Shown here: one piece after another, positions 1 through 64,000 of the stretch
Layout of the letters: each line of letters opens with the position of its first letter
Numbering within the stretch: position 1 is the stretch's first letter
Source: Kineosporia babensis
GTDB taxonomy: Bacteria > Actinomycetota > Actinomycetes > Actinomycetales > Kineosporiaceae
Direction: 5' to 3'
DNA: 64,000 nucleotides
Assembly: GCF_021129305.1 (NCBI RefSeq)
Contig: NZ_JAJOMB010000034.1
Location: forward strand, 1 to 64,000
Program-made: the position numbers and the translations under genes
The notes under the pieces: generated by a model
The model's input: the letters and a program-made list of their open reading frames with translations, nothing else
What the model was told of the DNA's origin: nothing
Database searches by the model: none

Positions 1-54
1 ATGGCGGCCCCCGCCAGGCAACCCGCAAAGGTTGCCGGTGGAGCGGGCCGCCAT
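1..54. repeat. large imperfect hairpin at window edge
   Basis: Bases 1-10 pair perfectly with 45-54, GGCAACC (17-23) pairs with GGTTGCC (30-36), and CCGCC in between pairs with GGTGG allowing one wobble, around a CGCAAA loop. The result is an almost continuous stem of about 22 bp. It may be the terminator of a gene to the left. The window edge may cut it. Confidence 0.5.
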
Positions 55-90
55 CACTGCGTTTGCGCCCCAAGAGCGCGCGAACGCAGG

Positions 91-133
91 CCGGGTGAAC
101 AAGGCGGCGCCACCGCGCGCCTTGTTCACCCGG
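91..133. terminator. hairpin downstream of the first S9 peptidase
   Basis: A perfect 16-bp stem (91-106 with 118-133) has an 11-nt loop. It lies just beyond the stop of the minus-strand peptidase gene. There is no T-tract, as is common for actinobacterial hairpin terminators. Confidence 0.6.
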
Positions 134-159
134 CAAAGACCTGCTTACCCGGCCAAGAG

Positions 160-2181
160 CTACAGGTTCTCGGCGAAACGGATCGGTACTGGCTCGTTCA
201 GGCCGGCCGGGTCGAAGCCGAACACCTTGCCGTAGAACGACAGCTCGGACTCGAAGGCCCGGATGATGTTCTCCGCCTTCCGGAAGCCGTGCTGTTCCCC
301 GGCGAAGAGCAGGTAGCTGTGCGGCACCTGCTTCTCGGCCAGCGCAGCCACGATCATCTCGGCCTGAGCCGGCGGCACCACAGCGTCCTCGTCACCCTGC
401 AGCACGATCAGCGGACGGTCGAAACCGTCGATGTGCGACAGCGGCGAGCGTTCGGTGTACGTGTCCTTGGCCTGCGGCCAGGGGCCGACCAGCCCGTCCA
501 GGTAGCGCGACTCGAACTTGTGCGTGTCTGAAGCGAGAGCACCGAGGTCGGCCACGCCGTACAGACTCGCCCCTGCGGTGAACACGTCGCGCGTGGCCAG
601 AGAGGCCAGCACCGTGTAGCCACCCGCGCTGCCACCTCGGATGGCCAGGCGCGAGGCGTCGGCCAGACCTTGCGCGGCCACCCAGAGAGCAGCTGCGCAG
701 GCGTCTTCGACGTCGACGATGCCCCAGGAAGCGTCGAGCAGCTTGCGGTAGGAACGGCCGTAACCGGTGCTGCCGCCGTAGTTCACGTCGATCACGGCGA
801 AACCCCGGCTGGTCCAGTACTGCGTGCTCAGCCGGAACGCGGAGCTGGCGGCGCTGGTCGGGCCGCCGTGCACGGTGACGATCAGGGGCGGGCGAGCTCC
901 CTCCGGGGCCTGCACCGAAGCCGAGGCCGGCGGGTAGAGCAGCGCGTGGGCATCGCGGCCGCCGACACTGGGGAAGGTGACGTGGCGCGGCACGGAAATG
1001 CCGGCCGGGTCGAGACGGTGGTCCGAAACTTCGTTCAGGATGGTCCAGTCGAGCTTGCCCTGGGCGCCGACCCGGAACTCGACCACCGCGATCTCGGCCG
1101 TGGCCTGGGCCGCGATGGCGGTCAGCCGGGAACCGTCGGGGGAGAGACGCAGCCGCTCCAGCGAGACGAAGGGCAGGGGATCGGTTTCCGGCGAAGTGCC
1201 GTCCACCCGAACCAGGTTGGCGCCCTTGTCATCGGTGTACGTCAGCCAGACCTGCTGCTCGGCGTCCACCGCGTAGTCGCTGTTGCCGAAAACCCAGGCC
1301 GGTCCGCCGACCTCGGTGTGCAGCGCCAGCACCGGCGAGAGCGATCCGCTGTTCTCGTCGACCCGGTAGAGGTTCCACCACTGAGACAAGTCCGAGATGA
1401 CGTAGAGCTGGCCGTCCGGACCGAATCCCGGCTGCATCAGGGACTGTCCGTCTCGGCTGGCGGCCCGGCCGTGCCCGACGCGGGCTGCGCCGGCCAAGAG
1501 GTGAGCGTCCGCGAGGCTGCCATCGTCCAGAATCTCCGCGGTCCACAGCGAAGTGCTGTCCCAAGGCATGTTCGGGTGCTGCCACTCGATCCAGGCCAGC
1601 CGCCTGCCGTCGGGGCTGATCCGCGGCGCGGCCACGAAATCGGCTCCGGTCACCAGAACCTTCGGGGCCGGGTTCTCGGTGTCGCCCGGGGCGGCAGCAA
1701 TCGCCACGATCTCGTTGCGGACATCGCCACCCTCATGCGATTCCCGCACGCAGATAACGGTTTTACCGTCGGGGGTGAGCCGGCCGTCCGCGTACCGCCA
1801 GGCTGCCTTGGTGGGCGGAGCAGGGGTGATCGGTACCGGGCGCTTGCCCGGCTCGGCGCGGTACAGCCGCTGGTCGTCCCACTTCACCGCGAAAACCACG
1901 TCACCCGCGACCCACCAGGCGGCGCCGCCGTACTCGTGCACCCGCGTCCGTACGTTCCAGTCCGGCCCCAGCACATCGGTGATCGTGCCGTCGTCGGCGC
2001 GGAAGACCAGCTGCTCCCGCCCGCCCTGGTCCGGACGGGCCTGCGACCACCAGGTGCCACTCTCACCGGGCCAGACCTCGTTCGGACGCGTGACGCCGGA
2101 GACCAGGTCGGCCGCGCTGATCGGGGAAGGCCAGGCGCCGAACGGAACGACGGGGAGCTCGGAACCCGTTGAGTCACTCAT
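160..2181 (-). CDS. S9 family peptidase (prolyl oligopeptidase / acylaminoacyl peptidase-like)
   Basis: This 673-residue protein has an N-terminal beta-propeller-like half (repeated SPDGxRLxxI strands) and a C-terminal alpha/beta-hydrolase. The nucleophile motif GGSAGGY is near residue 516, the acid is in GDEDAVVPP near 598, and the histidine is in EQHGFR near 630. The oxyanion-region motif HGGPTSAAS precedes them. No signal peptide is visible, so it is probably cytosolic and cleaves short oligopeptides. The ATG at 2181 opens a sequence that is conserved in style (PFGAWPSPISAADLV). The family call is firm; the substrate is unknown. A second S9 peptidase lies at 39134-40936. Confidence 0.9.
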   Translation of the reverse strand: MSDSTGSELPVVPFGAWPSPISAADLVSGVTRPNEVWPGESGTWWSQARPDQGGREQLVFRADDGTITDVLGPDWNVRTRVHEYGGAAWWVAGDVVFAVKWDDQRLYRAEPGKRPVPITPAPPTKAAWRYADGRLTPDGKTVICVRESHEGGDVRNEIVAIAAAPGDTENPAPKVLVTGADFVAAPRISPDGRRLAWIEWQHPNMPWDSTSLWTAEILDDGSLADAHLLAGAARVGHGRAASRDGQSLMQPGFGPDGQLYVISDLSQWWNLYRVDENSGSLSPVLALHTEVGGPAWVFGNSDYAVDAEQQVWLTYTDDKGANLVRVDGTSPETDPLPFVSLERLRLSPDGSRLTAIAAQATAEIAVVEFRVGAQGKLDWTILNEVSDHRLDPAGISVPRHVTFPSVGGRDAHALLYPPASASVQAPEGARPPLIVTVHGGPTSAASSAFRLSTQYWTSRGFAVIDVNYGGSTGYGRSYRKLLDASWGIVDVEDACAAALWVAAQGLADASRLAIRGGSAGGYTVLASLATRDVFTAGASLYGVADLGALASDTHKFESRYLDGLVGPWPQAKDTYTERSPLSHIDGFDRPLIVLQGDEDAVVPPAQAEMIVAALAEKQVPHSYLLFAGEQHGFRKAENIIRAFESELSFYGKVFGFDPAGLNEPVPIRFAENL

Positions 2182-2338
2182 GCCAGCACGCTACTGCGAT
2201 CGAGTGACAACACCAGAGCTACTTCCAGGAACACCCGCAGAACCGAACGGAGGACGCCGGGCGGCCCACCGCACCTGCACACCGGGGATGGGACCGGTGT
2301 CGGGTGCTGCCGCCGACGTCCCCCGTCGGTAGTTGGGT

Positions 2339-3814
2339 CTACCCCTTACGGCGAACCTTGAAGCTGTGCTCGACCTCCTGGTCGGTGGTGCCCTTCCCTG
2401 CAGGGTCGATCACCACCCGGGCCTTGGCCGAGCTGCCCTTCTTGACCTTGCCGCCGTCCAGCCAGGTGCAGTCGCCGTCCTTCAGCAGCTGACGGTCTAC
2501 GGTGGCGAACTTCTTGCCCTTGAGCGCGACCTGCAGCAGGGCACGGGCATCGGCGTCACCGGTGTTGCAGACCCGGGCCCGCACCACACCCGCAGAGGTC
2601 AGAGCGGTCTTCGGTACGGTGAGCTCGTAGTCCGGCTGGGGGCAGGAGACCTTCTGCTTCAGCAGCTGAGCGCCGGTGAGCGCTGATTCGAGGGTGAAGC
2701 TCCAGGGGCCGGAGCCGTTCAGCCGCAAGGTGGCGGGGAGCGTCAGTTCGTCCTCGTCGTTCAGCACGGCCTCGGGGTAGCTACCGGTCAACCGCACGGT
2801 TGCACCCTTGGTGGAGCACACCGGCGCGGCGGCAGTGGCGGTGCCCAGAGCCAGCGGCGAGCCCGCATAACTGCTGGTGATGTTCATGGACGAGTCGAGA
2901 CAGTCGACGGCGACCGCGTAGTCACCGAGCGGGGCGTCTTCCGGAATGGTGATCTTGGTTCTCTGCCAGGTGCCGGCGGTGAGCTCCAGCGGGACCGTCA
3001 CGATCGCCTCGGGATCGGCCTCGGCCCCCAGCCCCTCCAGCTCCTCGGAGCCGTCGTCATCCGGGTCACCGGAGTTGTCAGAGTTACCGGAGTCATCTGA
3101 GTCATCAGAACCCGAGTCACCGGAGTCGTCCACCGGCATGGTCGGGCTGATCTGGATCCGAGCGCTGGTCGGCTGCGCGGCCGAGGCATCACAGACGTCC
3201 ACTGGTGCCACCGAGATCGCGGCACCGGGCTCGGCGATGCTGCGGCTGACACTCACCTGGGCCGGAGTTCCGGCCGCAGCCAGCGAGACCGGCTCGTAGG
3301 TCTGGGTGACATTCCCGTCGTCGTCCGAGGGCGGGTCGTCATCCTCCGGCTCATCGAGCTGCCGGACCGGAGGATCGATGATCGCCTGGCTGACCTGCCC
3401 AGGCATCCGGGACGAGAATCCAGGGGCGGTCCCGGCCGCCACGTAATCAGCATCCAAGCAGCTCACGTCCACAGTGCCCGGACCGGCGGCGACTGCCGGA
3501 TCGTCCCATTCGCCGGAGCTGTCCAGGCCGGCCACCGGCAGGCGCAGCGAGGTCGCACCCCAGCCGCCGGAGCTGTCCGTGCTCAGCGCCGCAAGCTGGT
3601 GGGTGGTCTCTTCGCTGTCGGTGTAGGTGATGTAGACGACCTGCTCGCCCATGGCGCTGGGGCAGGGCGTTGGCGGGGTGAGCGTGAACGAGGTACCTGG
3701 GCGCACCTTCTGCACGCTCAGTGTGGGAACTGGGGCAGCCAGGGCCATGACGGCAGCCGGGCCGAGCAGGGTGGCCACTGTGACGGTTCCGGTGATGAGG
3801 ACGCGGCGAATCAT
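2339..3814 (-). CDS. secreted protein with acidic Asp/Ser-rich segment, unknown function
   Basis: The 491-residue product starts with a signal peptide (MIRRVLITG, a hydrophobic core, cleavage near ALAAP). It continues with Ig-like, beta-rich segments rich in P, T and V, and residues of about 228-262 form a D/S/E/N-rich linker. Several cysteines probably make extracellular disulphides. I chose the ATG at 3814 because AGGAGG sits just upstream (about 3824-3829) and the signal peptide begins there; the frame stays open further upstream to 4165 but looks non-coding. The gene is divergent from ilvA. I recognise no family; cell-surface or exported is as far as the sequence goes. Confidence 0.8.
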   Translation of the reverse strand: MIRRVLITGTVTVATLLGPAAVMALAAPVPTLSVQKVRPGTSFTLTPPTPCPSAMGEQVVYITYTDSEETTHQLAALSTDSSGGWGATSLRLPVAGLDSSGEWDDPAVAAGPGTVDVSCLDADYVAAGTAPGFSSRMPGQVSQAIIDPPVRQLDEPEDDDPPSDDDGNVTQTYEPVSLAAAGTPAQVSVSRSIAEPGAAISVAPVDVCDASAAQPTSARIQISPTMPVDDSGDSGSDDSDDSGNSDNSGDPDDDGSEELEGLGAEADPEAIVTVPLELTAGTWQRTKITIPEDAPLGDYAVAVDCLDSSMNITSSYAGSPLALGTATAAAPVCSTKGATVRLTGSYPEAVLNDEDELTLPATLRLNGSGPWSFTLESALTGAQLLKQKVSCPQPDYELTVPKTALTSAGVVRARVCNTGDADARALLQVALKGKKFATVDRQLLKDGDCTWLDGGKVKKGSSAKARVVIDPAGKGTTDQEVEHSFKVRRKG

Positions 3815-3947
3815 GCGGGTAACTCCTCCTGCCGGGGTACGGTCTCTCTCGCCCTCGACACTCCGGCCGCTGACCTGAAGCCGCACCGCCGACCTGAAGC
3901 CGTGCGGCGCACGGGTCACACCCTGAGACAGTCGCGCACGACCAGGC

Positions 3948-3964
3948 AAGGTAGGCCTAACCTT
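3948..3964. promoter_or_regulatory. possible IdeR/DtxR (iron) box between secreted protein and ilvA
   Basis: AAGGTAGGCCTAACCTT has AAGGT/ACCTT arms. A 19-base window around it agrees with the IdeR/DmdR consensus (TTAGGTTAGSCTAACCTAA) at 13 of 19 positions by my count. It sits immediately before the ilvA start and upstream of the divergent secreted-protein gene, where a repressor could control either. Inference only. Confidence 0.35.
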
Positions 3965-3971
3965 GCGCCTC

Positions 3972-5249
3972 ATGGCGACTGGCGCGCAGCAGAGACCGGT
4001 GGACGCGAACGACGTAGAGCAGGCCCGGAAACGGCTCTCGTCGGTTCTGTCCCCAACTGCTCTGCATCTTTCCGATCGGCTCAGCGCGCGTACCGGCGGC
4101 GAGGTGTGGCTGAAGCGCGAAGACCTGCAGCCGGTTCGCTCGTACAAGGTGCGGGGCGCGTACAACCTGATCGCCCAGCTGGAGCCAGAGGCGCGGGCCG
4201 CCGGGGTGGTCTGCGCGAGCGCCGGAAACCATGCGCAGGGTTTGGCCTACGCCTGTGGCCGACTCGGCGTGCGGGGCCGGGTGTACCTGCCCCGGACCAC
4301 GCCGCGGCAGAAGCGGGACCGGATCGCGGTGCTCGGTGGCGATCTGGTGGAGATCCGGGTGCTGGGCGACACCTATGACGATGCGGCGGCCGAGGCCAAG
4401 GCGGATGCCGCCCGGACCGGCGCCACCCTGGTGCCGGCCTTCGACCACCCGTGGACGGTGGCGGGCCAGGGCACGGCCGTCGCCGAGGCGTTCGAGCAGC
4501 TGCAGGAGCTCGGCAAGCCGTTGCCGGACGTGGTGGTGATCCCGGTGGGCGGCGGTGGTCTGCTGGCCGGCGCGGCAACGTGGCTGTCCGAGCGGCATCC
4601 GGAAGTACGGGTGGTGGGGGTCGAGCCGGCCGGGGCGGCCAGCATGCATGCGGCGATGCAGGCCGGAGAACCGGTGGTGCTGGCCGAGATCGACGGTTTC
4701 GTGGACGGTGCCGCGGTGCGTCGAGCCGGTGACGTGACGTATCCGATCATCCGCGACACCAAGGTCGAGGTGGTCAGCGTGGCCGAGGGCCGGGTCTGCA
4801 GCGAGATGCTGGAGCTCTACCAGGCCGACGGGATCATCGCCGAGCCGGCCGGGGCGCTGGCCGCCGCGGCGCTGGGCGAGGTGGTTCGGCTGCAGCCCGG
4901 CGCGAGCGTGCTGGCCCTGCTGAGCGGTGGCAACAACGACGTCAGCCGCTACGCCGAGGTGGTCGAGCGGGCGCTGATCCACGAGGGTCGCAAGCACTAC
5001 TTCCTGGTCGATTTCCCGCAGGAGCCAGGCGCTTTGCGGCGCTTCCTGGACGACGTGCTGGGCCCGGACGACGACGTCACGCTGTTCGAGTACGTCAAGC
5101 GCAACAACCGGGAGACCGGCCCGGCGCTGGTCGGGATCGAGCTGGGCAGCCCGGACGATCTGCCGGCCCTGCTGGCCCGGATGGAGTCCTCTCCGCCGAA
5201 CATCGAGAAGATCCCCGCCGACAGCCCACTTTTCCGCTACTTGCTCTAG
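3972..5249 (+). CDS. ilvA: threonine ammonia-lyase (threonine deaminase)
   Basis: A PLP enzyme that converts threonine to 2-oxobutanoate and ammonia, the first step of isoleucine synthesis or threonine breakdown. The PLP-binding lysine lies in SYKVRGA near residue 58. The phosphate-binding glycine loop GGGGL is near 194, and SAGNHAQG is at about 80. The last 100 residues (KHYFLVDFPQEPGALRRFL onward) form one ACT-like regulatory domain, as in the shorter actinobacterial IlvA. I took the ATG at 3972; a TTG at 3963 is in frame. The gene is divergent from a secreted-protein gene and ends at a perfect hairpin shared with gnd. Confidence 0.93.
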   Translation: MATGAQQRPVDANDVEQARKRLSSVLSPTALHLSDRLSARTGGEVWLKREDLQPVRSYKVRGAYNLIAQLEPEARAAGVVCASAGNHAQGLAYACGRLGVRGRVYLPRTTPRQKRDRIAVLGGDLVEIRVLGDTYDDAAAEAKADAARTGATLVPAFDHPWTVAGQGTAVAEAFEQLQELGKPLPDVVVIPVGGGGLLAGAATWLSERHPEVRVVGVEPAGAASMHAAMQAGEPVVLAEIDGFVDGAAVRRAGDVTYPIIRDTKVEVVSVAEGRVCSEMLELYQADGIIAEPAGALAAAALGEVVRLQPGASVLALLSGGNNDVSRYAEVVERALIHEGRKHYFLVDFPQEPGALRRFLDDVLGPDDDVTLFEYVKRNNRETGPALVGIELGSPDDLPALLARMESSPPNIEKIPADSPLFRYLL

Positions 5250-5255
5250 AACATT

Positions 5256-5289
5256 GGACGTTGTGGGCACCCGGGTGCCCACAACGTCC
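5256..5289. terminator. perfect 34-bp palindrome between convergent ilvA and gnd
   Basis: Seventeen bases (5256-5272) are an exact inverted copy of 5273-5289, without a spacer. It starts 6 nt after the ilvA stop and ends 6 nt before the gnd stop, so it can terminate transcription from both sides. Confidence 0.8.
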
Positions 5290-5295
5290 CTTTGT

Positions 5296-6771
5296 TCAGG
5301 AGTTGGTTTCGCTCTTGTCGCCCGCCCACAGCGTGTGGAACGACCCTTCGGCGTCCACCCGGCGGTAGGTGTGGGCGCCGAACAGGTCGCGCAGGCCTTG
5401 GATCAGTGCGGCCGGCAGGCGATCCCGCCGCAACCCGTCGTAGTACGCCAGCGAGGACGAGAAGGCCGGGGTGGCAATGCCGTTCGTGGCCGCGGCCACC
5501 ACCACCCGGCGCCAGGAGTCGGCGCCGTTCTGCACGGCCTCGGCGAAGTACGGCGCAACCAGAAGGCTCTCGAGTTCAGGATTGGCGTCGTAGGCCTCGC
5601 GGATCCGGTCCAGGAAGCGAGCTCGGATGATGCAGCCGCCGCGCCAGATCGTGGCCGTCCTGCCGCGGTCGATGTCCCAGCCGAATTCCTCGCTGCCGGC
5701 CTGGATGTGGTCGAAACCCTGAGCGTAGGCAACCACTTTGGAGGCGTACAGGGCAGCGCGCACGTCCTCGGTGAACGCCTCGCGGTCTTCGGCGGCGACC
5801 CAGCCGGCCTGCACCCCCGAGCCGAAGGCCTGCTGCGCCGCGAGCCGTTGGTCGGCGTGCCCGGAAAGCGAGCGCGCGAACGTGGCCTCGGCGATACCGG
5901 TGATCGGAACGCCCAGCTCGAGCGCGTTCTGCACGGTCCAGCGGCCGGTGCCCTTCTGCTCGGCCTGGTCCTGCACCACGTCGACGAAGGCCTGACCGGT
6001 GCGGGCGTCGACATGGCTGAGCACGTCCACGGTGATCTCGATCAGGAACGACTCCAGGTCGCCCTCGTTCCAGCCCCGGAAGATCTCGGCGATCTCGGCC
6101 GGGGTAGCGCCCAGGCCCTGGCGCAGCAGGTCGTAGGCCTCGGCGATGAGCTGCATGTCGGCGTACTCGATGCCGTTGTGCACCATCTTGACGAAGTGAC
6201 CGGCGCCGTCCGGGCCGACGTGCGTGCAGCACGGCGTGCCGTCGACCTGCGCGGCGATCGACTCGAACATCGGTCCGAGCCGGTCGTAGGCCCACTTCGA
6301 GCCGCCGGGCATGATGCTCGGCCCGAGCAGCGCGCCCTCCTCGCCGCCGCTGACCCCGCAGCCGACGAAGTGCAGGCCCTGGGCCTTCAGCGCCTCCTCG
6401 CGCCGCCGGGTGTCGGCGAAGTGCGCGTTGCCGGTGTCGACGACGATGTCGCCCTCCTCCAGCAGCGGCACCAGCTCGTCGATCACCGCGTCGGTGCCCG
6501 GGCCGGCCTTCACCATGACGATGACGACGCGGGGTTTCTGCAGGGAGTCGACGAAGTCCGCCAGCGACTCGCTGGGCACGAAGGTGCCCTCGTCGCCGTG
6601 CTCGGCGACCAGACTCTCGGTGCGGGCGTAGGTGCGGTTGTGCACCGCCACCCGATGACCGTGCCGGGCCAGGTTGCGGGCCAGATTGCGGCCCATCACG
6701 GCCAGGCCGGTCACCCCGATGTTGGCGGAACCGGTCCTGGTCGTGACGTCAGTGTCAGCGCTCGTGCTCAC
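5296..6771 (-). CDS. gnd: 6-phosphogluconate dehydrogenase, decarboxylating (NADP-type, long form)
   Basis: Catalyses oxidative decarboxylation of 6-phosphogluconate to ribulose 5-phosphate in the pentose phosphate pathway. Its 491 residues match the long dimeric form. The nucleotide-binding motif GLAVMGRNLARN is near residue 22, with NRT at the end of the second strand, as in NADP-dependent enzymes. The catalytic segments GCGVSGGEEGA and GHFVKMVHNGIEY are both present, as is the C-terminal tail reaching into the partner subunit (GSFHTLW). The GTG start at 6771 has AGGAG 4 nt upstream. It converges on ilvA. Confidence 0.95.
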   Translation of the reverse strand: MSTSADTDVTTRTGSANIGVTGLAVMGRNLARNLARHGHRVAVHNRTYARTESLVAEHGDEGTFVPSESLADFVDSLQKPRVVIVMVKAGPGTDAVIDELVPLLEEGDIVVDTGNAHFADTRRREEALKAQGLHFVGCGVSGGEEGALLGPSIMPGGSKWAYDRLGPMFESIAAQVDGTPCCTHVGPDGAGHFVKMVHNGIEYADMQLIAEAYDLLRQGLGATPAEIAEIFRGWNEGDLESFLIEITVDVLSHVDARTGQAFVDVVQDQAEQKGTGRWTVQNALELGVPITGIAEATFARSLSGHADQRLAAQQAFGSGVQAGWVAAEDREAFTEDVRAALYASKVVAYAQGFDHIQAGSEEFGWDIDRGRTATIWRGGCIIRARFLDRIREAYDANPELESLLVAPYFAEAVQNGADSWRRVVVAAATNGIATPAFSSSLAYYDGLRRDRLPAALIQGLRDLFGAHTYRRVDAEGSFHTLWAGDKSETNS

Positions 6772-6838
6772 CGTTCTCCTCAGGTCTGGGACGTGACTGT
6801 TCCAGTGCCTCAGGAGAACGGGATGTTCCCGGAAGTGA

Positions 6839-7438
6839 TCAGCAACGCTGTTCGTACTCCACGACCAGCATGGTCACCGGCACGCCGTCGAACGCCTCGC
6901 CGGCCTTCGGCTCCTGCGAGCAGACCCGGTAGTCACCGAGGTTGCCGTTGACGTCGTCGCCGTCCTCCCGGTCGATGAAGCGCACGCTGGCCTTCTCGCC
7001 GAGGATCTCGCCGGCCATGTAGGCGGTGCGGTTCTTCAGGTCGGGCATCTCGGTGGTGGCCTGGCGGTAGAGGGCCTGGTCGCTGGCCGGGCACTTCTCG
7101 TCGATCTGGACCGCGCCGAGCTCGACCTTCTTGTCCGCGTCGGCGTTGCCCGCGGCCGGGGTCTGGAAGCAGACCACCCATTCCTTGTCGTCGCTCCAGC
7201 GGCGGTCCCGGCCCAGCGCGTCGTGCGACTCCACGTCGCCGAAGCCGGACTGGTCGGCCTTGTCCTTGGCCCACTCCAGACCCTTGCCGACCAGGTTGGG
7301 CAGCGGCTTGGTGTTGGCCGAGGCGCTGTCGCCGCCGCTGCCGATCAGCCAGAAGATCAGAATCAGGACGACCGGGGTTGCGAGCACCGCAATCAGCACG
7401 ATCGTGGGTGTGCTCGGACCGCTCCGTTCACCTGCCAT
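6839..7438 (-). CDS. membrane-anchored protein with two PASTA-like repeats
   Basis: The 199-residue protein has one N-terminal transmembrane segment (about 12-32, TIVLIAVLATPVVLILIFWL) and then an extracellular part. This holds two PASTA-like units, LPNLVGKGLEWAKDKADQSG... and MPDLKNRTAYMAGEILGE..., each ending in a C-x-Q-x-P-x-A-G motif (VCFQTPAAG, VCSQEPKAG). The paired cysteines suggest disulphides. PASTA domains are known to bind muropeptides or beta-lactams, but these copies are divergent. It has no kinase domain. It may be a wall-sensing accessory protein; this is inferred from the fold only. Confidence 0.65.
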   Translation of the reverse strand: MAGERSGPSTPTIVLIAVLATPVVLILIFWLIGSGGDSASANTKPLPNLVGKGLEWAKDKADQSGFGDVESHDALGRDRRWSDDKEWVVCFQTPAAGNADADKKVELGAVQIDEKCPASDQALYRQATTEMPDLKNRTAYMAGEILGEKASVRFIDREDGDDVNGNLGDYRVCSQEPKAGEAFDGVPVTMLVVEYEQRC

Positions 7439-7557
7439 CAGCGCAACAACCCTCTCGGCCGTACTTGTGGGCGGTTCCAGCGGCCCACAAAAGACTTTCC
7501 GGGCCGGAACGAATTATCCCGGACCGGACGGACGCAGATCAATCCGCCTCGCGGCCG

Positions 7558-7598
7558 CGGTCCGGCACCGGTTCTGCATTGTTTTCGGCGCCGGACCG
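7558..7598 (-). terminator. hairpin terminator after the CNNM/CorC gene
   Basis: A 12-bp stem with one G-T wobble (7558-7569 with 7587-7598) has an A-rich 17-nt loop on the minus strand. It lies 19 nt beyond the stop of the 7617-9092 gene. Confidence 0.6.
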
Positions 7599-7616
7599 TG
7601 GCCTGCGGGTTTGTGA

Positions 7617-9092
7617 TCAGGCCGGATCGGTGTGCACCGACGGATCGCTGGGCGCGAGGTCGGAGTCGGGCTTGGCCGGGCTCGTGGTGGCCAGGGCGGC
7701 CCGGGCCTCGTCGGTGGAGGCGGAGACCGGCCGGGCCGGCGGCTCGGCCGATTCCGGCAGCGGGGCGATCTCCTCCACCGGCGGCAGGTCGCGGTTCTCG
7801 CGGGCCTGCCGGGCGGCCTCCTTGGCCTCTTCGATCTGGTTCAGCTCGGCCTCGTCGAGCGGGTGCACCTGCACCTTCAGGATGGCCCGCGGGGTGACCT
7901 CCAGAGCGGTCAGCCGCCACTGGCCCACGATGGTCTCGGTACCGGCCGGCGGGAACTCGCCCAGCGCCTCCAGCATGATTCCGGCGATCGTGGCGTTGCG
8001 GCCCGGGTCCAGGTCGATCCCCAGGTCGGGCAGGTCGTGGGCGGGGAAGGAACCGGTCAGCTCGATGTCGCCGTCGGGCCGGCGCACCACCTGCGCGGTG
8101 TCCAGGTCGAACTCGTCGTAGATCTCGCCGACGATCTCCTCGAGCAGGTCTTCCAGGGTGACGATGCCGGCCACCGCGCCGAACTCGTCCATCACCAGGG
8201 CGAGCTGGCCGCGCTGCTGCTGCATCCGGCCCAAAGCCTGCAGCACACCGGCGGAATCGGGCAGGACCAGGGCCGGGCGCACGTAGTCGGAGACCGTGCC
8301 GACCCCGGCCACCAGCTGGCGCAGGTGCACGAAACCGATCACGTCGTCCTCGGTCTCGCCGATCACCGGGGCGCGCGAGCGGCCGGCCTCGATCAGCACG
8401 TCGCGGGCGGTGACGGCGTCCTGCGCGGCGGACACGAAAACCACGTCGGTGCGCGGCACCAGCACCTGGTAGAGCCTGCGCTCGTCGAGCTCCAGCGCTC
8501 CCTCGATGATCGAGCGCTGCTGCTCGGGGATCGACTCCTGGGCCGCGATCATGTCCTTGATCTCCTCCTCGGAGACCTCCTCGCGCACCGCCTTGGGGTC
8601 CAGACCGACCAGCCGGACCACCATCTCGGTGGAGCGGGCCAGGATCCAGACCAGCGGCCGGGCCAGGGTGGCGATCAGGTTGATCGGGCCGGTGGCCCGC
8701 AGCGCCCAGGTCTGCGAGGTCTGCATGGCGATCCGCTTGGGCGCCAGCTCACCCAGCACCAGGGTGACGTAGGTGAGGATGATGGTGACCAGGACGACCG
8801 AGAACGGCTGGGCCGCGGCGCCGAGGAAACCCAGCGGCTCGACCAGTGGCTCGGCCAGCGAGACCGCGGCGGTGGCCGAGGCCAGCGCCCCGGCCAGGGT
8901 GATGCCGATCTGGATGGTGGACAGGAAACGGTCCGGGTTGCTGGTCAGCGAGGCCAGGCGCTTGCCCTTCTCGCTCTCCGCGGCCAGCCGGCTGACCTGG
9001 CTCTCGCGCAGCGTGACCAGGGCCATCTCGGAACCGGCCAGCGCGGCGTTGATCAGGATCAGCACGGCGACCAGGGCGATCTCGACCCACAT
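7617..9092 (-). CDS. HlyC/CorC family (CNNM + CBS pair) membrane protein
   Basis: This 491-residue protein has the full family layout. An N-terminal CNNM/DUF21 domain (about 1-190) has several hydrophobic segments, starting MWVEIALVAVLILINAAL and including the GELAPKR motif. Two CBS motifs follow (about 205-330; VPRTDVVFV, MDEFGAVAGIVTLEDLLEE) and then a CorC_HlyC transporter-associated domain (about 345-425; GEFPPAG). A Pro/Ala-rich tail closes it. Members are implicated in Mg2+/Co2+ efflux or tolerance, though direct evidence varies by protein. The ATG has AAGGAG about 10 nt upstream. Confidence 0.88.
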   Translation of the reverse strand: MWVEIALVAVLILINAALAGSEMALVTLRESQVSRLAAESEKGKRLASLTSNPDRFLSTIQIGITLAGALASATAAVSLAEPLVEPLGFLGAAAQPFSVVLVTIILTYVTLVLGELAPKRIAMQTSQTWALRATGPINLIATLARPLVWILARSTEMVVRLVGLDPKAVREEVSEEEIKDMIAAQESIPEQQRSIIEGALELDERRLYQVLVPRTDVVFVSAAQDAVTARDVLIEAGRSRAPVIGETEDDVIGFVHLRQLVAGVGTVSDYVRPALVLPDSAGVLQALGRMQQQRGQLALVMDEFGAVAGIVTLEDLLEEIVGEIYDEFDLDTAQVVRRPDGDIELTGSFPAHDLPDLGIDLDPGRNATIAGIMLEALGEFPPAGTETIVGQWRLTALEVTPRAILKVQVHPLDEAELNQIEEAKEAARQARENRDLPPVEEIAPLPESAEPPARPVSASTDEARAALATTSPAKPDSDLAPSDPSVHTDPA

Positions 9093-9468
9093 GGTGTGCT
9101 CGGCTCCTTAGGCTGAAGGGTTCAGCACGAGGTGTTCAGTTTCGGGCAGAGGTGATCATGGCGCCTCCCGAGACACTTCGCAGCGTTCCCAAGGGGCCCA
9201 CACGCACCAGGTGAGCTGGGAGGCTCCGCCGCTCACAGCGTCCACCATTTCTGCTGTTGCCCCCGGGCGCACCTTGGGTGATTTTGGAGCAGAGGCGCTG
9301 AACCTCAGGTGAACGGGCCGACGCCACCATTTCCCAACTACCGGTGAACACCTGGCCGTTGCGCAGTGAACCTCGCATCGCGGCTCTGTTCGGCGTGGGG
9401 AGCCGGATGCGAATCTCGGAGGCTGGGATCGAGGGCCCTCGTGACCTGCTGGAACGGAGATGGATCAG
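9093..9468. other. divergent intergenic region, no gene seen
   Basis: This stretch of about 375 bp lies between the CNNM/CorC gene (left) and ppk2 (right) and must hold both promoters. It has repeated GTGAAC/CTGAAC words (for example two CTGAAC copies 14 nt apart next to the left gene), but no convincing -35/-10 pair. A long open frame crosses it on the minus strand and runs antisense through ppk2; I regard it as non-coding. Confidence 0.4.
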
Positions 9469-10491
9469 ATGGAGAACGCACCTGTGACCGAGGAGCCGGA
9501 AGGCGGGGCGTCCGAGGCGCCGGGCGCTCTGGTCGCCGCCCGCGTGGCCGAGATCCACCGGGAGATCCACGTGCCGGGAGCGGGACAGCCTCTGGAGGGA
9601 CTCTCGCTGGAGGGCCTGAAGGTGGACGACTCGGACGACGACGATCCGGTCCTGATCACCGCCGAGGGTTCCCCGGTGGACACCTGGCGCGAGGGCTACC
9701 CGTACCAGGAGCGGCTGCGCCGCGACGTGTACGAGGCGGAGAAGCGGCTGCTGCAGATCGAGCTGCTGAAGCTGCAGAACTGGGTGAAGAGCTCCGGCGA
9801 GAAGGTCGTGATCCTGTTCGAGGGCCGGGACGCGGCCGGTAAGGGCGGCACGATCAAGCGGTTCATGGAGCACCTGAACCCGCGCGGCGCCCGGGTGGTG
9901 GCGCTGGAGAAGCCGAGCGAGCGCGAGCAGGGCGAGTGGTACTTCCAGCGCTACGTCCGCGAGTTGCCCACCAGCGGCGAGATCGTGCTGTTCGACCGGT
10001 CCTGGTACAACCGCGCCGGGGTGGAGCGGGTGATGGGGTTCGCCTCCGCGCCCGAGTACCTGGAGTTCATGCGCCAGGCCCCGGAGCTGGAGCGGATGCT
10101 GGTGCGCTCGGGGATCCGGCTGGTCAAGTTCTGGTTCTCGGTCTCGCAGCTGGAGCAGCGCACCCGGTTCCTGATCCGCCAGGTCGACCCGGTCCGGCAG
10201 TGGAAGCTCTCGCCGATGGACCTGGCCTCCCTGGACAAGTGGCAGGAGTACACCGAGGCCAAGGAGGCGATGTTCTTCTACACCGACACCGCCGACGCGC
10301 CCTGGACCGTGGTCAAGAGCAACGACAAGAAGCGCGCCCGGCTCAATGCGATGCGTCATGTCCTGCACCGTTTCCCCTACGAGGGCAAGGACCTCGAGGT
10401 GGTCGGCACGCCCGACCCGCTGATCGTCGGTCTGGCCACGGACGTGTACGAGCACGGGGAGCACACTTCGCGGTACTTCCCCCGGCTGTAA
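9469..10491 (+). CDS. ppk2: polyphosphate kinase 2 family protein
   Basis: PPK2 enzymes transfer phosphate between polyphosphate and nucleotides, usually phosphorylating NDP or NMP. The Walker A motif GRDAAGKGG lies near residue 121 and the Walker B/lid region FDRSWYNRAGVERVMGF near 176. The lid motif is followed by an arginine-rich stretch (QRTRFLIRQVDP). The first 75 residues are acidic and probably disordered. ATG 9469 has GGAG 9 nt upstream, so I prefer it to ATG 9460. The length fits a single-domain class I-like PPK2; the exact nucleotide preference cannot be read from sequence. Confidence 0.92.
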   Translation: MENAPVTEEPEGGASEAPGALVAARVAEIHREIHVPGAGQPLEGLSLEGLKVDDSDDDDPVLITAEGSPVDTWREGYPYQERLRRDVYEAEKRLLQIELLKLQNWVKSSGEKVVILFEGRDAAGKGGTIKRFMEHLNPRGARVVALEKPSEREQGEWYFQRYVRELPTSGEIVLFDRSWYNRAGVERVMGFASAPEYLEFMRQAPELERMLVRSGIRLVKFWFSVSQLEQRTRFLIRQVDPVRQWKLSPMDLASLDKWQEYTEAKEAMFFYTDTADAPWTVVKSNDKKRARLNAMRHVLHRFPYEGKDLEVVGTPDPLIVGLATDVYEHGEHTSRYFPRL

Positions 10492-10591
10492 AGGGCTTTC
10501 GAACCAGAGGACGGGGTGCTCACCGGAGCGGCTCGCATGCGGTTTGCGACTTTCCGTGGCTTTGCGCTGCCGTTCAGGGCATCCTTTGCGA

Positions 10592-11386
10592 GTGCCTGAA
10601 GCCCGTACGACACCGGAGCCGACCCTGACCTCGATCCCGCCTGCAGGCGCTCACCCGGCCCCGGCCGGGTCGGCGGTGGAGATCTGGTGGGCGCGGGTGG
10701 ACGTGGGGAATCTGAGCGACGACACCCGGACCCGGCTGGCCTCCGACCTGGACGAATCGCGGACGGCCAAGATCGAACGTTACCGCCGGGCCGAGGACCG
10801 GGACCGGGGGCTGGCGGCGCACTCGCTGCTGCGCCGGGTGCTGACCTCGGTCACCGGTACCCCGCCGGCCGAGCTGGACCTGGGCTCGTTCTGCATCACC
10901 TGCAACGAGCACGGGCACGGCAAGCCCTACCTGAGCAGCGGCGACGGCGCCCGGCCGGTGGAGCTGAACCTGTCGCACTCGGGGGAGATCGTGATCGTGG
11001 CGCTGGCTGCCCCCGGGGTGCAGATCGGTGTGGACGTGGAGCAGTCCCGGACGGTGGACTGGGACGCGATGCGCAGTTCGATCTTCGCCGACCAGGAATG
11101 GGCGGCCACCGAGCGGCGCACCGACCGGGAGCACCGGCGGCTGTTCACCTGGGCCCGCAAGGAGTCGTCGGTGAAGGCCAGCGGGCACGGCCTGTCGCTG
11201 CCGTTGCGCGGGGTGGTCACGGTGGAGGAGACGGAAGGCACCTGGTCGGCCTCGATGCCCCAGGGGGTGGGCCGGGTGGCCGGCGCCGACCTGGATCTGG
11301 GCCCGGACGTCGCCGCGGCGGTGGCGGTCCTGCGCGAGTCGGGGTGGCCGGAACCGCCGGCCCTGCACCAGGTGGAGATCGGCTGA
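10592..11386 (+). CDS. 4'-phosphopantetheinyl transferase, Sfp type
   Basis: Transfers phosphopantetheine from CoA to a carrier-protein serine, activating fatty acid, polyketide or nonribosomal peptide carriers. The Mg-binding motif is IGVDVE (near residue 143) and the second signature is WARKESSVKASGHGL (near 187). NLSHS marks the third conserved site. About 264 residues is the usual Sfp size. I took the GTG at 10592; a TTG at 10544 is also in frame and upstream signals are weak. No synthase genes are nearby, so it probably serves targets elsewhere in the genome. Confidence 0.88.
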   Translation: MPEARTTPEPTLTSIPPAGAHPAPAGSAVEIWWARVDVGNLSDDTRTRLASDLDESRTAKIERYRRAEDRDRGLAAHSLLRRVLTSVTGTPPAELDLGSFCITCNEHGHGKPYLSSGDGARPVELNLSHSGEIVIVALAAPGVQIGVDVEQSRTVDWDAMRSSIFADQEWAATERRTDREHRRLFTWARKESSVKASGHGLSLPLRGVVTVEETEGTWSASMPQGVGRVAGADLDLGPDVAAAVAVLRESGWPEPPALHQVEIG

Positions 11387-11452
11387 TCGGTGGCCGGGGG
11401 AGGCAAGCGAGGGATGTCGCGCGGTGGCCGGACGAGCGGGGTGAACGGCTGA

Positions 11453-14400
11453 ATGCCCGAGACCACCATCGCCACCAGCACCGAGGAGCAGCAGCGGGCC
11501 GTCGTCTCCCGGACCGAGCGGCTGCGCTCCGCCCTGGCCCAGGTGACGCTCGAGGAGTACCGCAGCGAGGACGTCCGGTTCGAGCGTGACTCCCGGCTCG
11601 GGCGGGAACTGCTCTACCTGGTCTCCAACAACTCCTGGTGCCGGCGCACCACCGAGGTGCTGCGGCTGAACCTGGCCGAGGCGGTGGACACCGACGTGAT
11701 CGTCGACGTCGACCTGTCCTACGCCGACCACGAGGCGTTCGAGCTGGACGCGGGCCTGACCTGGCTGCCGCTGCTGGCGCTGCCCCCGATGAAGGCCCGT
11801 GAGCCCTCCCGATCGCGAGAGGCCCGGCTGTTCAAGGAGTTCCAGGCCCGGCGGCACGAGGTGCCGCTCGACCGGTGGGCCGACGAGGACGCCGACCCGA
11901 TCGCCACCCTGGAGGTCAGCGACGCCGAGGGCACCCGGCTGCACCGGCTGACCCAGGCCGAGGTGCGCCAGCGCCTGGCGGCCGCGCTGGCCGAGATGAT
12001 CCTGAACGTGATGACCCGCCGGCCCCAGCAGGTCGGCCCGGAGCCGGGCGCGGCGGTCCAGCGTTCGCAGAAGCTGTTGCTGTCGGCGGCGATTCGGCGG
12101 ATGCTGCCCGGAGCCTCGCCGGTCGACGAGGCCGGGCAGTTGCCGGCCGGTGGCACGGTGCCCGACGGGATTCGCGACGCCCGGCGCCTGCTGGACGAAA
12201 TTCTTTCTGCCGACGTGGAACTCGCACAATCGGCCACGGACGAGGCGGCCGGGCCGGGCTCGTCGAACGCCCGGTGGGCCGACGGTGGATACCTGGTTCC
12301 AGGCGCAAGGCCTTTCGAGTCAACGGATTCGGGTACGGCACCCGCCGGTGAGGCGACCGCGGAGGCGAGCACACCGTCCGTTGCTGGAGATCTGGACCCG
12401 GAAGCGACCATTCCGCTGCGGGTGACCAAGAAGCCGGGCCTGGACACCGAAGTCATGAAGGTGCTGACCGGGCCGGTGGCCGACGGGCCGGGGACCGGGC
12501 CGATCAGCGGGCCGATCGCGGTGGACTCCTGGCTGGAGGACGGCGGCCGGTTGCGGCCGGTGCTCGGATCGCACGTCGGGGAGATCCTCGACGCCCTGAT
12601 CGGCACCATGCTGGTGGTGATCGCGGTCAAGGACGAGGGTCGGCCGATGTCGTACACCGTGCACGTGCCCTCGCGCCGGCTGGTGCGCCGCGGCCGGGCC
12701 TGGTTCCAGCCGCGGGCCCTGCTCAGCATCGACCTGCTGGCCCCGACCGCGCACGCCGACCGGCAGATCCGGCTGATGCTGCCCGAGGGCGTGGTCTGCC
12801 GCGGCGACCGGGTGCAGGGGCGGATCGACGTGCAGCTGCCGGCGCCGTTCGAGCGCCTGGAATCGCTGATGCGCCGGCTGTTCCCCCGGCACATGCCGCA
12901 CGACCGGCCGGCCTCCTGGGTGGACGTGCAGATCGCCGAGATGGCGCTGCACAAGGTCGATTCCGCGCTCGACAGCCTGCGGCACTACCTGGTCGAGGCG
13001 ACCCACGACGAACAGGCGGACGACGGCGAGCCCCGGCGGCTGCGGGAGATCCTGAGCGGGGTGCGCCGGCCCTCGCGCGAGCAGCTCACTCACCAGCTGG
13101 ACCTGCGGCTGCGGGATCTGCGGGTGCAGCTGGACCGGGTGCGTGCGGCCGGGGTGCTGGGCGACGGGATGGCCGAGGTCTGGCGCGCCTGGGACTCGGG
13201 CACCTGGTACCCCCGCTGGATGCGCCGCCGGGTGGACGTGAACACGGCCAGCGTGAACCTGGTGATGCTGAGGGCGGCCTCGGTCGACGATGTGGCGATC
13301 CGGGCCCGGCCGATCCGCGCCCGGATCGAGGCCGACCTGGGGCTGGCCGAGGTGTCCGACGTGGCCCGGTACACCGGTGGGCTGAACCTGGCCGTGCTCG
13401 GGGTGCTGTTCCTGCTGCTGTGGATCGGGCAGCCCCCGGACGACGAGGTCGGCGACATCAAGCAGGTGCTGGCCACCATCCTGACCTTGTTCGCCGCCGT
13501 GCTGGCCGGGCGGATTGAGCTGGGCCAGGCCTTCACCCTGCGCGGCCTGCTGACCCGGGCCACCTACTGGCTGATGTTCGGGGCCGTGCTGCCCACCGTG
13601 CTGCTGGCGATGTGCCTGGCCATCCTCGACTTCCAGTACGCCGAGTCGGCTTCGTTCATCGCCTTCGTGGTGCAGGCCCTGCTGATGCTGCGCCTACGCC
13701 GCACCGAGCCCCGCCGATCCCGGCCCAAACGCCGCTCGCGGACCGCCACGATGCGGGTGACCAGCGCTTATTCACCCGACTACGCCCGGGTGGACATGCT
13801 GCGCGGACGGCGCAGCCGGGCCCTGATCACCGAGGCCCTGCTGCTCGGGCGGGACGCGTTCGCCTACGTGGTCACCCGGCCCGCGGGGGAGGGGCAGTTG
13901 CAGAGTCTGCTGGAGCGCAGCCAGGTCTCCGACGGCCCGGTGACCGGGCTGACCCGCAATGCCCGGCGGTCGATGGCGCGGTTCCTGACCGCTCGCGGGC
14001 TGGATTTCCCCGGCGCGGTGGACCTGGAGGCCCCGGCGAGCGCCGCGCGACAGCTCGGCATCACCTCGGAACAGGTGAACCTGCTGGGCGCAGTGCAGGC
14101 GGCCACGGCCGGCCGGGCGATGACCTACCTGGTGTTCCGCGATCAGCCGGTGGACGACTGGCGGACCGCGAACGGGGACAACGACGACGTGGTGGCCCCG
14201 GTGCCGCTGGACCCGGACCGGGTGGCCCCGCAGGAACCGCCGGAATGGCAGCTGCAGATCATGATCGGCCTGCCGGTGGACCCGGGCGCGGTGGCCTTGG
14301 CCCGGCACCCGGTGATGGCGGTGGTCTCGGCCGCGGCCCGGTACAACTTCCAGGTCAGCAGCGTGCAGTTGCCGGCCCCGCCGCCGGTCGGGTACTCCGG

Positions 14401-15364
14401 GCAGGCGCTGCGCTGGATGCAGCTGAGCGTGGGGGTGACCTACCGGCGCGGCGACTCGCTGCGCGGGCTGGGCTCGTTCCTCTACCGGGTGCACCGGATG
14501 GACGGCATGGCCTTCGGCAACGGGCGGCTCTCGGTGCTGGTGCAGATCAACGCCGAGAGCCGGCCGCTGCCCGCCCTGGCCGCCTCCAAACCGCTGAGCG
14601 ACAAGGACTTCGACGTCGTACCGGACGACGAGGCAGCCGCCGACCTGCAGCGCAACTGGCGCACGCTGGCGCTGACCGCGCACTCGCGGGTGGGCCTGCT
14701 GCGCGATGTGCTGACCGGACTGGCCACCCAGGCGCCCAATTTCGAGCTGGCCGGGCTGACCGTGGAGGGGGTGTACGGGCAGACCGTGCTGTTCCTGGTC
14801 GGCCGGGACGCCGGGGGCGCCTCGGACGCCTCGCTGAAGGTGGCGCTGCAGCGCTGGATGCGGCCTTCGGACCGGCTGATCGTGGCGGTGGACCGGCGGG
14901 TCAGTGCGCGCACGCTGGACGGGTCGGCGGCGATGCGCGAGCGGTTGCTGCTGCAGGTCTCGCTGCGTACTCCGGACCGGCCCGGGGTGCTGCGCGAGAC
15001 GCTGAAGAACCTGGCCCGGGCGCTGGACGTTTACGGGCCGCCGGGACCCGCGTTCGGCGAGGCGCTGGAGAAGATCGACGTCTGGTTCGTGACCATGGAG
15101 GTGGCCAACGGGCGCACCTTCAAGGGGCAGCTGACGGTGCGGCTGCCGGGCAAGCCGGAGGACTGGGACGAGTGGGCGGCGGTGGACTGGCCGGCCGTGG
15201 AGCGCTCGCTGAGCCAGGCCTCGGCGCAGGCTGCGCGGGGCGAGGGCAACGATGCGGCGATGGGCGGGGCGGTGGCGATCATGGACGACACGGTGATCAC
15301 CGTCGAGTTGATGCGCACCGCCGACCAACGGTTGCCGAAACTGACTCCGCCCGAACTGCCTTAG
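11453..15364 (+). CDS. large (1303 aa) membrane protein with C-terminal ACT-like segments, unknown
   Basis: I do not recognise this protein. Residues 1-240 and about 320-640 look soluble and charged. Four hydrophobic segments lie near 644-661, 672-690, 704-724 and 732-748, so the N- and C-terminal halves flank a compact membrane domain. The C-terminal 550 residues include two stretches with the layout of ACT domains (ALTAHSRVGLLRDVLTGLA near 1073 and RTPDRPGVLRETLKNLA near 1170), the latter with the classical DRPGVL turn. This suggests small-ligand sensing. It follows the PPTase gene by 66 bp and converges on the secretion-like cluster. Codon use resembles its neighbours. Confidence 0.75.
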   Translation: MPETTIATSTEEQQRAVVSRTERLRSALAQVTLEEYRSEDVRFERDSRLGRELLYLVSNNSWCRRTTEVLRLNLAEAVDTDVIVDVDLSYADHEAFELDAGLTWLPLLALPPMKAREPSRSREARLFKEFQARRHEVPLDRWADEDADPIATLEVSDAEGTRLHRLTQAEVRQRLAAALAEMILNVMTRRPQQVGPEPGAAVQRSQKLLLSAAIRRMLPGASPVDEAGQLPAGGTVPDGIRDARRLLDEILSADVELAQSATDEAAGPGSSNARWADGGYLVPGARPFESTDSGTAPAGEATAEASTPSVAGDLDPEATIPLRVTKKPGLDTEVMKVLTGPVADGPGTGPISGPIAVDSWLEDGGRLRPVLGSHVGEILDALIGTMLVVIAVKDEGRPMSYTVHVPSRRLVRRGRAWFQPRALLSIDLLAPTAHADRQIRLMLPEGVVCRGDRVQGRIDVQLPAPFERLESLMRRLFPRHMPHDRPASWVDVQIAEMALHKVDSALDSLRHYLVEATHDEQADDGEPRRLREILSGVRRPSREQLTHQLDLRLRDLRVQLDRVRAAGVLGDGMAEVWRAWDSGTWYPRWMRRRVDVNTASVNLVMLRAASVDDVAIRARPIRARIEADLGLAEVSDVARYTGGLNLAVLGVLFLLLWIGQPPDDEVGDIKQVLATILTLFAAVLAGRIELGQAFTLRGLLTRATYWLMFGAVLPTVLLAMCLAILDFQYAESASFIAFVVQALLMLRLRRTEPRRSRPKRRSRTATMRVTSAYSPDYARVDMLRGRRSRALITEALLLGRDAFAYVVTRPAGEGQLQSLLERSQVSDGPVTGLTRNARRSMARFLTARGLDFPGAVDLEAPASAARQLGITSEQVNLLGAVQAATAGRAMTYLVFRDQPVDDWRTANGDNDDVVAPVPLDPDRVAPQEPPEWQLQIMIGLPVDPGAVALARHPVMAVVSAAARYNFQVSSVQLPAPPPVGYSGQALRWMQLSVGVTYRRGDSLRGLGSFLYRVHRMDGMAFGNGRLSVLVQINAESRPLPALAASKPLSDKDFDVVPDDEAAADLQRNWRTLALTAHSRVGLLRDVLTGLATQAPNFELAGLTVEGVYGQTVLFLVGRDAGGASDASLKVALQRWMRPSDRLIVAVDRRVSARTLDGSAAMRERLLLQVSLRTPDRPGVLRETLKNLARALDVYGPPGPAFGEALEKIDVWFVTMEVANGRTFKGQLTVRLPGKPEDWDEWAAVDWPAVERSLSQASAQAARGEGNDAAMGGAVAIMDDTVITVELMRTADQRLPKLTPPELP

Positions 15365-15410
15365 GTGCGCACCGCGTCCGTTGTTGCTGCTCTTCGGCCA
15401 GCCGGAGCGC

Positions 15411-16445
15411 TCAGGCCGCCGGGCTCTGGGAGTCGGCGAAGGCGGAGTCGTTCAGCCGGCCCAGCTTCCAGTTGACGTTGTCGGCGGTGTACTGGGTGAC
15501 CTCGACGTCGCGACCGGCGGCCGGGGCCTGCACGGCGGTGCCCGGCTCCACCACGATCATCACGTGCCCGGCCGAACCGCGTTCCCCGAGCGCCCCGAAC
15601 AGCAGGTCGCCCGGCTGTTCCTGACCGGGCTCGATCATCGTCGAGTTGTCCATCATCTGCGCCGCGGTACGGATCTTGAGCGGGTGGCCGACCTTTTGGT
15701 ACGAGTACACGACCAGGCCGGAGCAGTCGAACGAGTCGGGGCCGACCGCACCCCAGATGTACGGGTCGCCCTGCTGTTCCAGCGCCACCTGGAGGAAGTC
15801 GCCGACCGTGGAGTCGGGCAGGTTGGCGCCGACCATGTTCTGGTCGCAGCCCAGTTGGCCGTCACCGACCACGGATTCGACCAGCGAGCCGGCCAGGGAC
15901 TCCCAGCGGGCGTAGGCGAACGGGAAGGCCGAGCGCTGCACCTCCTGGGCCGCGTCGGTGACGTCCATCGACTGCCAGTTGTCCACGTCCACCAGGCCGG
16001 GCTGCCCCTGCTGGCCGCCGGTGAAGAACATCCGGGCGGACTCTTCGGGGTTGGTCCGGTCCGAGGCCGGGCCCCAGGCCGCCCGCTGCTGGAACAGGCC
16101 CAGGCTGTCGCGGTCGCCGTAGTTGATGTTGCGCAGGGTTGACTCCTGCATCGCGGTGGCCACCGCCACCACCAGCCCGCGCGGCGGGATGTCCAGCGCC
16201 ACGCCGGTCTCGATCACCGTCTGCGCGTTCTCGAGCTGGGAGTCGTCCAGCACCACGTCGGTGTTGCCGGTCTGGGCGATCCGGGCGCAGCTGACGCTCA
16301 GGGTGCCGCTGTCGGAGTCCTCGTCCAGAGGGACCCCGGCGATGCCCATCATCATCATCGCCGGTACCAGCACCAGGCCGGCGCCGAACAGGCCGAGGAT
16401 CGCCAGCAGGACGATCACCAGGCGCAGCGGGACCCTACGTTCCAT
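15411..16445 (-). CDS. membrane-anchored SLT-like / NlpC-P60 peptidoglycan hydrolase (VirB1/TcpG-like)
   Basis: The 344-residue product has an N-terminal membrane segment (about 6-28). Next comes a lysozyme-like/SLT region (VAVATAMQESTLRNINYGDRDSLGLFQQR, about 90-125), and then a C-terminal NlpC/P60 domain with catalytic Cys in FDCSGLV near 236 and His in GHVMIVV near 294. This two-enzyme design matches wall hydrolases of Gram-positive conjugation systems such as TcpG, which open the wall for the transfer channel. It is the last gene of the minus-strand cluster, 4 nt after the 168-residue protein. The ATG at 16445 is the natural start; a longer frame upstream overlaps the previous gene. Confidence 0.85.
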   Translation of the reverse strand: MERRVPLRLVIVLLAILGLFGAGLVLVPAMMMMGIAGVPLDEDSDSGTLSVSCARIAQTGNTDVVLDDSQLENAQTVIETGVALDIPPRGLVVAVATAMQESTLRNINYGDRDSLGLFQQRAAWGPASDRTNPEESARMFFTGGQQGQPGLVDVDNWQSMDVTDAAQEVQRSAFPFAYARWESLAGSLVESVVGDGQLGCDQNMVGANLPDSTVGDFLQVALEQQGDPYIWGAVGPDSFDCSGLVVYSYQKVGHPLKIRTAAQMMDNSTMIEPGQEQPGDLLFGALGERGSAGHVMIVVEPGTAVQAPAAGRDVEVTQYTADNVNWKLGRLNDSAFADSQSPAA

Positions 16446-16449
16446 GGCT

Positions 16450-16956
16450 TCAATCCCCGGTGTTGGGTTGCACGTCGGACACTTTCGCCTCGCTGGTGCC
16501 GTCGCCGGCCACCACGGTGACCAGTACCGAGTCCCCACCGCCGAGCGGGATCGCGATCATCGCCGACTCCTGGGCCAGGAACCGGACCACCGGATCGCCG
16601 GAGGGCTGGCCGCCCGGCAGAGTGGCCGTGTCGGTGGTGCGCAGCGCCTGGGCGTAGTCCTCGGTGGCCCGCGGGACGAGCTTGTCCAGCCACTGCTGGT
16701 TGCTCTCGCCGGGCGCCACCTCGGCCCACAACCGGACGAACTCCACTGCGGCGAGCACGTATTCGTCCGCGTCGGGGATCGCCGCATTGGTCGACCCGAT
16801 CGACTCGGTGTTGCCGGTGCCGCCGGTGGTGTCCACCGCCGTGTCGTCGTCGGTGAGCGCTGTGATCCCCACGAAGGCCAGGATGATCGCGGTCAGGCTG
16901 ACCACCACGAGCCGGCGCGGACTGGCGAACAGCCAGGTTCGGAAGTTCTCGAGCAT
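16450..16956 (-). CDS. single-pass membrane protein of secretion-like cluster (VirB8/TcpC-like position)
   Basis: This 168-residue protein has a short cytosolic tail, one transmembrane segment (about 17-35, VVVSLTAIILAFVGI) and an extracytoplasmic domain. The outer domain is mixed helix then strands (EYVLAAVEFVRLWAEV ... SVLVTVVAGDG). That topology and the NTF2-like order recall VirB8/TcpC assembly factors, but sequence similarity by eye is low. It lies 15 nt after the VirB6-like gene and 4 nt before the wall hydrolase, in one apparent operon. The role is inferred from topology and position. Confidence 0.6.
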   Translation of the reverse strand: MLENFRTWLFASPRRLVVVSLTAIILAFVGITALTDDDTAVDTTGGTGNTESIGSTNAAIPDADEYVLAAVEFVRLWAEVAPGESNQQWLDKLVPRATEDYAQALRTTDTATLPGGQPSGDPVVRFLAQESAMIAIPLGGGDSVLVTVVAGDGTSEAKVSDVQPNTGD

Positions 16957-16971
16957 TGTGCCTGTCGGTTT

Positions 16972-19125
16972 CTAGCGCTGCCGGGCGCGGTCGTCGGAGT
17001 CCGCGGCGGAGCGGTGCGGGCGGAAGACCTCGTCGAGTTCGCTCTCGAAGGTGTCGGGGGCTTCGCTCTCCGAGCGCTGGAAACCACGGTCGCCCGGCCG
17101 GATCACCGGTGCGCCGTCGTCCTGCGGACGCCAGTTCTTGCTGCCCACCGGGACCGGCGGATCGGTGGCGAACACCCGGTTGCCGGTGTTGTTCTCGACC
17201 CGGCCGGCCTCTGCCGGTTGCTCCGGCTGGCGTTCGCCCGCGTTACCGCCGAAGCCGGACAGGGCCGAGCGGGCCGCGGCCCGGCCGGCCCCGGTGCCGT
17301 TGTTGACCGTGGCCGACTCGACCCGGTTGCCCGCGGCCGTGGGGGCGTAGATCTCGCCCTCGGCCGGAGCCTGGGCCGGCGCCGGGGCCTCGCTCTGCCC
17401 GCGGATCACGGTGACCTGGCCGCCGGTGACCGTGACCGGCCCGCCGAGCGCGGCCGGTTCCGGCGTGGCGCCCTCGGCCTTGGCCGGGACCGGGTAGTTG
17501 CTGATCGCCTCGACCCGTTGCGGCGCACGGCCTTCTGCGGCCTGGGCCTCGGCGATGGCGTTGGCCGGAGTGGCCCGCTGACTGGCCGAGACCCCGAGGA
17601 AGGTGCTGAGCGCCCCGGTGAGGATCCGGCTGCTGGTCCGGGCCGCTCCCTTGGCGCCTCCGGTGACTCCGCCGGCGGCCTGGGCGAAGTGGTTCTCCCG
17701 GGTGGAGACCATCTGGGTGAGCCGGCGGAACGGGCGCAGCGCCACCCACATCACGATGGTCAGCAGCAGCATCAGGATGATGCTGAGCCAGCCCGGGGTA
17801 CCGCTGGTGGGGGAGAGCAGCACGCCCATGCCGAGTACCGTCACCGACGCCCCGATGCCGAACACCAGCGCGTTGATCAGGGCTGCGGCCACGGTGCTGC
17901 CGATCCCGGTGACCAGGGTGCGCATGGTCGGGAACAGGCCCAGGGTGGCGAAGGCGGGGAAGAGCATGATGCCGAAGCGCACGATGATCAGCGCCCCGAG
18001 CACCAGCAGACCGGCCACGAACAGGAACGGCACGGTGCACAGGGCGGCCAGCAGGGCCAGCATGGCGTAGCCGACCCGGCTGTCCGAGCGCTTGCCGGTC
18101 AGGTACTCGTAGGCGTCCGGGTCGACGGCCTTGATCTTCTCCGCGGCCTCGGCGAACTTCTCCTGCTTGGCCTCGACGATCTGCTTGCCCTGTTCCGGGT
18201 CGGACTGCATGATCGCGGCCTCGCGCCAGGTCAGCGCGGTGGCGTCGAAGATCACCGGGCCGTACTCCTTGGCCACCTCGGAGTCGGTGCTGCCGAAGGT
18301 GCCGCCCAGCCAGGACTCGTACAGCAGGGCCTGGTGCATGCCCGAGGTGGCGGCGCTGCCGGCGTCGGCCGAGCCGTCCGCACCCTGGCCGTTCAGCCCG
18401 GTGGAGACCGCCGAGAGCGTGGTGGCGACGGTCTGGTCGGCGGCGTGCCCGGCCACCAGGGGCCAGCGGAAGACCATGGTGACCAGCACCATCACCAGCA
18501 GGGCCCAGCCGATCGCGCCGGCCGAGGAGGCCAGCGCGGCGTGCCGGGACCGCCAGATCAGCAGCACGCCCAGCGCGGCGACGACCACGAAGGCCCAGCG
18601 CTCGAACACGGTCCGCTGCAGGGTGTCGACCACGTCGGTGATCAGCGGGTCGAACACGCCGAGGAAGTCGGGGGTGAAGGCCGCGTCGAGCACCGCCCCG
18701 GTGGCGGCGACCATGGTGGTCGGCACCTCCATCACCCAGTTGCCGATGGCGGTACCGATCGCCGCGTCCGGGTTGCGCACGATCTCCGAGCCGCAGCCCA
18801 GGTCGTAGGTGTTCCAGCGGACGCCGGCGTAGCCGTAGACCTCGTAGATCGAGACGTCGGCGTTCTCGGCGAACGGGTCGGCGTCCGGCGGGAGGTTCTT
18901 CGGGGGTGCTTCGAAGAACCCGACCACGCCGCGGCCCGGTACCTCGGGGACCGGGGGCTCGGAGCAGTCGACGAACGGGACGGCCGGGGCCGCCTGGTTC
19001 GGGGTGGTGGCCGCCAGGACGTTCGGGCTGGCGTTCGGGGTGGTGGCGGCCATGGCGGACGGGCCGATGCCGACGGCCAGCGCGAGCGCGGCCAGCACGG
19101 TGACGACGACGCGCCGCCGCTTCAT
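16972..19125 (-). CDS. polytopic VirB6/TrbL-like channel protein with signal peptide
   Basis: The 717-residue protein starts with a signal-like segment (MKRRRVVVTVLAALALAV). An extracytoplasmic region with cysteines follows, and then six or more hydrophobic segments between about residues 185 and 470 (ERWAFVVVAALGVLLIW, GWALLVMVLVTMVF, PFLFVAGLLVLGALIIVRF, WLSIILMLLLTIVMWVAL). A long Ala/Pro/Gly-rich cytosolic tail of about 240 residues completes it. This is the layout of VirB6/TrbL/TcpH-type conjugation membrane proteins. The ATG overlaps the VirB4-like stop (ATGA), so the pair is translationally coupled. Confidence 0.75.
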   Translation of the reverse strand: MKRRRVVVTVLAALALAVGIGPSAMAATTPNASPNVLAATTPNQAAPAVPFVDCSEPPVPEVPGRGVVGFFEAPPKNLPPDADPFAENADVSIYEVYGYAGVRWNTYDLGCGSEIVRNPDAAIGTAIGNWVMEVPTTMVAATGAVLDAAFTPDFLGVFDPLITDVVDTLQRTVFERWAFVVVAALGVLLIWRSRHAALASSAGAIGWALLVMVLVTMVFRWPLVAGHAADQTVATTLSAVSTGLNGQGADGSADAGSAATSGMHQALLYESWLGGTFGSTDSEVAKEYGPVIFDATALTWREAAIMQSDPEQGKQIVEAKQEKFAEAAEKIKAVDPDAYEYLTGKRSDSRVGYAMLALLAALCTVPFLFVAGLLVLGALIIVRFGIMLFPAFATLGLFPTMRTLVTGIGSTVAAALINALVFGIGASVTVLGMGVLLSPTSGTPGWLSIILMLLLTIVMWVALRPFRRLTQMVSTRENHFAQAAGGVTGGAKGAARTSSRILTGALSTFLGVSASQRATPANAIAEAQAAEGRAPQRVEAISNYPVPAKAEGATPEPAALGGPVTVTGGQVTVIRGQSEAPAPAQAPAEGEIYAPTAAGNRVESATVNNGTGAGRAAARSALSGFGGNAGERQPEQPAEAGRVENNTGNRVFATDPPVPVGSKNWRPQDDGAPVIRPGDRGFQRSESEAPDTFESELDEVFRPHRSAADSDDRARQR

Positions 19126-22037
19126 CGCTGTCCGCCGGTCTCGTCCGGGTGCCGGGTGCCACGATCCGAACCGGCTTCGGCCGGGCCCGTGGGCCAGCCG
19201 TTGCCGTTGGTGCTGGGCGGGTTGCTGACAACCCGGTGGGAGCCGGTGCTCACAGCTGCATGCTCTCCCGTGGTCACGGCCGCGTGTTCTCCGGTGGTGG
19301 CGCCGTTGCGGGCCCGCATCCCGTGCCGGGGCCGGCCTGCGCCGACCGGCAGGGCGTGCCGGGACCCGCCTGGTGGAGTCTGTGGATCCTTGCGAGGCGC
19401 GGCCCAGGAACCGGTGCCGATCGGCCGGCCGGAACCGACCGGGGCCCCGGACGCGTCGAGTTCTACTGCGGTGAGGTCGATCTGGTCGGTCCGCGGCTCG
19501 CGGGCCGGGCGTTCCACCACCGGCCGCGGCGGAGTGATCGGCGCCGCGGTGGTGTCCAGTGCGGCCAGCACGTGCGGCAGGTGGTCCAGGTCCACCCGCA
19601 TCCGGTCGACGTTGCCGTCCACGTCCCGCATCACGAATTCGCGCAGGCCGGAACGGGTTCCGGTGAGCGAGCGGGGAGACAGCCGGCCCAGCACGCCCTC
19701 GTAGCCCACTCCCGGCGGGACCCGCAGCATCCGCAGCGCGTCGGCGGCCACCTGCTCGTCCTCGATCCGGCCGACGAACGCGGCCGAGATGAAGTTGGAG
19801 ACCTCCATGCCCAGCACGTCGGCCGGGTTCTGAGAAGCCGCCAGGACGCAGGTGTTCCACTTACGGCTGTCCCGGCCGAGCCGGGTGAACAGGGCCCGCC
19901 CGGCTCCCCACTCGCCCAGGAAGTGGGTCTCGTCCAGGGCCACCAGCTTGCGCTCGTTGCGCGGGCGGCCGTAGATCGTGCGGGTGGCGTACCAGGAGGC
20001 CAGGTGCAGCAGCGGCACCGCCATCTGCTCGCTGGTGGACCAGTGCTCGCGCGGCACCGAACCGGGCGGCAGCACCAGGCCGGGCATGGTCAGCACGGTC
20101 AGCACCGCGTCGTCGTGGATCGGCTCGGTGCTCGGCCCGATCGGGAAGAACAGCCGGGCCAGCGGCATCTCGGCCATGTCGCGCAGGTAGGCGGCGATGT
20201 CCGCGGCGTGGTCGTCGTGCCGCGACTCCAGGTGCTCGACCACCGTCCAGAGGCTGGTCTGCGGGGCGCCCTTGGTGGCCCGGATCGCCTCGGTCAGCAT
20301 CAGCCGGGTCCGGGCGGCCGAGGCCAGGCCGGGCGGCAGCAGCATGGTGGCCACGTCCAGGGCGAGCAGCTTGCGGTCCTGGGAGGCCAGGGTGCGGGCC
20401 TCTTCTAGGGCGTCCAGCGTGGGGTAGTCCTCCGGCCGGGGCTGGACCACCACGGCGTAGGGGTTCAGCGTGCCGGAGGGCGCCGAGGTGAGGTCGATGT
20501 GCCGGGACCGGTCGCGCAGCTCGGGCAGATCGGTGAGCCGGGCCAGCGGTCCGGAGGGGTCGAGCATCACCGAGGTGATGCCCCGGCGCACCGCCTCGTA
20601 GGTGATCAGCCCGGCCAGCACCGACTTGCCGGAGCCCAGGGCACCGACGATCGGGACCAGGCCGGAGGTCTCCCGGACCTCGGTGGCGAAGTGCGTGTCG
20701 AACATCACGGCCCGCCGGCTCGAGGCCGCGGTGTGCCCGATGTACGGACCACGGCGGTCGCCCAGCGAGGACGAGGCGGCCGGTACCCCGGCCGCGAAGT
20801 ACAGCGTGGGCAGCCGGCGGCGGTAGGCGGTGGAGGAGAGCGGTTCGCCGGGGATGAACTCGCGCAGCAGGCCGTGCTGGCCCTTCGGGTGAGCGATCGT
20901 GACCTGCCGCTTGCGGTACGTGTCGACCACCTGGCGGGCCCGCTCCAGGGCCTCCTCCTGGGTGGCGCCGGAGACCGCGATCCGGAACCAGCCGTGCACC
21001 CGGGAGGCGGTGGTGTCGCCCCCGGTGCTCATCTCGTCCTCGATCGCCCGGGCCTGCCGGGCCTGGCGCTCCAGGGCCAGCGGCTCGTCCAGGTCGTGAT
21101 CGCGGTAGTGCCGCTGCATGTCGCGGACCACCAGGAGCTTGCGCTGCACCGCGTCCAGCGCCTGGTCGCCGTCCAGCACGTCGAGCCGGACCGACCACTC
21201 CACCGCGAACGGCAGCCGGTCGGCGTGCACCAGCCAGGGCTCGTGCGCCGGGTCGGGGATCTCGATCTCGTCCACCCGGCCGACGGTGAGCACGCTGACG
21301 TACCGCTCGGAACCGGCGCCGCCCGGGTCACGCCGGGAGATCTTGACGCTCGGGGCGAACGGCTCGGCCTCGTGGATCACGCCCTCGGTGAGCTCGTACA
21401 GGTCTTCGGTCTCCCACCGGCCGTCCTGCACCGGCGAGAGCGCCCCGGGAGCGGGCAGGCCCAGGCCCAGCGAGCGGCGCATCAGCCACTCCAGCTCGCG
21501 CGGGGTGACCGGACGGCCGTCCAGACCGTGCCCGGCGATCGCCTCGCCGACCAGCGCCGCGTCCTTGTCGACCTTCTGCAGCTCGCCCAGGGTGGGCCGG
21601 CGCAGCACCCGCTGGGTGAAGTTGGCCATCTGCGAGCGCTCGCTGATCTGGACGCCGAGGTAGACCTCTTTCTCGGCCATCGTCGAGGCGCGCACGTGCT
21701 GCTGGGCGCTGACCAGGTGGTCGGCCCAGGTGTTGCCGTCGATCCCGGGCAGCGGATCGGGGGTGCGGGCGTCCAGGGCCCGGGCCCAGGAGGCCGCCGG
21801 ATAGGGCCGGGACGTCACCCGCAGGTGCAGCCGCCGGCCGGACAGGGCGGCCATCCGCGTCGCCGTGTCGATGATCAGGTTCAACCGCTCGCCGTCGGCC
21901 CGGAACGCCCAGCGCTGCGTGGGCAGCGCGAACCAGGCCCAGGCCGCCTGGTCGGTGAACGCCAGGTTGCCCTCGATCGTCCGCAACGCCAGTGCCATGT
22001 TCGCGGCCCGGGTCTGGCCGCTGCTGAAGATCCCCAT
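19122..22037 (-). CDS. VirB4-like secretion ATPase (SCO6880 type)
   Basis: This 971-residue protein has a RecA-like ATPase core in its second half. Walker A is GALGSGKS near residue 465, Walker B is LVALDETHFL near 700, and a sensor-like ASQNPAD is near 728. The N-terminal half is the non-catalytic VirB4/TraC-like domain seen in actinobacterial SCO6880-type proteins. Residues after about 850 are a disordered Pro/Arg/Gly-rich tail. VirB4 ATPases power assembly and export through type IV channels at the membrane. It is flanked by VirB3-like and VirB6-like genes, which supports the call. I see no relaxase fusion. Confidence 0.85.
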   Translation of the reverse strand: MGIFSSGQTRAANMALALRTIEGNLAFTDQAAWAWFALPTQRWAFRADGERLNLIIDTATRMAALSGRRLHLRVTSRPYPAASWARALDARTPDPLPGIDGNTWADHLVSAQQHVRASTMAEKEVYLGVQISERSQMANFTQRVLRRPTLGELQKVDKDAALVGEAIAGHGLDGRPVTPRELEWLMRRSLGLGLPAPGALSPVQDGRWETEDLYELTEGVIHEAEPFAPSVKISRRDPGGAGSERYVSVLTVGRVDEIEIPDPAHEPWLVHADRLPFAVEWSVRLDVLDGDQALDAVQRKLLVVRDMQRHYRDHDLDEPLALERQARQARAIEDEMSTGGDTTASRVHGWFRIAVSGATQEEALERARQVVDTYRKRQVTIAHPKGQHGLLREFIPGEPLSSTAYRRRLPTLYFAAGVPAASSSLGDRRGPYIGHTAASSRRAVMFDTHFATEVRETSGLVPIVGALGSGKSVLAGLITYEAVRRGITSVMLDPSGPLARLTDLPELRDRSRHIDLTSAPSGTLNPYAVVVQPRPEDYPTLDALEEARTLASQDRKLLALDVATMLLPPGLASAARTRLMLTEAIRATKGAPQTSLWTVVEHLESRHDDHAADIAAYLRDMAEMPLARLFFPIGPSTEPIHDDAVLTVLTMPGLVLPPGSVPREHWSTSEQMAVPLLHLASWYATRTIYGRPRNERKLVALDETHFLGEWGAGRALFTRLGRDSRKWNTCVLAASQNPADVLGMEVSNFISAAFVGRIEDEQVAADALRMLRVPPGVGYEGVLGRLSPRSLTGTRSGLREFVMRDVDGNVDRMRVDLDHLPHVLAALDTTAAPITPPRPVVERPAREPRTDQIDLTAVELDASGAPVGSGRPIGTGSWAAPRKDPQTPPGGSRHALPVGAGRPRHGMRARNGATTGEHAAVTTGEHAAVSTGSHRVVSNPPSTNGNGWPTGPAEAGSDRGTRHPDETGGQR

Positions 22038-22056
22038 GAGGTGGCCGCGTCTCTCC

Positions 22057-22437
22057 CTAGCTGCTGGCCCTGCGTGCCCGGGCGGCGGTGCGTTTGTCGC
22101 GGACCCGGACCTTCGGCTGCAACCGGTACTTCTGGGTGCGGCCGGCCCGGGGAGCGTTGAGATCCGAGACGAAGGTCTGCCAGACCGCGTTGGCCGGGCG
22201 CTCGTGGTCGATGAACCCCATCAGCCCGTAGGTCGCGAGCGTGGCGAGGCAGATCTCCCAGACCGGTGGGATGTTCACCGAGAGCGGGGTGACCGCCTCG
22301 ACGAGCAGGATGAGCAGGAAGGCCACCAGCCACATCGCGTAGGCGATGTATCTGGCTGTCCAGGGAAAGGTCAGCCCGCTCGGTCCGAGCCACACGGTGT
22401 TGACCCGGTAGACCTCGTCATCGGGGGTTACCCGCAT
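22057..22437 (-). CDS. PrgI/VirB3-like two-TM protein
   Basis: The 126-residue protein has two adjacent hydrophobic segments (about 26-48, TARYIAYAMWLVAFLLILL, and 57-74, VWEICLATLATYGLMGF). A basic cytosolic tail (LQPKVRVRDKRTAARARR) follows. PrgI-family/VirB3-like proteins share this form and normally precede a VirB4 gene, as here (19 nt gap). It begins 3 nt after the small pilin-like gene. Confidence 0.65.
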   Translation of the reverse strand: MRVTPDDEVYRVNTVWLGPSGLTFPWTARYIAYAMWLVAFLLILLVEAVTPLSVNIPPVWEICLATLATYGLMGFIDHERPANAVWQTFVSDLNAPRAGRTQKYRLQPKVRVRDKRTAARARRASS

Positions 22438-22440
22438 GCC

Positions 22441-22725
22441 TCAGCCGTCCCCGAACACCAGGTTCGTCAGCTGGCCGGCGAAGCCGTACAGCACGGCCGC
22501 CCCGGCGATGACGCCCATGCCCAGCATCACGTTGGTCAGTGTGTTCGCGTTGTCGCTGATCCTGCCTTTTCGGGCGGAGGCGATGATGCCTATCCCGATC
22601 ACCAGCAGGACCAGCGGGATGATGTTCTTGACGCCCCACTCGACCACCCCGTTGGAGTTGAGCGAGGGTCCATCGTTCGTCGTGGTCGCGATGAGTGCTG
22701 CTGCGACCGAATTCATGACGGCCAT
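22441..22725 (-). CDS. small two-TM protein, VirB2/pilin-like position
   Basis: The 94-residue product carries two hydrophobic segments (about 32-48, NIIPLVLLVIGIGIIAS, and 66-86, VMLGMGVIAGAAVLYGF) joined by a short basic loop (ARKGRIS). VirB2/TrbC prepilins have this size and hairpin topology, and the gene leads the operon. GGAGGT lies 5 nt upstream of the ATG, the strongest ribosome site in the cluster, as expected for an abundant subunit. No signal peptidase site is clear, so the pilin call is inferred. Confidence 0.55.
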   Translation of the reverse strand: MAVMNSVAAALIATTTNDGPSLNSNGVVEWGVKNIIPLVLLVIGIGIIASARKGRISDNANTLTNVMLGMGVIAGAAVLYGFAGQLTNLVFGDG

Positions 22726-23152
22726 TCGTACCTCCAGGGCACCGGTGAACCCCTCCGTTACCTCGGCGCCGTCACGCTGCTTCGGGCTCCGCTGATCCGC
22801 ACGTTCTGTTACGACCTTGCCACGTCAGGTCAGACCGATGGTAGGGGTTCTGTCACGATTTGCCGAATAATCCGTTGTGACAGAGTAGCGCCGCCCAGCC
22901 GATCGTCCTGTCGATGTCGCACGTGTCAGCTTAAAGCTATGCATAAGCAGACGTCAGCGGCGACCGCCACACCGACGGTGTACCGAGTCGGCATCTGATT
23001 CATAGGTTTGCCCCGCCCGGGGACGTTTGCGCAGGTGATCCGCCGGTTGCAGCGGGTGGTGAAAAATCTGGCGGGGGCCGGGACCCGGCACCCGGAGGGC
23101 ACCGAGGGCGGGCTCTGTGAAGCACCCGGCCCGACCGCTTACAGTTCGGTCC
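22726..23152. promoter_or_regulatory. divergent control region of secretion-like operon and plsC-like gene
   Basis: This 427-bp region has no supported gene and is locally less GC-rich around 22840-22990. CTGTCAC (22850-22856) and GTGACAG (22877-22883) form an inverted pair 20 nt apart. TACAGT at 23140-23145 lies 7 nt before the GTG of the acyltransferase and fits a leaderless promoter. I could not fix the -10 of the left operon. Confidence 0.45.
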
Positions 23153-23932
23153 GTGGCAGAGCTTGTGTATCCCCCGGTCATCACCCTGGCGCGTTCGGTG
23201 TTCGCGGCCCTCGGTATCCGGTTCACCGTCGAGGGTGCCGAGCACGTTCCCGCCGAGGGGGGTGCGGTGCTGGCCAGTAACCACGTCAGCTACCTGGACT
23301 TCACCTTCTGCGGCCTGCTGGCCCGGCCGCAGCGCCGCCTGGTCCGCTTCATGTGCAAGGAGTCGGTGTTCCGCCAGCCGGTGGCCGGTCAGCTGATGCG
23401 CGGCATGCATCACATCCCGGTCGACCGGGCCGCCGGCGCCGCCGCGCTCAGCCATGCGGTGCGGGCGCTGAAGGAGGGCGAGGTGGTCGGGCTCTTCCCG
23501 GAGGCCACGATCAGCCGCTCGTACACGCTCAAGGAGTTCAAGTCCGGCGCCGCGCGGATGGCGGCCGAGGCGGACGTGCCGATCGTGCCGATGGCGATCT
23601 GGGGCGGGCAGCGGATCTACACCAAGGCCCGCAAGCCCGATCTGGGCCGGGGTAAGGCGGTCATGCTCAAGGCGGGCGAGCCGTTCCGGGCGGAGCCGGG
23701 GGCCGGGCCGATGGAGACCACGGCCGAGCTGCAGCGCCGGGTCGACGTCCTGCTGAAGGACCTGCAGCAGCGCTACCCCCAGGAGCCGGCCGACGACGCC
23801 GACCGCTGGTGGCTGCCGGCCGAGCTCGGGGGTAGCGCCCCGACGCTTGAGGAGGCCAAGGAGCTGGACGCTGCTGCGGCGGCGGAGAAGGCCGCCAAGC
23901 GCCGGGAGAAGCTGCAGAAGAAGCGGCGCTGA
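23153..23932 (+). CDS. 1-acyl-sn-glycerol-3-phosphate acyltransferase family (PlsC-like)
   Basis: Acylates lysophosphatidate or a related lysolipid at the membrane during phospholipid synthesis. The NHxxxxD motif is NHVSYLD (near residue 43) and the second glycerolipid motif is FPEATIS near 115; IVPMAIWG is the fourth. The C-terminal 45 residues are Ala/Lys-rich and end in a basic coil (AAKRREKLQKKRR). I chose the GTG at 23153 because a TAnnnT box stands 7 nt before it and family members start close to this point. An ATG at 23117 is in frame. The gene is divergent from the secretion-like operon. Confidence 0.85.
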   Translation: MAELVYPPVITLARSVFAALGIRFTVEGAEHVPAEGGAVLASNHVSYLDFTFCGLLARPQRRLVRFMCKESVFRQPVAGQLMRGMHHIPVDRAAGAAALSHAVRALKEGEVVGLFPEATISRSYTLKEFKSGAARMAAEADVPIVPMAIWGGQRIYTKARKPDLGRGKAVMLKAGEPFRAEPGAGPMETTAELQRRVDVLLKDLQQRYPQEPADDADRWWLPAELGGSAPTLEEAKELDAAAAAEKAAKRREKLQKKRR

Positions 23933-23973
23933 TTCCGGCGATTCCCTACCCGACCGCTCGGGTGGCGACGAAA

Positions 23974-24165
23974 CGGACGTCCGTTGCCGGTTCGTTCGCC
24001 GGACCCGGCCGGAGCGGGTGGTGCCGGTGCTGAGGCCCGTTGCCTGATCGTTCGCCGACCCGGCCGAAGCGGACGGTTCCGATGCCGACCAAGGCGTGCG
24101 GACGTCCGTTGCTTATCTCTTCGGTGACCTGACCGGTCTGCCGGCCGAGCGTCCGTTGCTGATGT
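23974..24165. repeat. degenerate direct repeats after the plsC-like gene
   Basis: Words such as CGGACGTCCGTTGC occur twice, with two further CCGTTGC copies. Two of the copies are followed by TCGTTCGCCG and an ACCCGGCCG-type block. The units are roughly 50-70 bp and diverged. No coding frame is supported here. Confidence 0.4.
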
Positions 24166-24180
24166 TCTGGGCAAAGGAGG

Positions 24181-24209
24181 GCGCCGGCTGACGGGCTGTC
24201 AGCCGGCGC
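24181..24209. terminator. hairpin between convergent plsC-like and small membrane genes
   Basis: A perfect 12-bp stem (24181-24192 with 24198-24209) has a 5-nt loop. It sits between two genes that face each other. Confidence 0.75.
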
Positions 24210-24222
24210 GTGAACGCGGTGG

Positions 24223-24387
24223 CTAGTTCAGAACGCTGTCGAAGAACGTGCCGATGGAGTCGGCTGCATCCCGCAGCCAGTCCCAGATGTCACCCACGAA
24301 GTTCCCCGACTGCTGCGGGTCGTTGACGACCGCGTAGATCAAGAACACAACCAGGATGACCACGAGCGCTCGCCGGGTCCTCGTCAC
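24223..24387 (-). CDS. small single-pass membrane protein
   Basis: The 54-residue product reads VTRTRRALVVILVVFLIYAV followed by a short, mainly acidic amphipathic helix (GDIWDWLRDAADSIGTFFDSVL). Its N-terminus is basic and inside, with one membrane segment. I used the GTG at 24387 because GGGGAGG lies a few nt upstream; an ATG at 24420 is in frame but weaker. Small proteins of this kind are widespread in actinobacteria without a known role. Confidence 0.6.
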   Translation of the reverse strand: MTRTRRALVVILVVFLIYAVVNDPQQSGNFVGDIWDWLRDAADSIGTFFDSVLN

Positions 24388-24521
24388 TGCGGCCTCCCCA
24401 GAGTGGTGTAACTCAGGCAAATGTAGCGCTACGAGTATGTTCTATCCGTGTCGACCTTGTCACGCATGGCTACGCAGCGAGTCTCAACCTCAACTAGAGA
24501 CTCATGGTAGCCGTGCGGGCA

Positions 24522-25157
24522 TCAGACTACGCCGTACAGGCGGTCTCCCGCGTCTCCAAGACCAGGCACGATGTAGCCGTTCTCGTTCAGGCCGGGGTCC
24601 ATCCCGGCCAGGACGATCTGCACCGGAGCGTCCTCGCCGACCGCCTGGCGGACGTGCTCGACGCCTTCTGGTGCACCAAGGAGGCAGATCGCGGTCACGT
24701 CGTCCGCGCCCCGCTCCATCAGGTACTGAATCGCCACCGCGAGCGTGCCGCCGGTGGCCAGCATCGGGTCCAGGACGTACACCTGGCGGCCGGTCAGGTC
24801 GTCCGGCAGCCGGTTGGCGTAGGTGCTGGCCTCGAGCGTCTCCTCGTTACGGATCATCCCCAGGAAGCCGACCTCGGCGGTCGGCACCATCCGGGTCATC
24901 CCCTCGAGCATGCCCAGACCGGCCCGCAGGATCGGCACCACGAGCGGCTTGGGCTGGGTGAGCTTGATGCCGGTGGCCACGGCGACCGGGGTGTGGATCT
25001 CGTGCTCCTCCACCCGGACCCCGCGAGTGGCCTCGTAGGCCAGCAGTGTGACCAACTCGTCGGCCAGGCGCCGGAACGTCGGCGAGTCGGTCTCTCGGTT
25101 GCGGAGAGTGGTGAGCTTGTGGGCGACGAGCGGATGGTCGACGACGTGCAGGCGCAT
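24522..25157 (-). CDS. upp: uracil phosphoribosyltransferase
   Basis: Salvages uracil with PRPP to UMP. The 211-residue length is typical. PRPP-binding motif [11 protein letters not shown] lies near residue 129, and the C-terminal uracil loop [16 protein letters not shown] is complete. The ATG at 25157 is 6 nt from a TAGGTT box, so the transcript is probably leaderless. It is divergent from tadA with 95 bp between the starts. Confidence 0.96.
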
Positions 25158-25163
25158 GCGGGC

Positions 25164-25169
25164 AACCTA
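25164..25169 (-). promoter_or_regulatory. -10 box of leaderless upp
   Basis: On the minus strand TAGGTT is followed by six bases and then the ATG of upp, so transcription should begin at or next to the start codon. No ribosome site fits in this gap. Confidence 0.55.
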
Positions 25170-25252
25170 TCGGTGTCCGGGTGGGTTGTCGGTGCAGCGT
25201 GGCTATGACATAGGTGTCGAGATGGCATAGGTACGGGAACGAAAGGACGTCG

Positions 25253-25720
25253 GTGGGCGCGCAGTCGCAGGGAGCCTTCGGGGAGTGGATGGGGCTGGCT
25301 CTGGAGGAAGCCGCGCTGGCCCCCGCGACCGGAGACGTGCCCGTTGGGGCAGTGCTGCTGGACCCCTCAGGGAGCGTGCTGGCCCGGGGTAGGAACGAGC
25401 GGGAGGCCCGGCAGGATCCGACCGGCCACGCGGAGCTGGTGGCCCTGCGCCGGGGCGCGGCCGCGGCGGGAAGCTCGCGGCTGGACGGCACGACGCTGGT
25501 GGTCACTCTGGAGCCCTGCGCGATGTGTGCAGGGGCGATCGTGCTGGCCCGCGTTTCCCGGGTGGTGCTGGGGGCCTGGGACCCGAAGGCGGGCGCCACC
25601 GGATCGACCCGGGACATCGTGCGGGACGCCCGGCTGAACCACCGGGTCGAGGTGGTCGGCGGGGTGCGCGAGGCGGAGGCGGCCGCCCTGCTCGTCGACT
25701 TCTTCGCCGAGCGCCGCTGA
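25253..25720 (+). CDS. tadA: tRNA-specific adenosine deaminase
   Basis: Converts A34 to inosine in tRNA-Arg(ACG). Zinc/proton-relay motif HAEL is near residue 59 and the two-cysteine motif PCAMC near 88, both intact. About 155 residues is normal. The GTG at 25253 has AAAGGA about 8 nt upstream. The alternative cytosine deaminase fits less well because of the TLEPCAMCAGAI context. It is followed by a tRNA-Ser gene. Confidence 0.93.
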   Translation: MGAQSQGAFGEWMGLALEEAALAPATGDVPVGAVLLDPSGSVLARGRNEREARQDPTGHAELVALRRGAAAAGSSRLDGTTLVVTLEPCAMCAGAIVLARVSRVVLGAWDPKAGATGSTRDIVRDARLNHRVEVVGGVREAEAAALLVDFFAERR

Positions 25721-25814
25721 TTTGTTCCTGTGCAGCAACGTCTTTGGAAGTCGGCGGGGCCGGCCGGGGGAGGCGATTCGGTGAACCGGCCCCTGATTCG
25801 GTAAGGTTCTCCGC

Positions 25815-25901
25815 GGTGGCGTGTCCGAGCGGCCGAAGGAGCACGCCTCGAAAGCGTGTGAGGGTTTACGCCCTCCGTGGGTTCAAATCCCACCGCCACC
25901 G
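25815..25901 (+). tRNA. tRNA-Ser (CGA)
   Basis: The acceptor arm GGTGGCG pairs with CGCCACC. The anticodon loop reads CTCGAAA (anticodon CGA), with a long type II variable arm and GGTTCAAATCC T-loop. CCA is not encoded. A TAAGGT box ends 7 nt before the 5' end. Confidence 0.95.
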
Positions 25902-25906
25902 CCGTC

Positions 25907-25950
25907 GAAGGGCGCGGCATCCGGTTTCGGGTGCCGCGCCCTTCGCTTTT
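25907..25950 (+). terminator. intrinsic terminator of tRNA-Ser (CGA)
   Basis: A 13-bp perfect stem (25907-25919 with 25932-25944) has a 12-nt loop and is followed by a TTTT run. Confidence 0.85.
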
Positions 25951-26094
25951 GGTCCGTTTCTGGTACCGAGCATTGGCGTGAGCGTCAAGACCGCTGGGCG
26001 ATAGATGCAGTGGAAATGCCGGGCAAATGATTGCGGCCGGAATTCGTCCGCGGGTATTGACCGCCGCTTTGGATGCCGCCCGCGAATTCGTGTT

Positions 26095-27024
26095 TCAGAG
26101 CCGCTTGAGGCCTTCCAGAACACGCATGGCAATGGCCACCCGGCTGTTCGGGTCCAGGTCTTCCGGCAGAGGCATCGGCTTTGGCGGAGGTGGGGGCGGC
26201 GGTGCCGCTTCCACGGTTACTTCACTGTCCTCGGCCGGCTCCGCTTCGGAAGTCTTGGGGCGCCGCCGGGGCAGCCGATCCGGAGGTGCGGGAATCGGCT
26301 TGGAAGCAGTCAGAATTGTGGACGCCGACAGCGTGGGGTCGACGGTGTTCACCGGCCCGGTCTCGGGGGCCTGGTTCGGCTCGGCGGTGGTTTTTGCCGC
26401 CTCAGCGGTGGGAGCCGGAGTGTCCTGAACGGGGCCGTCGTGATGCACCAGCCGGGCCACGCCGGCCGAGATCATGGCGGCGATGCTGGCCAGCGTGGCA
26501 GTGAGCGGGATGCCGGAGCGGCGGGCCAGCGAGCGAGGGCTGTCGGCGGTGGTGAGGCGGCCGGTCAGGGCCCATTGCTGGGCGTCGATCACGACCGTGC
26601 GCCCGCGGGGCAGCCAGCACAGCTGCACCTCGTCGTCGGGATCCACCCCGAGCCGGCGCAGCCGCCCGATCAGATCGGTGATCTCGGCCAGCAGGTGCTC
26701 GACCGCGATCCGGCAGCGCAGGCCGGTCCAGTGCCGGCGGCCGGGCCGGAACAGCGGCCGGTCGCCCTCCACCCGGGGGCCGGAGAGCATCTCCACCCCG
26801 GCCTCGAGGATGGTCGAGCGGATCAGCCCGGGCAGTTCCGGATCGGCCTGGCTGGTCTCCGGAATCGGTGGCACACCGATGGTTTCGGCATAGGTCACCT
26901 CGCCCTCGTGCAGGAAGAACGCGCCGCCGGGCACCCCGCGCACCTCGAGCGCGCCCGAGCTGCGGCTGATCGCGAGCACCCGCAGAACGTCGATCGCCGG
27001 ATGCTCGGCTTGCTGAACCGTCAT
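26095..27024 (-). CDS. DUF4388 (PatA-like) domain protein with Pro-rich linker
   Basis: Residues 1-130 of this 309-residue protein look like DUF4388, a regulatory domain of unknown ligand (SGALEVRGVPGGAFFLHEGEV, then FRPGRRHWTGLRCRIAVEHLL). A possible membrane-associated segment at about 170-190 (GIPLTATLASIAAMISAG) and a long Pro/Ala/Glu-rich linker with a run of seven prolines follow. The end is a short helix (DLDPNSRVAIAMRVLEGL). It lies 91 bp after a roadblock gene. A related DUF4388 gene stands at 28266-29312 in mirror orientation. Function is unknown; signalling is inferred from the roadblock partners. Confidence 0.7.
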   Translation of the reverse strand: MTVQQAEHPAIDVLRVLAISRSSGALEVRGVPGGAFFLHEGEVTYAETIGVPPIPETSQADPELPGLIRSTILEAGVEMLSGPRVEGDRPLFRPGRRHWTGLRCRIAVEHLLAEITDLIGRLRRLGVDPDDEVQLCWLPRGRTVVIDAQQWALTGRLTTADSPRSLARRSGIPLTATLASIAAMISAGVARLVHHDGPVQDTPAPTAEAAKTTAEPNQAPETGPVNTVDPTLSASTILTASKPIPAPPDRLPRRRPKTSEAEPAEDSEVTVEAAPPPPPPPKPMPLPEDLDPNSRVAIAMRVLEGLKRL

Positions 27025-27115
27025 CGCGGGCAGCCGACTTTCGTAGTGATGGACGGGCAGGGCGACCGGAGCGCGCCGGCCTCGCAGGGCAGACGCGGAC
27101 CCGGCCGGCGGCGGC

Positions 27116-27484
27116 TCAAATCGTGAGCTCGCCCTCGATGCGCTTGAGGTGATGGCGGGCCAGCGCCAGGTTGGCCTTGGTCTTGTCCAGGGCCAGGTAG
27201 ATGAACAGTCCGCTGGCGGCCTGCCCCCGGACCAGCCGGATCACGTGGTACTGGCGGCCCAGGGTGATCAGGATGTCGTCGATCGTCTCCTGCATCCCCA
27301 GCGACTCCAGGGTGCGCATCTTGGCCCGGACCACTTCCGTGTTGCCGGCCGAGGCGATCTCCAGGTCCAGGTACTTCCCGCCGCCCAGGCTTCCGAGCGA
27401 CATTCCACTGCCGTAGTCGACCAGGCTCACGCCCAGCGCTCCGTCGATCTCCATGGCTTCTTTCAGAGCGGTGTCGATGTCCAC
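27116..27484 (-). CDS. roadblock/LC7 domain protein
   Basis: The 122-residue protein is one roadblock fold (EAMEIDGALGVSLVDYGSGMSLG ... ITLGRQYHVIRLV ... IYLALDKTKANLALARHHLKRIE). Roadblock proteins dimerise and act as GAPs or scaffolds for small GTPases (MglB, CvnB). The GTG at 27484 has GGAG 8 nt upstream and begins the domain; the frame is open further upstream. No GTPase gene is present in this window, so the partner is elsewhere or absent. Confidence 0.8.
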   Translation of the reverse strand: MDIDTALKEAMEIDGALGVSLVDYGSGMSLGSLGGGKYLDLEIASAGNTEVVRAKMRTLESLGMQETIDDILITLGRQYHVIRLVRGQAASGLFIYLALDKTKANLALARHHLKRIEGELTI

Positions 27485-27778
27485 GGGAAGAACTCCAGTC
27501 TCATTTCGACGTTGACACAAGCATGTGTCGGGTAAGGTCTGAGTGCCTGTTTCGGCGCTTCTCGCGAGTTCGTCCGGCGCGTTCGCAGGGTTTGGATCGA
27601 ACCTGTTGTAACGGGGCGCTTGTAACAATTCGTGAGCGGCAGAATACTGCACTCAGGCGGGGGCATCGTCAAGAAGTCGTGTAGAAGACGAAAGAGAATC
27701 GAGTTCGATATCTGTGCCTCGTGATAGCGATGTGATAGTGCTTTGCCGGTTGTCACAGCAGCCGCTGAGCAGGGTTTG
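27485..27778. promoter_or_regulatory. shared control region of two roadblock genes
   Basis: About 294 bp between the two divergent roadblock genes, clearly richer in A and T than the surroundings. GTGATAG occurs twice within 18 nt near 27722-27738, and TGTAAC words recur at 27607 and 27621. No -35/-10 pair was fixed. Confidence 0.4.
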
Positions 27779-28276
27779 ATGCCGGTGAACGCACCACCAT
27801 CCGCCCCTGGTGCCCCCGCGGGCGGACCGGACGCGGTCCACGCCGTCCTCGCCCGGTTGCAGGGCATCGACGGACTGGTCACCGCGTGCCTGGTCGAGCC
27901 GGATTCTGCTTTCGTTCTGGATACCGTGGTGGGCAAGCCGGCCACCGATGTGGACGCCGGTGTGGACGTGACCGACAACGGGGCGCTCGCCGCGACCATC
28001 TCGGCCGCCGCCAGTGACGTGGTGCAGGTGATCGGGCTGATGACCTCGAGCCTGGGCGACCCGGACGAACTGGAGGACGTGACGATCACCTTCGGCCGCC
28101 GGCACCACCTGATCACGCCCCTGCCCGAGGCCGGGGTGGACGGCCTGCTCGTGGTCGTGACCTTCGACCGGGCCCGGACCAACCTGGCGCTGGCCCGCCA
28201 GCAGTTGCGTGCCCTGGGGCCGTTGCTGCAGGTCGCCACCCAGCCCGCGGCGATCGAATCGGGCCATGGCTCCTAG
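27779..28276 (+). CDS. roadblock/LC7-like domain protein
   Basis: The 165-residue protein has a Pro/Ala-rich start followed by a roadblock-like domain. It clearly resembles the protein at 27116-27484: ITFGRRHHLITPL against ITLGRQYHVIRLV, and FDRARTNLALARQQLRAL against LDKTKANLALARHHLKRI. ATG 27779 is the likely start. The stop lies inside the next gene (11-bp overlap), so the two are translationally coupled. Its role is probably GTPase regulation or scaffolding, by family inference only. Confidence 0.72.
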   Translation: MPVNAPPSAPGAPAGGPDAVHAVLARLQGIDGLVTACLVEPDSAFVLDTVVGKPATDVDAGVDVTDNGALAATISAAASDVVQVIGLMTSSLGDPDELEDVTITFGRRHHLITPLPEAGVDGLLVVVTFDRARTNLALARQQLRALGPLLQVATQPAAIESGHGS

Positions 28277-29312
28277 CGTCTGGGGGCGCTGGACCGGGCG
28301 GGGGCGCTCCAGCGAGAACACCCAGCCACCGGCCCCGCCGCCGCCCGAGCCGGAGGAGACCGCCTACGACCGGCTCTTCGACCTGGCCGAGGAGCAGGCC
28401 ACCGGGGCGCTGTACCTGAACGGGCGCTGGGGTGGCACGGTTTACCTGGTCAGCGGGCGGATCGGCTACGTGGAATCGGTGCTGACGCCGGGGATCGAGG
28501 CGCTGCTGCTGCGGCCCACCTACACCGACGAGCGCAGTTGGGCCCGGCTGGTGTCGTCGTTGCGCCGGGGCCGGATCGACGCCGCGGTCTCGGCCGCCTC
28601 GCAACTGCTGGGCAGCGAGGCCACCTCGGCCTTCGACGCCGAGGTACTGCGCCGCACCGCCCTGGCGGATGCCGCCCTGGTGACGCTGGGGGCGGTGGTG
28701 CCGGACGCGACCGGTGCGGTGGCCCGGTTCCGGCCCGGGGCCTGGCACTGGTGTGAGCCGGTGCGCACGTTCAGCGTGGCCGAGATCCTCACCGAGGTGG
28801 AACGCCGAAAAGCGGTTCTGGGGCGGATGACTCGGGGGGTGCGGATGGATGCGCCGATCCAGCGGGCGCCGCAGTTGCCGGTCGAGCGGATCCGGCTGAC
28901 CGCCACCCAGTGGAACATTGCGGCGCTGGCCAACGGCACGACCACGCCGCTGGACATCGCCTGGATGCTGGGTCACGGGGTGTTCGCCACCACGGTCGCG
29001 ATCCATCAGCTGACCCGGCTCGGGGTGATCAAGGCCGGGCCGGCCCCGACCTCGACCGTGACGGTGCCGCCGAGCGCGGTGCCGCCGACCTCGATCCCGG
29101 TGACCGGGGCAGCGGTGACCTCGCCGAACGGGATCCGCACGGGGGTGGGGGCGCCGAACCCGGCCCGGCACGTGCCCTCGTTCCTGCCCTCGCGGCCGTT
29201 GCGGATCGATCTGGATGCGCTGGAGGCCCAGCAGCAGGGCCGGGCGGGCCGGCCGGACGCACAGAACCAGCCGGATCAGCAGGATCAGCAGGTGGGCAGC
29301 GGCCGAGCCTGA
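28266..29312 (+). CDS. DUF4388 domain protein, mirror copy
   Basis: The 348-residue product contains a DUF4388-like domain (TGALYLNGRWGGTVYLVSGRI near 42, then FRPGAWHWCEPVRTFSVAEIL near 155). It parallels the 26095-27024 protein. A winged-helix-like region (ATQWNIAALANGTTTPLDIAWML ... TRLGVIKAG, about 210-260) follows, with a Pro/Thr-rich tail ending in Gln repeats. The ATG at 28266 lies 11 bp inside the upstream roadblock gene. PatA-type and gliding-motility proteins carry this domain in other phyla. Confidence 0.7.
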   Translation: MAPSVWGRWTGRGRSSENTQPPAPPPPEPEETAYDRLFDLAEEQATGALYLNGRWGGTVYLVSGRIGYVESVLTPGIEALLLRPTYTDERSWARLVSSLRRGRIDAAVSAASQLLGSEATSAFDAEVLRRTALADAALVTLGAVVPDATGAVARFRPGAWHWCEPVRTFSVAEILTEVERRKAVLGRMTRGVRMDAPIQRAPQLPVERIRLTATQWNIAALANGTTTPLDIAWMLGHGVFATTVAIHQLTRLGVIKAGPAPTSTVTVPPSAVPPTSIPVTGAAVTSPNGIRTGVGAPNPARHVPSFLPSRPLRIDLDALEAQQQGRAGRPDAQNQPDQQDQQVGSGRA

Positions 29313-29688
29313 GCACGAACGCCTGCGCGGAGAGCCGAGACTGGGGTCGGGTCGAGGCTGGTTGGGCGGTGGCCAGGAGGTCGGTGGGCCCGAGGGTCGG
29401 CGGAGTGAGACCGAGAGTCGGTGGGGTGAGACCGGTTGGGGCGTATCGAGTATCTCTTGGGGATCCCGCTCGCCAACGGTAGGGCTCCCTGAGCGTGCCA
29501 GCCCGGATCCTGAACTGGCAGCAGACCTTGGAGCGTTCCGGACTCCACCGTTCCGTAGCGCCACTGTCCCGGATTCTGGCCGTTCCGAAGCATGACCTTT
29601 CCGGGGCAGATCTTTCCGGGGCAGGGCCGGCACCGGGTTCAGCACCGGCACCCGGTACCGGCACTGAACCCAGCCCGCAACGATCACC
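29313..29688. other. intergenic region with short tandem repeats
   Basis: There is no supported gene in 376 bp. Two imperfect 21-bp copies ending GTGAGACC lie near 29391-29432, and CTTTCCGGGGCAGA-like words repeat in tandem near 29597-29625. The hairpin at 29635-29671 serves the gene to the right. Confidence 0.4.
29635..29671 (-). terminator. hairpin after the DUF4262 gene
   Basis: GGGTTCAG (29635-29642) pairs with CTGAACCC (29664-29671) around a loop with repeated CCGG. It lies 17 nt beyond the minus-strand stop. Confidence 0.5.
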
Positions 29689-30165
29689 TCAGGGCCGCTG
29701 CGGCCGCCCGAAAACCGGCTGGCACCAGTGCCCCGCCGCCCAGGCGGGCTCCCACGGCCAGCGCCCTCGATCGTCGGTGTAGACCACCTGCAGGGCCGGG
29801 ACCAGCCCGGCCGAACTGGCGTAGATCTGCTGCGCCTGAGCCAGCCGCCGCGGATCCTCCACCTCGACCAGCTGGAGCTGATGGGCCGGGCAGCACTCCT
29901 CACCCAGCCGGTCGCCCTCGGCCAGCCGCAGCCCGCCCTGCACGTCCTCGGCCAGATCGTCCAGCAGCCCGGCCGCCGGCTCCGCCTCCAGCCCGGAGAC
30001 CAGCAGTTCGGGATGACCGTGGAACCTGGTCAGGCCCACCGTGTAGGTGAAGGCGGCACTCTCACCGCCCTCGACATGAACGAACCCCCAGCCGTGGACC
30101 TCGATGTCGTGCCGGCTCTTGGCCAGCAGTTCGGCATCGCTCCACCCGGCGCACCTCAAACACAT
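29689..30165 (-). CDS. DUF4262 domain-containing protein
   Basis: This 158-residue protein reads as DUF4262 (WGFVHVEGGESAAFTYTVGLTRFHGHPELLVSGL near 30). It is a cytosolic family of unknown activity that is common in actinobacteria. CLRC near the N-terminus and EECCPAHQLQLVEV could bind metal, but this is speculative. The ATG at 30165 is the first plausible start; the frame is open to 30717 but overlaps the LytR_C gene, which lies in another frame. Confidence 0.72.
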   Translation of the reverse strand: MCLRCAGWSDAELLAKSRHDIEVHGWGFVHVEGGESAAFTYTVGLTRFHGHPELLVSGLEAEPAAGLLDDLAEDVQGGLRLAEGDRLGEECCPAHQLQLVEVEDPRRLAQAQQIYASSAGLVPALQVVYTDDRGRWPWEPAWAAGHWCQPVFGRPQRP

Positions 30166-30281
30166 GGCGACCCCCGCCTGTTCGTCAAAGCCGTTCGGTG
30201 ATGCCGATTCGCACCACCTGATGACGTTTGACGACAGTACGCACCACCACCGACAGTCTTGCCCGTTCCAGCACTTCCGGC

Positions 30282-30836
30282 TCAGGCGCCGGGGGATCCG
30301 GCGGGCCGGCAGCCGGCCGGGGTGGGCACCGCCGCGATCGCCGCAGCAGCCTGCTCGCGATCCTTCATGGCCCGGTAGCGGCCACCGATCACCACGTCCA
30401 CGGAGTGCTCGTCCCGGGCCGCCTTCTCGGGCAGCATCCGCACCTCGCCGGAGAACTGCAGGGCCACGGTGCGGGCCAGGATCTCGTCGCCCCGGCCGTA
30501 CCGGAGCGAGACGGCGGTGGCGATCACCCCGGTGGACGAGTGGTTGCCGACGATCTGCACCCGGAACCGGCGCCGCTTCAGCTCCTTGGCCACGGCTGCG
30601 GCCAGACCACGCCGGGCGGTGGCGTTGAACACATTCACCTTGACCTGATCGGCCGCACTGACGGTCTGCTCCGGACAGGGCGGGCGCTCGGCCGGGGCCG
30701 GCCCGATGTTCCACCACTGCAGCCAGTTGCCCAGTGCCCCGACCGCCACCAGCACCACCGCCAGGAACACCGCGGTGAAGGTCAGCGCCTGCCGCCGCCG
30801 GGTACGCCGGCCGGCCGGTGAGTACGAAGAACCCAT
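30282..30836 (-). CDS. LytR C-terminal domain membrane protein
   Basis: The 184-residue protein has one transmembrane segment (about 18-37) after a basic N-terminus. Residues of about 62-155 form an extracytoplasmic LytR_C domain (VKVNVFNATARRGLAAAVAKELKRRRFRVQIVGN). It lacks the LytR-Cps2A-Psr catalytic domain, as in many actinobacterial standalone LytR_C proteins. The family is linked to the cell envelope, but the specific function is unknown. It is upstream of DUF4262 and 39 nt downstream of the VapB-named gene on the same strand. Confidence 0.82.
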   Translation of the reverse strand: MGSSYSPAGRRTRRRQALTFTAVFLAVVLVAVGALGNWLQWWNIGPAPAERPPCPEQTVSAADQVKVNVFNATARRGLAAAVAKELKRRRFRVQIVGNHSSTGVIATAVSLRYGRGDEILARTVALQFSGEVRMLPEKAARDEHSVDVVIGGRYRAMKDREQAAAAIAAVPTPAGCRPAGSPGA

Positions 30837-30875
30837 CTGCCCCGCCCCCTCGGGCCCGGACGGGGCAGCTTCGGC

Positions 30876-31184
30876 TCAGCCGTCCTGGGCGTCGATCACC
30901 AGCACCCGGGCGTGTAGCACCGGCCGCTGGTGCAGCGCGGCGCGAACCGCGCGGTGCAGGCCATCTTCCAGGTAGAGCTCGCCCTGGTACTGAACGACAT
31001 GGGCGAACAGGTCACCGAAAAAGGTGGAGTCCTCGGACAGCAGGGCGTCCAGGTCGAGCGTGCGCTTGGTGGTCACCAGGTCGTCCAGCCGGACCTGGCT
31101 GGGTGGCACGTCGGACCACTGCTTGGACGTGCTGTACCCGTGGTCGGGATACGGACGGCCCTCGCCGACAGCCTTGAAAATCAC
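30876..31184 (-). CDS. conserved small protein, often named VapB-family antitoxin
   Basis: The 102-residue product (MIFKAVGEGRPYPDHGYS, then PPSQVRLDDLVTTKRTLDLDALL and LYLEDGLHRAVRAALHQRPVLHARVL) belongs to a well conserved actinobacterial group. Databases often label it VapB antitoxin, from memory. The DGLHRAVRAALHQR segment recalls ParB-like folds. No PIN-domain toxin lies nearby, so the antitoxin label is doubtful. It is co-directional with the LytR_C gene. Confidence 0.65.
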   Translation of the reverse strand: MIFKAVGEGRPYPDHGYSTSKQWSDVPPSQVRLDDLVTTKRTLDLDALLSEDSTFFGDLFAHVVQYQGELYLEDGLHRAVRAALHQRPVLHARVLVIDAQDG

Positions 31185-31338
31185 CCTGAGGATTCTGTCG
31201 TCTCTGCCGTCTTCGGCGCCACTTTCGTGACTCTGGGCAAAGTGGGGGGAACGAGACGTGACCGCCGAGGGAGTGAAAGCTGCCCGGGCAGGCTCGTCAT
31301 CGCACGAGTCCGTAACGATGACGAGCCGCCGCAGCTGG

Positions 31339-31423
31339 CGGAGGATAGGGGATTTGAACCCCTGAGGGCGTTAACCCAACCCGCTTTCCAAGCGAGCGCC
31401 ATAGGCCACTAGGCGAATCCTCC
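31339..31423 (-). tRNA. tRNA-Ser (GGA)
   Basis: On the minus strand GGAGGAT pairs with ATCCTCC. The anticodon loop reads TTGGAAA (GGA), with a long variable arm and a GGTTCAAATCC T-loop. CCA is not encoded. TAGGCT (31431-31436) lies exactly 7 nt before the 5' end. Confidence 0.95.
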
Positions 31424-31430
31424 GTGGGAG

Positions 31431-31436
31431 AGCCTA
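31431..31436 (-). promoter_or_regulatory. -10 box of tRNA-Ser (GGA)
   Basis: The same TAGGCT hexamer is used before dnaX, recR and the DUF4177 gene, each time 7 nt from the start point. Confidence 0.6.
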
Positions 31437-31533
31437 GCAATGCCGGAGGGGTGCTCGTGCACCTGGGGGTGATCGGCGGTTCGCGCCGTGACCCGCCGGG
31501 TGCCCCGTGGTCGGTGCTCGCCCGCGGATTGGG

Positions 31534-31539
31534 TACAGT
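31534..31539 (+). promoter_or_regulatory. -10 box of the SRP RNA gene
   Basis: TACAGT ends 8 nt before the predicted first base of the SRP RNA. Confidence 0.5.
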
Positions 31540-31547
31540 GGTGCGCA

Positions 31548-31635
31548 GACCCCTCGTGCGGCGTCATCCAGTTGAACCCCCCCAGGGCCGGAAGGCAGCA
31601 AGGGTAGGCGGGCTCTGGCGGGTGTGCGGGGGGTC
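31548..31635 (+). ncRNA. ffs: signal recognition particle RNA, small bacterial type
   Basis: The conserved domain IV core is readable as CCAGGGCCGGAAGGCAGCAA with the opposite strand AGGGTAGGCGGG. The ends GACCCC and GGGGTC pair to close a rod of about 88 nt, followed by a T-rich tail (CTTTCTTTTG). The order tRNA-Ser, ffs, dnaX is common in actinobacteria. The RNA joins Ffh to target membrane proteins to the translocon. Exact ends are approximate. Confidence 0.9.
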
Positions 31636-31724
31636 CTTTCTTTTGCTCCCCGGTCCCGTCCGGACGATCGGGTGGAGTTCTCCACAACTTGGATCCGAGC
31701 CTGAATCAGCCCCGCCGACTGGCC

Positions 31725-31730
31725 TAGGCT
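31725..31730 (+). promoter_or_regulatory. -10 box of leaderless dnaX
   Basis: TAGGCT is followed by 7 nt and then the dnaX GTG. No ribosome site fits between. Confidence 0.55.
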
Positions 31731-31737
31731 GGCGGCC

Positions 31738-34377
31738 GTGACGACCGCTCTGTACCGCCGCTACCGGCCCGAGTCCTTCGCCGAGGTGATCGGTCAGGAG
31801 CAGGTCACCGGCCCGCTCTCGGTGGCCCTGAACAAGAACCGGGTCAACCACGCGTACTTGTTCTCCGGCCCGCGCGGCTGCGGCAAGACCACGAGCGCGC
31901 GGATCCTGGCCCGCTGCCTGAACTGTGAGCAGGGTCCCACTCCCACCCCCTGCGGAACCTGCCCCTCCTGCGTCGACCTGGCCCGTGGTGGCCCGGGCAG
32001 CCTGGACGTGGTGGAGATCGACGCGGCCAGTCACGGTGGTGTGGACGACGCGCGGGACCTGCGCGAGCGGGCCGCCTTCGCCCCGGTCCGGGACCGCTAC
32101 AAGGTCTTCATCATCGACGAGGCGCACATGGTCTCGCCGCAGGGCTTCAACGCCCTGCTGAAGATCGTCGAGGAGCCGCCGGAGCACATCCGGTTCATCT
32201 TCGCGACCACCGAGCCCGAGAAGGTCATCGGCACGATCCGCTCGCGCACCCACCACTACCCGTTCCGCCTGGTCCCGCCCGAGCGTCTGGTGCAGTACCT
32301 GGCCGAGCTCTGCGAGCGGGAGGGCGTGGCGGTCGGCCAGGGGGTGCTGCCGCTGGTGGTGCGAGCCGGCACCGGCTCGGTACGGGACACGCTCTCGGTG
32401 CTGGACCAGCTGATCGGCGGCTCGGGCGAGGACGGCCTGGACTACGCCACCGCGATCGGGCTGCTCGGCTACACCGACGGCGCCCTGCTCGACGACGTGG
32501 CCGATGCCCTGGCCGCGGGCGACGGGGCCACCGTGTTCCGGGTGATCGACCGGGTGATCGAGTCCGGCCACGACCCCCGGCGCTTCGTCGAGGACCTGCT
32601 CGAGCGGCTGCGCGACCTGCTGGTGATCGCGGCGGTGCCGGACGGCGGGCACGCGATCTTCCGCGGGATGCCGGACGACCAGCTGGAGCGGATGCGTCAT
32701 CAGGCCGGCCGGTTCGGCTCGGCCGAGCTGTCCCGCGCCGCCGACGTGGCCAACGCCGCCCTGACCGAGATGACCGGGGCCACCTCGCCCCGGCTGCAGC
32801 TGGAACTGCTGTGCGCCCGGCTGCTGCTGCCCTCGGCCGACGATGCGCAGCGCGGTCTGGGCGCCCGGGTCGACCGGCTGGAAAAGCGGATGGGTTCCGG
32901 CGCGATGGTGGTGGCCGCGCCGGGTGCTGCGGTGGCTCCGGCCCCGCTGCCGCCGCTGCCCGATTCGGCCGGGGTGGCCGAGGCCGACGCGAACCCGCAG
33001 ACCCGCTCGTCCGGTCTGGCTGCGGTGCGGGCGGCCATCGGCCGCAACAACGGCACCGGCACTGCATCCGCAGAAGGGGCCGAAACCGAATTGGGGACGT
33101 CGGCGAGCCCGCAGGGGGCATCCGCCGGTCCCGATCCTTCCGCAGCTTCCCAGGCTCCGGCGGCCCAGCCCTCGGCCCCGGCGGCGCACCCGGAACCGGC
33201 TCCCCAAGCCCCGCCGCCCACCCAACCCCAGCAACCGGCGCAAGCCCAGCAACCGGCCCACCCGCAGCCACCGGTCCAGCCGTCCCAGCCCCAGCCGGGC
33301 GGCGGCGACCTGGAGGCGATCCGGCGCAACTGGGACGAGGTGCTCAACTCGGTGCGCTCGATCAAGCGCATCACCTGGACCCTGGTCTCACAGAACGCCA
33401 ATGTCCTGGACTACGACGGCCGGCGGCTGCTGCTCGGGTTCGACTCGGCCGGTCTGGTCTCGACGTTCGGCCGCGGTCCGCACGCCAACTTCATGCGGCA
33501 GGCCCTGATCGAGGTGATCGGCCTGGACTGCGCGGTCGAGGCCGCCGTCACTGCGGAGTTCCGTGCGGGCGGTGGTGGCGGCCCCCGCCCTAGCCAACCG
33601 GCCGGGCCGTCCGCACCGCCCGGCCGGGCACCTGAAGCGTCCACCCCGTCCGAGCCCGCGCCGGTGGCCCCGCAGCCCCGCAGCGCTCCGAGCGGTGGTG
33701 GCTGGCCGGAGCAGCCGCCCGCAACCGGCCCGGCGGCGGCCGGCTCACCAGCACAACCCCAGGCCTCGGCCTGGACCGAGGTCCGCCAGACCCCGTCGGC
33801 CCAGCCCAGCCATCCGGCCCAGTCGTCCCCGGCCCCGCAGCAACCGCAACCCACCGTCGCGACGGGCGCACAAACGTCCTCAGGTGGGGTTGGAGTGGCC
33901 ACCCGCGAAACCCCCGCCGCTCCCGAGCAACCCCGCTCGATCGGTGCCGCGGCCGCCCGGGCCGCAGCCGCGGCGGCAGTTGCCCGCGCCCAGCAGAACC
34001 AGCAGGCCCGGGCCGCCGGTGCACCCCCCGCCGCGCGCCCGGCCACCCAGGAGGAAGACCGCGGCATGCCCACGCCGCAGGCCTCCCCCTACGACGACAT
34101 CCCGCCGGACCTCAGCGAACCGATGCGCGAGGACGAGGCTCCGCCGGACGGCGGCTGGTCCACCCCTCAGGCGCGTCGTCCGCAGAACACCCGTCCGCAG
34201 ACCGCACCACCGGCCAGCAACGGCTCAGCCCCGGCCAACCGCGTCGTCGACCTGTCCGACGACGGCAGCGAAGACGACGGGGGAGGCCTCGACACCTCCC
34301 CGATGGCCGGACTGGTCGGCGTCCAGGCCGTCGAGCGACTGCTCGGCGGGCGCATCATCGAGGAACGGGACCTGTGA
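31738..34377 (+). CDS. dnaX: DNA polymerase III subunit gamma/tau
   Basis: Clamp-loader ATPase of the replicase. Walker A GPRGCGKTTSA lies near residue 43. The zinc module CLNCEQGPTPTPCGTCPSC is near 61, and Walker B DEAHMVS near 127. The AAA+ lid follows to about 370. The rest is a long Pro/Ala/Gln-rich linker interrupted by a conserved folded block (about 520-610, IRRNWDEVLNSVRSIKRITWTLVSQNANV), usual for actinobacterial DnaX. At 879 residues it is long for the family. The GTG start is probably leaderless. Its stop overlaps the start of the serine hydrolase gene (GTGA). Confidence 0.95.
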   Translation: MTTALYRRYRPESFAEVIGQEQVTGPLSVALNKNRVNHAYLFSGPRGCGKTTSARILARCLNCEQGPTPTPCGTCPSCVDLARGGPGSLDVVEIDAASHGGVDDARDLRERAAFAPVRDRYKVFIIDEAHMVSPQGFNALLKIVEEPPEHIRFIFATTEPEKVIGTIRSRTHHYPFRLVPPERLVQYLAELCEREGVAVGQGVLPLVVRAGTGSVRDTLSVLDQLIGGSGEDGLDYATAIGLLGYTDGALLDDVADALAAGDGATVFRVIDRVIESGHDPRRFVEDLLERLRDLLVIAAVPDGGHAIFRGMPDDQLERMRHQAGRFGSAELSRAADVANAALTEMTGATSPRLQLELLCARLLLPSADDAQRGLGARVDRLEKRMGSGAMVVAAPGAAVAPAPLPPLPDSAGVAEADANPQTRSSGLAAVRAAIGRNNGTGTASAEGAETELGTSASPQGASAGPDPSAASQAPAAQPSAPAAHPEPAPQAPPPTQPQQPAQAQQPAHPQPPVQPSQPQPGGGDLEAIRRNWDEVLNSVRSIKRITWTLVSQNANVLDYDGRRLLLGFDSAGLVSTFGRGPHANFMRQALIEVIGLDCAVEAAVTAEFRAGGGGGPRPSQPAGPSAPPGRAPEASTPSEPAPVAPQPRSAPSGGGWPEQPPATGPAAAGSPAQPQASAWTEVRQTPSAQPSHPAQSSPAPQQPQPTVATGAQTSSGGVGVATRETPAAPEQPRSIGAAAARAAAAAAVARAQQNQQARAAGAPPAARPATQEEDRGMPTPQASPYDDIPPDLSEPMREDEAPPDGGWSTPQARRPQNTRPQTAPPASNGSAPANRVVDLSDDGSEDDGGGLDTSPMAGLVGVQAVERLLGGRIIEERDL

Positions 34378-35204
34378 GCGAACTCGCCGGCATCGACGAC
34401 TGGGAACAGCTCTGGGGGGTGCCGAACACGGCCGCGGCCGTGATCACCGCGGACGGCAACGTGAGTGCCGCCCGTGGTGACCAGAACCGCGAGTTCGGCC
34501 TGGCCTCGGTGACCAAGCTGCTCACCACCTACGCCGTTCTGGTGGCGCTGGAGGAGGAGGCGCTCGGCCTCGGCGACCCGGCCGGCCCGGAAGGCGCCAC
34601 CGTCGAGCACCTGCTGGCGCACACCGCCGGCTACGGGTTCGACTCCGGCTCCGCCCCGGTGGCCCGCCCGGGCGCCCGGCGGATCTACTCCAACCAGGGC
34701 ATCGAGGTCCTCACCCAGCACCTGGCCCAGGCCACCGGCATCGACTTCGCCGACTACCTGGCCGAGGCGGTGCTCACCCCGCTGGGGATGAAGCACACCT
34801 CGCTGCCCGGCTCACCCGCCGCGGGCGGCCGCAGCACTGCTGCCGACCTGTCCCGGTTCGCCGCCGAACTGCTCAGCCCCCGGCTGGTCGACCGCCAGAC
34901 CCTCGAGACGGCAGTGCAGGTGCACTATCCGGGGCTGGCCGGCATCCTGCCCGGCCTGGGCCGGTACAACCCGCTCGACTGGGGCCTGGGTTTCGAGCGC
35001 AACTTCGCCCGTCCGGGTCACTGGGCCGGCCGCCGCATCTCGGCCGGTGCCTTCGGTCACTTCGGGGCCGGCGGCACCTTCCTGTGGGTGGACCCGGAAT
35101 CGGCTCTGGCCTGCGTCTGCCTGTCCGACCGGGAGTTCGGCGACTGGTCCAAGCAGGCCTGGCCCGCGCTCAGCGACGAGGTGCTCGCCGCGCACGGCCG
35201 CTGA
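34374..35204 (+). CDS. serine hydrolase, beta-lactamase/PBP4* family
   Basis: The 276-residue cytosolic-looking protein has the serine beta-lactamase fold signatures: SVTK (S45, K48), YSN near 105 and HFG (near 229) in place of KTG. Such proteins act as esterases or D-Ala peptidases; there is no signal peptide. The GTG start overlaps the dnaX stop, so the genes are coupled. The placement between dnaX and recR recurs in several actinobacteria, from memory. Confidence 0.85.
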
Positions 35205-35246
35205 GGTCGATCGCGCGGCATGGGCGACGCCACCGATCCCAGCACG

Positions 35247-35252
35247 TAGGCT
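35247..35252 (+). promoter_or_regulatory. -10 box of leaderless recR
   Basis: TAGGCT is followed by 7 nt and the recR GTG, identical in sequence and spacing to dnaX. Confidence 0.55.
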
Positions 35253-35259
35253 CGTACCT

Positions 35260-35859
35260 GTGTATGAGGGCGTGGTGCAGGACCTGATCGACGAACTCGG
35301 GCATCTTCCCGGCGTCGGTCCCAAGAGCGCGCAGCGGATCGCGTTCCACATCCTGCAGTCCGACCCGGTGGACGTGCGGCGGCTGGTGCTCGCCCTCAAC
35401 GAGGTGGTCGAGAAGGTCCGGTTCTGCGTGGTCTGCGGCAACGTATCGGCCGACGAGAAGTGCCGGATCTGTGCGGACGCCCGGCGCGACGGCACGGTGC
35501 TGTGCGTCGTGGAGGAGTCCAAGGACGTCGTCGCGATCGAGAAGACCCGGGAGTTCCGAGGCCGCTACCACGTGCTCGGCGGCGCGATCAGCCCGATCGA
35601 GGGTGTGGGCCCGGACGATCTGCGGGTCAAGGAGCTCGTCACCCGGCTGGCCTCCGGTGAGGTCACCGAGATCATCCTCGCCACCGATCCGAACCTGGAG
35701 GGCGAGGCCACCGCGACCTATCTGGCCCGGCTGCTGAAGCCGATGGGCCTGAAGGTCACCCGGCTCGCGTCCGGGCTGCCCGTCGGGGGGGACCTGGAGT
35801 ACGCCGACGAGCTCACCCTGGGGCGGGCCTTCGAGGGCAGGAGACTGCTGGATGTCTGA
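35260..35859 (+). CDS. recR: recombination mediator protein RecR
   Basis: With RecO, loads RecA on gapped DNA during repair. The 199-residue protein holds an N-terminal helix-hairpin-helix ([15 protein letters not shown]), a C4 zinc finger ([16 protein letters not shown], near 56-71), and a Toprim domain ([26 protein letters not shown]). The C-terminal Walker-B-like segment ([19 protein letters not shown]) is intact. The GTG at 35260 begins the conserved [14 protein letters not shown]. The last 8 bases overlap the DUF5063 gene. Confidence 0.97.
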
Positions 35860-36550
35860 CGAGAAGAACAGCAAGCGCGACGCCTTCGGCCGACCGCTCG
35901 GCCCCCGCGGCCGGCACGAGGCCACCGGCTCGATCCCGCAGGCCCGCACCCGCGGCAGCGCGTCGATCGACCTGACCGACGAGCGCGCCGACGAGGCCCG
36001 CGAACTGCACCAGCTGGCCGACGAGACGGCCACCGATGCGCAGACCTACCTGAACGCGCTCACCGAGGTGGCGGCCGGCTCCTCGCCGGACACCGCGATC
36101 CCGGTGCTGCTGCTGGCGGTCTCGCAGATCCTGCTCGGCGGGGCCCGGCTCGGCGCGATCACCGACGTGGTGCCGAGTGAGCGCTTCGAGCCGGACGCCG
36201 GGCCCGACCCGGACATCGACCCGCTGCGCACCGGCCTGGCCAACCTGCTCGAGGGCCTGGACGAGTACGCCGACATCGTCGACCCGCTGACCTCCGGCGA
36301 GCTGATCCGCGGCATCCTGTCCGACGACCTGGCCGACGTGGCCGCCGACCTGGCGCACGGGCTGCGGCACTACCGCGACGGCCGGGTGGACGAGGCGCTG
36401 TGGTGGTGGCAGTTCTCCTACCTGTCCACCTGGGGGGTGCGGGCCACCAGCGCGCTGCGCGTCCTGCAGTCGATGCTCGGGCACCTGCGCCTGGACGTCG
36501 AGGAGGACACCGTGGCCGATGCGGAGTTCGAGGCCCTGAACCTCGATTGA
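35852..36550 (+). CDS. DUF5063 domain-containing protein
   Basis: The 232-residue protein is mostly helical and acidic. A family-typical core runs from [30 protein letters not shown] (near 170) to the C-terminus. DUF5063 genes regularly follow recR in actinobacteria, and here the two overlap by 8 bp. No catalytic motif is visible. Its role could relate to DNA repair, by position only. Confidence 0.8.
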
Positions 36551-36585
36551 TCCGGCGCAGCCCGCCCCGACCCGGACGATCTGGG

Positions 36586-36634
36586 GCGGAAGCGGCCTTC
36601 CGCAGGGCATCTCACCAGCCGAAATACCCTGCGG
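36586..36634 (+). terminator. two overlapping hairpins after the recR-DUF5063 unit
   Basis: GCGGAAG/CTTCCGC (36586-36603) shares CCGC with CCGCAGGG/CCCTGCGG (36600-36634), so only one can form at a time. They lie upstream of the likely ask start point, so termination of the upstream unit is more likely than ask attenuation. Confidence 0.5.
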
Positions 36635-36654
36635 GGCAAGGCCGGGGAGGTCGG

Positions 36655-36660
36655 TAGAAT
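36655..36660 (+). promoter_or_regulatory. -10 box of ask-asd
   Basis: TAGAAT lies 43 nt before the GTG of ask and downstream of both hairpins, which gives a leader of about 35 nt. Confidence 0.4.
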
Positions 36661-36703
36661 GACGGCCGACAGTACCCGTTTTCGAGTAGCTAGGAGCGAC
36701 CCG

Positions 36704-37980
36704 GTGAGCTTGGTCGTGCAGAAGTACGGCGGTTCCTCCGTCGCGGATGCCGAGAGCGTCAAGCGGGTTGCCCGCCGGATCGTGGACACGCGAAAGCAGG
36801 GGCACGACGTCTGCGTCGTGGTCTCCGCCATGGGTGACACCACCGACGACCTGATCGACCTGGCCGAGAAGGTCTCGCCGCTTCCCCCCGCCCGCGAGCT
36901 CGACATGCTGCTCACCGCCGGTGAGCGGATCTCGATGGCGGTGCTGGCGATGGCGATCGCGGCGCTCGGCCAGGAGGCCCGGTCGTTCACCGGCAGCCAG
37001 GCCGGGGTGATCACCGACGGCGTGCACGGCAAGGCGCGGATCATCGACGTCACCCCCGGCCGGATCAAGGCCGCGCTGGACGAGGGGCACATCGCCATCG
37101 TCGCCGGCTTCCAGGGCGTCAGCCAGGACACGAAGGACATCACCACGCTGGGCCGCGGTGGTTCCGACACCACCGCGGTGGCGCTGGCCGCGGCCCTCGA
37201 GGCCGACGTCTGCGAGATCTACACCGATGTGGACGGCATTTTCACCGCCGACCCGCGGATCGTCCCCTCGGCCCGGCAGATCGCCCGGATCACCAGCGAG
37301 GAGATGCTGGAGATGGCCGCCTCCGGGGCGAAGGTGCTGCACCTGCGCTGCGTCGAGTACGCCCGCCGGTTCAACCTTCCGGTGCATGTCCGGTCGTCCT
37401 TCAGCCACCGCGAAGGCACCTGGGTCACCGACAAGCCCGTCGAATCAACGCAAGGAGCAGTGGTGGAGCAGCCGATCATCTCCGGGGTCGCACACGACCG
37501 GAGCGAAGCGAAGATCACCGTGGTCGGGGTCCCGGACAAGCCGGGCAAGGCCGCCGAGATCTTCCAGGTGGTCGCCGCCGCCGAGATCAACCTCGACATG
37601 ATCGTGCAGAACGTCTCCGCCGCCACCAGCGGCCTGACGGACATCTCCTTCACCCTGCCGAAGACCGACGGCCAGAGCGCGATGAACGCGCTCAACCGGG
37701 CCCAGGAGGGCATCGGCTTCGAATCCCTGCGCTACGACGACCAGATCGGCAAGGTCTCGCTGATCGGCGCCGGGATGCGCAGCCACCCGGGGGTTTCCGC
37801 GCAGATGTTCGCCGCCCTGGCCGAGGCCGGGATCAACATCGAGATGATCAGCACCTCGGAGATCCGGCTCTCGCTGGTCACCCGGGCCGAGCGACTCGAC
37901 GACGCGGTTCGCGTCATTCACACAGCTTTCGGTCTCGACAGCTCCGACGGAGAGGCCGTGGTCTACGGAGGTACCGGACG

Positions 37981-37984
<4 letters not shown>
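36704..37984 (+). CDS. ask: aspartate kinase
   Basis: Phosphorylates aspartate, the first step towards lysine, threonine, methionine and diaminopimelate. The kinase motif [11 protein letters not shown] is at residues 4-14, and [11 protein letters not shown] and [14 protein letters not shown] are intact. Two C-terminal ACT domains (about 265-420) provide feedback control, usually by Lys plus Thr. An internal start for a separate beta subunit, as in other actinobacteria, could lie at the GTG around 37462 (VVEQPIISG). I chose the GTG at 36704, with GGAG upstream. The stop overlaps the asd ATG by 4 bp. Confidence 0.95.
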
Positions 37985-39048
<1,064 letters not shown>

Positions 39049-39062
39049 CCAGCAGTTCGTCT

Positions 39063-39100
39063 CTGCGGGCCGGTGCCGAAAGGTACCGGCCCGCAGTTTT
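39063..39100 (+). terminator. intrinsic terminator of ask-asd
   Basis: A 15-bp stem with one G-T pair (39063-39077 with 39082-39096) has a GAAA tetraloop and a TTTT tail. Confidence 0.9.
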
Positions 39101-39133
39101 GCTTGAAGACGCTTGCCAGCCCGGCTTTCGGGG

Positions 39134-40936
39134 TCAGCGGCCGTTCAGGTGCCGGGTGGCGAAGTCGATCTCGGCCCGGACCTGGCGCACCCGCTCGTCG
39201 TCCACCAGTGACCCGTGCCCGGCGTCGTACCGGTACACCTCGTGCTCGGCGCCCCGCTCGGCCAGCACCGCCACGTAGTTCTCGATCTGCCGGATCGGGC
39301 AGCGTGGATCGTTCTCGCCGGCCAGGATCAGCACTGGCGCCTGCACCGCTTCGGCGTAGGTGATCGGGCTGGAATCGCGGTACTTCTGCGGCACCTCGTC
39401 CGGCGAACCACCGAAAAGCGAGCGGTCGAAGGCCTTCAGCGCCTCCATCTCGTCCTCGTAGGCGGCCAGGTAGTCGGCCACCGGAACCCCGGCCACGCCC
39501 ACCGCCCAGCGGTCCGGGTACAGGCCCAGACCCAGCAGCGTCAGGTAACCGCCCCACGAGGCGCCGGCCAGCACCACCTTGTCCGCCGCCACGATCTGGG
39601 CCTCGACCAGGTGGTCGCGTACCGCCACGACGTCTTCCAGTTCGATGTGACCGACCCGCTGCTCCAGCGCGTCCCGCCACTGCGAACCGTAACCCGTTGA
39701 GCCACGGTAATTCACCTGCAGCACCGCGTACCCGTGATCCACCCAGGCGCTGGGGTAGGCCCGGAACAGATCGGCGTCGTGCGCCGTCGGCCCGCCGTGG
39801 ATGTCGATGATCAGCGGCACCGGACCCTCGCTCGAAAGCGGGCGGCGCAAGAGGGAGTGAATGCGACCACCCGGGCCCTCGACCCAGATGTCCTCGACCG
39901 CGACCGACGGCGGAGCTGGTTCGCCGGGCGGGGTCAGTACCACGTTGCCCTCAAGATCGCGCACCGCCGGGGGCTGGGCGGCCGAAGACCACAGCGCCCA
40001 GATCCCGCCGTCCGGGCGGGTGGTCGCATCCATCACCGTGCCGTCCGGGCGGCCCACCGGGGTGGTGCTCAGGTCGAGCAGATTGAAGGTGTAGAGCCGG
40101 GTCCGGGCCTCATGGTCCACGCTCACCAGCAGGGCCGAGGCGTCGCGGAACCACTGCGCCTCCGAGATCTCGCCGGGCACATCGAGATTCACGTCCAGCT
40201 CCAGGCCGGACTCCACGTCCCAGATCAGCAGCTCACCGCGCCCGCGCCGCTCATGCAGCACCAGCAGTCGCCGGTCGCCGATGACCGGAGCAAAGCCCAG
40301 CGGTTCCAGGCTCTTTCCCGGACCGTCCCACAGATCGGCAACCGTGGAGCCGTCTTCCACCCGCAGCACTCGCAGCGCGGTGTGCCGGGAGTCGCCGTGC
40401 TCGCTGTGTGCGATCGCCAGCAGCGAGTCGTCCTCACTGAGCCCGCCGACCCCGGCGTCCTCGATGTGTTCGTAGAGCAGCCGCAGCGGTTTCCCGTTCT
40501 CCACCACCTGGATCCGGGTGCCGTAACCGTCGTCGTTCTGGCCGATCACCGCCAGCCCGTCGCGGCCCAGGGCCAGCCCGGCCGAGTAGGACGGGGCCAG
40601 ATCCGCGACCGCCACCTGGTCGGCGCCCGGGGCGCTGCCGAACGGCTGCTTGCGCCAGACGCCGTGCTCGTTGCCGGCTACGTCGTCGAACCACCAGATC
40701 CATTCACCGGACGGGTCGATCTCGCCGAGCGCGGTGCCCTCCGAGCGGGAAGTCAGCTGGGTGGCCGGGGTGCCGGGCTGCCAGCTGTGGATCTCCAGCA
40801 CGCCCTGGTGGGTGGCCACCACCGAGCACCGCTCGGGCGCGTCCAGGGCCCAGACCGGCAGGCTCGTCCGGCCCGCCCGGAAACGCCGTTCCCAGGCGGG
40901 GAGTGAACTGTCCGGCGAAGAGTTCGGCGCGCTCAT
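39134..40936 (-). CDS. S9 family peptidase (prolyl oligopeptidase-like)
   Basis: The 600-residue protein has an N-terminal propeller-like part and C-terminal hydrolase. The nucleophile motif is GASWGGY near 459, the acid is in GENDPRCP near 540, and His is in DAGHGS near 573. HGGPTAHD forms the oxyanion region. No signal peptide is seen. The ATG at 40936 starts MSAPNSSPDSS; the frame continues upstream to 41014 without coding character. It is a distant paralogue of the 160-2181 protein. Confidence 0.9.
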   Translation of the reverse strand: MSAPNSSPDSSLPAWERRFRAGRTSLPVWALDAPERCSVVATHQGVLEIHSWQPGTPATQLTSRSEGTALGEIDPSGEWIWWFDDVAGNEHGVWRKQPFGSAPGADQVAVADLAPSYSAGLALGRDGLAVIGQNDDGYGTRIQVVENGKPLRLLYEHIEDAGVGGLSEDDSLLAIAHSEHGDSRHTALRVLRVEDGSTVADLWDGPGKSLEPLGFAPVIGDRRLLVLHERRGRGELLIWDVESGLELDVNLDVPGEISEAQWFRDASALLVSVDHEARTRLYTFNLLDLSTTPVGRPDGTVMDATTRPDGGIWALWSSAAQPPAVRDLEGNVVLTPPGEPAPPSVAVEDIWVEGPGGRIHSLLRRPLSSEGPVPLIIDIHGGPTAHDADLFRAYPSAWVDHGYAVLQVNYRGSTGYGSQWRDALEQRVGHIELEDVVAVRDHLVEAQIVAADKVVLAGASWGGYLTLLGLGLYPDRWAVGVAGVPVADYLAAYEDEMEALKAFDRSLFGGSPDEVPQKYRDSSPITYAEAVQAPVLILAGENDPRCPIRQIENYVAVLAERGAEHEVYRYDAGHGSLVDDERVRQVRAEIDFATRHLNGR

Positions 40937-41037
40937 GCCGAGATCTTTGCACGCGCACCACGGCCGGAGAGGCTTCTCGGCGGGGTGTCCGGACGCGGCC
41001 GGGTTGGGTGACACTCCGCCGCAGTGGTTCCAAGCCC

Positions 41038-41058
41038 ACCACGGCGGAGCGCCGTGGT
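41038..41058. other. perfect hairpin upstream of the repeat protein
   Basis: ACCACGGCG (41038-41046) pairs with CGCCGTGGT (41050-41058) around a 3-nt loop in the region between divergent genes. It could be a regulatory stem or binding site; the function is unclear. Confidence 0.4.
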
Positions 41059-41205
41059 CTTCATATCGGCATCCGCCCGCGGGTCTTGAAGTGATCTGCG
41101 GTCATCCTGCGGAAACGACGTCTCGTGGCTGAGCTGATCTTGAGGGGTCGTCAGCAGTCGGGGATGCTGGGCAGGACGACCAGGGCCAGGGGAGAGGTAG
41201 GCACC

Positions 41206-41862
41206 ATGGGGAGCGCCGATGAGAACACGAACGCTGCGGTTCCAGGGGACGAGCGTGACGCCAGGGACGGCAGTGGCGCTGGGGTTAGCGAGTCAGCCGG
41301 TGTAGCGGGCCTCGCCGAAGGCTGCGAGCCAGCCGAGGCGGAGTGCCCTGCCGGGTCCAGCGGGCCGGCTGGGGTGAGGCGCAGTGCCGGGGTCAGCGAG
41401 TCGGCCGGAGTGGCGGGCAGCGCGGGAGTCTCTCGTAGCGCTGGGGTTGCGGGCAGTACCGGCGTCTCTGGCAGCTCCGGTGTTGCCGGGAGCACCGGTG
41501 TTGCCGGTAGCGCCGGAGTCTCTGGTAGCGCGGGCGTGGCTGGGTCTGCGGCGGTAGCCGGAAGCGCTGCAGTGGCAGGTAGCGCGGGGGTAGCCGGAAG
41601 CCTGGGGGTCAGTGGCAGCGCCGGGGTGGCAGGCAGCATCGGCGTCAGCGGCAGCATCGGTGTGCTGCTGAGCGTGGCCACCGTGCTGGGGATCGGGATC
41701 AAGCGCTCGATCGGCACGTTCGCCTGCATCGGCTGCCGTGACTGTGTCGGCTGCGCGTTCTGCATCGGGTGCCGGGACTGCGTCGGGTGCGCCTTCTGCA
41801 TCGGCAAGGTGGGCTTACGTGGCGTGAACGGCCTCAGCCGCAGCAAGAAGTTCGACAAGTGA
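41206..41862 (+). CDS. hexapeptide-repeat protein with C-terminal (Cys-x-x)9 tract
   Basis: The 218-residue product has an acidic start (about 1-25). Then come about 17 imperfect six-residue units of the form S-x-G-V-[SA]-G (for example SAGVAG, STGVSG; about 60-150). A hydrophobic step (IGVLLSVATVLGIGI) follows, and then nine cysteines spaced exactly every third residue from 174 to 198. A basic tail (GLSRSKKFDK) ends it. Regular short repeats suggest a beta-helical or stacked fold, and the Cys ladder could bind metal or form disulphides. The ATG 41206 has GGAGAGG about 9 nt upstream. The minus strand is also open here but gives only P/T/L-rich low complexity. I do not know a function. Confidence 0.65.
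   Translation: MGSADENTNAAVPGDERDARDGSGAGVSESAGVAGLAEGCEPAEAECPAGSSGPAGVRRSAGVSESAGVAGSAGVSRSAGVAGSTGVSGSSGVAGSTGVAGSAGVSGSAGVAGSAAVAGSAAVAGSAGVAGSLGVSGSAGVAGSIGVSGSIGVLLSVATVLGIGIKRSIGTFACIGCRDCVGCAFCIGCRDCVGCAFCIGKVGLRGVNGLSRSKKFDK
41725..41796 (+). repeat. two tandem 36-bp repeats encoding CIGCRDCVGCAF
   Basis: The blocks 41725-41760 and 41761-41796 encode the same 12 residues and differ mostly at third codon positions, which supports selection on the protein. Confidence 0.8.
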
Positions 41863-42054
41863 ACGGCTACCTCCGGTGACCAGATTCGGGTGCAGCAAGA
41901 AGGCAGCATCGAAGGTTTCGGCCGGCTGCTGAGCGGGTACACGGCGTACTAGAACCATCGACGCATGGCATCTAGTGCGCGCGGAGCGGGACAACTGTGG
42001 TGAGCGGCCGGTGCGACGCCGGTCCGCCTCGCCACTTCGACGGGAGAACCCGCA

Positions 42055-42939
42055 ATGATCATCCGCTCACCGCGCAAGGTTGCTCTGGCTGCGGCCGCGT
42101 TGCTGGCCGCCGGCGCTGCCCTGACTCTGGTGCCCGCCACCGCTGCCCAGGCCAAGGACGAGGTCAAGGGCAACTTCGCGGTCACGGTCAACGGGAAGAC
42201 CTACGACCCGAAGGGGGGCAAGGAGGACAAGATCAAGGACGTCGGAATCCCGGTGGGCGAGAAGATCGTGGTGAACGGGGTGAACGTCAAGTTCAAGATC
42301 GATCCGGCCACCCTCGGCGTCTACGACTACACCCTGACCGGTGCCCCCGACCCGGAGCGGATGGTCACCGAGCCGACCGTGGTGTTCACCTCGAAGGTGC
42401 CGGTGCTGAGTGCGGCCCAGCGCAGCGGGGTGAAGCTGGAGCGGATGGACCTGAAGGACGACAACGTCACGATCATCCTGCGCTCGGCCGGCGGGAAGAT
42501 GAAGTTCCAGGCCAAGGACCACGCCCAGGGCGGGATCTTCCAGCAGGAGCCGGAATTCGCGGGGAACGTCGAGATCGAGCACACTCTCGGGCCGAAGCTG
42601 TTCTACTTCACCAACGAGTTCACCGGGAAGATCAACTTCGGTGACGGGCAGGACCCGGTGACCAAGGCCCAGAGCAGCACCGGCTATCACGAGATGCTGC
42701 TCGGCAAGGACAGCCCGCAGGTGACCACCAAGCTCTACCAGGACGGTGCGGTGACCCGCTGGTCGGTGGCCTCGGGCGGCCGGATGGGCGGCGTGCTGGG
42801 CGAGGACGCGATCGAGCTCTCGCAGGGCGCCACCAACTGCACCAGCAAGTGTCAGGCGCAGAACCGGATCCGCGGCTCGGTGCCGGTGCCGCCGCTGCCC
42901 ACCGACCCCACCCCGCTGCCGGTGCCCGCGCAGAACTGA
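42055..42939 (+). CDS. secreted protein, unknown function
   Basis: The 294-residue precursor has a clear signal peptide (IRSPRKVALAAAALLAAGAAL, cleavage after AQA near 33). The mature part is strand-rich and Lys/Asp-rich (VKGNFAVTVNGKTYDPKGG...), with a Cys pair near the end (TNCTSKC) and a Pro-rich C-terminus. It has no membrane segment after the signal and no sortase motif, so it is probably released or wall-associated. I recognise no family. Confidence 0.78.
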   Translation: MIIRSPRKVALAAAALLAAGAALTLVPATAAQAKDEVKGNFAVTVNGKTYDPKGGKEDKIKDVGIPVGEKIVVNGVNVKFKIDPATLGVYDYTLTGAPDPERMVTEPTVVFTSKVPVLSAAQRSGVKLERMDLKDDNVTIILRSAGGKMKFQAKDHAQGGIFQQEPEFAGNVEIEHTLGPKLFYFTNEFTGKINFGDGQDPVTKAQSSTGYHEMLLGKDSPQVTTKLYQDGAVTRWSVASGGRMGGVLGEDAIELSQGATNCTSKCQAQNRIRGSVPVPPLPTDPTPLPVPAQN

Positions 42940-42952
42940 TCTCGCAAAAGCC

Positions 42953-42988
42953 GGTGCCGGAGGGTGGAATTCGCCGCCCTCCGGCACC
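42953..42988. terminator. hairpin between convergent secreted-protein and regulator genes
   Basis: A perfect 12-bp stem (42953-42964 with 42977-42988) has a 12-nt loop, flanked by stops on both strands. Confidence 0.75.
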
Positions 42989-42996
42989 GTCGGGGC

Positions 42997-43812
42997 TCAG
43001 ACCGGGTACTCCTCGAACGGGACCGAAAGCCGCCGGAGCGTGGCCCAGACGTTCCGGTACGCCCGCAGTTTGCTTTCCTTCTCCAGGTACCGGGCATCGG
43101 TCTGCGACTCCAGATAGACCACATCGGTGTCCGGATCGGGAAATTCCAGCAAGGTGAAGGCCCCGCTGCGCAACCCCGGATGCGCGCCGGCCGACCAGGG
43201 CAGGACCCGGACCTCGACGTTCTCCCTTTCCTTGGTGAGATCCCGCAGGTGGCGCAGTTGCTCGCTCATCACCCCGGCCGAGCCGACGATGCGGTGCAGC
43301 GCGGATTCCCCGATCACGGCAGCGACCGGCAGCGGGGAACGACCGCCGAAAGCACTTTCCACCCGGGCCCGGCGCAGGGCGGCGGCCTGTTTCCGGTCGG
43401 TGGCCTCCAGACCTTCGCCCAGGGTGAGGTGGTCGTGATAGGCCGGGGTGCGCAGCAGGCCGTGGATCATCTCCGCGTCGTACGTGTGCAGGGCGGCGGC
43501 CGACTGCTCGAGGTCCAGGTAGAGCCCGAGACCGGGGGCCGGCAGATCACTGAACTCTTCCCAGATGTGGTCCTGATCGGTCATCCCGGCCAGCTCGGTG
43601 AGCCGGTCGGTGGTGGCCTCGTCGGCCCCGTACATGAAACACAGCGCCCGGATGTCCGCGTACTTGTAGGGACCCTTTCCGGCCTCCATCCGCCAGATCT
43701 TCTGCCGCGAACCGACCGACCGAACGTCTTCCGGTTTCTTCCCGGCGGTTTCCCGCAGCCTCCGGAGTTGCCGGCCCAATGACCGGCGCCCCGTCCCCGA
43801 CCCACCACTCAT
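42997..43812 (-). CDS. helix-turn-helix regulator, Scr1/DUF5753 family
   Basis: The 271-residue protein has an XRE-type HTH at about 9-65 (GRQLRRLRETAGKKPEDVRSVG ... KIWRMEAGKGPYKYADI). Its DUF5753-like C-terminal domain includes YLDLEQSAAALHTYDAEMIHGLLRTPAYHD and VRVLPWSAGAHPGL. These regulators are abundant in actinomycetes and are usually paired with a small DUF397-type protein. Here two other small genes lie divergently 190 bp away. The operator is probably in the 43813-44000 gap. Confidence 0.87.
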   Translation of the reverse strand: MSGGSGTGRRSLGRQLRRLRETAGKKPEDVRSVGSRQKIWRMEAGKGPYKYADIRALCFMYGADEATTDRLTELAGMTDQDHIWEEFSDLPAPGLGLYLDLEQSAAALHTYDAEMIHGLLRTPAYHDHLTLGEGLEATDRKQAAALRRARVESAFGGRSPLPVAAVIGESALHRIVGSAGVMSEQLRHLRDLTKERENVEVRVLPWSAGAHPGLRSGAFTLLEFPDPDTDVVYLESQTDARYLEKESKLRAYRNVWATLRRLSVPFEEYPV

Positions 43813-44000
43813 GGCCGGAAGTGTTCCATTCCGGAAATCGACGGGCGAGTAGCAAAAGCGGACGTAATTCCCGGCGTCACGCTCGGCCTGTCACAAAACG
43901 TTACGTTGAAGTCTGCCGGTGAATCGGCCGATGGTAATCGCGGGCGGGAGGGAACCGGTGTCAGCGACGCCGGCCATGCCAATGTCGGGGGTTCTACGTC

Positions 44001-44339
44001 ATGCACGATCAATCTGCGCTGAAAGGTGAAAGACCCGGAACCGGGGAATGGGTCGGTCGGCTGGAGCTCGACCTGCGTAATGCCCGGGACTGGTCGATCG
44101 GCACGCTGGGGCTGCAGTTCGCCCCGGACTCGGTCACGGTCTGGTTCGGCTCGCGCACGCTGGCGGTCCTGGACCGCGAGGAGTTGCGCGAGTGGATCAT
44201 CCATCCGCGGGGTACTCGCCTGGCGGTGGACGACCTGGTCTGGTCCGCCCAGTACGGCTCGATCTACGTGGCCGTCGGCTGGGCCTGCGAGTACCGCCTG
44301 GGTGATGCCTCGGTGCGCGAACTCACGGCGGTGGTCTGA
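44001..44339 (+). CDS. small protein, possible partner of the Scr1-type regulator
   Basis: The 112-residue product (LELDLRNARDWSIGTLGLQFAPDSVTVWFGSRTLAVLDREELREWI ...) is predicted to be strand-rich and cytosolic. It resembles families found next to DUF5753 regulators and DUF397 proteins, though it is not DUF397 itself. The stop TGA overlaps the ATG of the next gene (TGATG shares the A). Function is unknown. Confidence 0.65.
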   Translation: MHDQSALKGERPGTGEWVGRLELDLRNARDWSIGTLGLQFAPDSVTVWFGSRTLAVLDREELREWIIHPRGTRLAVDDLVWSAQYGSIYVAVGWACEYRLGDASVRELTAVV

Positions 44340-44575
44340 TGTCCGCATCCTCGCCCACCGGTGAACCGGCACAGCCCGGCCAACCCGAGGAACCCGCTGA
44401 GTCCGGCCGGGTCGATCACCTGCCGGCCGGGGGTTTCTGCGCCTGCTGCGGCGCGGTCTACCCCTGTGCGACCGCCCGGCGGCAGGCCCGGGCCCGGCCG
44501 CTGCCCCGCCAGTTCCTGGCTCCGATGAGCAGACTGACCCGGTTGCGCGCCGAGAGTGCCATGCCGGCGCACTGA
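44339..44575 (+). CDS. small Cys-containing protein coupled to upstream gene
   Basis: The 78-residue product has a Pro/Glu-rich start, a short CACCGAVYPC motif (possible zinc site, near 36-45) and an Arg-rich tail. It is coupled to the 44001 gene by one shared base. No family is recognised; it may act with its neighbour in the regulator system. Confidence 0.55.
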   Translation: MSASSPTGEPAQPGQPEEPAESGRVDHLPAGGFCACCGAVYPCATARRQARARPLPRQFLAPMSRLTRLRAESAMPAH

Positions 44576-44888
44576 AAACATTCTCAGTGCCCGGAAACAT
44601 TCGGCACTGAGGGAATTCCGGGTACGAGGCAGTAGATTGTGACCGAGGGCGGATCGGACCAGCGGGGGCTGATCCGCCCTCAACCCGTTCCGGTAGCGTT
44701 GCCCGGCCGGATTTGCGCGGGCGAAAGACGTTTCGTCCAGGGGTTTTACCCTAGGTCGGCTCGGTCGTAGGTCCCGTTCGGCGAAGCAGTCCGATAGTTG
44801 CTCTGACAAGCAGTCGTGCCATGGTGAAAACTGTGGCCGTGTGTCAAGCGATTGCCGTTCCGGTCGGCGAGCTTTTCCGGAGGTGGCC
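44576..44888. promoter_or_regulatory. region with hairpin and promoter of the FHA-kinase unit
   Basis: This 313-bp gap starts with a perfect 9-bp hairpin, CTCAGTGCC (44583-44591) with GGCACTGAG (44603-44611), a likely terminator for the small genes. The rest is lower in GC (44700-44870) and should hold the promoter of the FHA gene; I cannot place its -10. Confidence 0.5.
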
Positions 44889-45644
44889 GTGACCGAGGCT
44901 CATCTGCCCCGGCAGCGCGCCGCGCGGCCCTCACCAGAGCCCTACGCCCTGCTCACGCACCGGCATGATCGCCGAATGCTGCCGCTCGGCAAGGAAATCA
45001 CGATCGGTCGCGGAGCCGGGGCCGGGATCCGGATCGCCCACGAACCGGCCGACGAGCACGTCTCCCGGCTCACCGCCTCACTGCGGACCCTGCCCGACTG
45101 CGTGATGGTCCAGAACCGTTCCAGCAGTAAACCTCTGGTGCTGCGGCCGCTGGTCGGGGCCGAGCGCCTGCTGGAGCCCGGCGCGGCCACCACCTCGATG
45201 CCGTTCACCGAGTTCTTCGTCGTGGTGACCGGCCGGTTCGGAAGGGAGTACCGCGTGCACGTGGACGTTCGTGACCTCACCCCGCAGACGCCCCGGCCGG
45301 TGATCGATCCGCTGGAGACCGTCGACGGGGTGCCGATCGACCTGAGCGGGCCGCAGCGGCACCTGCTGGCCGCGCTGTGCGAGCCGTTGCTGACCCGCAC
45401 CGGGGCCCGCGCCGCGCCCGCCACCTACCGGGAGATCGGGGCCCGGGTGGGCCGGAGCCCGAGTTACGCCCGAAACGTGCTGCGGCGGCTCCGGGAACAG
45501 CTGGCCGCCCAGGGCGTGGCCGCGCTGGTCGCCTACAACCTGGAGAAGGTCTACGAGGACTTCCGCCCGGCCCTGGCCCGCTGGGCGATCAACAGCGGCA
45601 CGATCACCCTGGCCGACATCCAGGACCTCGGTGCCCACCCCTGA
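44889..45644 (+). CDS. FHA-like domain protein with C-terminal winged helix
   Basis: The 251-residue protein has a forkhead-associated-like domain at about 17-120 (LPLGKEITIGRGAGAG, HVSRLTASL, MVQNRSSS), with the Gly-Arg and Ser-Arg phosphothreonine-binding residues kept. The canonical His of SxxH is missing. Residues of about 145-220 form a winged-helix-like region (YREIGARVGRSPSYARNVLRRLREQL). This is the usual layout of actinobacterial FHA regulators encoded beside Ser/Thr kinases, and it overlaps the kinase gene by 14 bp. The GTG at 44889 has GGAGG 5-6 nt upstream. Confidence 0.78.
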   Translation: MTEAHLPRQRAARPSPEPYALLTHRHDRRMLPLGKEITIGRGAGAGIRIAHEPADEHVSRLTASLRTLPDCVMVQNRSSSKPLVLRPLVGAERLLEPGAATTSMPFTEFFVVVTGRFGREYRVHVDVRDLTPQTPRPVIDPLETVDGVPIDLSGPQRHLLAALCEPLLTRTGARAAPATYREIGARVGRSPSYARNVLRRLREQLAAQGVAALVAYNLEKVYEDFRPALARWAINSGTITLADIQDLGAHP

Positions 45645-47340
45645 ACCGCCGGAGGGCCACCCGGAATCCGACGATGCGGTCACGGTCGGCGGCTCCCCGG
45701 GGACCGGGAACCGGCCGAGCGGCCCGATCGACGTCTCCGGGCTGCTGGCCACCGAGGACCGGGCCCGGCTGGCCGGTGGGGCCGAACCGAACGGCTGGTA
45801 CGCCGGGCCGGACTGGGACCCGGACCGCTACCAGCTGCTCGGGCCTGGGCTGTCCGGCGGCGAGGGAGACATCTGGCGGGCCCGCTACCGGGGCGAGCTG
45901 ACCTCGCCGCTGCCGGTGGCGGTGAAGCGACTGCGCCGCCCGGCCAACGTCGGCGACGACTGGCCGACCCCGGCCGACCTGCGCCGCTGGGAAGACCTCC
46001 GGGCCCTGCTGCTGATCATGCGGATCGATCACCTGGTCAGCGTGCTCGACGTGTTCGTGGGGCCGGCGCCGCACCCGCACGGCCTGGTCCCGGAGCAGGA
46101 GGCCCCGATCACGCCCTACGTGGTGATGGAGTGGGTGCCCGGGCCGACCCTGGCCGACGAGTACACCGGGCGCCCCGCCACCGCGGAGAACCTGGGGCTG
46201 CGTCTGCGCCAGGTCGAGCAGGTGGCCAAGGCCCTGAACGCGCTGCACTCACGCACCGTCTCGGCCGGGAACCCGAGCCTGCACCGCGACGTGAAGCCGA
46301 CCAACTGCATCCTCGCTCCGCTGCGCGGGGTGGTCCTGGTCGATGTCGGCACCATGCGGCGGGTGGACGACGGCCGCGACCTGTCCGGCCGCCACACCCC
46401 GGCGTACACCGCGCCCGAGGTGCTGACCGATCCGATGGCCGCCCGGGAAGCCGCCTCGGACCGGTACTCGCTGGGCGCGCTGGCCTGGTTCTGCGTCACC
46501 GGCCAGAACCCACCGCCCGCCCGCGACCCGCAGGCTCAGGAGCAGGCCCGCAGTCTGGCGCTGGAGGCCGCTCGCAACGCCGGAGTCCGCGATCCCGCCG
46601 CCTTCGCCACGCACCTGACCCAGATGCTGGCCCCGCAGCCGACGGCCCGGCCCACCGATGCCCAGGCCTGGGCGGAGCGGCTGCGCACCCTCGGGGTGAT
46701 CTCCGAGCCCACCTCGAAGAGTCTCCTGGCGGCCGCGATCGCGATTCCCCTGATGGCGATCGCGCTGATCCTGCTGCCCCTGGCCGTGCCGCGGGAAGAG
46801 GGGGAACCCAGCGCCTCGTCCACCAAGGCGACGCTGCCGGCGTCCATAGTTACTGAGCCGCCACCACCCCACCGCAACCTTGACCGCGGGCCGTGGCCCA
46901 CCCGCGGCACCACCAGTAAGTCGGCCGCGTTCACCGCCCCCGCCGACGGCGCCGAGATCGGCCGGTGCCCCCAGCTGCGGGGCACCGCAGACCTGCCGCC
47001 CGGCCGGACGCTGCTGTTCACCGTGGAGAACCTCAGCGTCGGCGAGCGGATCCGGCACGTCACCCTGATCCCCGGCTGGCGCCGTCCGGCCTCGCTGGCG
47101 CGCTGGAAGCTGCGCCCACCGGTGGGCCTGCCCTCCGATCCGCTGGGAGACCGCTACCGGCTGGAAGTGGTAGTGGTGCCGTTGGCCGCGCTCAAAGGTC
47201 AGGCCGCCACTCGCTCCGGCCTGGCCATTCCCGCAAAGAGCTACGTCGGAGCAAGCATTTTCGTCAGCCGGGGCAACCAGTCCGACAAGGGCTGCCCGAC
47301 CGGCCCACCGCCTGCCGGCGGGCCGCCACCGCGCCCTTAG
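45631..47340 (+). CDS. membrane Ser/Thr protein kinase with extracellular domain
   Basis: The 569-residue protein has a Hanks-type kinase domain at about 65-350. The ATP lysine is in VAVKRL near 97 and the catalytic loop is HRDVKPTN near 217. DVG replaces DFG near 238, and YTAPEV forms the APE motif. One transmembrane helix (about 366-388) is followed by an extracellular domain of about 180 residues with two cysteines and a Pro-rich end, no PASTA units. It is coupled to the FHA gene. The DVG variant is compatible with activity, since Asp is kept. Confidence 0.88.
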   Translation: MPTPEPPEGHPESDDAVTVGGSPGTGNRPSGPIDVSGLLATEDRARLAGGAEPNGWYAGPDWDPDRYQLLGPGLSGGEGDIWRARYRGELTSPLPVAVKRLRRPANVGDDWPTPADLRRWEDLRALLLIMRIDHLVSVLDVFVGPAPHPHGLVPEQEAPITPYVVMEWVPGPTLADEYTGRPATAENLGLRLRQVEQVAKALNALHSRTVSAGNPSLHRDVKPTNCILAPLRGVVLVDVGTMRRVDDGRDLSGRHTPAYTAPEVLTDPMAAREAASDRYSLGALAWFCVTGQNPPPARDPQAQEQARSLALEAARNAGVRDPAAFATHLTQMLAPQPTARPTDAQAWAERLRTLGVISEPTSKSLLAAAIAIPLMAIALILLPLAVPREEGEPSASSTKATLPASIVTEPPPPHRNLDRGPWPTRGTTSKSAAFTAPADGAEIGRCPQLRGTADLPPGRTLLFTVENLSVGERIRHVTLIPGWRRPASLARWKLRPPVGLPSDPLGDRYRLEVVVVPLAALKGQAATRSGLAIPAKSYVGASIFVSRGNQSDKGCPTGPPPAGGPPPRP

Positions 47341-47630
47341 ACCTCGATCTGGATCCGGGCGATCTCCTCGGACAGCGGCCCGAAGATCTCGCGGCGCAGC
47401 CGGTTGTGCTCCTCGTCCTCGTCGTACGCCCGGTAGGCAGCAACGTCGGCGAAGTCCGCGGTGATGGTGAAGTCCCAGTTGCCCTCGCGCAGTCCGGCGT
47501 CGCGGCCCACCTTCACCCCGGTCATGCCCGGGATCGCCAGGGCGACGATGCCGGCCAGGCCCTTCTCGAGCAGATCGGTGTCCGCGCCGGGCTTGAGCCG
47601 GCCCATCACGACGTTGCGGATCATGCGCAT
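47337..47630 (-). CDS. Dabb family (stress-responsive alpha/beta barrel) protein
   Basis: The 97-residue protein has the ferredoxin-like Dabb/EthD pattern (MIRNVVMGRLKPGADTDLLEKGL ... NWDFTITADFADVAAYRAYDEDEEHNRLRREI). Such proteins form small dimeric barrels; activities vary. The stop overlaps the end of the convergent kinase gene by 4 bp, so no room remains for a terminator between them. Confidence 0.85.
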   Translation of the reverse strand: MRMIRNVVMGRLKPGADTDLLEKGLAGIVALAIPGMTGVKVGRDAGLREGNWDFTITADFADVAAYRAYDEDEEHNRLRREIFGPLSEEIARIQIEV

Positions 47631-47678
47631 TCTCCGTTCACCGGGGCTGAGACGCCGATCCTAATCCGGACAACAAAA

Positions 47679-47713
47679 GGCGCCGCCCCCGGGAAGAACC
47701 CGTTGGCGGCGCC
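47679..47713 (-). terminator. intrinsic terminator of the DUF5302 gene
   Basis: GGCGCCGCC (47679-47687) pairs with GGCGGCGCC (47705-47713), and a CCTTTTGTT tail follows on the minus strand. Confidence 0.85.
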
Positions 47714-47726
47714 GAAACCGGATGCC

Positions 47727-47909
47727 TTACGAACCGGCCTTACGCCGGAACATCTGCTGCGCTCCGGAGGTCTCGGCGCCGTGGGACCCGCCCACCTTGC
47801 CGTTTCCCTTGACCTCGGCCTGGTGCAGCCCGCCATTGGCGTGCTTGCGCTCCAGTGCCTCGCGGAACTTACGCTTCGTGTCAGAACTGACCTGATTGTC
47901 AGACGGCAT
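47727..47909 (-). CDS. DUF5302 domain-containing small protein
   Basis: The 60-residue basic protein (MPSDNQVSSDTKRKFREALE ... QMFRRKAGS) matches DUF5302, common in actinobacteria, with no known role. AAGGAG lies upstream of the ATG at 47909. The high Lys/Arg and the GSHG stretch suggest nucleic acid contact, but this is inference. Confidence 0.8.
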   Translation of the reverse strand: MPSDNQVSSDTKRKFREALERKHANGGLHQAEVKGNGKVGGSHGAETSGAQQMFRRKAGS

Positions 47910-48002
47910 GAATGCTCTCCTTCGAGGTCGGCGTCCACTTCCCCGCCCGCTCAGCGTGACAGCCCACCTGGCGCCCCGCCACCGCTTTTCCGCCAAGTGG
48001 GT

Positions 48003-50054
48003 CTACTGCGCCGCATCGTCGCTGGTCACAGCGTTGACGGCACGCAGTACGGCATCGGCCTTGAGGCGAACCTCACGCCATTCGGGCTCCGGACCGGAGA
48101 GCACCGTGATCGCCCCACCGGCGCCCACGCTCACCTGGTTACCGGTATGGACCAGTGTGCGGATGACAATGCTCAGATCGGCCGTGCCATTTACCCCGAA
48201 GAATCCGATGGCGCCGGAATAGATACCGCGCGCCGTTCCCTCCAGATCGCGCAGCAGACGCATGGTGCGAACCTTCGGAGCGCCGGTCATCGAACCGCCG
48301 GGAAAGGCTGCCCGCACACAGTCAACCGCGCTGCGCCCCGGCGCCAGATCGCCCTCGATCGTCGAAACCAGCTGGTGCACAGTGCTGAACGATTCGACCT
48401 GCATCAGGGTGGGGACATGGACCGATCCCGGTTCGCACACCCGTCCCAGATCGTTGCGGAGCAGGTCGACGATCATCAGGTTCTCGGCACGTTCTTTGGT
48501 GTCGTTCTTCAGTTCTTCGGCCAGAGAACGGTCTTCGTCCGGAGTGTCACCTCGGGGGCGGGTGCCTTTGATCGGCTTGGCGCTGACTTTCCCCTGGCGA
48601 TCGATCCTCAGGAAGCGCTCCGGGGAGGAAGAAGAAATGCAGAAGTCCCCGAAATCCAGAAAAGCGCCGTAGGGAGCCGGATTCAGATTGCGCAGCCGCC
48701 GGTAGACCTCGAAAGGCGACGATTCGGTCTGCGCCTCGAACCGGGTGGTCAGGCAGGCCTCATAGGTCTCGCCTTCGCGGAGCCAATGATGGACGTTCGC
48801 AATGTCTTTGAGGTATTGGGCTCGCCCACGCACGGGTCGGGCAATGCTGCGCGGGTGGTCGCCGAGCGCGGGTAGCTTCCGGCCGGATAGTCCGGCGATC
48901 AGTGCGGCGGTGGCGTCGAGCCAGGCGGAAGTCTCCTCGACCGGGTGATTTTCAGGATCAAGAGCCAGCAGATGGACGTTTGCCAGGACGTGGTCGAGAA
49001 CCACCAGTCGGTCGGCGAAGAGGAATACGGCATCCGGCTGATCGCTGGGAAAGGGGCTGGCGGTCGCCGGATCGGCGGTTGCCTCGTAGCCGAGGTAGCC
49101 CACGTAGCCGCCGGTGAAGTCGAACGGCAGATCGGCAGGCTCCGCAACCCGGAAAGTGCTGAGCAGAGAACTGATCTGGTCGAAGATGTTGTGGTCTTCG
49201 TGATGGATCAGGCTCTCGCGCAGTGGTCCGCCCGGGCCACAGACCAGATACGAGAACCGGCCGGAATCCTGCCCGGGCGCGGCGCTGTCCAGCCAGATCG
49301 CCGGCTCTTCCTGAGAACCACGAAGTTCGGCGAACAGGAGTTCGGCATCCACCTGGCCAGGAATGCAGCGGGCGGTGAGCCGGAGCGGGGTTCGCTCCTC
49401 GTCCATTGTTGGTGGAAGTTGTTCTTCTCCGGCCGGTCTCAGGCCTCGCCGGGGAGTCAGATTCCGGAAGTTCTCGATGATCTTCGCACCGTGAGCGGTA
49501 AGGATGGACTCGGGATGGAACTGGACGCCGAAAAGCGGGGCGTCGGCGGCCTGAAGACCCATCAACGTGCCGTCCTCGGCCCAGGCGGCGGCGGTCAGGC
49601 CGTCCGGCAGCGGCTCGGGCACCGCCAGCGAGTGGTACCGCACCACGTCGAAATCCTGTGGGATACCGGCCAACAGCGGCCCCTGATGGCGCACCCGGCT
49701 GATCCGGCCGTGCATCACCTGCCCGGCGTTGACGGTGTGCGCTCCGTACGCCACGGCAATGCCCTGATGCCCTAGGCAGATCCCCAGCAAGGGCACCTGC
49801 TCGGCCCGCGCCCAGGCGATTGCCGCCGCGGAGAGCCCGAAGTCGCCGGCGTGCTCCGGACGGCCCGGGCCAGGGGAGATCACGATGTTGTCGAACTGGG
49901 CCCGGGCCAGTACCTGGCTCCAGTCGCCCTCGTCGTTGCGCACCACGGTGGGCTCGGCCCCGTTCGCCACCGCCAGCAACTGGAACAGGTTGTAGGTGTA
50001 CGAGTCGTAGTTGTCCACCAGCAGCGTCCGGACGGGTCTGGGTTCGGCCGTCAT
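48003..50054 (-). CDS. pabAB: aminodeoxychorismate synthase, fused PabA-PabB
   Basis: Makes 4-amino-4-deoxychorismate for p-aminobenzoate/folate. The N-terminal glutaminase has Cys in GICLGHQ near 91 and His/Glu in FHPES near 177. The chorismate-binding domain runs from about 220 to 680, with PIKGTRPRG near 493; Lys in this motif marks aminodeoxychorismate rather than anthranilate synthase. FPGGSMTGAPK is also intact. Fused forms occur in folate synthesis and in some antibiotic clusters; no other cluster gene is visible here. The start is ATG 50054. Confidence 0.93.
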   Translation of the reverse strand: MTAEPRPVRTLLVDNYDSYTYNLFQLLAVANGAEPTVVRNDEGDWSQVLARAQFDNIVISPGPGRPEHAGDFGLSAAAIAWARAEQVPLLGICLGHQGIAVAYGAHTVNAGQVMHGRISRVRHQGPLLAGIPQDFDVVRYHSLAVPEPLPDGLTAAAWAEDGTLMGLQAADAPLFGVQFHPESILTAHGAKIIENFRNLTPRRGLRPAGEEQLPPTMDEERTPLRLTARCIPGQVDAELLFAELRGSQEEPAIWLDSAAPGQDSGRFSYLVCGPGGPLRESLIHHEDHNIFDQISSLLSTFRVAEPADLPFDFTGGYVGYLGYEATADPATASPFPSDQPDAVFLFADRLVVLDHVLANVHLLALDPENHPVEETSAWLDATAALIAGLSGRKLPALGDHPRSIARPVRGRAQYLKDIANVHHWLREGETYEACLTTRFEAQTESSPFEVYRRLRNLNPAPYGAFLDFGDFCISSSSPERFLRIDRQGKVSAKPIKGTRPRGDTPDEDRSLAEELKNDTKERAENLMIVDLLRNDLGRVCEPGSVHVPTLMQVESFSTVHQLVSTIEGDLAPGRSAVDCVRAAFPGGSMTGAPKVRTMRLLRDLEGTARGIYSGAIGFFGVNGTADLSIVIRTLVHTGNQVSVGAGGAITVLSGPEPEWREVRLKADAVLRAVNAVTSDDAAQ

Positions 50055-50090
50055 CGTGCTCCTAGCTCCGGATCCTGCCAAAACGATCGA

Positions 50091-50120
50091 AGGCCGGTTC
50101 AGCTTCCGCTGAACCGGCCT
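50091..50120 (-). terminator. intrinsic terminator of tRNA-Pro
   Basis: A perfect 12-bp stem (50091-50102 with 50109-50120) is followed on the minus strand by a short TTTT tract. Confidence 0.85.
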
Positions 50121-50139
50121 CTGACCAGTTACTGCACCG

Positions 50140-50213
<74 letters not shown>

Positions 50214-50290
50214 GTGGAGTGGTTCTAACCTTACCCGACGAGGTGCCCAAGTCTGAAATTGGTTAGTGCGGACCGCTCGGTGGGCCCGGT

Positions 50291-51205
50291 TCAGGCCGCC
50301 GGCGTGAGGGTCAGCAGCGTGGCCTCGGGGCGGCAGGCGAACCGCACCGGCGTGTACGGCGAGGTGCCCAGGCCGGCGCTGACGTGCATCCAGGCGTCGC
50401 TCGGGTCGGTGCCGTCGCCGGGGTAGCGGGACACGCCCTTGGCCCGGCCGCGGTCCAGGTCGCAGTTGGTGGTCAGGGCGCCCACGCCCGGGATGCACAG
50501 CTGCCCGCCGTGGGTGTGCCCGGCCAGGATCAGCCCGGCGCCGTCGGCCGTCATCGCGTCCAGCACCCGCAGGTACGGCGCGTGGGCCACACCGATCGTC
50601 AGCGCCACGCTCGGGTCGGCCGGGCCGGCCACCTCGCTGTAGCGGTCCCGCTTGATGTGCGGGTCGTCCACGCCGACGAACTCCAGCCGCAGGCCGTTGA
50701 TCTTCAGCTCCTCGCGGCGGTTGTTCAGGTCTACCCAGCCCGCCTCACGGAAGCCGTCGACCAGATCCGCGGTGGGCAGCCGGTTGCCGTGGATGCGCTT
50801 CTTGCCGCCGTAGGGCAGCAGGTAGCGCGCCGGGTTCTTGGGCTTGGGGGCGAAGTAGTCGTTGGACCCGAGGACGAACACCCCGGGCAGCCGCATCAGG
50901 TGCTCGTGCGCCCGCAGCACCGCCGGCACCGCCTCCATGTGGGCCAGGTTGTCGCCCGTGCTGACCACCAGGTCCGGCTCCAGCGCGGCCAGTCCGCGCA
51001 CCCACTCCAGCTTCTTGGTCTGGTTGGGCACCAGGTGCAGGTCCGACAGGCACAGCACGCGCAGCGGTGAGCTCCCCGCCGGCAGCACCGGCACGCTGAA
51101 TCGCCGCAGCGTGTAGGCACGGGCCTCGGCCAGGGAGTAACCGAGTCCGGCGGCCCCAAGGGCCAGCGCGGCGAGGGGAAGCTTGGCGGATGGGCGCATC
51201 GGCAC
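50291..51205 (-). CDS. metallophosphoesterase
   Basis: The 304-residue protein has a short N-terminal hydrophobic segment (LPLAALALGAAGLGYSLA). All calcineurin-like motifs are present: SDLHL near 54, GDN near 82, GSNDYF near 114 in place of GNHE, and GHTHGGQ near 230. Its position next to ponA2 matches Rv3683 of M. tuberculosis. The substrate is unknown; membrane-tethered and facing out is plausible. Confidence 0.87.
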   Translation of the reverse strand: MPMRPSAKLPLAALALGAAGLGYSLAEARAYTLRRFSVPVLPAGSSPLRVLCLSDLHLVPNQTKKLEWVRGLAALEPDLVVSTGDNLAHMEAVPAVLRAHEHLMRLPGVFVLGSNDYFAPKPKNPARYLLPYGGKKRIHGNRLPTADLVDGFREAGWVDLNNRREELKINGLRLEFVGVDDPHIKRDRYSEVAGPADPSVALTIGVAHAPYLRVLDAMTADGAGLILAGHTHGGQLCIPGVGALTTNCDLDRGRAKGVSRYPGDGTDPSDAWMHVSAGLGTSPYTPVRFACRPEATLLTLTPAA

Positions 51206-51326
51206 ATCCTCGCAGGTCCGCCTCGGCCGTTCGCCGGGTACGGAAAATTAGCCCTGATGTAGTAAGGGGCCCGAGTACCGGTAAATGATGCGGATGGAAC
51301 TGTTGACAGGTGCGAGGATGGGCCCC

Positions 51327-51803
51327 ATGTCCGACTCCTCGACCGGCCTCAAGGCCCGCCTGCGTTCCGACCTCACCACCGCCATGAAGGCCCGCGACGC
51401 CATCCGCTCCAGCACGATCCGGATGGTCATGACCGCGATCAAGGCCGAGGAGGTGTCCGGCACCACTGCCCGTGAGCTGTCCGAGCAGGAACTCGTCACG
51501 GTGCTCACCCGCGAGGCGAAGAAGCGCCGGGAGGCGGCCGGCGCCTACGACGACGCGGGCCGCGCCGAGTTGGCCGAGAAGGAGCGGGCCGAGCTCGCGG
51601 TGCTCGCCGACTACCTGCCCGAGCAGCTGTCCGAGGATGAATTGCGGACGCTGGTGGCCGAGGAGGTCTCGGCGGCGGCAGCCGCCGGGAAGTCCGGTAA
51701 GGCGGCGATGGGCCTGGTGATGAAGGCGGTCCGGGGCCGGGTGTCCGGCCGGGCCGAGGGCGGCCTGGTGGCCGCCGAGGTGAAGAACCAGCTCGAGGCC
51801 TGA
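51327..51803 (+). CDS. GatB/YqeY domain-containing protein
   Basis: The 158-residue helical protein (LKARLRSDLTTAMKARDAIRSSTIRMVMTAIKAEEV ... KAAMGLVMKAVRGRVSGRAEGGLVAAEV) is a standalone YqeY. It shares the tail domain of the amidotransferase GatB, possibly tRNA-binding. The ATG at 51327 has GAGG upstream. It converges on the PBP gene, with a hairpin between. Confidence 0.9.
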   Translation: MSDSSTGLKARLRSDLTTAMKARDAIRSSTIRMVMTAIKAEEVSGTTARELSEQELVTVLTREAKKRREAAGAYDDAGRAELAEKERAELAVLADYLPEQLSEDELRTLVAEEVSAAAAAGKSGKAAMGLVMKAVRGRVSGRAEGGLVAAEVKNQLEA

Positions 51804-51821
51804 TTTTCGGGCTCATCACGA

Positions 51822-51858
51822 CGAAGGCCTGGAGTCCCTTGCGGACTCCAGGCCTTCG
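51822..51858. terminator. bidirectional hairpin between YqeY and PBP genes
   Basis: A perfect 16-bp stem (51822-51837 with 51843-51858) has a 5-nt loop between convergent genes. Confidence 0.9.
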
Positions 51859-51876
51859 TTCGGTGGGCGCGGGTGA

Positions 51877-54315
51877 TCAGCGGCCGAAGTTCCCCGGATC
51901 GTCGCCGAAGCCGGGCTGCTCGATACCGGGCAGATCGAAGTCGCCGTTACCGGGCATCTCCTCTTCCTGCCCTTCCTCACCCTGATCGGGGCCGGAGCTG
52001 AGGTACAGCGTCACCGAGCCGCCGGTGCTGGTCCGGCCGGAGGGGTCGGTGCGGGCCACGGTGCCGGCCGGCTGGTCGGACGCCTCGAGCTGGCTGCTCT
52101 CCTCGACCGTGAAACCGGCCTGCTCCAGGATGCTGCGGGCCTCGTCCGGGCTCTTGCCGGTCACGCTCGGGATGTCCGACATCGGGGTCTCGAGCAGGCT
52201 GCTGTCCGCCTCGGGGAAGTCCTCGACCGCCTTGCCCTCCAGCGCCGGCTCCATGATCTTCTTCCAGATCGGCGCCGCGAGCGTGCCACCGTAGACCGCG
52301 TTGTAGTAGCGGCCGTTGATGTAGATGTTGGTCATGTTCTTGCGCTTGCCGTCCACCGTCTCCGGGCCGACCCAGACCGCGGTGGACAGCTGCGGGGTGT
52401 AGCCGGCGAACCAGGTGGCCTCGGAGCCGTTGGTGGTACCGGTCTTGCCGGAGGCCTTCTGGCCGTTGGCGAGCGGGCCGGTGCTGGAGGCGGTGCCGTT
52501 GGTGAGCGCCCGGCTCAGCCCCAGCGTGGTGGTGTTCGCGACCTCGGCGTCGATCGTCTGCTTGCAGTTGGCCTTCGGGATCTTGATCTTCTTGCCGTTG
52601 CGGTCCTTGATCGAAGTGACCACGATCGGGTTGCAGTACTTACCGCCCGAGGCGAACGTGGCGTAGGCGTTGGCCATGGTCAACGGGGACTGGTTGATCA
52701 CGCCCAGGGCGATCGCGGGAATGTTGTCCGGCAGCTTGGTGGTCTTCTTGCCGTCCACCTCGACCGGCGCGGCCTGGTGCATGCCCAGAGCCTCGGCCAT
52801 CTCCCGCACGTCGCACAGGTCGAGCTGCTGTTCCATCCGGACGTAGGCACCGTTGACCGAGTTGGCCGTGGCGTCCCAGACGCTCATGGTCCCGTTGCCG
52901 CTGCTGTCGCTGGAGTTACGGACCGTCCAGATCTCGCTGGACTGCAGGTTCGAGCCGCAGCTCTTGAACGAGTTCACCGGGAGCGAGCCGGGGGAGCCGT
53001 TGATCGAGGCGTTCAGCGAGTGCCCGGCCTTGAGCCAGGTGGCCAGGATCACCGGCTTGAACGTCGAGCCGGTGAGGAAGCCGGAGGAACCACCGTACTT
53101 GTAGTCGGTGGAGTAGTTGATCGTGGTGTTCTTGCGGCCCTTCTTGGTGCTGTAGTACTTGTTCTGGATCATCGAGAGCACCTTGCCGGTGCCCGGCTCC
53201 ACGGTCACCGAGGCGGTGGCCACGTTGCTGGAGTCGTTCGGCGGGATCGCTTCGTTCACGGCCTTCCAGCCGGCCTTGAGGATCTTCGGGTCCAGCGTCG
53301 TGCGGATGGTGTAGCCACCCCGCTTCAGCGCGGCCTGCCGGTCCTCCTCGGTGGCGCCGAGCGCCTTGAACCCGTTGCCCTTGGTGATCACGTTGTAGAC
53401 GTAGTCGCAGAAGTACGCCCGCGTGCCGGCGTTGGCGCAGCCCTGGTAGGTCGGGGTGACGTCGGACTTCAGCGGGGTGTCGACCGCCTCGTCGTGCTCC
53501 TGCTGGGTGATCATCTTCAGCGAGAGCATCTTGTTCAGCACGGTGTCGCGCCGGGCCAGAGCCTTGTCGTGCTGTTCCTCCGAGGCCGGGTTGAACTGGG
53601 TCGGGGAGGCGATCATCCCGCCCAGCATCGCCGCCTGGGGCAGGGTCAGCTTCTTGGCACTGGTGTTGAAGTAGTACTTGGCCGCCGCCTCGACACCGTT
53701 GGTCTGGCCGCCGAACCAGGCGATGTTCAGGTAGCCCTCGAGGATCTCCTGCTTGGACTTCTTCTTCTCCAGCGCGGTGGCCAGCCGGATCTCGCGCAGC
53801 TTGCGGGAGTTGGTCTGTTCCTCGGCCGCCTCGTAGGCCGCCTCGTCCCCGCTGGCGTGCGCCGCGTCCTTCAGCGTGTTCTTCACCAGCTGCTGGGTCA
53901 GCGTGGAGGCGCCCTGCGAGACCCCGCCCGAGGCCTGGTTGACCAGTAGGGCCCGGACCAGGCCCTTGGTGTCCACCCCGCCGTGCTCGTAGAACCGCTC
54001 GTCCTCGATGGCGACCACCGCGTCCTGCATGAACTCGGAGATCTCCTCCAGCTTCACCGGGTCGCGGTTCTCGTCGTAGAACGTCGCGATCAGCGAGCCG
54101 TCCGAGGCCAGCACCCGGGTGCTGGCCGAGACCTGGGTGTCCTCCAGCTCACTGGGCAGAGCGTTGAACGCATCGATCGCACTGTTCGAGGCCAGGCCTG
54201 TGGCGCCGATCGCGGGGACTGCGAGCCCGGCCGCGAGAACGCCCGCCACCAGACTGGTCACCGTGAAGGCGCCGAGCAGACCCAGGACATTCTTGGGGGT
54301 AGGTGCCGGCGACAT
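51877..54315 (-). CDS. ponA2: class A penicillin-binding protein with PASTA domain (PonA2-like)
   Basis: Bifunctional wall synthase. After a transmembrane anchor (about 10-33), the GT51 glycosyltransferase shows EDERFYEHGGVD near 102 and STLTQQLVKNT. The transpeptidase has S(T)FK in TGSTFKP near 415 and KTGTT near 624. One PASTA unit (about 705-770, IPSVTGKSPDEARSILEQAGF) precedes an acidic Gly-rich tail. The start ATG 54315 is followed by MSPAPTPKN. It is divergent from the whiB gene, as in M. tuberculosis ponA2-whiB4. Confidence 0.94.
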   Translation of the reverse strand: MSPAPTPKNVLGLLGAFTVTSLVAGVLAAGLAVPAIGATGLASNSAIDAFNALPSELEDTQVSASTRVLASDGSLIATFYDENRDPVKLEEISEFMQDAVVAIEDERFYEHGGVDTKGLVRALLVNQASGGVSQGASTLTQQLVKNTLKDAAHASGDEAAYEAAEEQTNSRKLREIRLATALEKKKSKQEILEGYLNIAWFGGQTNGVEAAAKYYFNTSAKKLTLPQAAMLGGMIASPTQFNPASEEQHDKALARRDTVLNKMLSLKMITQQEHDEAVDTPLKSDVTPTYQGCANAGTRAYFCDYVYNVITKGNGFKALGATEEDRQAALKRGGYTIRTTLDPKILKAGWKAVNEAIPPNDSSNVATASVTVEPGTGKVLSMIQNKYYSTKKGRKNTTINYSTDYKYGGSSGFLTGSTFKPVILATWLKAGHSLNASINGSPGSLPVNSFKSCGSNLQSSEIWTVRNSSDSSGNGTMSVWDATANSVNGAYVRMEQQLDLCDVREMAEALGMHQAAPVEVDGKKTTKLPDNIPAIALGVINQSPLTMANAYATFASGGKYCNPIVVTSIKDRNGKKIKIPKANCKQTIDAEVANTTTLGLSRALTNGTASSTGPLANGQKASGKTGTTNGSEATWFAGYTPQLSTAVWVGPETVDGKRKNMTNIYINGRYYNAVYGGTLAAPIWKKIMEPALEGKAVEDFPEADSSLLETPMSDIPSVTGKSPDEARSILEQAGFTVEESSQLEASDQPAGTVARTDPSGRTSTGGSVTLYLSSGPDQGEEGQEEEMPGNGDFDLPGIEQPGFGDDPGNFGR

Positions 54316-54912
54316 GCGCGCCACCCTAATACGGAGCCCTGTGCGACCTTTGCGCTCAAGTCGGGCCGGGCGAACCCCCGGCCAGGGCGCCCGCAGCAGG
54401 TCCGCAGGAGGTTGGGCGGGGATCTGATGCCCCACCGGCGCTGCATTCCGGGTGCCGACCTGTATCAATTGTCGCTGTGCGTGACTCGACATTGACGCAT
54501 CCGATGTCTAGCACCTTTGATCGTCGGTCGGGCCGTATGCCTTCCTTAAGAGCCCGAAAGGGTGGCGTAACGAAAGGGCGGGCTCGAACGATCGTCAGTG
54601 CAGAGATGTCCGGGAAGGGCAAGTTGAACTGCGCGCGCGGAATGTTCGCAGGTCAATGCGCGGTGACGGACGGGTCGCGTCAAGGGAGTCGCGGTCACTC
54701 AGAAGCACTGTCAGACAGGCGAGTCGATCTCTCAATCCGGCACTATCTGTAGCTAAACGGTTGCGCAGAGTAACTCATCGTCACTTCGGCCGATACCGAT
54801 TCATCCATCCGGCCCTTATTGGCGTTGCAGTTGCTCACCTACCGTCATCGACAGAGGGGTTCGGCTCGGGGGTGAGCGTGGATCCACGGGGGTCCAGGGA
54901 GGGCCGAGGGAA
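54316..54912. promoter_or_regulatory. 597-bp divergent region between ponA2 and whiB4/wblA
   Basis: No protein gene is supported. The region is clearly less GC-rich from about 54700 to 54860 (for example CTATCTGTAGCTAAACGG near 54741), which suggests promoters and a long leader for the whiB gene. Long leaders are known for Streptomyces wblA. No RNA family was recognised. Confidence 0.5.
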
Positions 54913-55236
54913 ATGGGTGTGACGGTGAACCAGTGGGCAACTCAGGGTGCGTGCCGCAAGAGCGACCCTGATGCACTGTTTGTTCAGGGGGCGGCACAGA
55001 ATCGCGCCAAGTTGGTCTGTATGTCTTGCCCGGTCCGGACCGAGTGTCTCTCAGACGCGCTGGACCACAAGATCGAGTTCGGGGTATGGGGCGGGATGAC
55101 CGAGCGGGAGCGCCGTGCGCTGCTCCGCCGTCGCCCGAACGTGCAGTCGTGGCGACGGCTGCTCGAGACCGCTCGCTCGCAGCAGGTCCGGATCATCGAC
55201 CTGCTGAACGAGCAGGAGGTCGTCAAGGTCGGCTGA
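54913..55236 (+). CDS. whiB4: WhiB-family iron-sulfur transcription factor (WhiB4/WblA)
   Basis: The 107-residue protein has the four cluster cysteines C14, C36, C39 and C45 (CxxC spacing between 36 and 39), the GVWGG turn at 57-61, and a basic tail (ERERRALLRRRPNVQSWRRL). The 4Fe-4S cluster senses O2/NO in the family. Neighbourhood ponA2 / this gene / two ArsA-like ATPases is that of M. tuberculosis whiB4 and Streptomyces wblA, a regulator of development and antibiotic synthesis. GAGGG lies close upstream of the ATG. Confidence 0.93.
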   Translation: MGVTVNQWATQGACRKSDPDALFVQGAAQNRAKLVCMSCPVRTECLSDALDHKIEFGVWGGMTERERRALLRRRPNVQSWRRLLETARSQQVRIIDLLNEQEVVKVG

Positions 55237-55264
55237 ACCGGCCGGCTTCAGCACCAAACCACCG

Positions 55265-55309
55265 GGCGCCCGGGCGGGATCTTCGGATCTTTGCCCGGGC
55301 GCCGGGTTT
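55265..55309 (+). terminator. intrinsic terminator of the whiB gene
   Basis: GGCGCCCGGGC (55265-55275) pairs with GCCCGGGCGCC (55293-55303), followed by GGTTTT. Confidence 0.85.
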
Positions 55310-55319
55310 TGCCCCTGGG

Positions 55320-56489
55320 TCAGCGGGAGTAGGCCGGTTCGCCGGTGCCGGCCAGGTCGGCACCGATGCCCCGCAACCCCTCCAGATCGTGCACATCCTG
55401 CGGCCGGGCCGGTACCCGGACCACCGCCACGTCCGGATGGGCCTGCCCGAAGCGACTGGCCACGGCCTTCTCCCGCTCGCTCAGCCGCATCCGGTCGGCG
55501 TGGATCCGCAGCAGGCCGGCCGTGGTGGCATGTTCCTGGGCGTCGTCCAGGTCCTCGGCCGCGGTGAGCGCACGCTCGGCCGAGAGCCCTTCGGCCGGAC
55601 CGGTGTGCACCCGGTTCAGGACCAGCCCGGCCAGCGGCATGCCGTCACCCTCCAGGCGCTCCACGAAGTAGGAGGCCTCGCGCAGGGCGTCTCGCTCCGG
55701 CGCGGCCACCACCAGGAAGGCCGTGCCCGGTGCCTGCAGCAGCTTGTACGTGGCGTCGGCGCGCTCCCGGAAACCGCCGAACATTGTGTCCAGAGCAGCT
55801 ACGAAAGTCTGCACGTCTGTCAGTACCTGGGCGCCCAGGATCTTGTTCAGCAGGCTGGTGGCGGTGCCGATCGCCGCGGACATCATCTTCAGGTAGGCCC
55901 GGCCGCCCGCCTTGGCCGGAGCGCCGAGAATCCGGATGAAGCGGCCGTCCAGGAACGAGCCCAGGCGTTGCGGGGCGTCGAGGAAGTCCAGGGCGGAGCG
56001 GCTGGGCGGGGTGTCGACGACGATCAGGTCCCAGGGATGCGCGCCGCTGTCGGCCTGGGTGCGCAACTGGCCCAGCTTCTCCATCGCCATGTATTCCTGG
56101 GTGCCCGCGAAGCTGCTGGAAAGCGCCTGGTAGAAGGGGTTCTCCAGGATCTGCGCGGCCTTCTCGGGCGGGGCGTGGCCCTCGATCACCTCGTCGAAGG
56201 TGCGCTTCATGTCCAGCATCATCGCGTCCAGGCTGCCGCCGGCGGCGGTGTCCACCCCGGCCACCGGCCGCGGGGTGTTGTCCAGCTCGGCCAGCCCGAG
56301 CGACTGGGCCAGCCGGCGGGCCGGATCGATGGTGAGCACCACCACCCGGCGGCCGCGCTCGGCGGCCCGCAGGCCGATCGCGGCCGCCGTGGTGGTCTTC
56401 CCGACCCCACCGGAACCGCAACACACCATGACCCGGGTGCGGGCATCGTCCAAAAGCTCGTCGATCTGCAGCACCGGCTCGTTGCTCAT
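55320..56489 (-). CDS. ArsA/Get3-like ATPase (Rv3680-type)
   Basis: The 389-residue P-loop protein has the deviant Walker A CGSGGVGKTTTAAAIGL near 24, the switch I segment TIDPARRLAQSLGL, and switch II DTPPSRSALDF. Family members dimerise and use ATP to handle membrane or metal cargo. In M. tuberculosis the pair Rv3679/Rv3680 is reported to matter under glycerol and oxidative stress, from memory. It overlaps the upstream partner by 4 bp. Confidence 0.9.
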   Translation of the reverse strand: MSNEPVLQIDELLDDARTRVMVCCGSGGVGKTTTAAAIGLRAAERGRRVVVLTIDPARRLAQSLGLAELDNTPRPVAGVDTAAGGSLDAMMLDMKRTFDEVIEGHAPPEKAAQILENPFYQALSSSFAGTQEYMAMEKLGQLRTQADSGAHPWDLIVVDTPPSRSALDFLDAPQRLGSFLDGRFIRILGAPAKAGGRAYLKMMSAAIGTATSLLNKILGAQVLTDVQTFVAALDTMFGGFRERADATYKLLQAPGTAFLVVAAPERDALREASYFVERLEGDGMPLAGLVLNRVHTGPAEGLSAERALTAAEDLDDAQEHATTAGLLRIHADRMRLSEREKAVASRFGQAHPDVAVVRVPARPQDVHDLEGLRGIGADLAGTGEPAYSR

Positions 56490-57589
56490 GCCGCGCCCTG
56501 CTCACCCAGGCGCCCGGCCAGCTCGTAGAGCGCACCGAGATCGATGCCGCTGGCCAGCGCGGGCAGTTCGTACACCGGGCGGCCGAGGGAGAGCAGTTCA
56601 CCGCGCTCGGTGTGTTCCATCTGCACCCGGGCCCCGTGGTCGGCCGCCTCCTCCAGCAACGCGGTGGCCAGGGCCGCGTGCGAGGTGTCGTTACCGGTGG
56701 CCCGCGAGCGCCGCCCGAGCCCGGCCGCGGCCAGCCCGGCCAGCACCTCGGAACGATCGAGTCCGCCCTGGGTGGCTGCCTCCAGGGCATCCGGCGGCAG
56801 GAACGGGGGCCGGACCATGTTCACGAACACCCCACCCACCGGCAGGCCGATCGTCTCCAGTTCGGCCACCGCGTCGGCGGTCTCCTGCACCGGCATCTCC
56901 TCCAGCACGCTGACCAGGTGCACCGCGGTCTGCCCGGAGCGCATCAGGGTCATGATCGAGTTGGCCTGGTTGCGGATCGGGCCGACCTTGGCCAGCCCGG
57001 CCACCTCCTCGTTGACGTTGAGGAAGCGGGTGATCCGGCCGGTCGGCGGGGCGTCCAGCACCACGGCGTCGTAGACCGGGCGCTCCACGTCCGGCGCGGC
57101 CCGCCCGCCCTTCACCGTCTCCCGGCGCCGGACCGCCTCGTAGACCTTTCCGGTGAGCAGCACGTCGCGTACTCCGGGGGCGATGGTGGTGGCGAAATCG
57201 ACCGCGCCGATGCGCTCCAGCATCCGGCCGGCCCGGCCCAGGCGGTAGAACATCTCGAGGTAGTCCAGAAGAGCGGCTTTCGGATCGACCGCCAGCCCGT
57301 ACAGTTCGCCGCCGCCCGGGGCGACGGCGATCCTGGTCTCCTCGTACGGCAACGGGGGTAAGTCGAACAGCCGGGCGATGCTCTGCCGGCCCTCCACCTC
57401 GGCCAGCAGCGTGCGCCGCCCCCCGGTGGCCAGCGCCATCGCCAGGGCTGCGGCCACGGTGGTCTTCCCGGTGCCGCCCTTACCGGTGACGATGTGGAGC
57501 CTTACCCCGGGCCAGTCGGTCTCCCGGGCCTGCGCCGCCCGTGCTGCGACCGAGTGTGCCGGGCGCTTACGAGAACCCTGCGATGCCAC
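56486..57589 (-). CDS. ArsA/Get3-like ATPase (Rv3679-type)
   Basis: The 367-residue protein has P-loop TGKGGTGKTTVAAALAMALA near 35 and switch II VVLDAPPTGRITRFLN near 175, but a divergent switch I. It is encoded first, with its stop overlapping the start of the 55320-56489 gene, so the two are probably made as a heterodimer. Gene order matches Rv3679-Rv3680. The start is close to a leaderless-type DUF4177 gene on the opposite strand. Confidence 0.9.
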   Translation of the reverse strand: MASQGSRKRPAHSVAARAAQARETDWPGVRLHIVTGKGGTGKTTVAAALAMALATGGRRTLLAEVEGRQSIARLFDLPPLPYEETRIAVAPGGGELYGLAVDPKAALLDYLEMFYRLGRAGRMLERIGAVDFATTIAPGVRDVLLTGKVYEAVRRRETVKGGRAAPDVERPVYDAVVLDAPPTGRITRFLNVNEEVAGLAKVGPIRNQANSIMTLMRSGQTAVHLVSVLEEMPVQETADAVAELETIGLPVGGVFVNMVRPPFLPPDALEAATQGGLDRSEVLAGLAAAGLGRRSRATGNDTSHAALATALLEEAADHGARVQMEHTERGELLSLGRPVYELPALASGIDLGALYELAGRLGEQGAA

Positions 57590-57719
57590 CCCACCAGGTT
57601 AGACAGCGCCCACCCGGGATGCAGGGCGACTTGGCTGGCGACCTCCTCACAGCGTCGATCCGGTGACAATCCGGCATCGCCTACCAGAGCCAGGGCTGCA
57701 CTCCAACTCCCCTGATGGA

Positions 57720-57725
57720 TAGGCT
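57720..57725 (+). promoter_or_regulatory. -10 box of the leaderless DUF4177 gene
   Basis: TAGGCT is followed by 7 nt and the ATG at 57733. Confidence 0.55.
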
Positions 57726-57732
57726 CACCGGC

Positions 57733-57888
57733 ATGGTCAAGTGGGAATACGCGACGGTGCCTTTGCTCATCCATGCCACCAAGCAGATCTTGGATCAATG
57801 GGGTGAGGACGGCTGGGAACTGGTCGCAGTGGTGCCCGGTCCCGAGGGCGCGAACCCGGTCGCCTATCTGAAGCGCCCCCGAGACTGA
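57733..57888 (+). CDS. DUF4177 domain-containing small protein
   Basis: The 51-residue product reads MVKWEYATVPLL, QILDQWGEDGWELVAVVPG and AYLKRPRD, the DUF4177 pattern. It corresponds in position to Rv3678A of M. tuberculosis. The ATG is preceded by TAGGCT and 7 nt and no ribosome site. It lies 13 nt before the RidA gene and is probably in its operon. Function is unknown. Confidence 0.85.
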   Translation: MVKWEYATVPLLIHATKQILDQWGEDGWELVAVVPGPEGANPVAYLKRPRD

Positions 57889-57901
57889 ACGGACGACGGC
57901 G

Positions 57902-58384
57902 ATGACTGGACGGATCGAGGCGCGGCTCACCGAGCTCGGATACACGCTGCCCCAGTTGGTCCCCCCGGTGGCGGCCTACGTCCCGGCGGTGCTGGACGGC
58001 GACCGGGTGTGGGTCTCCGGGCAGCTGCCGATGGTGGACGGCGCGCTGCCGCTCACCGGCCGGGTGGGCAGCAGCGGTGGGGACGGGCTGATCAGCCCGG
58101 CCGAGGCGAACGGCCTGGCCCGGATCTGCGCGCTCAACGCGCTGGCCGCGGTCCGGTCGGTGATCGGCGATCTGGACCGGATCCGGCGGATCGTCAAGGT
58201 GGTCGGGTTCGTCGCCAGCGAGCCGGCGTTCACCGGCCAGCCGCTGGTGATCAACGGCGCCAGCGAGTTCTTCGGCGAGGTCTTCGGCCCGGCCGGGCAG
58301 CATGCGCGCAGCGCCGTCGGCGTGAGCGCGCTGCCGCTCGGAGCACCGGTCGAAGTAGAGATGATCATCGCCATCAACCCCTGA
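57902..58384 (+). CDS. RidA family protein
   Basis: The 160-residue protein (VWVSGQLPMVDG ... ICALNALAAVRSVIGDLDRIRRIVKVVGFVAS ... RSAVGVSALPLGAPVEVEMIIAI) belongs to the RidA/YjgF superfamily, whose best-known member hydrolyses reactive enamines from PLP enzymes. The catalytic Arg is present as H-A-R-S. The long LPQLVPPVAAYVPAV start suggests the Rv3678c subgroup. A strong hairpin follows. Confidence 0.88.
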   Translation: MTGRIEARLTELGYTLPQLVPPVAAYVPAVLDGDRVWVSGQLPMVDGALPLTGRVGSSGGDGLISPAEANGLARICALNALAAVRSVIGDLDRIRRIVKVVGFVASEPAFTGQPLVINGASEFFGEVFGPAGQHARSAVGVSALPLGAPVEVEMIIAINP

Positions 58385-58408
58385 GCGGGTCGATGGTTCA
58401 CCTGCCCG

Positions 58409-58439
58409 GGTGACGGCGCCGGTTGCCGGCGCCGTCACC
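58409..58439. terminator. hairpin between convergent RidA and MerR genes
   Basis: A perfect 14-bp stem (58409-58422 with 58426-58439) has a 3-nt loop. Confidence 0.85.
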
Positions 58440-58494
58440 GGACCACCCCGTTGCGGCTGTGCTCAGGCGGACGGGGCGCTACGTGCTGCCCGGA

Positions 58495-59148
58495 TCACGG
58501 GTGCGCGAGTTTGCCGCTGCTGCCCAGAACGCCCCGGGTGATGGCGGTGGCCAGATCGATGACGTCGGACGCCTGCGGCTGCCCGTTCAGGACCACCAGG
58601 TCCGGCACCGGGCCGCCGGCCCGTTCCGGGACCGGTTCCAGGGCCGGTCGCTCGCCGCCCTCGGTCAGCACGTCGCTGATCTCCTGAGCCAGGGCCCGCC
58701 CGGCCGCGGCCGCCCGCAGGGCCAGCCGCAGCACGGTGGAAGCCGGCACCCCGGCCTCCCGCAGGGCCCGCATCAGGTCGTAGGCCTGTGCGTCCACGAG
58801 CACCGAACCGCTTGCTGCCGAGGTGGGCTCGAGCCCACCGTCCAGCCGCCGTCTTCCCCGTTCTATCGCCGTCGGCCCGGCGGCCTGCCACAGCGCCCCC
58901 GTGGGCCCCAGGTCCTCGCCCCGGGCCGCGGCGTCGATGATCATCTTCAGAGGTAGCCCGGCGTCCCGTAGTTGCCGGATGTCGCGCAGCCGGCGCAGAT
59001 GGGACTCCTGGTAGCGGGATGTCCGACCCACCCGATTCGGTGGGGCCAGCAGTCCCTTGGTCCGGTAGGCCCGCACGTTCCGCGGGGTCATCCCGGCCGC
59101 TGTGGCCAGCTCCTCGATCGTGAAAGTGTCCTGCGCCCCCATCGTCAT
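58495..59148 (-). CDS. MerR family transcriptional regulator
   Basis: The 217-residue protein has a MerR HTH at about 9-75 (TIEELATAAGMTPRNVRAYRTKGLLAPPNRVGRTSRYQESHLRRL). An effector region without conserved cysteines follows, so metal sensing is unlikely. Start is uncertain: ATG 59148 or 59142, both without a good ribosome site, or TTG 59193. The inverted repeat at 59201-59215 may be its operator. Confidence 0.85.
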   Translation of the reverse strand: MTMGAQDTFTIEELATAAGMTPRNVRAYRTKGLLAPPNRVGRTSRYQESHLRRLRDIRQLRDAGLPLKMIIDAAARGEDLGPTGALWQAAGPTAIERGRRRLDGGLEPTSAASGSVLVDAQAYDLMRALREAGVPASTVLRLALRAAAAGRALAQEISDVLTEGGERPALEPVPERAGGPVPDLVVLNGQPQASDVIDLATAITRGVLGSSGKLAHP

Positions 59149-59200
59149 CCCCGTGTCGGCGGGCAGAGCGCCGTCCGCCCGCAATGTAGTCAAACGCTCA

Positions 59201-59215
59201 TTGACGCCCCGTCAA
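59201..59215. promoter_or_regulatory. inverted repeat upstream of the merR gene
   Basis: TTGACG and CGTCAA are separated by CCC on the plus strand. On the minus strand TTTGAC recurs at 59189-59194. This could combine a -35 element with an autoregulatory site. Confidence 0.4.
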
Positions 59216-59357
59216 AGAGTTGATCGCTAACAGTAACCACCGTACTGCCTTCGGCCGAATGGGCATTCACCCAAGGTGCATCGAATATCAGCCGACTGTG
59301 CAATTACGCACCTAGTCCAACCGGTCCGCCGGACCGGTGGGCCTTTAGCATTCCGGT

Positions 59358-60215
59358 GTGCCGAATACCCCGGACGACCCGAGCGAGCCTGATCCATCGT
59401 CGGCGGACCGGGGCGATCCTGGCAATCAACCGTGGCTCGGCGGTGCGGTGGGAGAGACCGCCTTTTGCGTTCTCGCCGGTAATCCCGGACCGATGACGCT
59501 GGACGGCACCAATACCTGGATCCTGTCGGCGCCGGGTTCGGCCGAGGCGGTCGTGGTGGACCCCGGCCCGGACGACGAGAAACATCTCGCAGCGGTTCTG
59601 GAGGCCGTGCGCGCTCGCGGGGCGAAGGTCGTGCAGACCTTGCTGACGCACGGCCATGCGGATCACAGCGAAGCTGCGCGGTCCTTCGCGGAGCTGACCG
59701 GCGCTCCGGTGCGGGCCCTGGATCCGGCCCACCGGTACGGCGGGGAAGGGCTCGGCGACGGGGACGTGGTTGCGGTGCAAGGGCTGCGGCTCGAGGTCGT
59801 GGCCACCCCGGGCCACACCCGCGACTCCTTGTCCTTCCTGGTCCCGCAGACCCGCTCGCTGCTCACCGGAGACACGATTCTCGGGCGGGGCACCACGGTG
59901 GTCGCGCATCCGGACGGGCGGCTCGACAGTTATCTGGCTTCGCTGGATCGGCTCGGCGAGCTGTCCGGATCGGCCGAGCTGCGGCAACTGCTGCCTGGCC
60001 ACGGTCCGGTGCTGGGGCAGCCCGGACTGGTGGTGGACCAGTACCGCCGGCATCGCCGCGAACGCCTCGAGCAGGTGCGGGCGGCCGTCGCGGCCGGTGC
60101 TGGGACTGCTCGTGAGGTGGTGGAGGTGGTCTACGCCGACGTGCCGCGCTCGGTGTGGGCGGCGGCCGAGTTGAGTGTGCAGGCGCAGCTGACCTATTTA
60201 GGGGTCTCGAACTGA
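59358..60215 (+). CDS. MBL-fold metallo-hydrolase
   Basis: The 285-residue protein has the zinc motif HGHADHS at 97-103, TPGHT near 151 and LLPGHGP near 211, in the order of the metallo-beta-lactamase fold (lactonase/RNase Z-like group). It corresponds to Rv3677c. TAGCAT (59346-59351) is 6 nt from the GTG, so it is likely leaderless. The substrate is unknown. It converges on crp with a hairpin. Confidence 0.9.
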   Translation: MPNTPDDPSEPDPSSADRGDPGNQPWLGGAVGETAFCVLAGNPGPMTLDGTNTWILSAPGSAEAVVVDPGPDDEKHLAAVLEAVRARGAKVVQTLLTHGHADHSEAARSFAELTGAPVRALDPAHRYGGEGLGDGDVVAVQGLRLEVVATPGHTRDSLSFLVPQTRSLLTGDTILGRGTTVVAHPDGRLDSYLASLDRLGELSGSAELRQLLPGHGPVLGQPGLVVDQYRRHRRERLEQVRAAVAAGAGTAREVVEVVYADVPRSVWAAAELSVQAQLTYLGVSN

Positions 60216-60256
60216 GAACGCCGTCCGCGCCCCTTAGGGGGAACGGACGGCGTTCT
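60215..60256. terminator. bidirectional hairpin between MBL and crp genes
   Basis: The 13-bp perfect stem (60215-60227 with 60244-60256) has an inner CCCCTTAGGGG hairpin. Confidence 0.85.
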
Positions 60257-60271
60257 GGGTAAAGCCTGAGA

Positions 60272-60949
60272 TCAGCGCGCGCGGCGCCGCATCCGCTCCA
60301 CGTCGATCAGCACCACGGCCCGCGCCTCCAGGCGCAGCCAGCCGCGCGAGGCGAAGTCGGCCAGAGCCTTGTTCACCGTCTCCCGGGAGGCGCCGACCAG
60401 CTGGGCCAGCTCTTCCTGGGTGAGGTCGTGGGCCACCCGCAGGCCGTCGTCGGTGGGCCGGCCGAACCGCTCGGAAAGATCCAGCAGCGCCTTGGCCACC
60501 CGCCCGGGAACGTCGGAGAACACCAGGTCGGCCAGGTTCTCGTTGGTCCGGCGCAGACGCCGGGCCAGAGCCCGCAGCAGCTGCCGGGCCACGTCCGGGC
60601 GACCGGTCAGCCAGGTGACCAGGTCGTCGTTGCCGAGCCCGATCAGCGACGTGTCCGCCACCGCGGTGGCGGTCGCGTTGCGCGGTCCGGGATCGAAGAG
60701 GGACAGCTCACCGAACATCTCGCCCGGGCCCAGGACGGCCAGCAGGTTCTCGCGGCCGTCGCCGGAGGCGCGGCCGAGCTTCACCTTGCCCTCGACGATG
60801 ACGTAGAGCCGGTCACCCGGGTCGCCCTCGTGGAAGAGCACCTGGCCGCGGGCGACGTCGGTGGGCGCCATCGTGGCCCGCAGCGCTGCGGCGGCTTCGT
60901 CGTCCAGCGCTGCGAACAGTGGCGCCTGACGAACGACGTCGTCGTCCAC
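60272..60949 (-). CDS. crp: cAMP receptor protein, Crp/Fnr family
   Basis: The 225-residue protein has a cyclic-nucleotide domain at about 10-125, with phosphate-binding cassette GEMFGELSLFDPGPRNATA including the Arg that binds cAMP. A winged helix follows at about 150-215 (LTQEELAQLVGASRETVNKALADFASRGW). The sequence and gene order match M. tuberculosis Crp (Rv3676) and Streptomyces Crp, which controls spore germination and secondary metabolism. GGAGGAACAG lies just upstream of the GTG. Confidence 0.95.
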   Translation of the reverse strand: MDDDVVRQAPLFAALDDEAAAALRATMAPTDVARGQVLFHEGDPGDRLYVIVEGKVKLGRASGDGRENLLAVLGPGEMFGELSLFDPGPRNATATAVADTSLIGLGNDDLVTWLTGRPDVARQLLRALARRLRRTNENLADLVFSDVPGRVAKALLDLSERFGRPTDDGLRVAHDLTQEELAQLVGASRETVNKALADFASRGWLRLEARAVVLIDVERMRRRAR

Positions 60950-61266
60950 CTGTTCCTCCTCACACGCCGTCCGGTACCGGACGGCCTCATCAGTGAGGCA
61001 TCATGCCCCACCAGCACGCAGTTTGCCGCAACCCCCGGGCCGCGGTTACACCTGGGGCCGATGAACGGTCACCCGCAGTGTTCCGACGATGCACTCCGTG
61101 GCCGGCGGGCCGACGGAGGCGACAGCTCGGTGCCACTTCCCGGAAGGTTGCACCCCATCATGGCGGAAAGGCGTGTGAGCTGTGGAATCGGGGCACTCGG
61201 CTGTGCTCAACGCAGAGGTTTCCGGCTTCGTCACGCTCGGTCTGCCGGCTCATCACCGCCGCTTGT
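60950..61266. promoter_or_regulatory. upstream region of crp; no gene seen
   Basis: In 317 bp I find no supported gene and no clear Crp site. It lies upstream of crp and downstream of the 61267 gene, both minus strand, so it should contain the crp promoter. Confidence 0.4.
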
Positions 61267-61668
61267 TCAGGCCACCGCGCCGGTCCGGCTGCGGTAGGCC
61301 AGGATGCCGGCCGCCTCGCCGGTGGCGGCCTCCAGCGTCTTCTCGTAACGGGAGAGCTCGTCCAGGGCGGCCCGCAGCCGGATCAGCAGCCCACCCTCGC
61401 CGGCCCGCACGTCGGTCGGGGCGATCCCGATCAGCCGGCGCAGGTCGGCAGGCGGTGCACAGATGGTTCCGTACAGCCCGGGCGGGGCGAGCGGCTCGTC
61501 GAGATCGGTGACCGAGGCGACGGCCAGGTCGATCCGGGCAAGGATCAGCCGCCGCCAGTGATCGACGTCCCGCTGAGCTGCCAGCAGCGCCCGGTGGTGC
61601 TCGGCGAGCTGCTCGGGCGACATCGCGGAGAACGACAGGGCGGTGAGTGGATCGGTCAGGCCCAGGGC
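61267..61668 (-). CDS. short helical protein, possibly RsiG-like
   Basis: The 133-residue product is two helices around a Pro/Gly-rich middle. The first helix (EHHRALLAAQRDVDHWRRLILARIDL) resembles the antiparallel hairpin of RsiG, the c-di-GMP-dependent anti-sigma factor of Streptomyces, but only part of the E-S-R-Q-D motif is present: R and the final D, with Q, D and L at the others. The GTG at 61668 has GAGGAG 5 nt upstream. The family assignment is weak. Confidence 0.5.
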   Translation of the reverse strand, partial: ALGLTDPLTALSFSAMSPEQLAEHHRALLAAQRDVDHWRRLILARIDLAVASVTDLDEPLAPPGLYGTICAPPADLRRLIGIAPTDVRAGEGGLLIRLRAALDELSRYEKTLEAATGEAAGILAYRSRTGAVA

Positions 61669-62043
61669 CACCTCTTCTCCTCTCTCCGGGCGGCTGCGGA
61701 ACAACCTGCAGGCGCGGCGTTACGGTGCGGATCCGGGTCCGGCCGATCGCGGATGATCGGCCCCGGGTTACGCATGGGTGTTCGTCGGTGGCGCTGGCCC
61801 GCTTGAGCTGCCCACCCTGCGCTCACACTCCCGGCGGACCTTGCCGGGGCTCTCGTTCGGCGCTTCGGGTTATGCGCGGCGACCTGCGACGATGACTGTT
61901 TCGACCATCCGGGTGGCAGCGCCCGACTCGCCAGTAGCTTCGTGGGCCGGTTCCTCGGCGGCGGTCCGGGCCGGCTTCGCGACGGCGGGCTGGTGGTTCG
62001 CTGGAGAAGGCGGATTGTCGGTGCTGCCGCGTACGCTGGCCGG
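61669..62043. promoter_or_regulatory. divergent region with leaderless nth promoter
   Basis: In 375 bp no gene is supported. TACGCT at 62032-62037 stands 6 nt before the nth GTG and fits a leaderless start. Short open frames cross it but lack coding character. Confidence 0.45.
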
Positions 62044-62796
62044 GTGACGATGGGCAATGGGCAGCGAAACGGGCCGAAAGCCGTGGCGGTGGAGAGCCCG
62101 ATCGCGCTCACCCGCCGGGCCCGCAAGATCCACCGGCTGCTCACCGAGCGCTATCCGGACGCGCACTGCGAGCTCGACTTCACCAGCCCGCTCGAGCTGC
62201 TGGTCGCCACCATCCTGTCCGCCCAGAGCACCGACAAGCGGGTCAACCTCACCACCCCGGCGCTGTTCGCCAAGTACCGCACCGCCGCCGACTACGCCGC
62301 GGCCGACCGCGCCGAGATGGAAGAGATCATCCGGCCCACCGGCTTCTTCCGGGCCAAGACCGACTCACTGCTGAAACTCGGTGCCCGCCTGGTCGAGGAG
62401 CACGACGGCCAGGTGCCGGGGAAACTCGAGCAGCTGGTCAAGCTGCCCGGGGTGGGCCGCAAGACCGCCAACGTGGTGCTCGGCAACGCCTTCGGGGTTC
62501 CCGGCATCACGGTGGACACGCACTTCGGCCGGCTGTCGCGGCGCTTCGGCTGGACCGCCGACGAGGACCCGGTGGTGGTCGAGCACCAGATCGGTGCCCT
62601 GTTCCCGAAGAAGGACTGGACGATGCTCTCGCACCGGCTGATCTTTCACGGCCGGCGCACCTGTCACGCCCGGAAGGCGGCCTGCGGGGCCTGCCCGGTC
62701 TCGGCGCTGTGCCCCTCCTACGGCATCGGTGAGGTCGACCCGGTGAAGGCGGCCAAGCTGCTGCGCGACTCCGCCTTCGGCACGGTCCCGGCATGA
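62044..62796 (+). CDS. nth: endonuclease III (DNA glycosylase/AP lyase)
   Basis: Excises oxidised pyrimidines in base excision repair. The helix-hairpin-helix [18 protein letters not shown] holds the catalytic Lys, and [11 protein letters not shown] the Asp. The 4Fe-4S ligands C-x6-C-x2-C-x5-C are intact near the end ([17 protein letters not shown]). The GTG start gives 250 residues. The stop overlaps the next ATG (ATGA). Confidence 0.95.
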
Positions 62797-63587
62797 GCGG
62801 TGCGTTCGCGGCCGGCCACCCGGATGCGCAGCGGGCAGACCGGATGCGGGCCGGCGCTGCGGTACCGGCCTGGCTCGATCGCCTCACCGAGGCGGTCACC
62901 CAGCCCGGTCAGAGCACGGCCTTCGAAACCATGATCGCCCCCGCCGCGGACGCCCGGCGCTCCTCGGTGCTGGTGCTCTTCGGGCCTGGCCCGCAGGGCC
63001 CGGACGTACTGCTCACCCAGCGCGCGGCCACCCTGCGGGCGCACGCTGGGCAGGTCGCCTTCCCCGGGGGCCGGGTGGATCCGAGCGACTCCGGCCCGGC
63101 CGAGACGGCATTGCGGGAGGCCCACGAGGAGGCCGGGGTGGACCCGGCCGGTGTGCTGGTCCGGGCCGAGTGCGCCGAGCTCTACCTGAACGTCACGAAC
63201 TTCCGGGTCACCCCGGTGATCGCCTGGTGGCCCGAGCCGGCACCGCTGAGACCCGGAGACCCGGACGAGGTGGAACGGGCGGTGCGGGTGCCGCTGGCCG
63301 AGCTGACCGATCCGGCCAACCGGTTCGTCGCCGGGTACCGCGGCCGCAAGGCCGGGCCGGGTTTCGAGGCCGGTGGGCTGTTCGTCTGGGGCTTCACCGC
63401 CGCGGTGCTGAGCTGGGCCTTCCGGCTGGCCGGGCTGGAACGGCCGTGGGATCCGAGCCGGATACTCGAGGTTCCCGAGCAACAACTGCGCATACCAGAG
63501 CGTCAGGAACTGCGCAGAGACTTTTCCGAGCAGCAAGGCCTGAGCGTGCAGGACACGAACGGCCAGGACGAGGTGGACGTACCGTGA
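62793..63587 (+). CDS. CoA pyrophosphatase-like Nudix hydrolase
   Basis: The 264-residue protein has the Nudix box in [23 protein letters not shown] near 91, preceded by [21 protein letters not shown], the CoA-pyrophosphatase signature. It corresponds to Rv3672c. The last 40 residues are polar and probably disordered. It overlaps nth and the marP-like gene by 4 bp each, giving an nth-nudix-marP operon. Confidence 0.9.
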
Positions 63588-64000
63588 TCGACATCATCCT
63601 GGTGCTGATCATGCTCGGGTATGCGATATCCGGCTTCCGGCAGGGGCTGGTCGTCGGCCTGCTCTCGCTCGGCGGTTTCGTCGGGGGTGCGCTGCTGGCC
63701 ATGGTCTTCGTGCCGCAGCTGGTCTCCGGCCTGGAAGCGGGCACCCGGCGCTCGATCATCACCCTGCTCGCGGTCATCTTCACCGCCTGGGCCGGCCAGT
63801 TCATCGGTGCCCTGATCGGCGGGCGGATCCGGCAGGCCGTGCCCGAGGGCCCGGTGGCCTTCGCCGACCACATCGTCGGGGCCGGGGCCGGAGTGCTCGC
63901 GGTGGCCCTGGTGCTCTGGTTCGTGGCCGGCGCGGTTCGCGGCGGGCCGTCCGAGCAGCTGTCCCGCACCGTGGCCGAGTCCAAGGTGATCGGCACCATC
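63584..64000 (+). CDS. marP: MarP-like membrane serine protease, N-terminal part (cut by window edge)
   Basis: Only the first 139 residues are visible. They form a CvpA-like domain with four hydrophobic segments ([74 protein letters not shown]). The GTG overlaps the Nudix stop. In M. tuberculosis the equivalent gene (Rv3671c, acid-resistance protease MarP) adds a periplasmic trypsin-like domain after these helices; it should follow beyond the window. The protease half itself is inferred from synteny. Confidence 0.8.
   Translation, partial: MIDIILVLIMLGYAISGFRQGLVVGLLSLGGFVGGALLAMVFVPQLVSGLEAGTRRSIITLLAVIFTAWAGQFIGALIGGRIRQAVPEGPVAFADHIVGAGAGVLAVALVLWFVAGAVRGGPSEQLSRTVAESKVIGTI

Follow-up and report, generated by a model that had tools for sequence, protein, structure and literature searches.

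The window analyzed, a stretch of 64,000 nucleotides from the Kineosporia babensis contig NZ_JAJOMB010000034.1, contains six colinear ORFs on the minus strand at positions 15411–22725. Listed by rising coordinate, they start at 16445, 16956, 19125, 22037, 22437, and 22725 and are separated by 4, 15, −4, 19, and 3 nt. Two starts were corrected: ATG 16445 replaces GTG 16538 in the hydrolase gene (gene 6), and 19125 replaces 19860 in the VirB6-like gene (gene 4). All six ORFs showed a coding-type composition (GC3 of 0.86–0.94). The codon usage of five of them gave cosine values of 0.85–0.98, the same range as for the 39 other genes longer than 150 aa; gene 1 (94 aa) was below the length cut-off of this comparison. 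The tightly spaced minus-strand block described in the original prediction was confirmed, as was, for five of the six genes, its neighbour-like codon use.

Gene 3 (19122..22037, minus strand, 971 aa) encodes a VirB4/TcpF-like ATPase matching Pfam AAA_10 (1e-27) and NCBIfam TcpF (1e-40, under the curated cut-off of that model). A Walker A motif, GALGSGKS, was found at residues 465–472 and LVALDE from residue 698. Among solved structures, its family profile matched the VirB4-like ATPase 4ag5 at 5.7e-8, and RecA chains up to 1.8e-10, the latter in the P-loop part only. The predicted VirB4 ATPase with Walker A and its type IV secretion system (T4SS) ancestry are therefore supported, and the gene carries the VirB4/TcpF-type ATPase by which the MPF-FA (Tcp/Tn916) class is recognized. 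An anti-phage defence system was rejected: PADLOC returned mad8 (1.8e-4) and PprDinG (0.0065) for gene 3, read as generic ATPase similarity, and its models matched none of the other five operon proteins. The last gene of the operon, gene 6 (15411..16445, minus strand, 344 aa), encodes a membrane-anchored wall hydrolase, as predicted, with an SLT-like part and an NlpC/P60 domain (Pfam NLPC_P60, 2.9e-15) whose DCSG and GHVM motifs are present in the alignment. The SLT part matched PHROG 10030 (tape measure) at 3.7e-44 and Pfam SLT_3 at 0.041, under the cut-off.

Gene 4 (16972..19125, minus strand, 717 aa) is VirB6-like: by hydropathy it has an N-terminal hydrophobic segment, five more hydrophobic stretches, and a long polar tail, which fits a polytopic VirB6/TcpH-like protein. 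Its family support is weak: NCBIfam CD3337/EF1877 (2.1e-9, under the curated cut-off), TrbL/VirB6 in a plasmid homologue (0.01, under the cut-off), and a CmdD-type profile (prob 53). Gene 5 (16450..16956, minus strand, 168 aa) has an N-terminal hydrophobic stretch and a soluble part, and its hhalign comparison with a TcpC-type profile (prob 67 across 49 columns) points to a weak VirB8/TcpC likeness and not to a firm VirB8 identity. Its AlphaFold model was partial (pLDDT 60.8 overall, block means of 70–91 at residues 71–150), and its family matched mainly designed proteins among the solved structures, plus 3ub1 at E 0.35, which we take to be a TcpC entry. Gene 1 (22441..22725, minus strand, 94 aa) has two hydrophobic stretches by hydropathy and lies in the pilin/TcpD position. 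It matched no Pfam or NCBIfam family above the cut-off, and its profile comparison with the small transmembrane protein of Streptosporangiaceae was negative (prob 4.9), leaving the VirB2-like pilin label without sequence support. Gene 2 (22057..22437, minus strand, 126 aa) encodes a membrane protein and occupies the TcpE/VirB3 position upstream of the ATPase gene. It had no Pfam match itself, its plasmid homologue matched TcpE weakly (E 0.008, under the cut-off), and the profile comparison with TcpE was negative (prob 4.9). Its family matched no solved structure up to E 1, and the predicted structure (pLDDT 56.3) was of no use. The protein labelled VirB3/PrgI-like is at most weakly TcpE-like. 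The VirB2 and VirB3 labels rest on gene position. From the minimal T4SS set originally proposed, the ATPase and NlpC/P60 hydrolase were retained, VirB6 and VirB8 were weak, and the VirB2 and VirB3 labels lacked firm sequence support. A domesticated-T4SS reading is weakened by this: neither gene 1 nor gene 2 is firmly homologous to a T4SS component, and gene 5 is so weakly.

Alignment and a comparison of six upstream sequences revealed a conserved leader/promoter region at 22726..22900 (minus strand), which contains an operator-like inverted repeat, TGTCAC-N20-GTGACA (22851..22882). This was the sole match in the window (mean of 0.05 per shuffle; one present in 5 of 100 shuffles), and it was exact in five of the six Kineosporia genomes and in another genus (G006). 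A riboswitch or known RNA was rejected, since the Rfam search of the leader returned no family and its fold did not exceed shuffled sequences in stability (z = +1.6). BldD half sites read GTNAC. BldD control was rejected, as the spacing of the repeat misfits the published BldD box, TNAC-N5-GTNA in the accessible part of PMC4151990; nor does the repeat exactly match the direct-repeat spacing given for MtrA in the available text of PMC13189361.

All six genes were open in all six Kineosporia genomes, in each of which the operon adjoins the same acyltransferase gene, with upp and tadA near; the predicted chromosomal residence is supported. The full six-gene order was recovered in four of the six (the window, L020, L021, and L052); genes here and in several other comparisons, including the operon starts given above and the cmd-like region, were called by a home-made gene caller. 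In G006, the orthologous acyltransferase lies ~8.4 kb off the operon in the same divergent orientation. Beyond Kineosporia, the site is shared with this one genus only, because the operon is absent from the family member G007 and occupies other sites in two other genera (G008 and G010), which counts against the domesticated-T4SS reading. In the tree, the core copies from four genera formed one starred clade (9 rows, 97/93), and a mobile-looking Kineosporia copy fell just outside it at a fork (93/87) that is not starred. The median dN/dS was 0.10 for the ATPase, 0.06 for upp, and 0.13–0.52 for the other five operon genes, gene 5 evolving fast (0.52), another point against that reading; these values are rough because frames were extended upstream outside the window species. 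Judged from these ratios, the operon is under purifying selection.

A conjugation system is recognized by a relaxase and a coupling protein linked to channel genes; neither was found with the TrwC, TraG-D_C, and FtsK_SpoIIIE profiles on the contig of the operon, where the relaxase search covered the TrwC class. Elsewhere in the genome, two TrwC relaxases (contigs C17 and C20) and one VirD4-like protein were detected, the latter on C20, another contig than that of the operon, and accompanied by its own VirB4-like gene. In total, 25 stretches matched FtsK_SpoIIIE across the genome; among the 12 compared with element-type pumps, the best reached 67 bits in a multi-domain protein of EccC-like look. 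These stretches and the VirD4-like protein could serve in trans, which counts against a non-conjugative reading. No integrase or transposase was found by Pfam among 47 window proteins (46 of the 53 candidate genes plus one), and no exact direct repeats of at least 13 nt joined the 3-kb flanks of the block, so these proteins and flanks contained no integrase with flanking att repeats, the mark of an integrative element. The absence of a linked relaxase, coupling ATPase, integrase, and att site held for this contig and window (for the relaxase, in the TrwC class), but not for the genome as a whole with regard to relaxases and coupling proteins. Across the family, TraG-D_C and TrwC have a patchy distribution: neither was found in G004, a one-contig genome that contains the operon, nor in the operon-keeping drafts G006 and G010.

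The same gene order was present on seven actinomycete plasmids (Streptomyces pRVR2, 891-h, pSSFR2, and NBC_01304; Nonomuraea NZ_CP107854, with one extra small gene; Pseudonocardia p1; and Rhodococcus pROB02), examined out of 482 records typed by MOB-suite as mobilizable (238), non-mobilizable (231), or conjugative (13), and in two mobile-looking second copies in Kineosporia. Therefore, the term "undescribed system" in the original prediction was too strong, the more so since the comparable chromosomal cmd has been studied in Streptomyces (PMC2782261). The plasmid ATPases are 32.7–41.8% identical to gene 3, and a C40/NlpC-P60 hydrolase is annotated last in six of the seven clusters, as in the window; pROB02, typed MOBP, ends with a DD-metalloendopeptidase, and the other six plasmids were typed non-mobilizable. 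Unlike the window operon, these clusters are plasmid-borne, with a clear FtsK/SpoIIIE gene near in five, a weakly similar ATPase in two, and ParA near in five of the seven. The second Kineosporia copies (L042 in G004, ATPase identity of 68%; L043 in G003, 41%) share the gene order and, unlike the window operon, adjoin an FtsK gene. In the tree, the G004 copy is placed beside the core clade; in its genome it lies amid GntR, HTH, DnaB, and DNA methylase genes. The G003 copy is surrounded by small genes, some of which look HTH-like; the hydrolase C-terminus is VanY in the former (Pfam) and alike in the latter (alignment), and an integrase was identified for neither. Over these plasmid and Kineosporia loci, a clear FtsK/SpoIIIE gene was nearby in seven of the nine mobile-type copies and a weakly similar ATPase in two. 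An FtsK-type gene was near in none of 13 non-plasmid loci, which have unequal flanks (short in L044, L051, and L048, where the sequence stops 2 nt after the counted ORFs) and include the possibly mobile L025 (Marmoricola); the contrast rests on few independent lineages. These 13 leave out the G003, G004, and G005 core copies; that of G004 (L052) gave no match with three FtsK queries.

Of the systems studied so far, Streptomyces cmd/tgdA comes closest, though it belongs to a different lineage. Like the window operon, cmdABCDEF (SCO4126–4131) with tgdA (SCO4132) is chromosomal and encodes a VirB4-like ATPase, membrane proteins, and an SLT/NlpC-P60 hydrolase; unlike it, cmd has another gene order, a split ATPase (513 + 475 aa), and a TraG-D_C trace in the CmdA-like protein (6.6e-4, under the cut-off). 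A tblastn search of a Streptomyces-like reference region (E 0.01) gave no match between the window proteins and its six cmd-like genes, and gene 6 alone matched the tgdA-like gene (1.7e-7); gene 3 and the cmd ATPases are related at the profile level. Orthology with cmd was rejected on this failure at the sequence level and on the differences in gene order and ATPase. Deletion of cmd impairs sporulation and leaves the transfer of an SLP2-derived plasmid unchanged, and the mutants are also defective in branching, septation, and the segregation of chromosomes (PMC2782261). A second chromosomal cluster, in Streptosporangiaceae (L028, L049, and partly L048), has VirB4, VirB6-like, small protein, and SLT/C40 hydrolase genes in the order of the window operon and no FtsK found nearby. 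Its ATPase is 33–37% identical to gene 3, in comparisons that included a class sample with at most 10 candidates scored per genome; it also differs by a strong TcpC (3.8e-17, L028) and a TcpE-ParA fusion (L049). Its family label was derived from colinearity with Nonomuraea gerenzanensis, and the Streptomyces label from SLP2/cmd resemblance. By appearance only, the flanks of the Streptosporangiaceae cluster carry ychF, NUDIX, and sdhB genes. The pCW3 Tcp, Tn916, and ICEBs1 systems (MPF-FA) share the TcpF-type ATPase, the wall hydrolase, and, with the weak support noted for gene 4, a VirB6-like protein; the window block, unlike these, has no linked relaxase (TrwC class) or TcpA/FtsK-type coupling protein. 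In the accessible part of PMC12102498, Patescibacteria T4SSs are described as chromosomal, with most clusters lacking a relaxase, and co-option is proposed; unlike the window operon, they are of MPF-FATA ancestry by the authors' tree and belong to another phylum. Earlier authors have already argued that such systems were domesticated, as far as the available text of PMC3158045 and PMC12102498 goes.

Taken together, the operon is probably a domesticated, non-conjugative core of a Gram-positive (Tcp/Tn916-like) T4SS, perhaps forming an envelope channel or a wall-remodelling complex. For the export channel originally proposed, domestication stands as the best reading, and channel formation is what we infer. 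Next to the module, its relatives on plasmids and in presumably mobile regions have an ATPase that is FtsK-type or similar and presumably serves as a DNA pump. In Kineosporiaceae, one copy would have settled among chromosomal genes, lost the adjoining pump, and been kept by selection, presumably no longer transporting DNA. Gene 6 would open peptidoglycan locally, and the products of genes 1, 2, 4, and 5 may assemble into a complex that spans the envelope. The VirB4-like ATPase would energise this assembly or the passage of a putative protein or envelope substrate; alternatively, it may anchor the complex where hyphae grow or sporulate. By analogy with cmd, a role in growth or differentiation may be supposed.

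It is unlikely that the operon still transfers DNA, whether chromosomal or from plasmids, from one hypha to another by working with an ATPase from a different locus, either housekeeping FtsK or a VirD4/TraB-like protein of a co-resident element. The FtsK-type or weakly similar ATPases near all nine mobile-type relatives, the VirD4-like protein, two TrwC relaxases, and 25 FtsK_SpoIIIE stretches of this genome, and the movement of chromosomal DNA by TraB in Streptomyces (stated in the available part of PMC12857230) speak for such transfer, but TraG-D_C and TrwC are unmatched in three operon-keeping genomes, the best own FtsK-type locus among the 12 compared looks EccC-like, and the coupling protein on C20 already has a VirB4-like gene beside it. 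A membrane ATPase and wall-hydrolase complex with no secretion channel, serving, for example, the assembly or anchoring of surface structures or the septal wall, is quite improbable: the strong hydrolase match, the three of six labels with weak or no T4SS support, and the cmd mutant defects (PMC2782261) agree with it, but the whole module is colinear with plasmid clusters having a nearby FtsK-type ATPase, and translocation ancestry is therefore argued. A decaying remnant of an integrated conjugative element, favoured by the same-order mobile-looking relatives within the genus (L042, L043) and the absence of DNA-handling genes at the operon, is very improbable given six genes open in all six Kineosporia with dN/dS below 1, a conserved leader and palindrome, no flanking repeats found, host-like codon use, and intact ATPase and hydrolase motifs.

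The domesticated-core reading suggests a gene-transfer device kept for another cell-surface job. Conjugation channels have been reused for other tasks, but Gram-positive chromosomes offer few such cases, and these are difficult to test. For this operon, the change from a DNA-transfer module to a resident machine is traceable because mobile-looking, FtsK-bearing relatives survive in the same genus. A T4SS-plus-FtsK arrangement on plasmids is likewise suggested by the comparison; a relaxase-based method classed six of the seven plasmids examined as non-mobilizable. More tentatively, T4SS cores may have been domesticated repeatedly and independently in mycelial actinomycetes as one general class of resident envelope machines for hyphal growth or sporulation, not gene transfer; its members would be the pRVR2-type of Kineosporiaceae, the Tcp-like type with the TcpE-ParA fusion of Streptosporangiaceae, and the SLP2-type cmd/tgdA of Streptomyces. 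With cmd and the cluster of Streptosporangiaceae alongside it, the operon makes it possible to test, in soil actinomycetes that can be cultured, what a T4SS does when no DNA-handling parts are linked to it.

Six minus-strand ORFs of the 9.4 Mb genome form a single block at 15411-22725, with gaps of 4, 15, -4, 19, and 3 nt, which bore out the six-gene operon of the original prediction. The 971-aa product matched Pfam AAA_10 (1e-27), with a Walker A motif (GALGSGKS) at 465, and NCBIfam TcpF (1e-40, below the strict cut-off set for that model). Pfam identified the 344-aa product as an NlpC/P60 hydrolase (2.9e-15), the N-terminal part of which is SLT-like (Pfam 0.041, under the cut-off; 3.7e-44 against PHROG 10030, a tape-measure family). 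By hydropathy, the 717-aa product has a layout of the VirB6 type, and its match to an NCBIfam mobilome membrane family was sub-threshold (2.1e-9); by hhalign, the 168-aa product weakly resembles TcpC/VirB8 (probability 67 over 49 columns). For the 126-aa and 94-aa products, no firm homology to type IV secretion system (T4SS) parts emerged, and profile comparisons were negative; the 126-aa protein has a plasmid homologue in which a weak TcpE match was seen (0.008). Based on these family and profile results, the labels originally given to the six genes are firm for two and plausible for two, while those of the other two are positional, without firm homology.

The operon lies in a housekeeping neighbourhood. 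Convergent to it is a plus-strand 1303-aa gene (11453-15364), present in 6/6 Kineosporia, to which no family was assigned (best Pfam match 0.56; none in NCBIfam to 0.1 or in PADLOC and PHROGs to 0.01). On the opposite flank, an acyltransferase gene (23117-23932) diverges from the operon, followed by upp, tadA, and tRNA-Ser and, farther out, dnaX and recR. Small genes between two tRNA-Ser genes (26095-29312) have homologues at the equivalent place in two Kineosporia core loci (L020 and L021), and one of them weakly matched DUF4388 (1.7e-4, under the cut-off). An 18-nt stretch in the 5' end region of tRNA-Ser(cga) (about 25804-25821) recurs exactly, in inverted orientation, at position 46176; the pair does not bracket the operon.

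Gene 1 is immediately preceded by a leader whose conservation was shown by aligning four Kineosporia and is visible in the remaining two as well. This leader contains an operator-like palindrome, TGTCAC-N20-GTGACA (22851-22882), the only match to TGTCAC-N18..20-GTGACA across the 64 kb (mean of 0.05 in shuffled sequence; 5/100 shuffles with one), located where GTNAC sites are most densely clustered in the window (5 in 126 nt). The palindrome is exact in 5/6 Kineosporia and in G006, from another genus of the family, and has one base changed in Kineosporia G004; it was not found within the 450 nt preceding the operon in G008 and G010 (two further genera), Marmoricola, and both second copies described below. 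In spacing, it departs from both the BldD box and the MtrA direct repeat, judged by the available portions of the published descriptions.

Among the 13 family members searched, the close-type operon was found in 6/6 Kineosporia and in three genomes of three genera (G006, G008, and G010; 70-78%), and a distant type (31-32%) in three genomes of one other genus; one genome had none. Among named relatives, Kineosporia rhizophila was the closest by ATPase (92% for the best segment), followed by K. mesophila at 90%. At the order level, 25 other genomes gave no match, nor did 69 of the 79 in a class sample, where the matches were four genomes of one family at 35-37%, five weak ones, and, as the tenth, the window itself. 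A single supported clade (97/93) unites the core copies from Kineosporia with those from the three genera; the next branches are the second copy of G004 (93/87, not starred) and then the Marmoricola copy (96/94). The orthologous acyltransferase gene adjoins the operon in the six Kineosporia, with upp and tadA near in all six and dnaX seen nearby in the window and two others. It lies 8.4 kb from the operon in G006, the divergent arrangement being retained, and on a separate contig with different neighbours in G008 and G010. The median dN/dS values (15 pairs) were 0.10 for the ATPase, 0.22 for the VirB6-like protein, 0.33 for the hydrolase, and 0.52, 0.13, and 0.14 for the 168-aa, 126-aa, and 94-aa products, compared with 0.06 to 0.32 for five neighbour genes. 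In a Streptosporangiaceae-type cluster (L049, 5567-7999), a TcpE domain (5e-20) is fused to a ParA/MinD-like region (CbiA, 6e-5); the N-terminus encoded by the colinear L028 (7257-9956) is 82% identical to this fusion protein.

The ATPase matched 482 plasmid records by tblastn, every one at <60% identity. Seven of these regions were read (L026, L027, and L098-L102), and all share the order of small genes, ATPase, large membrane protein, small protein, and wall hydrolase; six were typed as non-mobilizable and pROB02 as MOBP. In 5/7, the annotation includes a clear FtsK/SpoIIIE gene close to the cluster, while pSSFR2 (3e-10 against the L042 protein) and a Pseudonocardia plasmid (5.5e-12 against a clear FtsK; 1e-14 against the pSSFR2 protein) instead encode an ATPase weakly similar to the FtsK set, neither assigned to FtsK by Pfam. 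Second operon copies with an FtsK gene occur in two Kineosporia genomes (L042 in G004 and L043 in G003); their surroundings look mobile, with no integrase identified. The mobile-type copies therefore have a clear FtsK partner in 7/9 cases and a weak one in 2/9, at 56-1997 nt in eight and about 5.2 kb in the Pseudonocardia plasmid, whereas 0/13 non-plasmid loci (the window, L020-L025, L028, L044, and L048-L051) have one, a contrast limited by flanks of unequal length and few independent lineages. Six short FtsK hits at the non-plasmid loci all fell inside the VirB4-like gene. The hydrolase of the second copies has a VanY-type end (L042 14440-15474, by Pfam; L043 14059-15102, by alignment) in the place occupied by NlpC/P60 in the resident copy.

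Elsewhere in the genome, contig C20 encodes a VirD4-like protein (99297), a VirB4-like protein (97323), and a TrwC relaxase (60934), and another TrwC relaxase is encoded on C17. The C20 block order, judged by gene sizes and the VirD4, VirB4, and TrwC matches, is of the cmd/SLP2 type and therefore represents a second system, separate from the window operon. TraG-D_C and TrwC are patchy over the family; neither was found in G004, which is a single contig, or in the drafts G006 and G010, all three of which carry the operon, so the operon does not seem to depend on them. The conjugation-type region C20:60934-99647 (L079, L080, and L040) also includes an SLT/C40-like hydrolase.

In the sections available of PMC2782261, the cmdA-F operon of S. 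coelicolor specifies five membrane proteins along with a VirB4-like ATPase; mutants deleted for cmdB or the whole cluster sporulated poorly, branched aberrantly, and formed anucleate spores, sporulation was unaltered when cmdA alone was deleted, and transfer of an SLP2-derived plasmid was unaltered in the cluster mutant. The putative transglycosylase gene tgdA (SCO4132) is described as cmd-like in antibiotic production in the available part of PMC6585502. The presumed cmd region of a Streptomyces-like genome comprises genes of 105, 282, 442, 513, 475, and 536 aa and, at a distance of about 6 kb, an SLT/NlpC-P60 gene; the 536-aa CmdA-like protein faintly matched TraG-D_C (6.6e-4, under the cut-off). 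The window proteins matched none of these six genes (tblastn, E 0.01), and identity of the operon with cmd was rejected on this ground. The window hydrolase did match the SLT/NlpC-P60 gene (tblastn, 1.7e-7), and a profile comparison relates the ATPases (probability 97.8), so the operon may, by analogy, be cmd-like in the outline of its working.

No publication on the operon was found in the open-licence PMC literature (Kineosporia VirB4; cmd/SLP2; actinobacterial or domesticated T4SS; linear-plasmid transfer). The operon is best read as a domesticated MPF-FA-type T4SS core, maintained by selection in Kineosporia, and probably specifies a putative envelope channel or wall-associated machine.
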